Assembly (NCBI GenBank): GCA_027660625.1
Contig: JAQDNC010000009.1
Coordinates: 54,133-99,665 of the forward strand
Source: Coriobacteriaceae bacterium AM100-PB1-1D-6A
GTDB lineage: Bacteria; Actinomycetota; Coriobacteriia; Coriobacteriales; Coriobacteriaceae
Length of the DNA stretch: 45,533 nt
Direction of reading: 5' to 3'
Made by a program: the position numbers and the translations under genes. Under the pieces are notes generated by a model. It was not told where the DNA came from. It saw nothing but the letters and a program-made list of their open reading frames with translations, and made no database searches. Every line of letters starts with the position of its first letter. Within the stretch, counting starts at the first letter, position 1. Below, piece after piece: positions 1 to 45,533 of the stretch.

Positions 1-342
1 GCAACCTCATTCCTGCCCTAGGGGCACGTACTCCAGGCACCGTTCTCAAACATGTTTTGAGGGCTGATGCAAATTTAGTGGCTCTGCTTTGCCGAGCCCT
101 TATATGGGGAGGCCGGAGCCAAGGCTCCGGCCTCACACAATTCCCTATCAGATTAAGCGAGCGATCAGGGAATCGCACTCCCCTTGCCGAGTTAACGTAG
201 GGCCCGCCCTGGTGTTACTTTTCAGAACACTCCGCAGGACGCAAGAAACCCCCGCCGCACGAAGTGCGCAGCGGGGGTTTCTTGCATGTCCGAGGACGTT
301 CTGAAAAGTAACAACAGGGCGGGCCCGGACGAGAACAAACAA
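1..342. other. Gene-free, hairpin-rich intergenic region downstream of oppF
   Basis: No credible coding frame was found here. The stretch holds three successive inverted repeats. The first is an 11-bp stem at 110-120/123-133. The second is a 7-bp stem at 139-145/166-172. The third is a long composite palindrome at 200-326, described separately. The sequence left of 100 shows nothing recognisable apart from a short GGGCT/AGCCC repeat. Any gene further left lies outside the window. Confidence 0.6.
200..326. terminator. Long composite inverted repeat containing a bidirectional terminator-like hairpin after oppF
   Basis: A roughly 127-bp near-palindrome starts 17 nt after the oppF stop. The outer arms GGGCCCGCCCTG (200-211) and CAGGGCGGGCCC (315-326) are perfect complements. 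The next arms, GTTACTTTTCAGAAC (214-228) and GTTCTGAAAAGTAAC (298-312), are also perfect over 15 bp. The core pairs GCAAGAAACCCCCGC (241-255) with its complement at 271-285 around CGCAC-GAA-GTGCG. The core resembles a GC-rich terminator ending in a short T run on both strands. The surrounding arms make the whole much longer than a normal terminator, so a small non-autonomous repeat element is an alternative. I saw no target-site duplication at the edges. Confidence 0.6.
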
Positions 343-1371
343 CTACAGGTCGATGTGCGATTCCTTGATCGGGAACGGCTCCGCGAAGTGACAGGCGCAG
401 CAGTGACCCGGTGCAACTTCCTTAAACTCGGGGAGCTTCTCGGAGCAGATACCCTGCGCGATCGGGCAACGCGTATGGAAACGGCAGCCGGTCGGCGGAT
501 CCAGCGGCGACGGCGGATCGCCAGCGAGGATGATGCGCTTGCGGGTCTTCTGGATATCAGGATCGGGAACCGGCACGGCAGACAGCAGCGACTGCGTGTA
601 CGGATGGTGAGGCTCGCTATAGAGCGTCTTCCAGTCCGAAACCTCGACCATCTTACCCAGATACATAACGGCAACGCGATCGGAGATGTGCTGTACGACG
701 GACAGGTCGTGTGCGATAAACAGATACGCGGTACCGAACTTGTCCTGCAGTTCCTTGAGCAGGTTCAGAACCTGGGCCTGAATGGACACATCCAGAGCGG
801 ATACCGGCTCGTCACAGATAATCAGCTTGGGCTTCAGCGCAAAAGCGCGGGCAATACCGACACGCTGACGCTGGCCGCCCGAGAACTCATGCGGATAGCG
901 GTTGATATGCTCGGGGTTCAGTCCAACGACGTCGAGAAGCTCACGGACGCGCTCAATGCGCTCCTCCTTGGTACCCACACCATGAATGGTCATGGGCTCG
1001 GAGACAATCTCACCGATGGTCATACGAGGGTTGAGCGAAGCATAAGGATCCTGGAAGATAAACTGCATCTCACGACGCATGTCCTTGATCTCATGCTTGC
1101 TCATCTCGGCAACATCTTTGCCCTGGAAGAACACCTTGCCGGCGGTCGGCTTGGTCAGACGCATGATAGTGCGGCCCGTGGTGGATTTACCGCAACCAGA
1201 CTCGCCAACCAGACCAAAGGTCTCGCCAGGATAAATCTCAAAAGAGATGTCGTTTACAGCAGAGACGACGCGCTTGGAAAAACGCTTGGCGAACATGCCG
1301 GACTCTGCGGGAAACTCCTTGGAGAGGTGCTCGACCTTCAGCAGTGGAGTGCGCTCGTTATTGTCTGCCAT
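343..1371 (-). CDS. oppF: Oligopeptide ABC transporter ATP-binding protein OppF
   Basis: One of the two ATPases that power the oligopeptide importer encoded by this five-gene cluster; it acts on the cytoplasmic face with OppD. The 342-residue protein has Walker A GESGCGKS (56-63), signature FSGGQRQR (163-170) and Walker B LIICDEP (183-189). Its C-terminal oligopeptide-type extension carries a cysteine cluster (Cys296, 302, 309 and 324-327), which in this family is associated with an iron-sulfur site. The ATG follows the oppD stop with no spacing, so translation is probably coupled. It is the last gene of the opp unit, before the long palindrome at 200-326. The family call is secure. Peptide rather than other cargo is inferred from the complete OppABCDF set. 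Confidence 0.93.
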   Translation of the reverse strand: MADNNERTPLLKVEHLSKEFPAESGMFAKRFSKRVVSAVNDISFEIYPGETFGLVGESGCGKSTTGRTIMRLTKPTAGKVFFQGKDVAEMSKHEIKDMRREMQFIFQDPYASLNPRMTIGEIVSEPMTIHGVGTKEERIERVRELLDVVGLNPEHINRYPHEFSGGQRQRVGIARAFALKPKLIICDEPVSALDVSIQAQVLNLLKELQDKFGTAYLFIAHDLSVVQHISDRVAVMYLGKMVEVSDWKTLYSEPHHPYTQSLLSAVPVPDPDIQKTRKRIILAGDPPSPLDPPTGCRFHTRCPIAQGICSEKLPEFKEVAPGHCCACHFAEPFPIKESHIDL

Positions 1372-2463
1372 TTACGCCTCGCCTCCCTTCTTGGAATCCT
1401 TGCGCGTACGGGACGTCTCAGGAGCGTTCTTGAGGAACTCGGGGTCACCGGAATAGTGGCACGCAGAATAGTGACCGGACTCGGTGACAACGCGCTCAGG
1501 GCGCTGCTTGCGGCACTTGTCCGTCGCGTAGGGGCAACGAGGAGAGAAGACGCAGCCCTCAGGCAGGTTCATGAGCGAAGGCGGGTTGCCGTGAATCGGC
1601 GTCAGCGGCTTCTTCTCTTCGATTGCCTGCTCCGGGATGGAGCGGATAAGACCCCAGGTGTAGGGGTGGCGGCTCTCGTAGAAGATTTCCTCAGCAGTAC
1701 CGAACTCAACGGGGCGGCCGGCGTACATAACCATGATCTTATCGGCCATATCGGCGACAACACCCAGGTCATGGGTAATCATGATGATGGCGTTGCCGTT
1801 CTTCTCCTGCATCTCCTGCATGAGCTCGATAATCTGAGCCTGGATGGTAACGTCCAGGGCAGTCGTGGGCTCGTCGGCAATCAGAATATCGGGATCGCAG
1901 GCAAGGGCCATGGCAATCATGACTCGCTGACGCATACCGCCAGAGAACTGGTGCGGATACTCATTGACGCGCTTCTCGGGCTCGGGGATACCCACGAGGT
2001 CCAAAAGCTCGGTGGCACGCTTGAGCGCCTCCTGCTTGGAGTAGCCACGGTGCAGATGAAGACCCTCGCCCACCTGCCTGCCGATCTTATAGACCGGGTT
2101 CAAGGAGGTCATAGGATCCTGGAAGATCATCGCGATATCGTTGCCGCGAATGTGCTGCATCTCTTCCTCGGTCATTTCGAGGATGGAGCGGCCGCGATAG
2201 CGAACGTCACCGCCCTCGATCTTTCCCGGAGGCATCGAGATGAGGCCCATGATGGTCATGGCGGTCACGGACTTACCGGAGCCGGACTCACCGACGACGC
2301 CCAGGGTTTCGCCGCGATCGAGCGTGTAGGAGACACCGTCGACAGCGCGAACAACGCCATCCTCGGTGTGGAAATACATCTTAAGGTCATCGACCTCGAG
2401 CAGATGCTGGCCCTCAGGAACCGGCTGATCCTTCAGGTCCACATAGTTCTTGTTCTTCTTCAT
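1372..2463 (-). CDS. oppD: Oligopeptide ABC transporter ATP-binding protein OppD
   Basis: ATPase partner of OppF in the oligopeptide importer. The 363-residue protein has Walker A GESGSGKS (58-65), signature FSGGMRQR (173-180) and Walker B ILIADEP (193-199). The C-terminal extension has the conserved CVFSPRC...C cysteine cluster shared with OppF. The start lies 2 nt after the oppC stop. The only Shine-Dalgarno-like bases lie in the end of oppC, which suggests translational coupling. The C-terminus is rich in Lys, Arg and Ser and looks like an unstructured tail. Length and motifs are normal for the family. Confidence 0.93.
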
Positions 2464-2465
2464 CC

Positions 2466-3401
2466 TTATGCGTCCTTCATCTTGACGTCGAGGGCGTCGC
2501 GCAGACCGTCACCCAGCAGGGTGAAGGCGAGCACCGTCGAGAGAATTGCCAGACCGGGCATGATCATCATCCAGGGAGCGGTCAGAAGATACTGCTGACC
2601 GTCCTGAATCATGGAGCCCCACGAAGGCGTAGGCGGAATAACGCCCATGCCGAGGAAGGACAGAGCGGACTCGGTCAGAATGGCGCCACCAATGTTCATG
2701 GTCGCGTAGACCACGATGGAGGCGACGGAGTTCGGGAAGATGTGACGCACGACGATACGAGCATCAGATGCACCCATCGCGCGCGCTGCATCAACATAGT
2801 CGTTTTCCTTGACCGTCAAGATTGCAGAGCGGAAGACGCGCGCAATCGAAGGCCAGCCAAGAATGCCGATGGCGATAAAGACGTTCTGAAGACCACGGCC
2901 GATAACGGCGATCATGGCGACAACGAACAGCACGTACGGGAACGCCAGGAAGATGTCCGCACAGCGCATGATGATCGTATCCCAAATGCCGCCGTAGAAA
3001 CCGGCCAGGGCGCCCATGACCAGGCCGATCAATGTGGAGATGGCGGTGGCCATGATACCGACAGAAAGCGAAACGCGTGCACCGTAGATAACGCGGACGA
3101 GAATGTCGCGACCGAGGGCATCGGTGCCAAACGGGTGCTCGGCACACGGAGCCAGTAGCGATGTCTCGGCCATGGTGGTCGAATCGGAAGCCGTCGGCGA
3201 ACCGAGCCAGGGCTTAGCCCACAGATCTGCGGTCAGGGCAACCACAACGACGATGATGATCCAGCAGACACCGATAACGGCGAGCTTGTTCTTACGAAGA
3301 CGCTTAAAAGCGTCGCCCCACAGCGTGCGGGACTTGGCGGGAGCAGATGCGACCTTGGTGGCGGTAGCCTGCTCCTGAGACTGAGAATCAGTTTCCTGCA
3401 T
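2466..3401 (-). CDS. oppC: Oligopeptide ABC transporter permease OppC
   Basis: Second membrane subunit of the importer, forming the translocation path with OppB. The 311-residue protein has a polar N-terminal segment (about residues 1-30). One transmembrane helix (LAVIGVCWIIIVVVVALTA) follows, then a periplasm-side loop containing HPFGTDALGRDILVRVIYGARVS, cited here only as the usual OppC signature region before helix 2. Five helices in all follow the first. An EAA-type loop (ARAMGASDARIVVRHIFPNS) contacts the ATPases. A strong GGGAGG site precedes the ATG, and the gene begins 14 nt after the oppB stop. Confidence 0.93.
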   Translation of the reverse strand: MQETDSQSQEQATATKVASAPAKSRTLWGDAFKRLRKNKLAVIGVCWIIIVVVVALTADLWAKPWLGSPTASDSTTMAETSLLAPCAEHPFGTDALGRDILVRVIYGARVSLSVGIMATAISTLIGLVMGALAGFYGGIWDTIIMRCADIFLAFPYVLFVVAMIAVIGRGLQNVFIAIGILGWPSIARVFRSAILTVKENDYVDAARAMGASDARIVVRHIFPNSVASIVVYATMNIGGAILTESALSFLGMGVIPPTPSWGSMIQDGQQYLLTAPWMMIMPGLAILSTVLAFTLLGDGLRDALDVKMKDA

Positions 3402-3415
3402 GAGACGTACCTCCC

Positions 3416-4453
3416 TTAGGCCTTATCCGACGGACCGCCAAGGCGGATGCGCGGGTCGAGGAATGCATAGCTAATGTCGACGAGCAGGTTGATCACCATG
3501 ACGACGACAACGATGAGCGTAACGCCGCCCATAACGATGGGCCAGTCACGCATGCTAATGGCGCGATAGACCTCATAGCCGATACCGGGCCAGTTGAAGA
3601 CCGTCTCAGTCAGGATGGCGCCCGAAAGCATGCCGCCAAAGTCGACACCAATATAGGTAACGACGGGGATGAGTGCATTCTTAAGCGCATGCTTGACGAT
3701 GATCGCACGATTGGAGAGACCCTTGGCCTTTGCCGTACGGATGTAATCCTGGTTCATGACGTCAAGCAGCTGCGAGCGCATAATGCGCGCAGCATAAGCG
3801 GTCGAAACCGAAGCCAGCGTAATGGTCGGAAGCACATAGTGCATCCAATCCTGATACTGAGAGCTGGAACCGCCGGCACCCGAGATCGGCATGGAGATTG
3901 CACCGCCCGTGGCGTCCTTGAGGATGACGCCAAAGAACAGCTGCAGCAACATACCGAGCCAGAAGGCCGGGACCGCAACGAGGATCGACGTGGTGAGCGT
4001 TACCAAAATATCCCAGAAGGAATAACGCTTTACCGCCGAAATGATACCCGCACCGATACCCATAATTGCCTCGAGCACGATGGCGCACGCGGCAAGTTTG
4101 ACCGTATACGGATACTTCTGGGCAAAGATTTCCGTAACCGGCAGCTTGCGCTGATACGAATTGCCCAGATCGCCATGAAGCAGGCCGTTCATGTAATACA
4201 AGTAACGGTCCACGAGCGACGTTTGAACGGGGTCGCCGTTCTCGTCAAGGATCGCGTTGCCGTCATCGTCCGTCTGGACCAGGTGATAGCGAACGCGAAG
4301 CTGAAGCTCCACCTCGGGGGACAGAGCCTTGTCTCCACCGATCAGCTTGATCGGATCTCCCGGCACGATATTCTGGAGGGCGAACAGAATCAGCGTAACG
4401 CCCAAAAACACCGGGATGAACTGAAGCACACGTTTAACGATGTACTTACCCAT
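3416..4453 (-). CDS. oppB: Oligopeptide ABC transporter permease OppB
   Basis: First membrane subunit of the oligopeptide importer. The 345-residue protein starts with a transmembrane helix (about residues 10-30). A long extracytoplasmic loop (about 31-110) follows, containing a DDDGNAILDENGDPVQTS segment of the kind seen in Gram-positive OppB proteins. Five more helices come next, with the EAA loop TAKAKGLSNRAIIVKHALKN. An AGGGGAG ribosome binding site lies just before the ATG. A 156-bp gap separates it from oppA upstream and contains a stem-loop, consistent with the binding protein being made in excess of the permease. Confidence 0.93.
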   Translation of the reverse strand: MGKYIVKRVLQFIPVFLGVTLILFALQNIVPGDPIKLIGGDKALSPEVELQLRVRYHLVQTDDDGNAILDENGDPVQTSLVDRYLYYMNGLLHGDLGNSYQRKLPVTEIFAQKYPYTVKLAACAIVLEAIMGIGAGIISAVKRYSFWDILVTLTTSILVAVPAFWLGMLLQLFFGVILKDATGGAISMPISGAGGSSSQYQDWMHYVLPTITLASVSTAYAARIMRSQLLDVMNQDYIRTAKAKGLSNRAIIVKHALKNALIPVVTYIGVDFGGMLSGAILTETVFNWPGIGYEVYRAISMRDWPIVMGGVTLIVVVVMVINLLVDISYAFLDPRIRLGGPSDKA

Positions 4454-4484
4454 ACCACTCCCCTATCTAGGGATTAACCTAAAT

Positions 4485-4512
4485 GGGATGCCGATCGCCA
4501 GACCGGCATCCC
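4485..4512 (-). terminator. Stem-loop between oppA and oppB, possible partial terminator
   Basis: The 9-bp arms GGGATGCCG (4485-4493) and CGGCATCCC (4504-4512) are perfect complements around a 10-nt loop. On the minus strand they are followed by ATTTAGGTT, a poor U-tract. Such hairpins after the binding-protein gene often allow partial read-through or protect the upstream mRNA. No other promoter is obvious between oppA and oppB. Confidence 0.45.
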
Positions 4513-4609
4513 AAAATTACCATCAGCCAGTTTACCCCAGGTTAGGGAGAACTGTATGTTTCCCATGAGGTCTACGTAAATACTTGACCCTCACGGAAGC
4601 TGCAAACTC

Positions 4610-6286
4610 TTAGGCGAGCTCAGCGGTACCCAGATCGGCGTGCTTCTGCGGATCGACATAGAGGTGCTTAATGCGATCGGAGCCGGCGATGGTGTGCGTG
4701 TAGAACATAATCGGGATGACCGGGCAGTCGGCAGCGACCATTGCGTCGGCCTCCTGCATCTTAGCGACGCGCTCCTCGTCGTCAACAATAGTACGAGCCT
4801 CGTCGACCTTGGCGTCGAACTCGGGGTTGTTGTAACCGGAGCGGTTGTCGCCACCGAGGGAGTCGGAGTGGAACAGCGGATACAGGAAGTTGTCCATGAT
4901 CGGGTAGTCGGCAATCCAACCCAGACGACCGAACTGATAGTTAAAGTTCTGATACTGCTCGAGCAGGGCAGACCACTCAGGGGTATCGGAGACAGCGGTA
5001 ACGCCAACCTTGGCGAGGTCACCGATGATGGACTCCATGATCTCCTTGTGACCGCCGTCCTGGTTGTAGGACAGGGTCACGCTAATGCCACGATCCCCGT
5101 TAGCGCCAGCGGGAGCAACCTTGTCGAGGTACTCGTTAGCCTTGTCGACATCGTAGGCGCAGAACTCCCATGCGCCCTCCTTGTAGCCATCGATGCCCGG
5201 AGGAACAATGCCGTCGGCAGGAGTACGGGTACCCTTGAAGATGGTCTTGCAGATGGCCTCACGGTTGATGGCCAGGGAGATACCCCTGCGCAGGTCGGCG
5301 TTGCTGAACGGCTCGGCCGTGGTGTTGCAGGTCAGATAGTACGTGGAAGGCTCGGCGCCGAGCAGCATGCGCTCGCCGTCACCCATGGTGTAGCCGTCCT
5401 TGGACACGCCGCGATCCTTCTTGGCGGCGTCGATCTGAGCGACGGGAACGTCGCAGACATCGAGGTTACCGGCCTGGAACTCCTTGTAGGCGGTCTCCAT
5501 GTCCTTGATGACCTGGAAGTGGATGCCATCGATCTTGGCCTTGTCGCCATAGTAATCGTCGAACTTCTTGACGTTGATCTCCTGGCCATCCTCCCACTTG
5601 CCGTCCATCATGAACGGGCCGTTACCGACCGGGGCGAGGTAGAAGCTCTTGACATCGGACTCGGCGCACTCGGGAACCGGGGCCAGAGCCGGGTGAGAGG
5701 CGACGAAGGGGAAGTCGGCGTAAGCGGAAGCCAGCTTGACGACGAGGGTCTCATCGTCGGGGCAGGTAACACCGCTGAGCTCGGTAGCGTTACCGGCAAG
5801 CAGATCGTCATAGCCCTCGACCATGGAAAGGTGATAGGAGACCTCGGAAGGGCCGTACTCGGTAGCGACAGCCGACTTGGTGTTGACCAGACGCTCCCAA
5901 CCGAGCTTGAAGGACTTGGAGGTAACGTCGTCACCGTTGTGGAACTTGGCCTTCTTGATCTTGAAGGTGAACTCGGTGGCGTCGTCGTTGGCCTCGAAGG
6001 ACTCGCAAGCCAGCGGAACGATCTCGCCCTTCTCGGCGTCATAAGAGGTCAGAGCATCAAAGAGCTGGTACTCGACCTGAGTGCCCTGGTCCTCCTGGAC
6101 ATTGTAGGGGTCGATGCAGACCGGGTTGTTGATGTAGAAGTTCAGCTTCGAACCGGACTCAGAACCGGAAGCGTCGCCGCCCTTCTTGCCGCATGCGGCA
6201 AGAAAAGCCATGGAGCTCGCAGCAAGGGTACCGCCGACAAAGGCGCGACGACCCATAACGGGCTGGTGGAACATAGAATCAGCCAT
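4610..6286 (-). CDS. oppA: Oligopeptide-binding lipoprotein OppA (family 5 extracellular solute-binding protein)
   Basis: Captures peptides outside the cell and delivers them to OppBC. The chosen ATG gives 558 residues. It is preceded by AAGGAGG with a 5-nt gap, so I prefer it to a longer frame starting 48 nt upstream. The N-terminus has a twin-arginine motif (GRRAF, Arg13-Arg14), a hydrophobic stretch and a lipobox LAAC with Cys32, so a Tat-exported lipoprotein is likely. The mature part has the family 5 core, with segments such as VEGYDDLLAG and LRRGISLAINREA typical of peptide-binding proteins. It is the first gene of the opp unit; secG, with its own terminator, lies upstream. Confidence 0.92.
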   Translation of the reverse strand: MADSMFHQPVMGRRAFVGGTLAASSMAFLAACGKKGGDASGSESGSKLNFYINNPVCIDPYNVQEDQGTQVEYQLFDALTSYDAEKGEIVPLACESFEANDDATEFTFKIKKAKFHNGDDVTSKSFKLGWERLVNTKSAVATEYGPSEVSYHLSMVEGYDDLLAGNATELSGVTCPDDETLVVKLASAYADFPFVASHPALAPVPECAESDVKSFYLAPVGNGPFMMDGKWEDGQEINVKKFDDYYGDKAKIDGIHFQVIKDMETAYKEFQAGNLDVCDVPVAQIDAAKKDRGVSKDGYTMGDGERMLLGAEPSTYYLTCNTTAEPFSNADLRRGISLAINREAICKTIFKGTRTPADGIVPPGIDGYKEGAWEFCAYDVDKANEYLDKVAPAGANGDRGISVTLSYNQDGGHKEIMESIIGDLAKVGVTAVSDTPEWSALLEQYQNFNYQFGRLGWIADYPIMDNFLYPLFHSDSLGGDNRSGYNNPEFDAKVDEARTIVDDEERVAKMQEADAMVAADCPVIPIMFYTHTIAGSDRIKHLYVDPQKHADLGTAELA

Positions 6287-6525
6287 GCCATCCTCCTTAT
6301 GAGATAGGACAAAGAAATGTTCAGTCGGACACATGTCGAGACAATCCGATCCGAACCATCAAAACGCCGCCCGTTGCTATGGCTGGTTATGCACAACGAA
6401 CCAACGTTTCTCAATACAGTAGCGCATTTTATGCACGATTTGGGGCTAATTCCGGTCAACGGTCGAGAATTTCTTTAGTTGGGCGAAGTATGTGGGGATA
6501 TTTTGGCTCTGTTACAAATATGTAA

Positions 6526-6562
6526 ACAAAAAGGGTCCCGCACTTGCGGAACCCTTTTCAAG
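6526..6562 (-). terminator. Intrinsic terminator of secG
   Basis: The stem AAAAGGGT (6529-6536) pairs with ACCCTTTT (6551-6558). Inner CCGC/GCGG pairs form around a 4-nt loop. On the minus strand the hairpin is followed by TTTTTGTTT, a good U-tract. It lies about 20 nt after the secG stop and separates secG from oppA. Confidence 0.85.
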
Positions 6563-6580
6563 TATTTATGTGGCTCGTGC

Positions 6581-6835
6581 TTAGTAGCCGACGATACCCT
6601 GCGGGAAGAAGAACATGCACAGGACGACACACACGGCAAAAACGACGGCCATAATTACCGTCAGGCGATCGAGGTTCTGCTCCATGACGCCCGTGGCAGA
6701 GCTGGAGTTATACAGCGAGCTAGCGATCATATCCGAAACGCCGGTGCCCTTACCAGAGTGCATCAGGACGAGAATCGTCAGCGCCACGGCAGAGACAGCC
6801 CAAACGACAAACAGAAGAATCTGAAACGGACCCAT
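6581..6835 (-). CDS. secG: Preprotein translocase subunit SecG
   Basis: Small membrane subunit of the SecYEG channel that assists SecA-driven protein export. The 84-residue product has the SecG layout: a first helix (about residues 5-24), a cytosolic loop with the characteristic HSGKGTGVSD segment, then VMEQNLDRLT and a second helix (about 58-78). An AAGGAG site lies 8 nt before the ATG. The gene sits after the glycolytic block, as in many actinobacteria and firmicutes, but gpmI lies between it and tpiA, and a terminator precedes it. It is therefore probably transcribed alone. Confidence 0.92.
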   Translation of the reverse strand: MGPFQILLFVVWAVSAVALTILVLMHSGKGTGVSDMIASSLYNSSSATGVMEQNLDRLTVIMAVVFAVCVVLCMFFFPQGIVGY

Positions 6836-6932
6836 AGATAAGCTCCTTAATAGAACAATTCAAACTCCAGTACTGTACCACAACCCCCAGCACTCCCCCA
6901 TCAGCCATTTGGTGACGAGGTAGAAATAGCGC

Positions 6933-6966
6933 AAAAAAAGAGGGTTGTCCGGTTGTGGACAACCCC
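6933..6966 (-). terminator. Intrinsic terminator of the pgk-tpiA-gpmI unit
   Basis: A perfect 9-bp stem, GGGTTGTCC (6942-6950) with GGACAACCC (6957-6965), has a 6-nt loop. On the minus strand it is followed by CTCTTTTTTTGC. It starts about 30 nt after the gpmI stop codon. This is a strong terminator candidate. Confidence 0.9.
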
Positions 6967-6994
6967 CTTACTAGAAAACGGTATTTGTTTTCTA

Positions 6995-8548
6995 TTAGGC
7001 CTCGGTGGCGAGTACGCGACCCGTCATCTCGGCGGAAGGCTCAATACCAGCCATGGTGAGCATGGTCGGAGCGATATCGGAAAGACGGCCGTCCTCGATA
7101 CCGGTGAGCTGTGCCTTCTCATCAACGATGATGAACGGCACGCGGTTGGTGGTGTGAGCCGTGAACGGATGCTTGGAACCGTCGGAAGCAACGTCAAACA
7201 TGTGATCGGCGTTGCCGTGATCGGCGGTAATCAGCGCAAAGCCGCCCTTAGCGAGAATCGCCGGGACAACCTTGGACAGGGCATCGTCAACAGCCTCGAC
7301 GGCCTTAACGGCAGCGTCGAAGACACCGGTGTGACCAACCATGTCGCAGTTTGCGAAGTTCACGATGTAGAAATCAGCGCGATCCTCGTTGATGGCGGCG
7401 ACAAGCTTCTCGGTAACCTCGGGAGCGCTCATCTCAGGTTGCAGGTCGTAGGTAGCGACCTTGGGAGAAGCGACGAGCACGCGCTCCTCGCCCTCCTTGG
7501 GCTCCTCGATGCCGCCGTTGAGGAAGAACGTCACGTGGGCGTACTTCTCGGTCTCGGCGGTGTGCAGCTGCTTCAGGCCATTGGCGGCGATAACGTCGGC
7601 CAGAACGTTCTCGGGGAACGTCTTGGGGAAGGCGACCTCGACGTCAAACGTCGGGTCGTACTCGGTCATCGTCACAAAGTGCGAAAGCTTGATCTGCTCG
7701 CGCTCAAAGCCGTCGAACTCCTTGTCCGTGAACACGCGAGTCATCTGACGAGCGCGGTCGGGACGGAAGTTGAAGAAGATGGCCGCGTCGCCCTCGTGGA
7801 TGCCCTCGTTGTGGGCAGCGAAGGGCTCGACGAACTCGTCGCCGCGCGGATCCTTCTCGTAGTAGGCCTTGATACCGGCAACAGGGTCGGTATCGGCATC
7901 GGATGCGTTGACCATGACATCGTAGGCGCGCTGGATGCGCTCCCAACGGTTGTCGCGGTCCATGGCCCAATAACGGCCCGAGACGGTGGCAACGCGAGCG
8001 TCGCAACCGGTCTCCTCGGAGATCTTAGCCAGGAAGGCGCAGAACTCACTCATGTAACCGGCACCGGACTGCGGGTCAACGTCGCGACCATCCATGAAGG
8101 CGTGGACGCGAACGGTCTTGACACCGTGCTCGGCAGCCATCTTGACCAGAGCCTCGACGTGGCTCATATGAGAATGAACACCGCCAGGGCTCATAAGGCC
8201 CATGAGGTGGAGAGTCTTGCCGTCAGCCTTGACGTCGTCCATAGCCTTGACGAAGACCTCGTTCTTGGCGATGGAGCCGTCCTTGATGGCATTGTTGATG
8301 CGCGAAAGCTCCTGGAACACGATGCGGCCGGCACCGATGTTGAGGTGACCCACCTCGGAGTTGCCCATCTGGCCATCGGGAAGACCCACGTCCTCGCCCG
8401 AAGCGCCGAGCGTGGTGTGGGGGTACTTCTCGTACAGGCTATCGAGGAAGGGCGTCTTGGCAGCGGCGACGGCGTTCTCGCCATCGGCCGGAGCCAGGCC
8501 GCAACCATCCATGATGATCAGGAGTGCAGGAAGATGACGCTGTGCCAT
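6995..8548 (-). CDS. gpmI: 2,3-bisphosphoglycerate-independent phosphoglycerate mutase
   Basis: Interconverts 3-phosphoglycerate and 2-phosphoglycerate with two metal ions, probably manganese, in the cytosol. The 517-residue length is normal for the alkaline-phosphatase-superfamily mutase. Visible landmarks are the metal aspartate in LLIIMDGCG (Asp14), the catalytic serine in GNSEVGHLNIGAGR (Ser64), the mid-domain HAFMDGRDVDPQSG, and the C-terminal metal site DHGNADHM. The ATG is 5 nt after the tpiA stop, so it is the third gene of a pgk-tpiA-gpmI unit. Enolase is not in the window. Confidence 0.95.
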   Translation of the reverse strand: MAQRHLPALLIIMDGCGLAPADGENAVAAAKTPFLDSLYEKYPHTTLGASGEDVGLPDGQMGNSEVGHLNIGAGRIVFQELSRINNAIKDGSIAKNEVFVKAMDDVKADGKTLHLMGLMSPGGVHSHMSHVEALVKMAAEHGVKTVRVHAFMDGRDVDPQSGAGYMSEFCAFLAKISEETGCDARVATVSGRYWAMDRDNRWERIQRAYDVMVNASDADTDPVAGIKAYYEKDPRGDEFVEPFAAHNEGIHEGDAAIFFNFRPDRARQMTRVFTDKEFDGFEREQIKLSHFVTMTEYDPTFDVEVAFPKTFPENVLADVIAANGLKQLHTAETEKYAHVTFFLNGGIEEPKEGEERVLVASPKVATYDLQPEMSAPEVTEKLVAAINEDRADFYIVNFANCDMVGHTGVFDAAVKAVEAVDDALSKVVPAILAKGGFALITADHGNADHMFDVASDGSKHPFTAHTTNRVPFIIVDEKAQLTGIEDGRLSDIAPTMLTMAGIEPSAEMTGRVLATEA

Positions 8549-8553
8549 ATGTC

Positions 8554-9321
8554 CTACTCGCCTGCCTTGACGACCATAGAGGCGAAGTCGGCAGCCTTGA
8601 GCGAAGCGCCGCCCACGAGGGCGCCGTCGACGTCGGGCTTGGCGACGAGCTCGGCGATGTTGCCGGGCTTGGCAGAGCCACCATAGAGAACGCGGATGCC
8701 GTCGGCGAGCTCCTCACCGAACATCTCCTTGAGGGTCTCACGGATAGCGCCGCAGACCTCCTGAGCGTCCTCGGCGGTAGCGGTCTTGCCGGTGCCGATG
8801 GCCCAGATGGGCTCGTAGGCGACGACGACCTGCTTGGGGCAAGTGATCTCGAGACCCTCGAGACCAGCCTTGACCTGGTTCACGACGTGCTCGACATAGG
8901 TGCCGGCCTCGCGGACCTCAAGGGACTCGCCGCAGCAGAAGACAGGAACAAGACCGGCGGCAACGAGGGCCTTGGCCTTCTTGTTCTGATCCTCGTCGGT
9001 CTCGTGGAAGTAATCACGACGCTCGGAGTGACCGATGATGCAGTAGGTGCAGCCAGCGGACTTGAGCATGTCGCAAGAAGACTCACCGGTGAAGGCACCC
9101 TTGGCCTCCCAGTACACGTTCTGTGCACCGAGGGCGATGGGGGCAGCCTGAATACGGTCATGAACCGTGGTGATGTCGATGGTCGGAGGGCAGACGAGCA
9201 CCTCGACGCCAGCCGGAACCTCGGGCAGAGCCTGAGCCAGCTCGTCGGCGAGCTTGGCGGCCTCGGCGACGTCGTTGTTCATCTTCCAGTTACCAGCGAT
9301 AAGAAGGGTGCGATTAGGCAT
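8554..9321 (-). CDS. tpiA: Triosephosphate isomerase
   Basis: Interconverts dihydroxyacetone phosphate and glyceraldehyde-3-phosphate. The 255-residue TIM barrel shows the substrate-binding NWKMN (Asn11, Lys13), the catalytic His in IIGHSERR, the catalytic Glu in AYEPIWAIGTG and the phosphate-binding YGGSAKPGN. The chosen ATG overlaps the pgk stop by 8 nt (ATGCCTAA), which implies coupled translation. A frame extending 63 nt further upstream exists but lies inside pgk and adds non-conserved residues. The gene is followed 5 nt later by gpmI. Confidence 0.95.
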   Translation of the reverse strand: MPNRTLLIAGNWKMNNDVAEAAKLADELAQALPEVPAGVEVLVCPPTIDITTVHDRIQAAPIALGAQNVYWEAKGAFTGESSCDMLKSAGCTYCIIGHSERRDYFHETDEDQNKKAKALVAAGLVPVFCCGESLEVREAGTYVEHVVNQVKAGLEGLEITCPKQVVVAYEPIWAIGTGKTATAEDAQEVCGAIRETLKEMFGEELADGIRVLYGGSAKPGNIAELVAKPDVDGALVGGASLKAADFASMVVKAGE

Positions 9322-10504
9322 CGAGAAGCGCCTCCACTCCGGGCAGGGCCTTACCCTCGACGAGCTCCATGGAAGCGCCACCACCGGTAGAGATCCAGCT
9401 CATCTTGTCGGCCAGGTTGAACTTGTTGACGGCTGCGACAGAGTCGCCACCACCGATGATCGAGGTGCAATCAGCCTCGGCGACAGCCTCGGCGATAGCC
9501 TGGGTGCCGTGAGCGAAGTTATCGAACTCGAAGACGCCCATGGGGCCATTCCAGAACACAGTCTTGGCACCCTTGACAGCCTCGGCGTAGAGCTCCTCGG
9601 TCTTGGGGCCGATGTCCATACCCTCACGGTCGTCGGGGATAGCGTCGGAAGCGACAACCTCGGGGACAGCATCCTCGCCAAAGTGATCAGCAACGCGGTT
9701 GTCGATGGGGAGCAGGATCTTGACGCCCTTCTCCTCGGCCTTCTTGAGCATCTCACCGGCGCGCTCGACCCAGTCCTCTTCCTTGAGGGACTGACCGACG
9801 GACAGGCCCTGAGCCAGGAAGAAGGTGTAGGCCATGCCGCCACCGATGATCAGGGTATCAGCGGAGTCGATGAGGTGATCGAGAACGCCGATCTTGGAGG
9901 AAACCTTGGAACCGCCGACGATGGCGACGAAGGGGCGCTCGGGCTCGGCGAAGATGCCGGTCAGCGTGTCGACCTCCTTCTCGAGCAGGAAGCCGGCGAC
10001 GGCAGGCAGGTAAGCGGCGGGGCCCACGACGGAACCCTGGGCGCGGTGTGCGGTGCCGAAGGCATCGAGAACGAAGACGTCACCATAGGAAGCGAGCTTC
10101 TTGGCGATCTCGGGATCGTTCTTCTTCTCACGCTTGTCAAAACGGACGTTCTCGAGAACGAGGACCTTGCCCGGCTCGACGGCGGCGACAGCCTCGGCGG
10201 CCTTCTCGCCATACGTGTCGGCAACAAAAGCAACGTCAAGGCCAGAGAGCTCAGCGAGCTTCTTGGCGACAGGCTCGAGGGAAAGCTCGGGCTGGAAGCC
10301 AGTGCCCTCAGGACGGCCGAGGTGGCTCATGAGGATGACGCGAGCGTTGTGCTCAACGAGGTAGTTGATGGTGGGCAGGGCAGCCTTGATACGGGTGGTG
10401 TCGCCAACGACGCCATCCTTGATAGGCACGTTGAAGTCAACGCGGACGAGAACGCGCTTGCCGTCGACATCGATGTCGCGGACGGTCTTCTTGGTAAAGG
10501 CCAT
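9314..10504 (-). CDS. pgk: Phosphoglycerate kinase
   Basis: Transfers the acyl phosphate of 1,3-bisphosphoglycerate to ADP, the first ATP-yielding step of lower glycolysis. The 396-residue product has the N-terminal substrate region (VRVDFNVP, then MSHLGRPEG) and the nucleotide-binding half with VAIVGGSKVSSKI and GGGDSVAAVNKF. The ATG at 10504 opens with MAFTKKTVRDIDVDG, the usual start region. The ribosome site is weak (AAAGG about 14 nt upstream). A small stem-loop lies in the leader, and the gap terminator lies between it and gap, so a promoter or read-through must drive this gene. Confidence 0.95.
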   Translation of the reverse strand: MAFTKKTVRDIDVDGKRVLVRVDFNVPIKDGVVGDTTRIKAALPTINYLVEHNARVILMSHLGRPEGTGFQPELSLEPVAKKLAELSGLDVAFVADTYGEKAAEAVAAVEPGKVLVLENVRFDKREKKNDPEIAKKLASYGDVFVLDAFGTAHRAQGSVVGPAAYLPAVAGFLLEKEVDTLTGIFAEPERPFVAIVGGSKVSSKIGVLDHLIDSADTLIIGGGMAYTFFLAQGLSVGQSLKEEDWVERAGEMLKKAEEKGVKILLPIDNRVADHFGEDAVPEVVASDAIPDDREGMDIGPKTEELYAEAVKGAKTVFWNGPMGVFEFDNFAHGTQAIAEAVAEADCTSIIGGGDSVAAVNKFNLADKMSWISTGGGASMELVEGKALPGVEALLDA

Positions 10505-10527
10505 GTTTGCTTCTACCTTTCGTACGT

Positions 10528-10550
10528 GTCTGCCTCCCATTACGGCAGAC
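10528..10550 (-). promoter_or_regulatory. Small stem-loop in the pgk leader
   Basis: Perfect 7-bp arms GTCTGCC (10528-10534) and GGCAGAC (10544-10550) surround a 9-nt loop. They lie between the gap terminator and the pgk start. The position suggests a 5' untranslated-region structure; no function can be assigned. Confidence 0.3.
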
Positions 10551-10560
10551 GATTTCCTAT

Positions 10561-10607
10561 AAAAAGGGCGCGACCCTAGGGTGTAAGCCCTATGAGGCCG
10601 CGCCCTT
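10561..10607 (-). terminator. Intrinsic terminator of gap
   Basis: The 9-bp stem AAGGGCGCG (10564-10572) pairs with CGCGCCCTT (10599-10607). A large loop contains its own CCCTAGGG-type pairing. On the minus strand it is followed by TTTTTATAGG. It starts about 40 nt after the gap stop and separates gap from pgk. Confidence 0.85.
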
Positions 10608-10644
10608 CTTTAGACGCTCAACGAGCTATTCGCTAAAAGCTAAA

Positions 10645-11670
10645 TTAAGCAACGAACTTCTCGAAGTACTTGATGGTGCGGACCATCTGAGAGGTGTAGG
10701 AGTTCTCGTTGTCGTACCAAGAGGTGACCTGAACGAGGGTCTGGCCGTTGCCGAGATCAGAGCACATGGTCTGAGTGGCGTCGAAGATGGAGCCGTGGGT
10801 CTCGCCGACGATGTCGCGGGAGACGATCTGGTCCTCGTTGTAGGCGAAGGTATCGGGGATGGTCTCGGCGTAGGCCTTCATGGCAGCGTTGACCTCGTCG
10901 ACGGTGACCTTCTTGTCAACGACGGCGTAGAGGTTGGTCAGCGAGCCGGTCGGCGTCGGGACGCGCTGGGCGGCACCGATGAGCTTGCCGTTGAGCTCGG
11001 GGAGAACCAGGCCGATGGCCTTGGCAGCGCCCGTGGTGTTCGGGACGATGTTCTCGGAGCAGGCGCGGGAGCGACGGAAGTTGCCCTTGCGCTGCGGGCC
11101 GTCGAGCGGCATCTGGTCGCCGGTGAAGGCGTGGATGGTGGTCATGATGCCGGAGACGATGGGAGCGAAGTCGTTCAGGCCCTTGGCCATCGGGGCGAGG
11201 CAGTTGGTGGTGCAGGAAGCAGCGGAGATGATGTTGTCCTCAGCGGTCAGCGTCTCATGGTTGACGTTGTACACGATGGTGGGCAGATCGCTGCCGGCCG
11301 GAGCGGAGATGACGACCTTCTTGGCGCCAGCGTTGATGTGGGCCTGAGCCTTAGCCTTGCTGGTGTAGAAGCCGGTGCACTCGAGAACGACGTCGACGTC
11401 GAGGTCGCCCCAAGGCAGGTTGTTGGCGTCGGCCTCCTTGTAGATCTTGATCTCCTTGCCGTCAACGGTGATGGAATCCTCGCCAGCGACGACCTCGTGA
11501 TCGCGAGCATAGTTGCCCTGCGTGGAGTCGTACTTCAGCAGGTAAGCGAGCATATCGGGAGAGGTGAGGTCGTTGATAGCGACGATCTCGGAGCCCTCAT
11601 GACCGAACATCTGGCGGAAGGCCAGACGACCGATGCGACCGAAGCCGTTAATAGCAACCTTTACTGCCAT
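10645..11670 (-). CDS. gap: Type I glyceraldehyde-3-phosphate dehydrogenase
   Basis: Oxidises glyceraldehyde-3-phosphate to 1,3-bisphosphoglycerate, normally with NAD. The 341-residue enzyme shows the dinucleotide-binding GFGRIGR (9-15), the active-site SCTTNC with catalytic Cys153, and the C-terminal [14 protein letters not shown]. The ATG is preceded by AAAGGAGACACA, which fixes the start over a longer in-frame extension. A terminator follows, so it is a single-gene transcript upstream of pgk. Repeated GTTAAA elements upstream could be an operator. Confidence 0.95.
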
Positions 11671-11802
11671 TGTGTCTCCTTTCGTAAGGCCCCCGCAAGC
11701 TACAGCGCCTGCCGTTGAGGCCCACAAACTAACCACTCGCCTAATATACCTTTTTTTTGGCTTGAATTTCACGAGAATGCTCGAAATTGAAAATCAAATT
11801 TG

Positions 11803-11820
11803 CGTTAAAACGCTTTAACG
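11803..11820. promoter_or_regulatory. Operator-like inverted repeat upstream of gap
   Basis: CGTTAAA (11803-11809) and TTTAACG (11814-11820) are perfect complements with a 4-nt spacer. Two more GTTAAA copies occur nearby, at 11833 and 11858. The site is about 135 nt upstream of the gap start, in the whiA-gap intergenic region. A TATATT box near 11741-11746 on the minus strand could be the gap -10 element, but no good -35 accompanies it. A role in regulation is inference. Confidence 0.35.
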
Positions 11821-11863
11821 TATAAAACAGCAGTTAAACCACCATAAAAGCTATTGCGTTAAA

Positions 11864-12793
11864 CTACCCGCTTGCTTCAATGAGCTTTTCAAGGCGCAAA
11901 ACACGGTGATACAAGGCCGACTTCGACAAAGGAGGGTCGGCCATTTCCCCCAAATCTCGCAGTGAGAGATCGGGGTAACGCTCGCGTAAGTCACAAAAAA
12001 CTGCCAGAGCGTCCGGCAGCGTTTCGCGCAAACCGCGCCGATCAAGCTCATCGATGAGCGCAAGCTGATGTTGGGCGGCACCGGCACTTCTGGTCTGGTT
12101 GGCAAGCTCTGCGTTCACGCGACGATTCACGTCGTTCTTCACCAGCTTAACCGCGCGGGCCTCTTCAATCTCGGCAACGCTGCGCTTGGCGCCAATCAGC
12201 TGTAACAGACGTTTAATCTCCTCGGCACTCTTGATGTACACGGCATACGAGCCGCGACGCGCATTGACGCGGGCGTGAACTCCAATCTGCTCCAGAAGGT
12301 CGCAAAGTCCCTTTGCATACTCCTCGCCCTGAACCGCGATCTCCAAATGAAAATCGCCACGCGGGTCGGCAACAAAGCCTCCGGCAATCAGCGCACCGCG
12401 AATATAGGCGAGCCTGCAGCAAGGACGGGCGACGATGTGGCGCGGCACACCCGCGACGAGCCCTCCCCTACGGTCGAGAATGCCCAGCAGCACCAGAGCC
12501 TTATCCAAATCGGGCTGATCGGGCAAGGTGATGAGATAGTTTCGTACCTTGTGCAGGACCGACTTACGAACCGTGAATTCGGTCTTGAGCTTAAGGATAC
12601 GATGCGTCAGCGCAATCATCGTGCGCGCCACAGCACCCGTCTCGGTCGCGACCGTCAAGCGGTACCGTCCCGAGCCCGCCAGCGAAAGCGTGCCGCTCAC
12701 ACGCGTTAGCGCAGCAAGCGTCGACAAATCGCAGTATTCGCATTCTGGTTCGCAGCGCGCAAGCTCGTCACGCACCTCAGCGGTAAACGACAT
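11864..12793 (-). CDS. whiA: DNA-binding protein WhiA
   Basis: WhiA is a conserved Gram-positive DNA-binding protein. In Streptomyces it is a sporulation regulator; in Bacillus it is linked to cell division and chromosome segregation. The 309-residue protein has the N-terminal MSFTAEVRDELAR start, a degenerate homing-endonuclease-like domain (about 20-210, with RRGGLVAG and YIRGALIAGGFVADPRGDFHLE) and a C-terminal helix-turn-helix (about 225-309, LSLRDLGEMADPPLSKSALYHRVLRLEKL). It starts 6 nt after the rapZ stop, so the two are co-transcribed. Confidence 0.95.
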   Translation of the reverse strand: MSFTAEVRDELARCEPECEYCDLSTLAALTRVSGTLSLAGSGRYRLTVATETGAVARTMIALTHRILKLKTEFTVRKSVLHKVRNYLITLPDQPDLDKALVLLGILDRRGGLVAGVPRHIVARPCCRLAYIRGALIAGGFVADPRGDFHLEIAVQGEEYAKGLCDLLEQIGVHARVNARRGSYAVYIKSAEEIKRLLQLIGAKRSVAEIEEARAVKLVKNDVNRRVNAELANQTRSAGAAQHQLALIDELDRRGLRETLPDALAVFCDLRERYPDLSLRDLGEMADPPLSKSALYHRVLRLEKLIEASG

Positions 12794-12799
12794 GTAAAC

Positions 12800-13720
12800 C
12801 TATGCCTTCGTGTTGGCACGCGACAGGTCACGGTGGGAGATGCTCACATGATACTGAGCACCCTCCAGGTAGCGGGCCGTGGCCTCGGCAATGGCGACGC
12901 TACGGTGCTGTCCGCCTGTGCAGCCGATAGCAATGGAAAGCTGCGGCTTGCCCTCTGCGATATAACCCGGCATGACCGTATCGAGCAGCTGAGTCCAGGC
13001 CTTCCAGAACTCCTGGGTCTTGGGGTGGTCCAAGACAAAATCGGAGACCTTCTTATCGAGACCGGTCATGGTGCGCATCTCGGGATCGTAGAAAGGATTG
13101 GGCAAGAAGCGAACATCGATCATGATATCCGCCTCGATGGGCATGCCATGCTTAAAGCCAAACGAGAACACGTGGACATCCATAAGCTGCTGGTCGGACA
13201 GCTCGGAAAAAGCCATGCGCAGCTTGTTGCGCAAGGCAGAAGTGCGCAAGCGGCTCGTGTCGATAATCATATCGGCTCGATCGCGAACGCCCTGCAGCTG
13301 CAGACGTTCACGCTGAATAGCGTCGGCCGTGGTCTCCCCCGGCTTTGCAATGGGATGGCGACGACGGTTTTCGCTATACCGGCGAATCAGCACCTCGTCA
13401 GACGCCTCGAGAAACACAATGTCGCAGCTCATCTCGCGCTCTTCCAGTGCGGCAACAGCATCGAGCAGTTCATCGAACAAGCCCTGGCTACGCAGGTCGC
13501 AGGTAACGGCAAGGTGCCTGCCCACGCCCGTATTGATGCCAACGAGCTCAGCAAGCTGGGCAATCAGGCGTGGGGGCAGGTTGTCGATACAAAAATAGCC
13601 CATGTCCTCAAACACATGCATGGCTTGCGTTCGGCCCGAGCCGGACATTCCGGTGATGATAACGATATCGGGGATACGCTCCGAGCGCTCCGCCGCATCC
13701 ATGGCATCTCCCTTTTGCAT
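12800..13720 (-). CDS. rapZ: RNase adapter RapZ / YvcJ-family nucleotide-binding protein
   Basis: RapZ-family proteins bind nucleotides. In E. coli RapZ steers RNase E to a small RNA controlling GlcN-6-P synthase; the role in actinobacteria is less clear. The 306-residue protein has a P-loop GMSGSGRT (24-31) with Arg in place of the usual Lys, as in many actinobacterial homologues. The C-terminal signature is GCTGGQHRSV. Two starts are plausible. The ATG at 13720 has AGGAGG 5 nt upstream; the ATG at 13702 has AAGGGAG 5 nt upstream and opens with MDAAERSERIP. I list the longer. A terminator-like hairpin lies only 19 nt upstream. Confidence 0.92.
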   Translation of the reverse strand: MQKGDAMDAAERSERIPDIVIITGMSGSGRTQAMHVFEDMGYFCIDNLPPRLIAQLAELVGINTGVGRHLAVTCDLRSQGLFDELLDAVAALEEREMSCDIVFLEASDEVLIRRYSENRRRHPIAKPGETTADAIQRERLQLQGVRDRADMIIDTSRLRTSALRNKLRMAFSELSDQQLMDVHVFSFGFKHGMPIEADIMIDVRFLPNPFYDPEMRTMTGLDKKVSDFVLDHPKTQEFWKAWTQLLDTVMPGYIAEGKPQLSIAIGCTGGQHRSVAIAEATARYLEGAQYHVSISHRDLSRANTKA

Positions 13721-13730
13721 GTGTGCCTCC

Positions 13731-13768
13731 TAAAATAAGCGCGGGACCCGGCCAGCGGATCCCGCGCG
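13731..13768 (-). terminator. Terminator-like hairpin between nanE and rapZ
   Basis: The 8-bp arms GCGCGGGA (13739-13746) and TCCCGCGC (13760-13767) are perfect complements, with extra CCGG-type pairing inside. On the minus strand they are followed by TTATTTTA, which merges into the rapZ ribosome binding site. It probably ends the nan transcript. A TATACT box on the minus strand (13786-13791) lies upstream of the hairpin, so it could also sit in a rapZ leader. Confidence 0.7.
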
Positions 13769-13818
13769 ATCAATTGCCTTTATTGAGTATACCGCCCCAA
13801 GCGGATACAAGGCCCGTC

Positions 13819-14505
13819 TTACGCCTCAAGCGCAGCCTTGAACCAACTTGTAATACTCGTGGGGTGCGTGATAGCGGTGCCGACGACAACGGCCCACGCG
13901 CCGGCGTCGATTGCAGCGCGAGCCTCCTCGGGCGTATGCACGCGACCCTCGCAAATGATGGGAAGGCCGGGAAATTCCTCGGTCGCCTGACGCAGGAGCG
14001 GCAGGTCGGGGCCATCGGCCATGGTGCAGTCGATGGCGGCGACACCGTGAGAGAGTGTGGTGGATACCAGGTCGAAGCCCATATCAACCGCACGGCGAAT
14101 GTCCTCGATGGTGGCACAATCCGCCATCAGGAGCACACCCTCCTCGTGCAGCGGGCGGAAGGTATCCTCGACCGACTTGCCATCGGGACGCGGACGATCG
14201 GTGGCGTCGATCGCCACGATATCGGCACCCGCAGCAACGCAGGCACGAGCGTGACGCAGCGTCGGCGTGATGTAAACGCCCTCGTGCCCGTCCTTCCACA
14301 GACCGATGACGGGAACCTCACAGCGACCCTTAATGGCGGCAATGTCGGCAAGGCCCTGGCAGCGAATGGCGGCGGCGCCGCCAAGCTCGCAAGCGCGAGA
14401 CATTTGAGCCATGGTCTCGGGCGTACGAAGCGGCTCGCCCATATACGCCTGAACGCTCACGACGAGCTTGCCCTTCAGGGACTGGATCAAAGGATCAACG
14501 GTCAT
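13819..14505 (-). CDS. nanE: N-acetylmannosamine-6-phosphate 2-epimerase
   Basis: Converts ManNAc-6-phosphate to GlcNAc-6-phosphate, the third step of sialic acid catabolism. The 228-residue TIM-barrel protein shows the NanE segments AAAIRCQG, GLWKDGHEGVYITP (probable catalytic Lys71), AGADIVAIDAT, STTLSHG and ICEGRVHTPEEA. The ATG at 14505 gives the usual N-terminus and length. A GTG 39 nt upstream is possible but lies inside a long inverted repeat. The ribosome site (AAAGG about 11 nt upstream) is weak. It is the last gene of the nan unit and is followed by a terminator. Confidence 0.92.
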   Translation of the reverse strand: MTVDPLIQSLKGKLVVSVQAYMGEPLRTPETMAQMSRACELGGAAAIRCQGLADIAAIKGRCEVPVIGLWKDGHEGVYITPTLRHARACVAAGADIVAIDATDRPRPDGKSVEDTFRPLHEEGVLLMADCATIEDIRRAVDMGFDLVSTTLSHGVAAIDCTMADGPDLPLLRQATEEFPGLPIICEGRVHTPEEARAAIDAGAWAVVVGTAITHPTSITSWFKAALEA

Positions 14506-14530
14506 GTTCGACTCAACCTTTCTCAAAACA

Positions 14531-14628
14531 GCCTTCTGAGACACCGCACCTTGACGTTCAAACCGTCGCTCGCGTACCGAAGTACGCTTCGCTCCTCTTT
14601 CACGTCAATCTGCGGCACCTCAGAAGGC
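14531..14628 (-). repeat. Long inverted repeat between nanK and nanE
   Basis: A 98-bp structure fills most of the 140-bp gap. The outer arms 14531-14548 and 14611-14628 match at 15 of 18 positions; the three mismatches become G-U pairs when read as minus-strand RNA. TTGACGT/ACGTCAA pairs continue inward, and the tip is GCGTAC-CGAA-GTACGC (14572-14587). On the minus strand it is followed by TGTTTTGAG, a short U-tract. It could be a partial terminator, an RNA-stability element or a small repeat element. It lies just before nanE's ribosome site. Confidence 0.65.
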
Positions 14629-14645
14629 GCACTTGGTAGTTATGT

Positions 14646-15611
14646 TTACTTCAACGATGCAAGAAGGTGTTCGGCGGCACCGATGAGCGGCGCGTCGCCC
14701 TCCAGAGAGCCGATGAGAATCGGCGTGTCCTGAAGCGGGTCGAGCGCCTGGCTGGCATAGCCCTCGTGCACCGAGTCCTTCCACGTCTGTGAACGCCAAT
14801 CGGGACCTTGGTGAATCACGCCGCCCGAAAGCACGATGACCTCAGGGTCCAGGATGTTAGCGAGCGAGCCCAGGCTGGCGCCCAGCGCAAAGCCGGCGTC
14901 ATGAATGACCTCGGTCGCCTTTGCGTCGCCTGCGCGGCACAGGTCGTTCACGTCACGGCCGACCGAAGGACGGCTGGGGTCGACGCGGCCAAAACGCTCA
15001 TCGTACATGCGCCCGATTGATGTTCCGGAAGCAACCGACTCCAGATGGCCGGAACGCCCGCAGGCGCAGGGAATGCCGGCGGCAGCCGAGCACTCGATGT
15101 GGCCCATATGGCCGGCAGCACCATGGAAGCCCTGCATCACGCGGCCGTTCTCGACATATGCGCCGCCGATGCCCGTACCGATGCCCAAACACAAGACGGA
15201 GAACTTGCCCTTGCCGACGCCCCAGTGGGCCTCGCCCAGAGCATGAGCCTGCACGTCGCCTACAACGGCAACGGGAAGGCCGAGGTCCTCGCGCAGACGC
15301 GGCCCCAACTGAACGCCGGACCAGCCGGGCATAATCTCATTGGCATACGCGATGGCGCCCGTCTTGGGGTCGACGACACCGGCAGCGCCGATGCCAACTC
15401 CGAGGACCTCGACATCGGGATTTGCCTCAAGAGCTGCCTTGATAGACGCCTCGATGCGCTGGAAGACCGCTTCGCCACCCTCCTGGGCCTCGGTGGGAAC
15501 CTCAGCCTCAAAAACGGGATGGGGCACACCGCCGTCAGCCGGGTACTCCATGATGGCAGTCGCGATCTTAGTTCCGCCGATATCGACAGAGCAGACGTAC
15601 TTGTTCTCCAT
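14646..15611 (-). CDS. nanK: ROK-family sugar kinase, probable N-acetylmannosamine kinase
   Basis: Probably phosphorylates ManNAc to ManNAc-6-phosphate, the second step of sialic acid catabolism. The 321-residue protein has the ATP-binding DIGGTK (10-15), GIGTGIGGAYVENG (143-156) and AGHMGHIE (166-173). AGHxGH in place of the common AGExGH is, as far as I recall, also found in E. coli NanK. The zinc motif reads CACGRSGHLE (182-191): two cysteines remain, and His189 stands where the third cysteine usually is. The chosen ATG has AAGGAG 6 nt upstream. Substrate is inferred from flanking nanA and nanE; glucokinase-type ROK proteins look similar. Confidence 0.85.
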   Translation of the reverse strand: MENKYVCSVDIGGTKIATAIMEYPADGGVPHPVFEAEVPTEAQEGGEAVFQRIEASIKAALEANPDVEVLGVGIGAAGVVDPKTGAIAYANEIMPGWSGVQLGPRLREDLGLPVAVVGDVQAHALGEAHWGVGKGKFSVLCLGIGTGIGGAYVENGRVMQGFHGAAGHMGHIECSAAAGIPCACGRSGHLESVASGTSIGRMYDERFGRVDPSRPSVGRDVNDLCRAGDAKATEVIHDAGFALGASLGSLANILDPEVIVLSGGVIHQGPDWRSQTWKDSVHEGYASQALDPLQDTPILIGSLEGDAPLIGAAEHLLASLK

Positions 15612-15676
15612 GTCGTTCTCCTTCGGAGACAAAACAACTACAGGAAATGCGCCGTCAGGCTAGCCGTCACAGCGCG

Positions 15677-15785
15677 GTAAAGGTTTTCCAGGTGCCCGAG
15701 ATCGCCGAGAAACCGTGCGGCCATTGGCCTAATGGGTCATGGCCGCACGGTTGAACGGCGAGGTCGGGTGCCTGGGAAAGCTTTA
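15677..15785 (-). repeat. Long imperfect inverted repeat between nanA and nanK
   Basis: Arms of about 45 bp (15678-15723 and 15739-15784) pair at roughly three quarters of positions. The innermost 15 bp, AACCGTGCGGCCATT-like, pair almost perfectly around a short loop. The outer end of one arm reaches the nanA stop codon. There is no convincing U-tract, so it is less like a terminator than like a processing or stability hairpin. Its architecture parallels the nanK-nanE repeat although the sequences differ. Confidence 0.6.
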
Positions 15786-16703
15786 AAGGAGACCGTTGTC
15801 CTGGAGGACCTTGCGAATCGCCTCGACGTTCTCACCGGTCATGGCCTTCACCGGGCGCGGCATGGTCGGGCTGTCGAAGATGCCCATGAGGTTCATAGCG
15901 GTCTTGAAGGCGCCGACGCCACCGGCATAGCCCTGGACGCCCGAGGTGACATCCCAGATGTGCGAAATCTCATTGAGGCGATCCTGTTCGGCCTTGACGG
16001 TAGCCCAGTCACCAGCCTGAGCGGCCTTCCACTGACGAACGTAGCCCTCGGGCTCAACGTTGGCGAGGCCCGGAACGGAACCGTCGGCGCCACCGAGATA
16101 GGCACCGTCGACGACGACCTCATGGCCGGTAAGGATGCTCATCGGATGGCCGTTCTTCTCGTTCTCCTGAATGAGGTAGCGGAACGAGATGTCATCGCCC
16201 GAGGAATCCTTGACGCCAGCCAGGACGCCCTCGGCGCCGAGCTTAGCAAGGAGCTTCCAGGGGAGCTTGGTGTGGACGCACACGGGGATGTCGTAGGCGA
16301 AGATGGGCAGGTCGAGTTCCTCGTGAAGGATGCGGAAGTGCTCCTCGACCTCGGTCATGCCCTGCAGGGCATAGAACGGGCAGGTGGCGACGAGCGCATC
16401 GGCGCCCAGCTCCTGAGCGACCTTGCCGTGCTCGATCATGCGCTCGGTCTCGGTGTCGATGATGCCGACCAGAACGGGAACGCGGTGGTCGACGATACGG
16501 ACGGCCTCTGCGACAATCTGGCGACGGCGCTCGTCGGTGGAGAAGACGACCTCGCCCGAGGAGCCCAGGAAGAACAGGCCATCGACGCCGGCATCGATCA
16601 TGCGGTTGATGCTGCGCTCAAAGGAGGCAACGTCGAGCTGGTGGTCTTCGGTATCGGGAACAACGACGGGAGGGATAACGCCGGTGAATTTCTGAGTTGC
16701 CAC
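15783..16703 (-). CDS. nanA: Dihydrodipicolinate synthase/N-acetylneuraminate lyase family aldolase, probable sialic acid lyase
   Basis: Probably cleaves N-acetylneuraminate to ManNAc and pyruvate. I start it at a GTG preceded by AAGGAG with a 6-nt gap, giving 306 residues. In that numbering the Schiff-base lysine is Lys165 (GVKDSSGD) and the tyrosine is Tyr137 (FAYDIP), the same numbers as E. coli NanA. The carboxylate-binding loop is GSSGE (47-51) rather than the GSTGE of classical NanA. The VKDSSGD environment resembles a broad group of related pyruvate aldolases. The assignment therefore rests on the family plus adjacent nanK and nanE; another 2-keto acid aldolase activity is possible. 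Confidence 0.82.
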   Translation of the reverse strand: MATQKFTGVIPPVVVPDTEDHQLDVASFERSINRMIDAGVDGLFFLGSSGEVVFSTDERRRQIVAEAVRIVDHRVPVLVGIIDTETERMIEHGKVAQELGADALVATCPFYALQGMTEVEEHFRILHEELDLPIFAYDIPVCVHTKLPWKLLAKLGAEGVLAGVKDSSGDDISFRYLIQENEKNGHPMSILTGHEVVVDGAYLGGADGSVPGLANVEPEGYVRQWKAAQAGDWATVKAEQDRLNEISHIWDVTSGVQGYAGGVGAFKTAMNLMGIFDSPTMPRPVKAMTGENVEAIRKVLQDNGLL

Positions 16704-16771
16704 AAGAATCTCCTTAGTTGTCTGGCGGGCAGCCCTATGCCGCCCACTCTTGTTGGCGGTGTCCAGGCCGT

Positions 16772-17623
16772 CTAGGCCAAAGAACACGAATAGAACGTTT
16801 GGTTAAAGAAGTCGACGACTTCGTTTTCGAACGCATTGATGCGCTCGTGAGCGTATTTGGCATAGATGATATGCCTCCGGTCACACTCAAGACCGTTGAA
16901 TACGGCAAACTGGCCCTTGGGATCACTCACGGTATCCATGAGCGATGTGCCCATGAGCACCGAGCCACGAACCCGAGGCGACAGCGTCTCGAGACCGCTG
17001 GGAAGCGGATTGGCAAGCGCCGTGCAGGCAAGGCCCCGCTCGTCCAGAGCAGAAACCGCCAGCGCGACACCGCCGCCAAGGCCCTCGCCCCATGCAAAGA
17101 TGCGGTCGGGATCCATGCCATCAAGGTTGCGCGCAACCTTCGCCAACGCGCAGCCCCAACGGACACGCTCGACAAAAGCAGGCGAGGTAATCCCCTGCTG
17201 CAGATCGCTGGATCCAATAGTCTCATCGTCCAGCGCAAGCACGGCATATCCCATGGCGGCAAACCGCGTCATGTGATGCCATCCCCGCACGGGTCGGTCG
17301 ATGTCATGGAACATCAGACACAGCGGAACAAGCTCGGATCTTCGGGCGCAACCAGAGGGCTCAATCAAACGGCCGTGCACGACATACCCGCCGAGCTCAA
17401 AGGAAACCTCGGAGTAGCGCGCGCACGGATTGGCGAAATCAATCGCCGTAACGGTCAGCCCGCAAACCTCAAGGTCCGAAGCGGCTGTCTCCAACTCGGA
17501 AACATCCGCAGAAGCATCGCCGCGCCAATCCCGGAAATCAGAGAGCCTTGACGAAACCGTCCCAGCAATTCCCGCAAGCTCGGGGACAATCAGCTCATCG
17601 ATATTGCTCTCGCACTTAGACAT
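16772..17623 (-). CDS. CE7-like acetylesterase homologue lacking the catalytic serine
   Basis: A 283-residue alpha/beta-hydrolase related to the neighbouring CE7-type acetylesterase. The nucleophile elbow reads WGEGLGGG, with Gly181 (codon GGC) where the partner has Ser183 in GASQGGG; AGC to GGC is a single-base change. Asp230 and His259 align with the partner's Asp274 and His303, keeping the 29-residue Asp-to-His spacing. The segment between elbow and Asp is about 42 residues shorter, so part of the core is missing. It is therefore unlikely to be an ordinary serine esterase and may be a pseudoenzyme or partner subunit. The ATG overlaps the upstream esterase stop by 8 nt (ATGTCTAA). nanA begins about 70 nt downstream. 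Confidence 0.75.
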   Translation of the reverse strand: MSKCESNIDELIVPELAGIAGTVSSRLSDFRDWRGDASADVSELETAASDLEVCGLTVTAIDFANPCARYSEVSFELGGYVVHGRLIEPSGCARRSELVPLCLMFHDIDRPVRGWHHMTRFAAMGYAVLALDDETIGSSDLQQGITSPAFVERVRWGCALAKVARNLDGMDPDRIFAWGEGLGGGVALAVSALDERGLACTALANPLPSGLETLSPRVRGSVLMGTSLMDTVSDPKGQFAVFNGLECDRRHIIYAKYAHERINAFENEVVDFFNQTFYSCSLA

Positions 17624-18593
17624 GAGCCTCCCCTCCCTTGCAGAAAAATGGAATGATCAGATCGTCAAAATCCTGAATCTCCTCGTGACCGAAGCCTTCA
17701 AAGAACTCATGACGCTTTTCACAGGTCAGGTTGTTGTAGACTGCAAACTGCGTCGCCGGAGGACAGACGATATCGGCTGTGCCCGTGCCAAACAGCACGG
17801 GGCATTTGACTATGGGGGCAAAGTTCTTGGAATCGAAGTACGCCAGCTTGGCATAGGCCTCGTCAATACGAGTCGAGTCCTCGTCAAACCAGCGAGACCA
17901 ATAGCGCAGACCCTCGTAGGCAATGTCGTCGGCATCCAAATCCCAGACCAGGCGGAAATCCGACAGGAAGGGATAGAGGATGGCGGCGCGATTGATAAGC
18001 TCGCTGTTAAGCGCACAGGTCGCAATGCCCAAACCGCCGCCCTGCGATGCGCCGTTCACAAATACACGGGCAAGATCGATGCCCTCGAGCTCACGAACAA
18101 TACGGCAAAGAATGCGGATATCTTGGTGCAAGCGGACATAGTAGAGGTTGGCCGGGTCGCCGTCGATACCGGCGACGATATGGCCCGCGACCGTCGTGCC
18201 CTCAAATCCACCAATGTCCTCGGAGGGACCTCCTTGGCCGGGGCAGTCGAGGGCGATGAGTGCCATGCCCATGCCCGCAAACGACGCCTGCTCAAACCAG
18301 CTGCGGCTTGCACCCGGATACCCATGGAACTGAAGTACCAATGGCACGGGCTCGTCCGAGACAGGTTTAAGGTACTTGGCGTGCAGGCGAGCGCCGCACA
18401 TGCCGGTATACCAGAGATCGAAAAGCTGGCAGGTCACGGCATCGGTGACCGATGCCGCCTCGATCGCATAGTCAAGCCCGACGGCGTCAGCCTCGGCCAT
18501 GCGATCCTTCCAAAAGAGATCGAAATCTGATGGACGGGACATAGCGCCTCGATATTCACCAAATTGATGTTGTAGCTCCTGAGCACTTGGCAT
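17616..18593 (-). CDS. CE7-family acetylesterase (acetylxylan esterase / cephalosporin C deacetylase type)
   Basis: CE7 enzymes remove acetyl groups from sugars and related small molecules. The 325-residue product has the expected triad: Ser183 in GASQGGG, Asp274 in TADIVCPP and His303 in GFGHEE. The spacing matches characterised CE7 members. The oxyanion-region FHGYPGASRSW is also present. No signal peptide is seen, so it acts in the cytosol on imported or intracellular substrate. Its place between a sialate-type transporter and nanA suggests it removes O-acetyl groups from imported sialic acids; this is inference, as the family was named for xylan and cephalosporin. The ATG at 18593 has only a distant AAAGG; a TTG 15 nt upstream is an alternative start. 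Confidence 0.85.
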   Translation of the reverse strand: MPSAQELQHQFGEYRGAMSRPSDFDLFWKDRMAEADAVGLDYAIEAASVTDAVTCQLFDLWYTGMCGARLHAKYLKPVSDEPVPLVLQFHGYPGASRSWFEQASFAGMGMALIALDCPGQGGPSEDIGGFEGTTVAGHIVAGIDGDPANLYYVRLHQDIRILCRIVRELEGIDLARVFVNGASQGGGLGIATCALNSELINRAAILYPFLSDFRLVWDLDADDIAYEGLRYWSRWFDEDSTRIDEAYAKLAYFDSKNFAPIVKCPVLFGTGTADIVCPPATQFAVYNNLTCEKRHEFFEGFGHEEIQDFDDLIIPFFCKGGEAHV

Positions 18594-18629
18594 GGCTCGT
18601 GAACCCAACCTTTCGAAATCGCAACGGAG

Positions 18630-18657
18630 GTGCGCCCGGCAAGGGAACCGGGCGCAC
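18630..18657 (-). terminator. Stem-loop between transporter ATPase and esterase genes
   Basis: The perfect 10-bp arms GTGCGCCCGG (18630-18639) and CCGGGCGCAC (18648-18657) enclose an 8-nt loop. There is no U-tract on the minus strand, so termination is doubtful. A hairpin at the junction between transporter and catabolic genes could set different mRNA levels for the two halves. Confidence 0.4.
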
Positions 18658-18673
18658 GGGAGGGAAAGCGAAG

Positions 18674-19501
18674 TTACTCGCCGAGCTTGGGATGCAGCAG
18701 CGACGGCGCAGCGCCGAGCAGCATCTTAGTGTAGGGGTCTCGAGGATGCTGGAAAACCTGCTTGGCCTCGCCCTGCTCGACGATCTTGCCGCCATTCATG
18801 ACGATGATGTCGTCGGAAATATAGCGGACCGTCTGGATGTCATGGCTGATGAACACCATAGCCAGGCCGAGTTCCTTCTTAAGGTCGGTCAGCAGGTTGA
18901 GAATCTGCGCGCGGACCGAAACGTCCAGAGCCGAGGTGGGCTCGTCGGCGATGATGGCATCGGGGTTCAGCGACAGGGCACGGGCAATTGCGACGCGCTG
19001 GCGCTGGCCGCCCGAAAGCTGGCCGGGAAGAACCTCGGCGGCGGAGGAGGGCAGACCGGTGAGCTCCAAGAGCTCCTTGACGCGCTTCTCCTGCTCGGCC
19101 TCGGTACCCAGGTTGTGGACGCGCATGGGGTCGAGCAGTTGCTCGCGAACGACCATGCGAGGGTTGAGCGCCGTGGCCGGGTTCTGGAACACGACCGAGA
19201 TGACGCGACCCATGTGGCGACGGTCCTCGGCGGTACGCTTGGTGACGTCCTTGCCCTTAAAGTAGACCTTGCCGCTCGTGGGGGCCTGCAGGCCGCACAT
19301 GACGTTAGCCGTGGTGGACTTTCCGCAACCGGACTCGCCGACGATGCCGATGGTCTGTCCGGGCATGAGCTTAATCGTTACACCCTGGACGGCGTGAACC
19401 AGGTTGGGGTGCAGAATCGAGCCGGTACGGGTCCTAAAGGTGACGTGGACGTCATCAAGGAAGATGATCGGCTCGACGCCGTTGACTGCGGTCTCGCTCA
19501 T
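18674..19501 (-). CDS. Opp/Dpp-type ABC transporter ATP-binding protein (OppF/DppF-like), probably for sialic acid
   Basis: Second ATPase of the importer in the nan unit. The 275-residue protein has Walker A GESGCGKS (55-62), LSGGQRQR (162-169) and Walker B AIIADEP (182-188). It ends soon after HPRDPYTKMLLGAAPS, so it lacks the long C-terminal cysteine-containing tail present in OppF and OppD of the first cluster. It follows the permease-ATPase fusion directly, with no spacing. A four-gene Opp-type arrangement beside nanA/nanK/nanE resembles the SatABCD class of sialic acid importers. Substrate is inferred from context only. Confidence 0.85.
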   Translation of the reverse strand: MSETAVNGVEPIIFLDDVHVTFRTRTGSILHPNLVHAVQGVTIKLMPGQTIGIVGESGCGKSTTANVMCGLQAPTSGKVYFKGKDVTKRTAEDRRHMGRVISVVFQNPATALNPRMVVREQLLDPMRVHNLGTEAEQEKRVKELLELTGLPSSAAEVLPGQLSGGQRQRVAIARALSLNPDAIIADEPTSALDVSVRAQILNLLTDLKKELGLAMVFISHDIQTVRYISDDIIVMNGGKIVEQGEAKQVFQHPRDPYTKMLLGAAPSLLHPKLGE

Positions 19502-21517
19502 CTACATCACCTCCGCGTGAGGGGTCAAACCATTTGCCTTGAGCACCTCGTCGGGGAGCTCGGAATAGAAGTGCTCGGTGCCGGGCACGCGCTTGAAGAC
19601 CGGACGGGTGTCCAGGCCAATGCGCGGATGGCTCGAGCGGGGCGCGAAGCGATCGCCCTTGGGGAAATCGCGCGGGCTCGGAACGGCGCCGGGCACCTGG
19701 TGCAGGCGGCCCGAACCGCTCTCGATGGACAGGACGGAACCCAGAAGGCCGCGGGTGTACTCGTGAATCGGGTTGGTGAGCAGCTCCTTGGTGGGCGCCT
19801 GCTCAATAACCTGGCCGGCGTACATAACCGTGATGTTGTGGGCGACCTCGGCGACCAGCGCCAGGTCGTGCGAAACGAAGATCATGGCAAAGCCGAGCTT
19901 GGCCTGAAGGTCGTTGAGCAGCTTGATGACCTGCTTCTGGACCGTAACGTCCAGAGCGGTCGTGGGCTCGTCGCAGATAACCAGCTTGGGGTCGCGGGTA
20001 AGGGCCATAGCGATCAGAACGCGCTGACGCTGACCACCGGAAAGCTCGTGCGGATAGCTCTCGAGCGTACGCTTGGGGTCGAGGCCCACGAGCTCCAGGA
20101 GTTCCTCGGCGCTACGGGTGCCGCCGCGCTTGGTGAGCTGCTTCATCTGGGCAGAGATGAGCATGGAGGGGTTGAGCGAGGACAGGGCGTCCTGATAGAC
20201 CATGGCGATATCGGTACCGCGCAGGCCGAACCACTCCTTCTTGCTCATCTTGAGCAGGTCGCGGCCCTCCCAGAGAACCTCGCCGGAAAGATGCTCGTCA
20301 TCGTCGGTCAGGCCCATGATGGCCAGCGTGGTGATGGACTTACCGCAGCCGGACTCGCCTACCAGGCCCATGGTCTGGCCGGGACGGACGTCAAAGTTAA
20401 CGTGGTCGACGACGTTGATATCACCGTGGTGCTCAAACTGGATGCAGAAATCGCGGACCGAAAGGATCGGCTCAACGGACTCATCGGGCACATGGCGGTC
20501 GTTACGCTTGAGCTCGACATCGCGCAGTGCGCCAAGACGGGCGGACAGGGACTGAGCCTGCTCCTTGTAGGCACGAACGGGGTCGGAAACCAGCAGGTCG
20601 GCCTCGCGGCGCTTGGAGGAATCGGTCGGATCCAGGGCGGCGGAGGGAGCAGCGGCCATGGCGTCGGTAATGCCCTCGGAGAGGATGTTGAGCGCCAGGC
20701 AGGTGATCATGATGGCCAGGCCCGGGAACAGTGCCTGCCACCAACGGCCAGCGAGCACGCCACCGCGTGCGTCGGCGAGAATGTTGCCCCAGGTAGCGGT
20801 GGGCTCCTGGATGCCGGCGCCGATGAAGGTCAGCGAGGCCTCGAAGATAATGGCGTCGGCGACCAGGGTAACGGTGAAGACCATAATCGGAGCGATGCAG
20901 TTACGCAGAACATGCTTGATCAGAATCCACGGAGCCTTGGCGCCGGACACGATGACCGCGCGGACATAGTCCTCACCGTACTCGGACACGATGTTGGCGC
21001 GCACGATACGGGCGATCTGCGGGGTGTACATAAAGCCGATCGCAAAGATGATCGACGGCACGGAATTGCCCAGGATGGAAACGAAAACGGCTGCGAGGGC
21101 GATACCCGGGATGGACATGATGATGTCCAGGATACGCATGATCGCCTCAGAGATAGACTTGCGCGAAACCGCTGCAAGAGCGCCGACAACGGAACCACAG
21201 ACCAAAGCCATGGCGGTAGCACCAAAGCCGATAATCAGCGAGTAACGTCCGCCGTAGAGCATGCGCGACAGAATGTCGCGACCCTTATCGTCGGTACCGA
21301 AGATAAATCCGTTGCCGGGAGCCTGGCGAGCCGTAAAGATCTCGACCGGGCTATAGGGGGCAAGAAGGGGCGCCAAAATCGCAGTCAGGGCGACCAGCAC
21401 CAGCACGACGGCGGCAATCTTAGAAGACAGCGTCATCTTCTTCCAGCCACCGAGCTTGAGCCCCTTGGAGGCAGCCTTCTCGAGCTGCTCGGTTTGCTTC
21501 TCTCGAATCTTTACCAT
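19502..21517 (-). CDS. Permease-ATPase fusion of an Opp/Dpp-type ABC importer (OppC-OppD fusion), probably for sialic acid
   Basis: A 671-residue protein joining two usually separate subunits. Residues 30-290 are an OppC-like permease: a first helix at about 33-52, the FGTDDKGRDILSRML region, an EAA loop near 187-206 and further helices to about 285. A polar linker (about 290-345) follows. Residues 350-600 are an ATPase with Walker A GESGCGKS (387-394), LSGGQRQR (492-499) and Walker B LVICDEP (512-518). The C-terminal region corresponding to the usual cysteine cluster reads FAPRSSHPR, so the cysteines are lost. There is no stop or frameshift at the junction. It starts 3 nt after the upstream permease stop. 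Confidence 0.9.
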   Translation of the reverse strand: MVKIREKQTEQLEKAASKGLKLGGWKKMTLSSKIAAVVLVLVALTAILAPLLAPYSPVEIFTARQAPGNGFIFGTDDKGRDILSRMLYGGRYSLIIGFGATAMALVCGSVVGALAAVSRKSISEAIMRILDIIMSIPGIALAAVFVSILGNSVPSIIFAIGFMYTPQIARIVRANIVSEYGEDYVRAVIVSGAKAPWILIKHVLRNCIAPIMVFTVTLVADAIIFEASLTFIGAGIQEPTATWGNILADARGGVLAGRWWQALFPGLAIMITCLALNILSEGITDAMAAAPSAALDPTDSSKRREADLLVSDPVRAYKEQAQSLSARLGALRDVELKRNDRHVPDESVEPILSVRDFCIQFEHHGDINVVDHVNFDVRPGQTMGLVGESGCGKSITTLAIMGLTDDDEHLSGEVLWEGRDLLKMSKKEWFGLRGTDIAMVYQDALSSLNPSMLISAQMKQLTKRGGTRSAEELLELVGLDPKRTLESYPHELSGGQRQRVLIAMALTRDPKLVICDEPTTALDVTVQKQVIKLLNDLQAKLGFAMIFVSHDLALVAEVAHNITVMYAGQVIEQAPTKELLTNPIHEYTRGLLGSVLSIESGSGRLHQVPGAVPSPRDFPKGDRFAPRSSHPRIGLDTRPVFKRVPGTEHFYSELPDEVLKANGLTPHAEVM

Positions 21518-21520
21518 AAT

Positions 21521-22477
21521 CTACACCGTCCTGATGCGCGGGTTGATGAGCAGGTAGAGCATGTCAACCACGATGTTGATGATGATGAAGGCAAGAGCAA
21601 CGACGATAACGACGCCCTGAACCAGGTTCGCCTCGTTGCCCTGAACGCCCTGCAGAATCGCAGTGCCCATGCCGGGGAGGTTGAAGATAACCTCGATGAC
21701 GACGGCGCCGCCCATGAGGTAGCCGATCTTAAGACCGAGGGTGGTGACCGGGGTGATCAGCGCATTGCGAAGAACGTTGATGCCGACGACGACCTTCTCG
21801 GGAACGCCGGCGCCACGAGCCATACGGACATAGTCCTTGTCGAGCTCCTCGACCATGGCGGTACGCACGATACGAGTCATCTGGCCCGTCAGCGGAAATG
21901 CCAAGGCGATAGCGGGCATGATCATACGTCCCAGATAGCCAACCGGATTCGTGGTGAAGTGAGGCAGAGCACCCGATGCCGGGAGCACCTTAAGGTAGGA
22001 AGAGAACAGCAGGATCAACAGAACGGCAAGCCAGAACGACGGGGTTGCCAAGCCGGCGATGGAAAAGACGCGGATCACTTGGTCCGGCCATTTGTCGCGA
22101 TACAGTGCCGCGATGACGCCGAGCAAAAACGAAACGACCGCACCGATGGCAAGACCGATGAAGGTCAGCTGCATCGTGACGGGCAGGGCCGTGGAGATGC
22201 GCTTGGCAACGGAGTTGCGGGCAGCGCCGTAGGTACCCATGTCGCCATGAATCAAATCGCCCATATAGCGCACGTAGCGCACAGGCCAGGGGTCGTCCAG
22301 ACCATACTTCTCATGGTACTCGGCAACCGCCTCGGGCGAGGCACCGTCACCCAACGCCGTGTAGGCGGGGTCGGTCTTGGAGAACGACATAAGGAAGAAC
22401 ACCAGGACGGTGACGCCCAATGCCATGATCGGCAGCGCCACAAGACGCCTTCCAATCAAACGTAGCAAGTTGTTCAC
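21521..22477 (-). CDS. Opp/Dpp-type ABC transporter permease (OppB/DppB-like), probably for sialic acid
   Basis: Membrane subunit that pairs with the permease half of the downstream fusion. I start it at GTG 22477, preceded by AAAGGGGAG with a short gap, giving 318 residues. It has the DppB layout: a first helix (about 10-30), an extracytoplasmic region with SPEAVAEYHEKYGLDDPWPVRY, then five helices, with the EAA-type loop MARGAGVPEKVVVGINVLRN and a C-terminal LLINPRIR. A hairpin-rich 157-bp gap separates it from the binding protein upstream. Confidence 0.9.
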   Translation of the reverse strand: MNNLLRLIGRRLVALPIMALGVTVLVFFLMSFSKTDPAYTALGDGASPEAVAEYHEKYGLDDPWPVRYVRYMGDLIHGDMGTYGAARNSVAKRISTALPVTMQLTFIGLAIGAVVSFLLGVIAALYRDKWPDQVIRVFSIAGLATPSFWLAVLLILLFSSYLKVLPASGALPHFTTNPVGYLGRMIMPAIALAFPLTGQMTRIVRTAMVEELDKDYVRMARGAGVPEKVVVGINVLRNALITPVTTLGLKIGYLMGGAVVIEVIFNLPGMGTAILQGVQGNEANLVQGVVIVVALAFIIINIVVDMLYLLINPRIRTV

Positions 22478-22634
22478 GTTCTCTCCCCTTTCTTTTGTCG
22501 GTAGGACCAACTGGTATATGAGTACGGATACTCATTACAAGACCCGAGCGACATCGTTGCCGCCCGGGTCTTTGTTTCAACTATGAGGATACGGTCCCAA
22601 CGGCCGACATCCTGCATACAGACTCAAGCGAGTC

Positions 22635-24248
22635 TTACGCCTTGACGGTCGCAACGCCCCTGAAGGACATGCTCGTCGTGCCGATGCCCTTGAAGCCGTC
22701 GAGAGCCTCGCCGTTGGGCGCGGTGGACGGATCGTCCCAGGAAGCGGAGACGGTCTTGACGTGGACAACGGGGTACAGAACGGCGTTGTCGGCGATGATG
22801 TCGAAGCACTCGTTCCACTTCTTCTGCTGCTCGTCGCCCTCGGCGGCAAGAGCCTCGTCCATGAGACCGTGAAGCTTCTGCCACTCAGCGGACTCCTTCC
22901 ACGGGCAACGGGTCTGCATCCAGACGTTGTCGCCATACCACCAGTTGAGCAGCAGGTCGGGGTCAGCGCCGAAGCAGGAAGGATCGCCAGGGGCAAGGAG
23001 GATATCGTAGGCCTCGCCGCCGTCGATGGCAGCGTAGGTGGCCGGCGAGGTATCGGTCTGGATGGTCACCTCAAAGCCGAGAGCGTCGAGGTCGTTCTTG
23101 ACCTGGGCGGCCATGCCCTTGATCTGCTCGTTGTCGGTGGTGCGCAGGGTGATGGCACCCGGGGTGATGCCGGACTCCTCGATGAGCTTCTTAGCCTTCT
23201 TGGCGTCGGTCTTGTACACCGTGGAAGCCTCATGATAATTGGTGAAGCTCTTGGGCAGGTAGCAGCTGGCAGCGGTGGCAAGGCCGGCAAAGGTGTTGCT
23301 GACCATCTTCTCGGTGTCGAGCGCATACATGACAGCCTGACGGACCTTGACGTTGTTCCAAGGCTCCTTGGCGACGTTGAACATGATGAAGCGGGTGCCG
23401 AAACCCTGAACGTTATCGATCTTGCAGCCGGCGCTCTCGAGCTGGTCGACGGCGTCAGCGGTAACGAGCTCCATAACGAGCGTGGAGCCCTCCTGCTGAG
23501 CGGTAACGCGAGCGGTGGGGTCGGTCAGGATGCTGTACTGGATCTTCTTATCCTCGGCAGCATACTCACCGTTGTACTCGGGGTTGGGAACCAGGGTGAT
23601 CTCGGTATCGGAGATAGAGTCGTACATCCAGGGGCCGGAGCCGATCGGCTGCTTGGCGCGATCCTCCTCGGTCTGGGTGGCCGGGGTAACGCGGATGATG
23701 GCAAGACGATCCTTGAGCAGAGAGAAGTTGGGGACCTTGGTCTTGACCGTCACGGTGCTGGCGTCCTTAGCCTCGATGGACTCGAAGGGCTGGAAGAACG
23801 GAGCATAGGTAGCGGAAGCGGCGCAAGCGGTGTAGGAGGCAACGACATCGTCAGCGGTGACCTCGGTGCCATCGGAGAACTTGGCGCCCTTGCGGATGGT
23901 AACCTCGAAAGTGGTGTCGTCCACAGACTTGGGGTCGTCGGTGGCGAGCTCGTTGAAGGTGCTGTAGTCGTGGTAATCGATGCCGTAGAGGCCCTCGACG
24001 ACGTGCCAGTTAGCACCCAGGCCCACAGCGGAGCCGGTGCTGGCGGGGTCGAAGCTGGACGGAGCGTAAGCGGAACCAGCGGTGATCACGCCGCCGCCAC
24101 GGTTGGCGGAATCGGTGGAACCGGAAGCGGAACCCTCGTCGCTAGAGCTGCCACCGCAGCCGGTGAGACCAAGGCCGGCGACAGCAGCGACGCTGCCGGT
24201 GAGGCCGAGGAACGAACGCCTGGACATACCCTTGTTGATGATGGCCAT
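22635..24248 (-). CDS. Family 5 solute-binding lipoprotein of the nan-unit importer, probable sialic acid binding protein
   Basis: Extracellular binding protein of the second Opp-type importer. The ATG at 24248 has AGGAG 6 nt upstream and gives 537 residues. The N-terminus shows a Tat motif (MSRRSFLGL, Arg10-Arg11), a hydrophobic stretch and lipobox LTGC with Cys31, then a Ser/Gly-rich linker. The mature region has family 5 features, such as SDGTEVTADDVVASY and VRQAVMYALD. Related proteins bind peptides, nickel or sialic acid (SatA type). Sialic acid is preferred here because the unit runs into nanA-nanK-nanE, but the sequence alone cannot prove the ligand. It is the promoter-proximal gene of the unit. 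Confidence 0.85.
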   Translation of the reverse strand: MAIINKGMSRRSFLGLTGSVAAVAGLGLTGCGGSSSDEGSASGSTDSANRGGGVITAGSAYAPSSFDPASTGSAVGLGANWHVVEGLYGIDYHDYSTFNELATDDPKSVDDTTFEVTIRKGAKFSDGTEVTADDVVASYTACAASATYAPFFQPFESIEAKDASTVTVKTKVPNFSLLKDRLAIIRVTPATQTEEDRAKQPIGSGPWMYDSISDTEITLVPNPEYNGEYAAEDKKIQYSILTDPTARVTAQQEGSTLVMELVTADAVDQLESAGCKIDNVQGFGTRFIMFNVAKEPWNNVKVRQAVMYALDTEKMVSNTFAGLATAASCYLPKSFTNYHEASTVYKTDAKKAKKLIEESGITPGAITLRTTDNEQIKGMAAQVKNDLDALGFEVTIQTDTSPATYAAIDGGEAYDILLAPGDPSCFGADPDLLLNWWYGDNVWMQTRCPWKESAEWQKLHGLMDEALAAEGDEQQKKWNECFDIIADNAVLYPVVHVKTVSASWDDPSTAPNGEALDGFKGIGTTSMSFRGVATVKA

Positions 24249-24317
24249 GTCTTCTCCTATCAATAGAGAATCTTACCCGGGAGCACCTAGACTTGCCCCC
24301 GCGCAACTTGCGGACGA

Positions 24318-24345
24318 TATATACCTTACCTACCGACAAACCCAA
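24318..24345 (-). promoter_or_regulatory. Candidate promoter of the sialate transporter-nan operon
   Basis: On the minus strand TTGGGT (24340-24345) and TATATA (24318-24323) are separated by 16 nt. Initiation would fall about 63 nt before the binding-protein ATG. A second candidate, TTGTCA (24418-24423) followed 17 nt later by the weaker TAGTAA, lies further upstream and overlaps the palindromic operator-like site. Confidence 0.4.
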
Positions 24346-24367
24346 CTTGGGTGCCGCGCTCGGCGAC

Positions 24368-24448
24368 CGATACATACATACGCTTGAACGGTATTTACTA
24401 CCGTTCACCGAATTCATTGACAAACGATTCGACAGACAGTATGTATCG
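24368..24448. promoter_or_regulatory. Nested palindromes, operator-like, upstream of the sialate operon
   Basis: TGAACGGTA (24385-24393) and TACCGTTCA (24399-24407) are perfect 9-bp complements with a 5-nt spacer, the geometry of a dimeric repressor site. Around them CGATACATAC (24368-24377) and GTATGTATCG (24439-24448) form a second, wider perfect 10-bp inverted pair. The inner site overlaps the -10 side of the upstream candidate promoter. NanR-type regulators of the RpiR or GntR families control sialate operons elsewhere, but no regulator gene lies in this window. Confidence 0.55.
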
Positions 24449-24565
24449 ACGAGGTGAGATATCAGTCTTCGTCAACCCGCAGGATAGCAGGGTTATTCAC
24501 CATGGCTAGTCAAACGTTTTAGCGTTAATAAAACCCGAAATCAGCAGGTAATCGCCGCGAAATAA

Positions 24566-24588
24566 ATGATTGAAAATCAGCCAATCAT
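24566..24588 (-). terminator. Weak terminator-like hairpin after uvrC
   Basis: The 7-bp arms ATGATTG (24566-24572) and CAATCAT (24582-24588) enclose a 9-nt loop. The minus-strand continuation is TTATTTCGCGG. The stem is AT-rich and the U-tract short, so activity is uncertain. It lies about 25 nt after the uvrC stop. Confidence 0.4.
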
Positions 24589-24613
24589 GTATATCAGTTG
24601 TTTAGAAGCGCGT

Positions 24614-26560
24614 TTAGTTTTCGGAACGGCTGGCCGATGCTTGGGCGCGCTCGGCATTCCATGCAACAAGTGCCTCGTGGACCGCTTTGGCGACATCGGC
24701 CGGAACGCCTCGAACTTCCGCAATCTCCTGCTCGCTTGCCGCGCGCAAACGCTTCATCGAGCCAAAATGGCGCATAATGGCACGTTTTCTGGTGGGTCCC
24801 ACGCCCGGAACGTCGTCAAGCACCGAAACCGTCATAGCCTTATCGCGCAACTCGCGATGGAACGTAATCGCAAATCGGTGGGATTCATCGCGAACCTGCT
24901 TGATCAGATAAAGCGAAGCGGAGCCGGTCGGCAGCACGACGGGGGTCTCGTCCCACGGCACGAAAACTTCCTCATCGGCCTTTGCCAAGCCACAAACTGG
25001 TATATCGAGGCCAAGCGCCTCAAGTTGCTTAATTGCAGCGGTCAATTGCGGTTTGCCGCCATCGACAACGAGCAAATCGGGGCGCGAGCCAAAGCGCTCG
25101 TCCGCCATGCGCTCGGGAGCATAGCGACGCCCCAGAACCTCGGACAACGATACGAAGTCGTTCGCCTCGTCCAATTCGGCCTGAATTTTAAAGCGACGAT
25201 ACTGGCCCTTGTCGGCACGGCCGTTGGTAAATACCACCATCGAAGCGACGGTAAAGGTGCCGTGCAACGTCGAGATATCGAAGCACTCGATGCGCAACGG
25301 CGGCGCAGGCAGCGCCAGCGCGCTTTCGAGCTCCAGGAGCGCCTGATTAGTGCGATCGTCAGCATACCCCGTGCGCATCATGTAGCGCATGAGGGCATGG
25401 CGCGCATTTTTGGAAGCCATATCGAGCAGGCGGTGCTTTTCGCCGCGCTGCGGCCTATGGAGATGGCAAGAGCGTTCGCGCTTGCCCGCAAGCCACTCCC
25501 CCAACGCTTCGGCGTCCTCAAGCTCGACAGAGAGATTGATCTCGGCTGGAATATCAGCCGTCTCGTCGTAATAGCGCTTAAGAAAGCCCGATTGAAGCTC
25601 TTCCTCGTCGACATCCAGGCCTTTATCGAGGATGAACTCACAAGTTCGAACCGTTCGGCCCTCGCGAACGACAAAGACACAGGCGGCAGAGATAGTCTCT
25701 TCGCGATAGAAGCCGATGACGTCGATATCGACGCTCGATGGAAAAACGACCTGTTGGCGATCGTCCAGGCCCCTAATGACTTCCAGGCGACGCTTGACGC
25801 GCGCCGCACGCTCAAAATCGAGCGTCTCGGCTGCCTCCGTCATCTCGGACGTAAGCTCGTCAACGACATCCTTGCGATGGCCCGACAAGAAACGTTCGAC
25901 ACGTTTGACGTTCTTGGCATAGTCGGCAGGGGAAATCGCGCCGATGCATGCGCCCGGCCCGCGCCCGACATGGTAGTCAAAGCAGGGACGCCCGTTTTGC
26001 GCGCAAATCATATTGACGATGTCTTCTTCGCCCTTATGAGATTCGACGATGCGGCGGCAGCGGCGCCATTCCGCACAGGATGCCGAGCAAATAGGAATAA
26101 CCTTGCGTAGCGTATCGATGGTCTCACGCGCCGCACGGCTATCGGTATAGGGGCCAAAATAGCGCGTTCCCGGTTTATGACGCTCTCGCGTGTATTTAAT
26201 AGCCGGAAACAAGTCGCTCTTGGTAATGGCGATAAAGGGATAGCTTTTATCGTCTTTGAGATCGACGTTAAAGTACGGATGGTACTGGCCAATCAGATTG
26301 CGCTCGAGCACCAATGCCTCGTGCTCGGTCTCCACCACGATATAGTCGAAGCTCGCCACCAGCTGCATCATGAGCGGGATCTTTTGACGCTCGTCCTGCA
26401 GCGTCACGTATTGACGCATACGGGCACGCAGGTTTTTTGCCTTGCCCACATAGATGACATCACCCTTGGCATCTTTCCAAAGGTAGCAGCCGGGTTGCGT
26501 GGGAACGCGCGAAACCTGCTCGGCAAGTGTTGGAATGTTGTCGTGACCTGCCACGCGCAC
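24614..26560 (-). CDS. uvrC: Excinuclease ABC subunit UvrC
   Basis: Makes the two incisions flanking a DNA lesion after UvrB loading in nucleotide excision repair. The 648-residue protein has an N-terminal GIY-YIG nuclease (about 24-105, with GCYLWKDAKGDVIYVGKA) and a cysteine-containing segment (PICSASCAEWRRC...CFDYHVGRGPGACIG). A UVR motif lies near 215-250. An RNase H-like domain follows (DISTLHGTFTVASMVV, then LLVVDGGKPQ), and tandem helix-hairpin-helices end the protein (VPGVGPTRKRAIMRHFGSM). The GTG start follows the murJ stop with no gap; another GTG 6 nt later is possible. In related actinobacteria rapZ follows uvrC; here the sialate unit intervenes. Confidence 0.95.
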   Translation of the reverse strand: MRVAGHDNIPTLAEQVSRVPTQPGCYLWKDAKGDVIYVGKAKNLRARMRQYVTLQDERQKIPLMMQLVASFDYIVVETEHEALVLERNLIGQYHPYFNVDLKDDKSYPFIAITKSDLFPAIKYTRERHKPGTRYFGPYTDSRAARETIDTLRKVIPICSASCAEWRRCRRIVESHKGEEDIVNMICAQNGRPCFDYHVGRGPGACIGAISPADYAKNVKRVERFLSGHRKDVVDELTSEMTEAAETLDFERAARVKRRLEVIRGLDDRQQVVFPSSVDIDVIGFYREETISAACVFVVREGRTVRTCEFILDKGLDVDEEELQSGFLKRYYDETADIPAEINLSVELEDAEALGEWLAGKRERSCHLHRPQRGEKHRLLDMASKNARHALMRYMMRTGYADDRTNQALLELESALALPAPPLRIECFDISTLHGTFTVASMVVFTNGRADKGQYRRFKIQAELDEANDFVSLSEVLGRRYAPERMADERFGSRPDLLVVDGGKPQLTAAIKQLEALGLDIPVCGLAKADEEVFVPWDETPVVLPTGSASLYLIKQVRDESHRFAITFHRELRDKAMTVSVLDDVPGVGPTRKRAIMRHFGSMKRLRAASEQEIAEVRGVPADVAKAVHEALVAWNAERAQASASRSEN

Positions 26561-28864
26561 CTACTTGCGACGAAGCAGCGCCGAGACCTCGGGCATCTTA
26601 AAGACGAAGGCAAGACCAAAAGTTACAGCGAGCGAGACGACGCCTGCAACACAAACGTAGCCCAGGGTAATGAGGATCGAGCTGCCAAGCGCTCCGACAA
26701 AGTGCTCAAGTGCCCACATGACGCCGGCGCCCGCGGCAGCGCCCAAGCCACCGAACAGTAGGCCGAAGAAACCGCCATGCAGGATAGACTTGACCTGAAG
26801 GCCATGCAGACGACGGCGCAGCCACCACAGTGAGCATCCGACCAAGACCACGTAGTCAACGACGTACGAAAGCGCAATTGCCGGCATACCGTAGCCCAGC
26901 ACCACGCCAAACAGCAGCACAGAACCGGCCTGGCCGATAGCGGAGTACAGGCAATAGCGGCTATAAGGTTTCATATCGAGCAGGGCCGAGAAGCTCTTCT
27001 GCATCAGCACGACCACGCCGTAGAGCGGCAGGGAAAGTGCCAGATAGATAAGGAACTCCGACACCAGCGCCACACCGGATTCATCGAACTTGCCGGCGCA
27101 GTAGATCATGTTGAGCGGACGGGCGAAGACGATCAGATACATCGCAAACGGAATCAGGAAGAAGAGCATCTGGGCGACACCGCGCGAAATGCCCGTGCGG
27201 ACGCTGTCGTAATCCTTCTCCTGCGCATCGTGAGAGAGTTCGGTATAGAGTGCCGTCGAAAGCGAGGCGGCGATCAGCGCATAGGGCAATGTGTACCACA
27301 GGCGCGCATATGCGATGACGGAAGGGCCGGTCTCGGGCTGCACCACCAGCGCGGCGGCATTGGTAATGGAGGTCGAGACAAACATGCACACCGTGGCGAG
27401 CAGCGTCGGGATACCAAGCGCGATCGTCTGTCGCAGCGCGGGATCCTTAAAGTCGATATGGATATGAGGATGCACGCCATGCTTGCCAAGCGCGGGAATC
27501 TGGCAGGCCATCTGGACAAAGACGCCGAGGGTCGTACCAACTGCGATCAAGATAATACCGGCCTGCTCGCCAAATTGTGCAGACACGGGAGCAAAGCCCA
27601 TAAAGCTGGCGATGACGATGACATTGTTGAGAACCGGGGCAAACGTCGACCAGAAATAGTCGCGGTGTGCGTTGAGAACGCCCGAGAACACCGAGCCCAA
27701 GCCATAAAACAGAATTTGAATAGCAAAGAAGCGGAACATGAACGCAGCGGTATCCATGCTGCCGCCATCGCCCGAAAGGAACGACTGCGTCCAAATAAAG
27801 CCGGGAGCAAACACGGTGCCCAGCAGCGAGATACCGCCCAGCAGCAGAAGCAGAATACCAAGCAGGTTGCCGACATACTCGTTCGATGCCTCGCGACCCT
27901 GCTCGCGCCTCACACCCATATACACCGGCAAAAACGCCGTAACGAGCATGCCGCCCATCACGAGCTCGTAGAGCATGTTGGGCAGGTTGTTGGCAACCTG
28001 ATAGGAGGACGAGAGCAGCGACATACCGATGGCGGCCGCCATGGCCCACGTGCGGATAAACCCGGTGACACGCGACACGATGGTCAGCACGGTCATAAGG
28101 CCAGCAGAACGACCAACCGTGGAGTAGTCCGACGAACCCATATCGTCTACGTCGTCCTGAGAGTCCTCATAAACCTCATCTTGTGGCGGCAAATCGTCCA
28201 CGACGGCAAAGGAGCCGGTCATCGCAAAGGGATCGTCAACCAAAACGGCGTCATCAGCAGGTGCGGCGTCATCGCTGTTCGGCATGTTGTTACCGGATAC
28301 GGCATCATCATCGAATATGGCATGGTCGCCAAACACCGTGTCAACTTCATTGGCGGCGACGGTTCGGGCAGAAAACGACAGAGGGTCCCAGTCGTCATCA
28401 CCGTCGATGGCCACGCCCTCGACGGGATCGGTCGAACCAAGCGGCGACCATTCGTCATCCGAAAGAAGCGGTTCGCCATCATCATGAGCCGTGGGCTTGG
28501 CGGAATGAGCGGCAGGAGCGCTCTGCGGTGTGCTCTTTCCCTGGGCTGCCATCAAAAACACCGCCGTCTCATCGGGACGCGGCTCACGAGGAGCCTCGGA
28601 GGCGATCGGCATCACGCTGGCGCTCGATTGAGCGGCGGCCAAAAAGACAGCCGTCTCATCGGGACGAGCCGAAGAAAGAACCGTACGGGGAAGTGCCGTG
28701 CCGGCACCGGCGGCACGCAAGTACACGGCCGTCTCGCCCGGGTCAGCGGCAGCGGACCAGGCGTTTCGAATCTCGTTATCGAACGAAGCGGCCTCGGGCG
28801 CGGGCGTCTGAGGAGCCGACCCTTTTGCAAAGTGAGCTCCGCGCTTTGATTCTTCCTGCGGCAT
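26561..28864 (-). CDS. murJ: Lipid II flippase MurJ (MviN family) with a long acidic N-terminal extension
   Basis: Flips lipid-linked peptidoglycan precursor across the membrane. The 767-residue protein has a membrane core from about residue 250 on. It shows MurJ segments such as RVTGFIRTWAMAAAIG, NNLPNMLYELVMGGMLVTAFLPV and about 14 hydrophobic helices. Residues 1-250 form an acidic, low-complexity cytosolic tail. It contains three copies of a [P/D]-x-ETAV-[F/Y]-L-x-AA motif (41-52, 67-78 and 96-107) and two copies of a DD[E/D]W-x-PL motif (136-142 and 156-162). Classical MurJ lacks this tail; mycobacterial MurJ carries extra cytosolic domains bound by an FHA protein. uvrC follows with no gap and ybaK precedes it by 3 nt. 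Confidence 0.92.
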   Translation of the reverse strand: MPQEESKRGAHFAKGSAPQTPAPEAASFDNEIRNAWSAAADPGETAVYLRAAGAGTALPRTVLSSARPDETAVFLAAAQSSASVMPIASEAPREPRPDETAVFLMAAQGKSTPQSAPAAHSAKPTAHDDGEPLLSDDEWSPLGSTDPVEGVAIDGDDDWDPLSFSARTVAANEVDTVFGDHAIFDDDAVSGNNMPNSDDAAPADDAVLVDDPFAMTGSFAVVDDLPPQDEVYEDSQDDVDDMGSSDYSTVGRSAGLMTVLTIVSRVTGFIRTWAMAAAIGMSLLSSSYQVANNLPNMLYELVMGGMLVTAFLPVYMGVRREQGREASNEYVGNLLGILLLLLGGISLLGTVFAPGFIWTQSFLSGDGGSMDTAAFMFRFFAIQILFYGLGSVFSGVLNAHRDYFWSTFAPVLNNVIVIASFMGFAPVSAQFGEQAGIILIAVGTTLGVFVQMACQIPALGKHGVHPHIHIDFKDPALRQTIALGIPTLLATVCMFVSTSITNAAALVVQPETGPSVIAYARLWYTLPYALIAASLSTALYTELSHDAQEKDYDSVRTGISRGVAQMLFFLIPFAMYLIVFARPLNMIYCAGKFDESGVALVSEFLIYLALSLPLYGVVVLMQKSFSALLDMKPYSRYCLYSAIGQAGSVLLFGVVLGYGMPAIALSYVVDYVVLVGCSLWWLRRRLHGLQVKSILHGGFFGLLFGGLGAAAGAGVMWALEHFVGALGSSILITLGYVCVAGVVSLAVTFGLAFVFKMPEVSALLRRK

Positions 28865-28867
28865 CGC

Positions 28868-29368
28868 TCAGTCCTCTCTCGTGATCGGGGCAACCGTCGC
28901 CCCGCAAAATGCAACTAAGTCATCGGGAGCAAGCTCAAGCTGATAGCCGCGCTTGCCACCCGAGATAAAAATGGTATCCCAAAGGACGCATGTCTCATCG
29001 ATCAGAGTCCGGAAGCGTTTTTTCATACCGACCGGACTGCAACCGCCGCGGACATACCCCGTCGCGGCAAGCAAATCTTTGACATGCATCATGGTCAGCG
29101 ACTTTTCGCCTGCGGCGCGCGCGGCGGCCTTGAGGTCGAGCTCGTCGGCAACGGGAATGCAGCACACGACATGGTCGTTGGACGGCGTCGTGCAGACCAG
29201 GGTCTTAAATCCCTGACCGGGCTCCTCGCCAAGCTGCTCGGAAATCGCGACGCCCAGCCCCGACGATTCGTCGTCATCGTCTTCGTACGTATGGAGAACA
29301 TAGGGGATGCCGGCGCTTTCCAGCTCACGCATGGCGTTGGTCTTTGGCGTCTTCACGGCCTTCGGCAT
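28868..29368 (-). CDS. ybaK: Cys-tRNA(Pro)/Cys-tRNA(Cys) deacylase YbaK/EbsC family
   Basis: Hydrolyses cysteine mischarged onto tRNA(Pro), preventing Pro-to-Cys errors. The 166-residue single-domain protein shows the YbaK pattern: KTNAMRELESAGIPYVLHTY at the N-terminus, a conserved lysine in the FKTLVCTT strand, and the signature GYVRGGCSPVGMKKRF. SGGKRGYQLELAPDDLV comes near the end. It heads a ybaK-murJ-uvrC unit on the minus strand, with the uvrA terminator upstream. Confidence 0.92.
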   Translation of the reverse strand: MPKAVKTPKTNAMRELESAGIPYVLHTYEDDDDESSGLGVAISEQLGEEPGQGFKTLVCTTPSNDHVVCCIPVADELDLKAAARAAGEKSLTMMHVKDLLAATGYVRGGCSPVGMKKRFRTLIDETCVLWDTIFISGGKRGYQLELAPDDLVAFCGATVAPITRED

Positions 29369-29439
29369 GGCATATCCTTTCCCTCATATAAGAACGCAAT
29401 TTTTAAGTATATGTCCATTTGCGCGGCATACGCTATCTC

Positions 29440-29482
29440 GACAAAGAGAGCGCCACCGAATCGCAAGGAATCGGCGGCGCTC
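29440..29482 (-). terminator. Intrinsic terminator of uvrA
   Basis: GAGCGCCACCGA (29448-29459) and TCGGCGGCGCTC (29471-29482) form a 12-bp stem. As minus-strand RNA the single mismatch becomes a G-U pair. It is followed by TCTTTGTC and lies about 22 nt after the uvrA stop. Confidence 0.7.
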
Positions 29483-29504
29483 ATGTTTCAAAAACACCTA
29501 TGTA

Positions 29505-32381
29505 TTAGGCATCGAGTTGCGCTTGACGCTCCTTATCGCGTTTGAGCAACGGCGCCAAGAACTTGCCGGTATAGCTCTGCGGGCATGCCGCAGCCTGCTC
29601 TGGCGTACCCGAGACCACGACAGTTCCGCCACCGTTGCCACCCTCGGGACCCATATCGATCAGACGGTCGGCGACCTTGATGACATCGAGGTTGTGCTCG
29701 ATCACCAACACCGTATTGCCCGCATCGACTAGACGCTGCAACACATCAAGTAACTGGCGAACGTCCTCAAAATGAAGACCGGTCGTAGGCTCGTCCAAAA
29801 TATAGAACGTCTTACCCGTCTGACGGCGATGAAGCTCCTTGGCGAGCTTTACGCGCTGCGCCTCACCACCCGAGAGCGTCGTGGCGGGCTGGCCCAAGCT
29901 CACATAACCTAGGCCGACGTCATACAGGGTTTGAAGCTTTCGCTTGATCTGCGGAATATTCCCAAAGAAAGCCAGTGCCTCGGCCACGCTCATGTCAAGT
30001 ACGTCCGAGATAGTCTTGCCACGATAGGTAACCTCGAGCGTCTCGCGGTTATAGCGCTTGCCGCCACAAGCCTCGCAGGGAACATAAATATCGGGAAGAA
30101 AGTGCATCTCAATCTTGATCTGGCCGTCGCCCTTGCACGCCTCGCAGCGTCCGCCGCTCACATTAAAGGAGAAGCGTCCCGGCGAGTAGCCACGCGCCTT
30201 CGACTCCGGCGTGCTCGCAAACAGCGCGCGCAGATCATCCCACAGGCCAATATAGGTCGCAGGGTTCGAACGCGGCGTGCGACCGATCGGCGACTGGTCA
30301 ATGTCGATCACCTTATCGATGCACTCGATGCCCTCAATCTTCTTGTACGGACCCACGGGACGCGTCGAACGGTGGATGGCATTCGTAAGCGCGGGCGCAA
30401 TCGTATCGGTGACCAGGGAGCTCTTGCCCGATCCCGAAACACCGGTAACGACTGTGAGCGTACCGAACTCAATCTTGGCGGTAACGTTTTTGAGGTTGTT
30501 GGCGCGGGCGCCCGTGATCTTAAGGCAGCCGCGGCCGGGCTTGCGGCGCTCGTCTGGCACGCGGATCATCCGCTTGCCGGTCAAATAAGCACCCGTCATG
30601 GAATCGGGGCACGCCATGATATCGGCAGGCGTTCCCGCGGCGACCACGTGCCCGCCGTTGACGCCCGCGCCTGGCCCCATATCGATCACATAGTCGGCAG
30701 CGCGAATCGTGTCCTCATCGTGTTCAACGACGATAACGGTGTTGCCGATATCGCGCAGGCGCTCGAGTGTCTTAATCAGCCGCTCGTTGTCGCGCTGGTG
30801 AAGACCAATCGAAGGCTCGTCCAGAATATAGAGAACGCCCATGAGGCCCGCACCGATCTGCGTAGCCAGGCGAATGCGCTGCGCCTCACCGCCGGAAAGC
30901 GTCGCCGAAGCACGATCGAGCGTCAGATAATCAAGGCCGACATCAACCAGAAAACGCAAGCGTTCCAAGATTTCCTTGACGATACGACCGCCGATGAATT
31001 GTTGACGCTCGGTGAGCTCAAGGTCCTCAAAAAACTCGAGCGACTCGCGGCACGACAGGCAACAAACCTCATAAATGGACTTGCCGCCCACGGTGACGGC
31101 GAGCATCTCGGGGCGCAGGCGAGCACCATGGCAGCTCGAACACGGCTCCTCGCGAATGTACTTCTCCAGGCGCGCCTTAGTGTTCTCGTTGGTCGTCTCG
31201 GTATAGCGCTCGTACAGGATATTGCGCACGCCCGAAAACTTGGTGTCCCACTGGCTGCGACGACCGTCGAGCTTTTGATAGTCCACCGAAATCTTCTTGT
31301 CGCCCATGCCATCCAAAAATGCACGGCGCACTCGCGGAGGTAGGTCTTCCCACGGTGTATCCGCGCTCACCTTAAAGTGCTTACAGACCGCGGCGAAGAT
31401 CTGGGGGTAGTAGTTCGAATTGCCGAACAGGCTTCCAAAGACCCCATCGGCAATCGACTTCGACGGGTCCTCAATCAGCGCCTCGGCATCGACCGTTTTC
31501 TTAAAGCCCAGACCATCGCACTCGGGACACGCACCATAGGGCGCGTTGAACGAAAAGTCGCGGGGTTGTAGGTCGTCGATGGAGTGCCCGTGCTCCGGGC
31601 ACGCCAGAGCCAACGAATACTCCAGCAGCTCGCCCTCGGTTCCCTCGGGAGCATCGCGATCGGGCAGCATGTACACGTTCACATTGCCGTGTGCCAAGGC
31701 AGTCGCCTGTTCAACCGACTCGGCGATACGGCCCAGAGAGTTTTCCCGAATCACGATGCGGTCGACTACGACCTCGATATCGTGCTTGAACTTTTTGTCC
31801 AGATCGATGGGGTCGTCGAGCGAGCGTACTTCGCCGTCGACACGCACGCGGCTAAAGCCCTCAGCCCGAAGATCCTCGAACAATTTTGCGTACTCGCCTT
31901 TGCGCCCGCGCACCACCGGTGCCAGCACAAACGCACGACGACCCTCTCCCGCTGCCAGGACCTTATCGGCGACCTGGTCGGTGGTCTGGCGTTCGATAAC
32001 GCGACCGCACTCGGGGCAGTGTGGCGTGCCCACGCGTGCAAAAAGCAAGCGAAGGTAGTCATAAATCTCAGTTACAGTACCCACCGTCGAGCGCGGATTC
32101 TTGGACGTCGTCTTCTGATCGATCGAGACGGCCGGCGAAAGGCCGTCGATCGAGTCTAGATCGGGCTTGTCCATCTGGCCTAAAAACTGGCGCGCATAAC
32201 TCGACAGGCTTTCCACGTAGCGACGCTGACCCTCGGCATAGATCGTGTCAAACGCCAGCGAGCTCTTGCCCGAGCCCGAAAGACCGGTAATGACCACGAG
32301 CTCGTCGCGCGGGATGGAAACATCGATATTGCGCAGGTTGTGTTCGCGCGCACCACGGATAACGATAGAAGAATCAGACAT
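29505..32381 (-). CDS. uvrA: Excinuclease ABC subunit UvrA
   Basis: Damage-recognition ATPase of nucleotide excision repair; it loads UvrB onto lesions. The 958-residue length is typical. It has two ABC cassettes: an N-terminal Walker [11 protein letters not shown] (about 33-42) and a second [11 protein letters not shown] near 650. Two LSGGEAQR signatures are present, along with zinc-binding CxxC pairs ([15 protein letters not shown]...[14 protein letters not shown]...[10 protein letters not shown]). The ATG has AGGAGG and AAGGAG upstream. A LexA-box-like sequence lies 62 nt upstream. The ltaS-like gene is transcribed divergently. Confidence 0.96.
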
Positions 32382-32574
32382 GGAAGCTCCTTGCCTCCTA
32401 TAACCTCAAATCACACTGTCGATGAGTTTAACGCACTCAACGCGCACAGATGTTCGTAATACAAGATTCGCAGACCTTTTGCTTTGCGTGTCGGGTGCTT
32501 TGTTTCTCGAAATGCCGTGGAAAGGTTAGAGTAATCTAAAACTGAACTTAATTTGCTGTAACAGAGGAACGTCC
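32382..32574. promoter_or_regulatory. Divergent intergenic region between uvrA and the LTA-synthase-like gene, with a LexA-box-like site
   Basis: The sequence CGAACATCTGTGCG, read on the minus strand at 32443-32456, matches 12 of 14 positions of the Bacillus-type LexA/DinR box CGAACRNRYGTTYG. It lies 62 nt upstream of uvrA, a classical SOS gene. On the plus-strand side a small TTAGA-GTAA-TCTAA palindrome lies near 32526-32539, before the AGAGGA ribosome site of the sulfatase-fold gene. No strong -35/-10 pair is evident for either gene. Confidence 0.4.
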
Positions 32575-34728
32575 ATGACCGAAGATATCCCCCTTGAAAT
32601 CACTTCGAGTGGCATGGCCAATCTGCCCATATTCATCGCCGTCCTTATCGTGGCCGCCGTCGTCGTGCGCGTGTATTTTTCAATCAGACACAACGAAAAA
32701 CCGCCCATTGCCCGCGTCTTTTGGTGCGCGATGCTCCTCATCCCGCTCGGCATGGTAGCTGCATGGATTACGAATCAATTGCTCGTAAATGAGGACTGTT
32801 CCCTATGGGTCCTTTCTTATTCGGCGCTCGGTGCTGCCGCCGTCATACTTCTTGTCGAGCCCTTGGTTTCGGGACTTATCGACCAAACCGATCTTGCGAC
32901 GGGAACGGTTGCCTGTATTTGCCGCGACATCCTTGTCGTCGCCGCTGTTTCAGCGCTCTCGTTCGTTTCACTCGAAATTGCCTGCAACGAAACGTTCTAT
33001 CGCATTCCCGCCAACTCATTCGGGTTTTCCGTTGGGCTGCTCGCGACGGTTCTGCTCTCCCTTTATTTGCTGGGACAGCGTCATGGAGGCGTCATGGCCC
33101 TCGTGCCCGTCGTCTGTTGCACCCTTGGCATTGCCGAGCACTTCGTCATAACGTTTAAAGGCGAGGCCATCCTGCCGAGCGACATTTTGGCATTGGGCAC
33201 CGCAATGGAAGTAAGTGAGGGATATGAGTTCACCTTCACTGCAGGAATCGTAACCTCACTCGCCCTGCTGGAGATTTCCCTGGGGCTTCTTTCGCTTATC
33301 CGACCGCGAAAGCTCCGTACGCCCGCCCATGTCTTCCCCGCAATCGCCGCTAACCTCTGCGCTTTTCTGCTAGTGACCGTTGTGGGGCTCTTGGGCTTTT
33401 CCAACATCGACTTGGAGCAGTCGCTGGATTTTGGATTTGACCGTTGGCAGCCCATCACCACGTATGCGTCTCAGGGTTTTATCACTTCGTTCACCGAAAT
33501 GGTCAACGAGTTGCCCATTGAAAAGCCCGAAGACTATACGCCCGATGAGGCGCAGAGCATCGAACAGGAGCTCGCCGCCGCCTACGACAGCACGTATGGC
33601 TCGAGCGAGCAGCGCGCGGCGGCCGTTGCCCAGTTCAATGAAATCAAGCCGACGATTGTTGCCGTCATGAACGAGAGTTTTAGCGACCTTTCGTGCTTTG
33701 AGCAGCTCCAGGCGGCCGGGTACACCGGTCCCGCATTCTACAACTCGCTTCCCGACACACTTGTTAGCGGCACCATGCTCGCTTCGGTCACCGGTGGCGG
33801 AACGGCGAACTCCGAATTCGAATTTTTGACCGGAGCGACAACGGCCTTTGTCGGATTAGGCAAAATCCCCTATCAGCTGTATCAGATGAATAGTGTCAAC
33901 AGCCTGGCAAAGGACCTTAAAGAGCTTGGGTATACTACTACTGCTATGCACCCGCAAAACCCCGTCAACTACCATCGAGATAAAATCTATCAGCAGCTGG
34001 GTTTTGGAGACTTTCTTTCAATCGGCGATTTCGAAGGTGCGCCCTATTACCATGCCGGCGTATGCGACTACGCCACCTACGACAAGATACTCGACCTGCT
34101 CAGAACCGACGAAGCCCCGCAGTTCATCTTTGACGTCACGATGCAAAATCACGGCGGCTACGACTATGGCACCGTTCCCGCCGAAGAGCTGACAAACTAT
34201 TGGGTCGAGGGAGCCAGCGAGGGCGCCAATAGCGCGCTCAATACCTATCTCACCTGCATCAATGCATCCGACCGGGACCTCGAGTACTTTATCAATGAGC
34301 TCCGCAATATCGGCAGACCGGTTGTTCTTGTCTTTTTTGGCGACCATCAGCCGAGCGCCGCAACGACTCTCAACGACGAGCTGTACCCTCAGGAAGATAC
34401 GGCAAGCCACGCTTTCCGTATCTATCAGTCGACCTATTTCGTCTGGGCCAACTATGAAATCGCCGGCAATACCGAGCTCAACGTCTACGACACCGTCGGG
34501 GCAAACGAGATTGCAGCTATTACCCTTAATAAGATCGGCGCCCCGCTCACTGACTATCAAAAGGCCCTGCTTGCAACAAGGTCAGATGTGCCCACCATCA
34601 ATGTCGCCGGCTATATTGGTGCCGACGGGCTGCGCTACGACTTGGAATCTGAAGACAGCCCATACGCCTCGACGATCGACAAGCTGCAGCGCATGCAATA
34701 CCTCGAGTTCGCCAGCAAAGTTCAGTAA
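32575..34728 (+). CDS. LTA synthase family membrane sulfatase-fold protein
   Basis: Probably a glycerol- or alditol-phosphate transferase building an envelope polymer, related to LtaS and MdoB. The 717-residue protein begins with about seven hydrophobic helices (to about residue 280). A long linker follows, then an extracytoplasmic sulfatase-fold domain (about 355-640). Likely catalytic and metal residues, by LtaS analogy, are Glu367 (AVMNES), Thr410 (GGGTANSEF) and Asp590-His591 (FFGDHQPS). MQNHGGYDYG is also typical. The region between helices and domain is acidic. It is transcribed divergently from uvrA, alone. Coriobacteria are not known for classical LTA, so the polymer is uncertain. Confidence 0.85.
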   Translation: MTEDIPLEITSSGMANLPIFIAVLIVAAVVVRVYFSIRHNEKPPIARVFWCAMLLIPLGMVAAWITNQLLVNEDCSLWVLSYSALGAAAVILLVEPLVSGLIDQTDLATGTVACICRDILVVAAVSALSFVSLEIACNETFYRIPANSFGFSVGLLATVLLSLYLLGQRHGGVMALVPVVCCTLGIAEHFVITFKGEAILPSDILALGTAMEVSEGYEFTFTAGIVTSLALLEISLGLLSLIRPRKLRTPAHVFPAIAANLCAFLLVTVVGLLGFSNIDLEQSLDFGFDRWQPITTYASQGFITSFTEMVNELPIEKPEDYTPDEAQSIEQELAAAYDSTYGSSEQRAAAVAQFNEIKPTIVAVMNESFSDLSCFEQLQAAGYTGPAFYNSLPDTLVSGTMLASVTGGGTANSEFEFLTGATTAFVGLGKIPYQLYQMNSVNSLAKDLKELGYTTTAMHPQNPVNYHRDKIYQQLGFGDFLSIGDFEGAPYYHAGVCDYATYDKILDLLRTDEAPQFIFDVTMQNHGGYDYGTVPAEELTNYWVEGASEGANSALNTYLTCINASDRDLEYFINELRNIGRPVVLVFFGDHQPSAATTLNDELYPQEDTASHAFRIYQSTYFVWANYEIAGNTELNVYDTVGANEIAAITLNKIGAPLTDYQKALLATRSDVPTINVAGYIGADGLRYDLESEDSPYASTIDKLQRMQYLEFASKVQ

Positions 34729-34812
34729 GCCCGCCCATTCGCTTGGACCCATCGTATTGCAAGCACGCTCGGCCCAAATGCATCGCAAATGACTCCCGCT
34801 CGCAAACGAGGG

Positions 34813-34818
34813 TACAAT
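34813..34818 (+). promoter_or_regulatory. Candidate -10 element upstream of mrp
   Basis: TACAAT at 34813-34818 lies 55 nt before the mrp ATG. TGACTC 17 nt upstream is only a partial -35. A GGGGC/GCCCC hairpin (34838-34851) lies in the predicted leader. Confidence 0.35.
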
Positions 34819-34873
34819 GACGCTCGTGTCACACCGCGGGGCTCCGGCCCCAACATATACAAAGGAGTCATAC

Positions 34874-35704
34874 ATGGGTTGCGAGCACGCACAAGCAGCC
34901 GGCGGACAATCAACGCCGTCGCAATTTGAAGAGAATACGCTGTCGGAGGTCAAGCGCGTTATCGCTGTGCTTTCCGGCAAGGGAGGCGTCGGCAAGTCGT
35001 TTGTGACGGGCGCCATCGCAACCGAGCTCGCCCGCCGCGGCAACAAGGTTGGCATTCTCGACGCCGACATCACCGGCCCCTCCATCCCCAAAATGTTCAG
35101 CATGAGCGGACGCCATGTCCATGCCCTCGGCAACCTCATGCTGCCCGAGATCTCCGAGCACGGCGTCAAGGTCATGAGCTCCAACCTGTTGCTCCAAAAC
35201 GAAACCGATCCCGTCCTTTGGCGTGGCCCGGTTATCGCGGGCGCCATCAGGCAATTCTGGAGCGAGACCTCGTGGGGCCCCATCGACTACCTGCTGGTCG
35301 ATATGCCTCCGGGAACGGGTGACGTCGCGCTCACCGTTTTCCAATCGCTGCCCGTCGATGGCATCGTCATCGTCACGAGCCCGCAAGACTTGGTCTCGAT
35401 GATCGTCGCCAAGGCAGTCAACATGGCCGAGAAGATGAACGTCCCTATTCTGGGCATTGTCGAGAACATGAGCTATATCGAGTGCCCCGACTGCGGCAAG
35501 AAGATCGAGGTCTTTGGTAAGAGCAAGCTCCCCGAAGTCGCCGAGCGCTACAACCTCGACATCTTGGGTCAGCTTCCCATCAATCCGTCACTCGCCGAGG
35601 CCTGCGATAAGGGTGAAGTCGAGACCGCACTGCCCGATGACATGCTGCCCAAGGCCGTCTCCGCCGTTGAGGCCATCGCCCCGCACAAGACAGACGAGGC
35701 CTAA
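34874..35704 (+). CDS. mrp: Mrp/ApbC family iron-sulfur cluster carrier ATPase
   Basis: P-loop ATPase of the Mrp/NBP35 family, which carries and transfers iron-sulfur clusters. The 276-residue protein has the deviant Walker A GKGGVGKS (35-42), the switch segment ILDADITGPS, VDMPPGTGD and the cluster-binding CPDC (Cys204, Cys207). A short Cys/His-containing N-terminus precedes the P-loop. The ATG is chosen because AAAGGAG lies 6 nt upstream; a longer frame starts in the promoter region. The stop is immediately followed by the GTG of the next gene, so the two are coupled. Confidence 0.93.
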   Translation: MGCEHAQAAGGQSTPSQFEENTLSEVKRVIAVLSGKGGVGKSFVTGAIATELARRGNKVGILDADITGPSIPKMFSMSGRHVHALGNLMLPEISEHGVKVMSSNLLLQNETDPVLWRGPVIAGAIRQFWSETSWGPIDYLLVDMPPGTGDVALTVFQSLPVDGIVIVTSPQDLVSMIVAKAVNMAEKMNVPILGIVENMSYIECPDCGKKIEVFGKSKLPEVAERYNLDILGQLPINPSLAEACDKGEVETALPDDMLPKAVSAVEAIAPHKTDEA

Positions 35705-36976
35705 GTGAACGCAAGCGCCTTCTATGACGTCTTGGTGATCGGCGGCGGGGCCTCGGGCCTCGCCGCCGCCATTACGGCGGCGCGTGTCGACAAAAGGGTC
35801 TGCGTCGTCGAGCGCGACGTCGCCTGCGGTCTCAAGCTGCTCGCAACCGGAAACGGCCGCTGCAACCTCTCAAACGAATCCATCGACATTCGGCGATATA
35901 ACCGCCCCGCCTTTGTCGAATCCATCATGGGCCCCCAACCCGAGCAAGATCTCGAGAGTTTTTTCTCCTCGCTGGGCATCATGACGATCCGTGAGGAAGG
36001 CCGCCTATACCCGCGCTCCCTTCGCGCCGAGTCGGTTCGCGATGCACTCCTCAATGCATGCGAGCGTTTGGGCATCACCCTACTCTGCGGAACTAACGTC
36101 ATTGCGGCTCATAAGGCTTCCGAAGGCTGGACGCTTCAGATCGACCGTCCCGCTCATGTACTCAAACCCAAAAAGCACGGCGACCGAAAGACGGAGCTCC
36201 GTTCGCTTCGAAAGGCGTTAGCCGATACTCCTCGCACGAGCGATGCCCTGCAGGCAAGGGCCGTGGTTATCGCTACGGGCGGCAACCCCACCGGCATCGC
36301 CGAGGTGTTTAGCCTTCCCTTGACGCCCCTGCGCCCCGTCCTGTGCCCCGTATCGGCATCAGTCGTCGGCGACCGGACGGCACTCGGAACTCTGGATGGT
36401 CTGCGCGTCCGAGCCCGCTTAACGCTCTCGCGCAGCCACGAAGAGCTCTGGCGAGAAGATGGCGAAGTGCTGTTCCGTGCCTTCGGCATCTCAGGCGTCG
36501 CCGCCTTCAATCTCTCTCGCCGTATCAACCAGGGCGACACTGTTCTGATCGACTTCTTTCCAGATTTCTCCAAAGATGAGCTGCTCGATACGCTCGAGCA
36601 GCGTGTCAACGTGCTCGGCGATTTTTCGCCCCGAAACTCCCACTGGCTTGACGGCATGCTCGCCCCGCAGCTCTCACACGTCGTCTGTACGGCATTCGAG
36701 CGGTGCCATCCCGGCTCGCGCGATGTCATCCACCTGGTCTCAATCCTCAAGCACTTTAAACTGTCCGTCGAAGGGACGGCAGAGGAGCGCTCAGCACAGG
36801 TCACGCGTGGCGGCATATCTATCGAGTGCGTCTCGACACCCAATCTTTACGTGAACAGCACCACAGGCGCCCCGCTTTACGTCTGCGGAGAAGCGCTCGA
36901 CATCGACGCCGATTGCGGAGGCTTTAACCTTGCGTGGGCCTGGATCTCGGGTATTCGCGCTGCAAGCAGCCTGTAG
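35705..36976 (+). CDS. BaiN/HI0933-family FAD-dependent oxidoreductase
   Basis: A flavoprotein of the HI0933/BaiN (aminoacetone-oxidase-like) family; the physiological substrate is unknown. The 423-residue protein begins with an FAD-binding GGGASG (13-18), followed by the family signature GNGRCNLSN. It ends with GEALDIDADCGGFNLAWAWISG, the second FAD contact. BaiN in some gut clostridia reduces bile-acid intermediates, but most members are uncharacterised. The GTG start directly abuts the mrp stop. A terminator-like hairpin lies about 30 nt downstream. Confidence 0.85.
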   Translation: MNASAFYDVLVIGGGASGLAAAITAARVDKRVCVVERDVACGLKLLATGNGRCNLSNESIDIRRYNRPAFVESIMGPQPEQDLESFFSSLGIMTIREEGRLYPRSLRAESVRDALLNACERLGITLLCGTNVIAAHKASEGWTLQIDRPAHVLKPKKHGDRKTELRSLRKALADTPRTSDALQARAVVIATGGNPTGIAEVFSLPLTPLRPVLCPVSASVVGDRTALGTLDGLRVRARLTLSRSHEELWREDGEVLFRAFGISGVAAFNLSRRINQGDTVLIDFFPDFSKDELLDTLEQRVNVLGDFSPRNSHWLDGMLAPQLSHVVCTAFERCHPGSRDVIHLVSILKHFKLSVEGTAEERSAQVTRGGISIECVSTPNLYVNSTTGAPLYVCGEALDIDADCGGFNLAWAWISGIRAASSL

Positions 36977-36986
36977 CCGCGCAGTC

Positions 36987-37038
36987 TATAATCAAAAACG
37001 CATTCGGGCCGTCTGGGATACCGGACGGCCTCTTTCTT
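36987..37038 (+). terminator. Terminator-like hairpin with an adjacent TATAAT box between the two flavoprotein genes
   Basis: GGCCGTCTGG (37007-37016) and CCGGACGGCC (37021-37030) pair over 10 bp with one G-U pair around GATA, followed by TCTTTCTTGCC. This can end the upstream transcript. A perfect TATAAT (36987-36992) lies just before it with no good -35. If active, the hairpin would be in the leader of the downstream gene and could attenuate it. Confidence 0.55.
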
Positions 37039-37056
37039 GCCTCTAAGGAGACCTCG

Positions 37057-38697
37057 ATGATCGAAATCACCCAAGTCAACGCGACGCTCGATGAGGCCGG
37101 CGACGAAAACGCCTGCCTTGCTATTGGCAGACGCGCCGTCAAACGAGCCCTGCGATGCGAGGATTCCCAGATTAAAGCCATTGAGCTCCATCGCAAGTCA
37201 ATCGACGCCCGTAAAAAGCGAGATGTTCATTTTATTTTGAGCTTTCGAGTTGAGCTGACAAGCTCCCGACTCGAACAGGAAGTGGTCGACCGCGTCGCCG
37301 AGCGCAACCGCTCGCGCATCCGCATGGTTGACGGCGAGGCTCCTTCATTCCCCAACCCCGTCCCGAATGCACCCAAGGGGCGTCCCGTCGTTGTCGGCGC
37401 CGGTTGCGCCGGTCTCTTCGCCGCCCTGACCCTTGCCGAAGCGGGCCTTAAACCCCTGCTCATCGAGCGCGGCGACCCGGCATTTCGCCGCTCACATGCG
37501 ATCGACCTCTTTCTAAAGGAGCGCATCCTCGACCCCGAGAGCAATATCCAGTTTGGTCTGGGCGGCGCGGGGACCTTCTCGGACGGCAAGCTCAATACGG
37601 GAACCAAAAATCCCGCCCATCGCCTTATCCTCGAGACCTTCGTCGAAGCGGGCGCTCCCCGCGATATTCTATGGGATGCAAAACCGCATATTGGCTCCGA
37701 CATCCTCCCCGCCGTCGTTACCAGCATCTCCCAGCGCATTGAACAGCTCGGAGGAACCGTTCGCTATCGAACGAAACTCGTTGACATTCACACTGACACA
37801 TCTGGCGCCATTGTCGGTATCGACATCCAGTCGTCCCACGACGCGACAAGCGAGTCAATCAACACAAAGCATCTCATCCTTGCTTGCGGTCATTCTGCCC
37901 GCGACGTATTCGAGGTTCTCAAAACCCATGATGTCGCCCTCGCTCAAAAGACGTTTGCCATGGGCGTTCGCATCGAACACCCGCAGTGTGATATCGATCG
38001 GGCGCAATATGGCCCCGCGGCGGGTCATCCCGCGCTCGGAGCAGCCCCCTATAAGCTCGTTACCCATCTTCCCAACGGCCGCAGCGTATTCTCATTCTGC
38101 ATGTGTCCTGGCGGACAGGTTGTCGCAGCCTCTTCAGAGCCCGGCCATCTGTGCGTCAACGGCGCCAGTCTCAACGCCCGCGCCGGCCGCAACGCAAACG
38201 CCGCTCTCCTCGTTAACGTCACGCCCGACGATCTCCCCAGCGACGATCCTCTTGCAGGCGTAGAACTCCAGCGCATTTGCGAGCGGGCTGCCTATCGCCT
38301 TGGCGGCTCCAACTGGAACGCACCGGCACAGCTCGTCGGCGATTTCCTTGCAGAACGCGCCAGCACGACATGCGGCAAGGTAAAGCCCACCTATCCGCTC
38401 GGCGTGACTTGGACAGCAATCGATGAGTCATTGCCGCAACATATCATCGAGTCGCTTCGTCTGGGAATTCCCTTACTCGGCAAAAAACTGCGTGGCTACG
38501 ACCATCCCGATGCCGTCCTCACCGGTGTTGAGACACGCTCGAGCTCTCCGGTCACCGTTACTCGAGACCGTCAATGCCACGCTGTATCGACCCCGGGGCT
38601 CTACCCTTGCGGCGAGGGGGCCGGATATGCCGGAGGAATCATGAGCGCAGCTACCGATGGCATCCGTTGCGCCGAAGCCCTGATCGCAGACCTCTAG
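37057..38697 (+). CDS. NAD(P)/FAD-dependent dehydrogenase, uncharacterised family (COG2509-like)
   Basis: A 546-residue flavoprotein of unknown substrate. Residues 1-100 form an N-terminal domain rich in Arg/Lys (IGRRAVKRALRCEDSQIKAI). The FAD-binding motif is GAGCAG (114-119). The family-specific FGLGGAGTFSDGKLNTG follows, and the C-terminal FAD contact is PCGEGAGYAGGIMSAATDG. FCMCPGG in the middle may be a redox or binding loop. The ATG has TAAGGAG 6-7 nt upstream. It is convergent with uvrB, with a shared bidirectional terminator. I recognise the family but cannot state its reaction. Confidence 0.85.
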   Translation: MIEITQVNATLDEAGDENACLAIGRRAVKRALRCEDSQIKAIELHRKSIDARKKRDVHFILSFRVELTSSRLEQEVVDRVAERNRSRIRMVDGEAPSFPNPVPNAPKGRPVVVGAGCAGLFAALTLAEAGLKPLLIERGDPAFRRSHAIDLFLKERILDPESNIQFGLGGAGTFSDGKLNTGTKNPAHRLILETFVEAGAPRDILWDAKPHIGSDILPAVVTSISQRIEQLGGTVRYRTKLVDIHTDTSGAIVGIDIQSSHDATSESINTKHLILACGHSARDVFEVLKTHDVALAQKTFAMGVRIEHPQCDIDRAQYGPAAGHPALGAAPYKLVTHLPNGRSVFSFCMCPGGQVVAASSEPGHLCVNGASLNARAGRNANAALLVNVTPDDLPSDDPLAGVELQRICERAAYRLGGSNWNAPAQLVGDFLAERASTTCGKVKPTYPLGVTWTAIDESLPQHIIESLRLGIPLLGKKLRGYDHPDAVLTGVETRSSSPVTVTRDRQCHAVSTPGLYPCGEGAGYAGGIMSAATDGIRCAEALIADL

Positions 38698-38723
38698 CGC
38701 ACGAATTCCAGCACGCAAAAGAC

Positions 38724-38759
38724 ACAGGCCCCGAGCTCCACAGGGAACTCGGGGCCTGT
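38724..38759. terminator. Bidirectional terminator between the FAD dehydrogenase and uvrB
   Basis: ACAGGCCCCGAG (38724-38735) and CTCGGGGCCTGT (38748-38759) are perfect 12-bp complements with a 12-nt loop. The hairpin lies 26 nt after the plus-strand stop and 3 nt after the uvrB stop. It is followed by T-rich sequence on both strands (GTTCGCTATTTCTT on plus, CTTTTGC on minus). Confidence 0.85.
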
Positions 38760-38762
38760 TCG

Positions 38763-41003
38763 CTATTTCTTAAACCGTGCACCCTGGCGTTTTCTGCCCG
38801 ATGCGAACGTGGAACCCTTGCGGGCCTGCGAACGTAAGCGCTCGATCGTCTCGTCCTCAGACGCACCCTCGAGCATCGCCCGAATCTGAACGACAGCATC
38901 GCGCAGGCGCGCCGCCTCCTCAAAGTCCATGGCGGCAGAAGCGTTGCGCATATCCTCTTCCATGGTTTCGACGATCCGCACAAGCTCGTCATGCGGCAGT
39001 TCTTCCAACTGCTCCGCAAGTGTCTGCTCGGGTGCCACCGTTTCCGGCACGCCGCCCTCGCCCGACTCATCGGGCGTATAGAATGCGCCATGGCCAAGGG
39101 AGTCGCCCTTCGAGCGCCCCTTGGAACCCACAGTCTTTTCGGCCTCGGCAATAAAGCTCGAAATGTCGTTAATGGCCTTGCGGACCGTCTTGGGCACAAT
39201 GCCATGCTCTTCGTTATATGCCATCTGAATCTCGCGACGGCGCTGCGTCTCCTCGATGGCTTCTTTCATCGAATCGGTCACAACGTCTGCATACATGATG
39301 ACCTCGCCGTCGGCATTACGGGCCGCACGGCCAATCGTCTGAATCAACGAACGGCGATTGCGCAAGAAGCCTTCCTTGTCAGCGTCGAGAATTGCCACCA
39401 GCGAGACCTCGGGGAGATCCAGACCCTCGCGGAGCAGGTTGATGCCAACGAGAACATCAATCTTTCCCTCGCGCAGCGTTCGCAGGATCTCGACACGGTC
39501 CATCGTCGCTGTATCGGAGTGCATGTAGTTGACCTTAATGCCGGCATCGAGCAGGTGATCGGTCAGATCCTCGGCCATGCGCTTGGTCAGCGTGGTCACC
39601 AGCACGCGCTCCTTACGGGCCACGCGCTCGCGAATCTCGTCCTCAAGATCGTCAATCTGGCCTCGGACCGGACGAACGTCGATTTTGGGATCGAGCAGGC
39701 CGGTCGGTCGAATGATCTGTTCAACATCGTTTTGACTCACACGCAACTCATAGTCGCCTGGCGTGGCCGAGACGTAAATGAACTGCGGAATCCTCGCCTC
39801 AAACTCATCGAAACGAAGCGGGCGGTTATCGAGCGCCGACGGAAGACGAAAACCATGCTCAACAAGCGTAACTTTGCGCGAACGGTCGCCTTCGTGCATA
39901 CCGCGAATCTGCGGCACCGTCACATGGCTCTCGTCGATGATGCAAAGCATATCCTTGGGGAAGTAGTCAATCAAGGTAAACGGCGGTTCACCCGGCTTAC
40001 GTCCATCCAGATGGCGCGAGTAGTTTTCGATGCCGTTGCAAAAGCCCATCGTCTCGAGCATCTCGAGGTCATAATCGGTCCGCTGCTGCAGACGTTGCGC
40101 CTCGAGCAACTTGTCGGTCGCCTTGAGCTCCGCCACGCGCTTCTCGCACTCTTCGCTGATTGATTTCAGGGCCGCCTTGACCTTTGGCTTCTCGGTCACG
40201 TAGTGCGAAGCCGGCCACACGGGAATCGCTTCGTACTCACGTAGCATTTCGCCGGTGACCTCATCGATCTCGGCAATCAGCTCGACCTCGTCGCCAAAGA
40301 ACTCAAAGCGCAACGGATGCTCGGCATAGGGCGGATATACGTCGACAACATCGCCGCGCACGCGGAAGGTGCCACGTGCCAGGTCATAGTCATTGCGGTC
40401 GTATTGAATGTCAATGAGCGCATGGATGAAGTCGTCGCGCTCGAGCGGCACCTTCTTATCGACGTTCGGCGCCAGGCCCGCATAGTCCTCGGGAGAACCG
40501 ATGCCATAGATGCACGAGACCGATGCGACGACAATCACATCCCGTCGAGAAAGCAGCGATGCCGTCGCCTGATGGCGCAGCATCTCGACCTCCTCGTTAA
40601 TCGAGGAGTCTTTCTCGATATACGTATCACTCTGCGGTACATATGCCTCGGGCTGATAGTAGTCGTAGTACGAGACGAAGTAGACCACGGCGTTGTTGGG
40701 AAAGAATTCTTTGAGCTCGCTCGCGAGCTGGGCGGCGAGGGTTTTGTTGGGGGCCATGACCAGCGTTGGCTTACCGAGAGCTTCGATGGTCTTGGCCATG
40801 GTAAAGGTCTTGCCCGAGCCGGTTACGCCCAGCAAAACCTGATAGCGGTCTCCGTCCCTCACACCCTGCACAAGCGACTCAATGGCCTTTGGCTGGGAAC
40901 CTGCAGGCTCATAGGGAGACACGACCTCAAACGGCACCTCAGAGCCCTCAACGCCAAAGCGTTTGAGCTCTCCGCCAACACGCTCAACTTCAAAATCCGC
41001 CAT
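38763..41003 (-). CDS. uvrB: Excinuclease ABC subunit UvrB
   Basis: Damage-verification helicase of nucleotide excision repair, linking UvrA and UvrC. The ATG at 41003 has TTAGGAG just upstream and gives 746 residues, longer than the usual 660-700. Visible features are Walker A GVTGSGKT, the beta-hairpin [24 protein letters not shown], helicase motifs through [18 protein letters not shown], and a C-terminal UVR motif ([20 protein letters not shown]). Extra length comes from a Gly/Glu-rich linker before the UVR motif and a basic tail ([19 protein letters not shown]). It lies downstream of coaE and the transglycosylase on the same strand, with a TATACT box in the short gap. Confidence 0.95.
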
Positions 41004-41054
41004 GGATACTCCTAACTCATACATCTGCAGTATACGCAGGCGGCAGGCATAGTC

Positions 41055-41636
41055 CTATACGAACCGGTCGGGATAGAGGGTCTTATAGCGAACCCAGGCA
41101 TTATTGACACGAATCAAATAAGCTTGCGTCTCGGGGAAGGTAATCGCGTTATGGAGCGATGTGTTTTGCTGCGCCCACCCATCGACATTGCCCATTCCGG
41201 CATTGTAAGCAGCAATAGCGCTATCCGTCGAGCCATTGAAATATGTCAGCAGGTACGAGAGATATGCGCACCCAAATTCAATATTCGAAGCGGGGTCATT
41301 CAGGTTATCAGCAGAATACTCGTCCCCGTCGACAAGGCCCTTGGCGATCATATCCTGAGCGGTTTCGGGCATAAGTTGCATGAGACCTTGGGCGCCCTGG
41401 TTTGATTCCGCCTCGGGATCCCAGTTTGATTCCGACTTGATGACGGCACATACCAGATACGGATCGAGATTATGCGAAATGCTGGACTGCTTTACATACG
41501 CCTCATAGTCAATCGGATAGAACGGTTTAAAGAAAGCGGCGGGAGCACACGAGTAAACGAGCGAGATAAGGCCAAAGACGAAAACGACAGTCAGGGGCAC
41601 AAGGCGATACCACGTAAAGAAGCGCGTCTTAGGCAT
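41055..41636 (-). CDS. Membrane-anchored lytic transglycosylase (SLT domain)
   Basis: Cleaves peptidoglycan glycan strands. The 193-residue protein has an N-terminal membrane anchor (about 11-30), possibly a poor lipobox at Cys30 (VYSC). A Slt70-type catalytic domain follows (about 55-185), with catalytic Glu69 in KSESNWDPEA, the GAQGLMQLMPETA motif and AIAAYNAGMGNV. The ATG overlaps the coaE stop by 8 nt (ATGCCTAA) and has AAGGGG 7 nt upstream. An upstream extension in the same frame lies inside coaE and is not conserved. A transglycosylase beside coaE occurs in many Gram-positive genomes. Confidence 0.9.
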   Translation of the reverse strand: MPKTRFFTWYRLVPLTVVFVFGLISLVYSCAPAAFFKPFYPIDYEAYVKQSSISHNLDPYLVCAVIKSESNWDPEAESNQGAQGLMQLMPETAQDMIAKGLVDGDEYSADNLNDPASNIEFGCAYLSYLLTYFNGSTDSAIAAYNAGMGNVDGWAQQNTSLHNAITFPETQAYLIRVNNAWVRYKTLYPDRFV

Positions 41637-42270
41637 CTGTCGTCCCCTTATCCGTAGCGTCCATAAGGCCATGGCGGGCAAGCCATGCGTCCAGTTGTAC
41701 AAAGAGCGAGCTATCGCCCGCCGCGTTATCAATCACGGTAGTGGCTAGACTGCAAAGCGAAGACTCATCGGGCTGGCAAGCACAGCGAGCATCAAAATCG
41801 GATGCCTCCATACCACGGTGAATAGCGCGTTCGCGACGGACCTCCAAAGGAGCGCTAACAACCATAATTTCATCCGCAAGGCCAAAGGCGTCCTCAAAGC
41901 CAGCTGGAGCAGATACTTCGACCGCCGCAAAGGGATAGCGAGGAGTCGAAACCGTACAGCAGACAGGATCGAGAATCCTCAGCGAAAGCTGCTCAATGAG
42001 AACGGGGTGCACAATGCTATTGAGCCTTGCAACCGCATCAGGAGAGGCAAAAGCTCGAGAAGCGAGGATGTTACTTCGAACGCCGCCCTCCTCGTCCAAA
42101 ATATCCCAGCCAAACTCTTCAGCAAGAGCATTGACGATATCCGACCCCGGCACGTACAGCGATTTGGCAAGAACGTCTAAATCGATAAGCAGGGCTCCGC
42201 GAGATTCCAGATAGCGGCAGGCAGTCGATTTACCCGAAGCAATATTGCCCAAAACAAAAACGGTAAACAT
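41629..42270 (-). CDS. coaE: Dephospho-CoA kinase
   Basis: Phosphorylates dephospho-CoA to make coenzyme A, the last biosynthetic step. The 213-residue protein has P-loop GNIASGKS (8-15), the substrate-site LIDLDVLAKSLY (about 30-41) and NSIVHPVLI (the conserved HP). Its C-terminal part is more divergent than usual, with a serine- and cysteine-containing stretch (CACQPDESSLCS). The ATG at 42270 is preceded by GGGAGGG. It is the first gene of a coaE-slt-uvrB unit and lies next to the 3' end of an rRNA operon. Confidence 0.9.
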   Translation of the reverse strand: MFTVFVLGNIASGKSTACRYLESRGALLIDLDVLAKSLYVPGSDIVNALAEEFGWDILDEEGGVRSNILASRAFASPDAVARLNSIVHPVLIEQLSLRILDPVCCTVSTPRYPFAAVEVSAPAGFEDAFGLADEIMVVSAPLEVRRERAIHRGMEASDFDARCACQPDESSLCSLATTVIDNAAGDSSLFVQLDAWLARHGLMDATDKGTTDA

Positions 42271-42396
42271 CAAGCCCTCCCTAACGTCAATGCGAGATAT
42301 TATCGCGCAAATACAAAGCGACAGTTCAAAAAACAGCCAAACAGTAAGAGAGTCAAAAGAAGGGCCCGTTCACAAGGGACAGCTTGTATATAACGC

Positions 42397-42428
42397 AAAA
42401 AAGGGGGAGGCCGCGAGGCCTCCCCCTT
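42397..42428 (-). terminator. Intrinsic terminator of the rRNA operon
   Basis: AAGGGGGAGGCC (42401-42412) and GGCCTCCCCCTT (42417-42428) are perfect 12-bp complements around GCGA. On the minus strand they are followed by six T residues. It lies about 35 nt after the 5S gene. Confidence 0.93.
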
Positions 42429-42460
42429 CTACATTCCCAATGGCGGCTCGGTGCCGTCCA

Positions 42461-42581
42461 CCGGTCAGCGGCGCCCTGGCCTCCCACGGGCTGACCCCGC
42501 AGTACTCTCGGCGCGATGGGGCTTAGCTTCCGGGTTCGGAACGGGACCGGGCGTGCCCCCCATGCTCTGGCCGCTGACCGG
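42461..42581 (-). rRNA. rrf: 5S ribosomal RNA
   Basis: The conserved 5S core CGGTCCCGTTCCGAACCCGG and the adjoining AAGCTAAG are read on the minus strand (complement of 42522-42551). The terminal stem pairs CCGGTCAGCGG (42461-42471) with CCGCTGACCGG (42571-42581); it can extend a few more bases. Ends are accurate to within about 5 nt. It follows 23S and precedes the operon terminator. Confidence 0.93.
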
Positions 42582-42729
42582 TGGGCGGCGCCCACCGTTC
42601 TCGGTGATCCGGTATCGCGTACACGTGCCCTGGGGGCCGCATGGCGAATGGGAAAGGGAACTGACTCGGGGGCATCCTCGTGCCCGGACCGCGCTTTCGA
42701 GCGCATGTCCCGCGGGCCGCGAGGTGCGG

Positions 42730-45533
<2,804 letters not shown>

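Follow-up and report, generated by a model that had tools for sequence, protein, structure and literature searches.

A CE7 paralogue with glycine at the nucleophile position, paired with an active CE7 esterase in a sialic acid operon of Coriobacteriales, is a candidate non-catalytic partner subunit

Analysis of a 45,533-nucleotide stretch of DNA from Coriobacteriaceae bacterium AM100-PB1-1D-6A (the window) revealed a catalytic CE7 esterase, P0002, followed in the same operon by a CE7 paralogue without nucleophile, P0001, that we propose to be its non-catalytic partner subunit. We assign a probability of roughly 60% to the reading that P0001 is a CE7 paralogue of ancient origin, dedicated to a non-catalytic role, and joins P0002 at about 1:1 in a heteromeric sialate esterase. 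The copy without nucleophile, termed silent below, is most likely a working partner subunit rather than a broken gene. An earlier, sequence-only reading of this DNA had suggested a pseudoenzyme with a structural or regulatory role; the fixed glycine, the predicted elbow fold, dN/dS, the linked partner, natural fusions and the operon make this the best reading of P0001. The different chemistry that it had entertained as an alternative is less likely.

P0002 (325 aa; 17616..18593, minus strand) matched the Pfam AXE1 profile with 278 bits (cut-off 21) over profile positions 10-318 of 321, and it matched the CE7 entry 3fcy of the PDB (E 1e-70). This profile score and a full Ser183-Asp274-His303 triad, reported in the sequence-only reading and borne out by the letters of the protein, both place P0002 in the CE7 (PF05448) fold family; it is a probable cytoplasmic sialate O-acetylesterase. 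P0001 (283 aa; 16772..17623, minus strand) also belongs to this fold family (profile over the cut-off, CE7 fold) and is without the nucleophilic serine in GxSxG that marks an active CE7 enzyme. Against the CE7 pattern G-x-S-Q-G-G, P0002 reads GASQGG at Ser183 and P0001 reads GEGLGG, with Gly181 at the nucleophile position as had been claimed. Likewise, Asp230 and His259 are retained in P0001 with the Asp-to-His spacing of 29 found in both proteins, and the described gap of about 42 residues between elbow and Asp is visible in the pairwise alignment with P0002 (27% identity, E 2e-24). The start of the silent gene lies over the stop of the CE7 gene in an 8-nt overlap, ATGTCTAA (17616..17623, minus strand), that is identical in 19/19 named Collinsella loci.

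The predicted fold of P0001 (mean pLDDT 94.2) has a complete core in which Gly181 falls exactly at the elbow, with strand 170-180 before it and helix 182-193 after it. An alternative serine at the elbow, which would have told against a pseudoenzyme, is ruled out by this predicted fold. The sequence-only reading was too narrow in allowing P0001 the loss of only its nucleophile and one segment: the GQGGxS beta-interface motif is also gone, the Gly of the HGY loop is Asp, and silent and active copies within one genome share 19-32% identity (34 pairs). Compared with CE7 acetyl xylan esterases and cephalosporin C deacetylases (PF05448; PDB 3fcy, 6fkx, 1ods, 3m81), P0001 has Gly for the nucleophile, is without GQGGxS and most of the three-helix insertion, and carries fixed residues of its own.

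Alignment of homologues showed the glycine to be fixed. Among the best 120 of 280 matches, all 120 had Gly at position 181, as does P0001 itself (121/121, with Ser in none), and a comparison of diverse members found Gly in 44/44 silent rows, Ser in 34/34 active rows and Ser at the nucleophile column of all 6 single-copy outgroup CE7s. Relatives in named genomes were Collinsella in 19/19 cases, many of them C. aerofaciens strains, which identifies the window as Collinsella DNA; the nearest genome compared has 68% of sampled words in common with it. Codon 181 in the 19 Collinsella loci was GGC or GGT, always Gly. Together, these counts rule out a strain mutation or sequencing error at Gly181. 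General loss of Ser from CE7 proteins of the phylum is also ruled out, as CE7-like loci outside the class had Ser at the aligned column in 24/24 cases (24 of 30 matching genomes, one locus per genome). A larger, redundant set of 228 silent-type domains, compiled without the minus-strand rows among L001-L021 and with 53 rows that end before the C-terminal columns through a split match, had Gly in 227; the lone Ser was that of L091 (from genome G139), a distant hydrolase rather than a member. Position 107 in this set was Asp in 222/228 (otherwise 2 Glu, 1 Asn, 1 Gly in L091 and 2 gaps) and position 180 held Glu 223 times, Asp 3 times and Val once, with Ser in L091.

Among 19 oriented, named Collinsella loci, the silent gene had a median dN/dS of 0.174 and its active partner one of 0.049 (167 and 163 of 171 pairs used). 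These ratios indicate that the silent frame is under purifying selection and that P0001 is a maintained protein; conserved fold, fixed loss of an essential residue and purifying selection together mark P0001 as a probable pseudoenzyme. In a maximum-likelihood tree of 84 rows, 44/44 silent rows fell on one side of a branch with support of 100/98, with 34/34 active rows on a second branch and the outgroup on a third (100/99 for each of these two), a topology indicating that the silent CE7 clade is ancient and of single origin. Active copies were more alike than silent ones in 560/561 genome comparisons (median identity 0.60 versus 0.34), and silent copies have diverged faster than their active partners.

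P0134, a full-length silent CE7 of 321 aa that branches at the base of the group, may represent an early step in the history of the silent clade. It has GEGQG, Asp107, Arg120 and Glu180 together with the insertion and the beta-interface motif, and Leu rather than Arg at 261. Because P0134 retains both contact elements yet has Gly, the nucleophile was probably lost before the protein was shortened. The tree analysis marked P0134 as atypical in sequence composition, the protein scores as active-type in the 228-domain comparison although it has Gly, and its plain identity is a median of 0.36 to active copies and 0.30 to silent ones, a slight nearness to the active side that is as expected of a slowly changed early member.

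The two genes were inseparable across the genomes sampled. Counted at E<=1e-30, a threshold that excludes more distant CE7 genes, the active gene was present in 52 of 396 class genomes, and the silent gene was present in the same 52, which span 12 of 153 genera; its frame was open in all of them (20 + 32). Three extra, weak silent-gene matches (G198, G376, G139) were accompanied by no active gene within this threshold. The two genes adjoin in each of the pair-bearing loci examined, and in seven genomes they are fused or read as one polypeptide, six as single frames of 486-588 codons (the 486-codon frame runs up to the edge of its contig) and the seventh interrupted by contig ends. Proteins of at least 480 aa numbered 41, and in 40 of them the N-terminal half bears the serine motif and the C-terminal half G[ED]G; two chains of this length, P0170 and P0180, share the serine motif GASQGAG. 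The odd one of the 41, P0166 (522 aa), consists of a CE7 half followed by a PF02153 part, a chimera that could have arisen in assembly.

Fused silent rows of Coriobacteriales formed one clade (100/98). The fusion P0123, from a metagenome-assembled genome whose Oscillospiraceae label could be a binning error, groups elsewhere, and joining thus occurred at least twice, unless splitting is common. AlphaFold2 modeling of a natural fusion, P0154 (517 aa), gave a pTM of 0.92 and pLDDT of 92.3, as against a pTM of about 0.62, reckoned from 320 of the 517 residues, expected if the halves were unoriented; what holds for a fused chain may not hold for pairs encoded separately. The silent half of this model starts at its first core strand, and the model of P0001 has helices before the core. 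Collectively, the gene content and arrangement of these genomes support a partnership of silent and active CE7 well.

Silent copies carry a residue signature of their own. Asp107, Arg120, Gly181, Asn263 and Glu266 were each found in 44/44 silent rows, Glu or Asp at 180 also in 44/44, and Arg261 in 43/44; active rows at the corresponding columns had Gly107, Ser/Ala/Thr120, Ser181, mostly Gln263 and mostly Asp266. The set is not wholly special to silent copies, as one of the six outgroup rows has Asn263 and one has Glu266. Asp107 sits in the HGY loop and Glu180 directly precedes the lost nucleophile. The Tyr of the HGY loop helps form the oxyanion hole. In L083, L085 and L088, all of one genus, and in P0126, Asp230 and His259 are jointly replaced by Gly and Tyr with the other signature residues kept, a pattern indicating that selection protects the new residue set and not the old Asp/His dyad. 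Residual dyad chemistry as the conserved function is weakened by this lineage.

Inter-subunit features of the CE7 hexamer include an N-terminal extension, a three-helix insertion and a beta-interface loop (PMC6209228), and we take GQGGxS as the mark of the last. The insertion stretch measures 15 residues in P0001 versus 57 in P0002, and many relatives in another Coriobacteriales family have the full 57 (one row, L063, is absent from this insertion-length alignment and present in the tree and residue comparison). GQGGxS occurred in 1/44 silent rows, that of P0134, and in 33/34 active and 5/6 outgroup rows. P0001, with its insertion shortened and the beta-interface motif absent, therefore does not retain these two CE7 inter-subunit elements.

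The pair lies within a minus-strand operon transcribed in the order SatA-like protein, three ABC genes, P0002, P0001, NanA-like lyase, ROK kinase and NanE. The binding protein (22635..24263; PF00496) aligned over residues 56-538 with PDB 5z99 (E 5e-92); 5z99 and two sister PDB entries matched at E ~1e-92, and the next chain at 2e-28. In PDB 5Z99, the SatA protein of Haemophilus ducreyi is seen in complex with sialic acids (PMC10017367). In the operon, the binding-protein gene is followed by an ABC permease (21521..22510; PF00528, 133 bits), a permease-ATPase fusion (19502..21517; PF00528 and PF00005) and an ABC transporter ATPase (18674..19501; PF00005, 125 bits), the first two constant neighbours and the third constant as far as contigs reach. 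A plus-strand open frame of 1292 codons (18587-22465), antisense to the ABC genes, is probably a by-product of codon bias. Next downstream of the pair, and overlapping the frame of the silent gene, is a NanA-like lyase of the DHDPS family (15783..16787; PF00701), which matched PDB 5c54, a DHDPS/N-acetylneuraminate lyase, at E 2e-71 and fell below the NCBIfam nanA cut-offs. The constant ROK kinase (14646..15632; PF00480), NanK-like by position, and NanE, N-acetylmannosamine-6-phosphate 2-epimerase (13819..14544; NF002231, 264 bits, cut-off 189), complete the series. The order transporter, CE7, silent copy, nanA, ROK, nanE was constant in compared loci as far as contig ends allow.

P0002 thus stands where a sialate O-acetylesterase would be sought, among a SatA-like binding protein, NanE, a NanA-like lyase and a ROK kinase. 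Because the operon holds a SatA-like protein and NanE, sialic acid, probably O-acetylated, is the best guess at the substrate, and because the lyase scores below the nanA cut-offs, this guess rests mainly on SatA and NanE. Pneumococcal Axe, located near nanA, is another CE7 member. Axe (SPD_1506) is an acetyl-xylan esterase without signal peptide that releases acetate from highly acetylated bovine submaxillary mucin and needs Ser181 for activity on acetylated xylan; the available part of that report describes no measurable part played by Axe in mucin use, in colonisation or in virulence and, in a difference from P0002, mentions no silent partner (PMC5352144). A figure legend elsewhere draws Axe in streptococcal nan clusters, and a similarity table in the same article lists C. 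aerofaciens with 34% over 314 residues to the queried acetyl xylan esterase (PMC3658417). A single CE7 gene was present in the shown stretch of the nan-like cluster in an S. agalactiae plasmid record (gene tables incomplete) and in Cetobacterium. As other sialic acid users show one CE7 per nan-like cluster, the silent partner looks like a Coriobacteriales elaboration, some of its members being of unplaced origin.

In the favoured mechanism, the SatA-type transporter would import O-acetylated sialic acids and P0002 would strip their O-acetyl groups, presumably in the cytoplasm; the deacetylated sugar would then be cleaved by the NanA-like lyase, phosphorylated by the ROK kinase and epimerised by NanE. 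P0001 would bind P0002 as a silent subunit, replacing or capping CE7 subunit contacts, and may adjust the P0002 active site or access to it, or the shape, stability or specificity of the enzyme. We infer that binding, at about 1:1, extends to species with unfused genes, and predict sialate specificity, a cytoplasmic location, inactivity of P0001 and an effect of P0001 on the enzyme. Co-occurrence in 52/52 genomes, adjacency, fusions and the fusion-model pTM of 0.92 support the subunit reading, as do single origin (100/98) and constraint (dN/dS 0.174, codon 181 always Gly); as a counter-point, operon neighbours can stay together without binding. The sialate substrate is supported by the SatA-like binding protein, NanE, CE7 genes in other nan-like clusters and the pneumococcal Axe data, with the sub-threshold lyase and the missing mucin-use contribution of Axe as counter-points.

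As a further counter-point to the subunit reading, the charges fixed at Asp107, Glu180, Arg120 and Arg261 seem more than a scaffold alone would call for. A rival reading is a new chemistry, in which Asp107, Glu180-Gly181, Asp230, His259 and Arg261 make up a rebuilt site that acts on sialic acid or its O-acetyl form with no covalent nucleophile, converting anomers or moving acetyl groups, for example. In its favour are the complete predicted core and the residues of the silent rows at 107, 120, 181, 263 and 266 (constant in 44/44) and at 180 (Glu or Asp in 44/44); in addition, O-acetyl groups are known to migrate spontaneously to C9 (PMC10017367). We consider new chemistry unlikely: Asp230 and His259 change together to Gly and Tyr in L083, L085 and L088 while other signature residues stay, Asn263 and Glu266 recur in the outgroup, and fusion to an esterase demands no second activity. 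A YhcH/NanQ-family (DUF386) gene, present in 24 of the 30 pair-bearing genomes searched, also speaks against new chemistry and weakens the silent copy as a replacement for the NanQ anomerase. It is improbable that the Gly clade was repurposed, with Asp107, Arg120, Glu180 and Arg261 together making a novel binding site at which O-acetylated sialic acid is processed with no covalent nucleophile; if true, this site might, for example, move acetyl to a position cut by the fused esterase, creating a two-step sialate deacetylase.

The new charged residues could also suit a carboxylate ligand, and reduction of CE7 subunit-contact elements while the core fold stays would fit a sensor whose ligand is sialic acid or its acetyl ester and which signals the load on the pathway to esterase, transporter or regulation, without serving as a structural subunit. 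Such a sensor seems distinctly unlikely, since fusion at a ratio of one polypeptide fits a stable subunit better and a Pfam scan of the silent copy detected no DNA-binding or effector domain. Were the partner instead the downstream NanA-like lyase, with the silent copy docking the esterase or its product to it, this would explain why the silent gene stands in the middle wherever a locus shows it together with CE7 and the nanA-like gene, as well as the overlap of silent and nanA-like frames in the window; however, CE7 is the partner in every fusion seen, fused loci encode the lyase in a frame of its own, and we judge this docking role very improbable. Faster evolution of the silent copy than of its partner (560/561 comparisons; 0.34 versus 0.60) is what a decaying duplicate kept only through operon position would show, but frames open in 52/52 genomes, dN/dS of 0.174, fixed Gly and signature residues and a single ancient origin leave that explanation with almost no probability.

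A non-catalytic partner subunit has precedents of several kinds, and a search of open-access literature listings found no report of a silent CE7 partner. Neuroligins and NDRG proteins are alpha/beta-hydrolase pseudoenzymes that have lost the nucleophile and use the fold for binding. To our knowledge, none of these has been described as paired in an operon with, or fused to, an active CE7 enzyme. Active enzymes with an inactive paralogue as subunit are known in other folds. Receptor phosphatases, with an active D1 and an inactive D2 domain (PMC7320164), likewise join an active domain to an inactive homologue; they differ in fold, host and chemistry, and the CE7 pair exists both as separate genes and as fusions. 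Most CE7 enzymes of solved structure are hexamers built from a single kind of subunit (PMC6209228). A silent CE7 that is always paired with the active copy in the class genomes sampled, and sometimes fused to it, suggests a heteromeric CE7 design tied to host sialic acid use, in bacteria, gut Collinsella and relatives, that are common in the gut. The full-length silent P0134, shortened copies and fused copies offer a natural series for the path from paralogue to subunit.

Elsewhere in the window, a second block of same-strand frames (343-6334, minus strand) ends in an SBP_bac_5 binding protein (4610-6334), and a sulfatase-domain protein (PF00884, 717 aa; 32575-34728, plus strand) is encoded beside uvrA (29505-32381).
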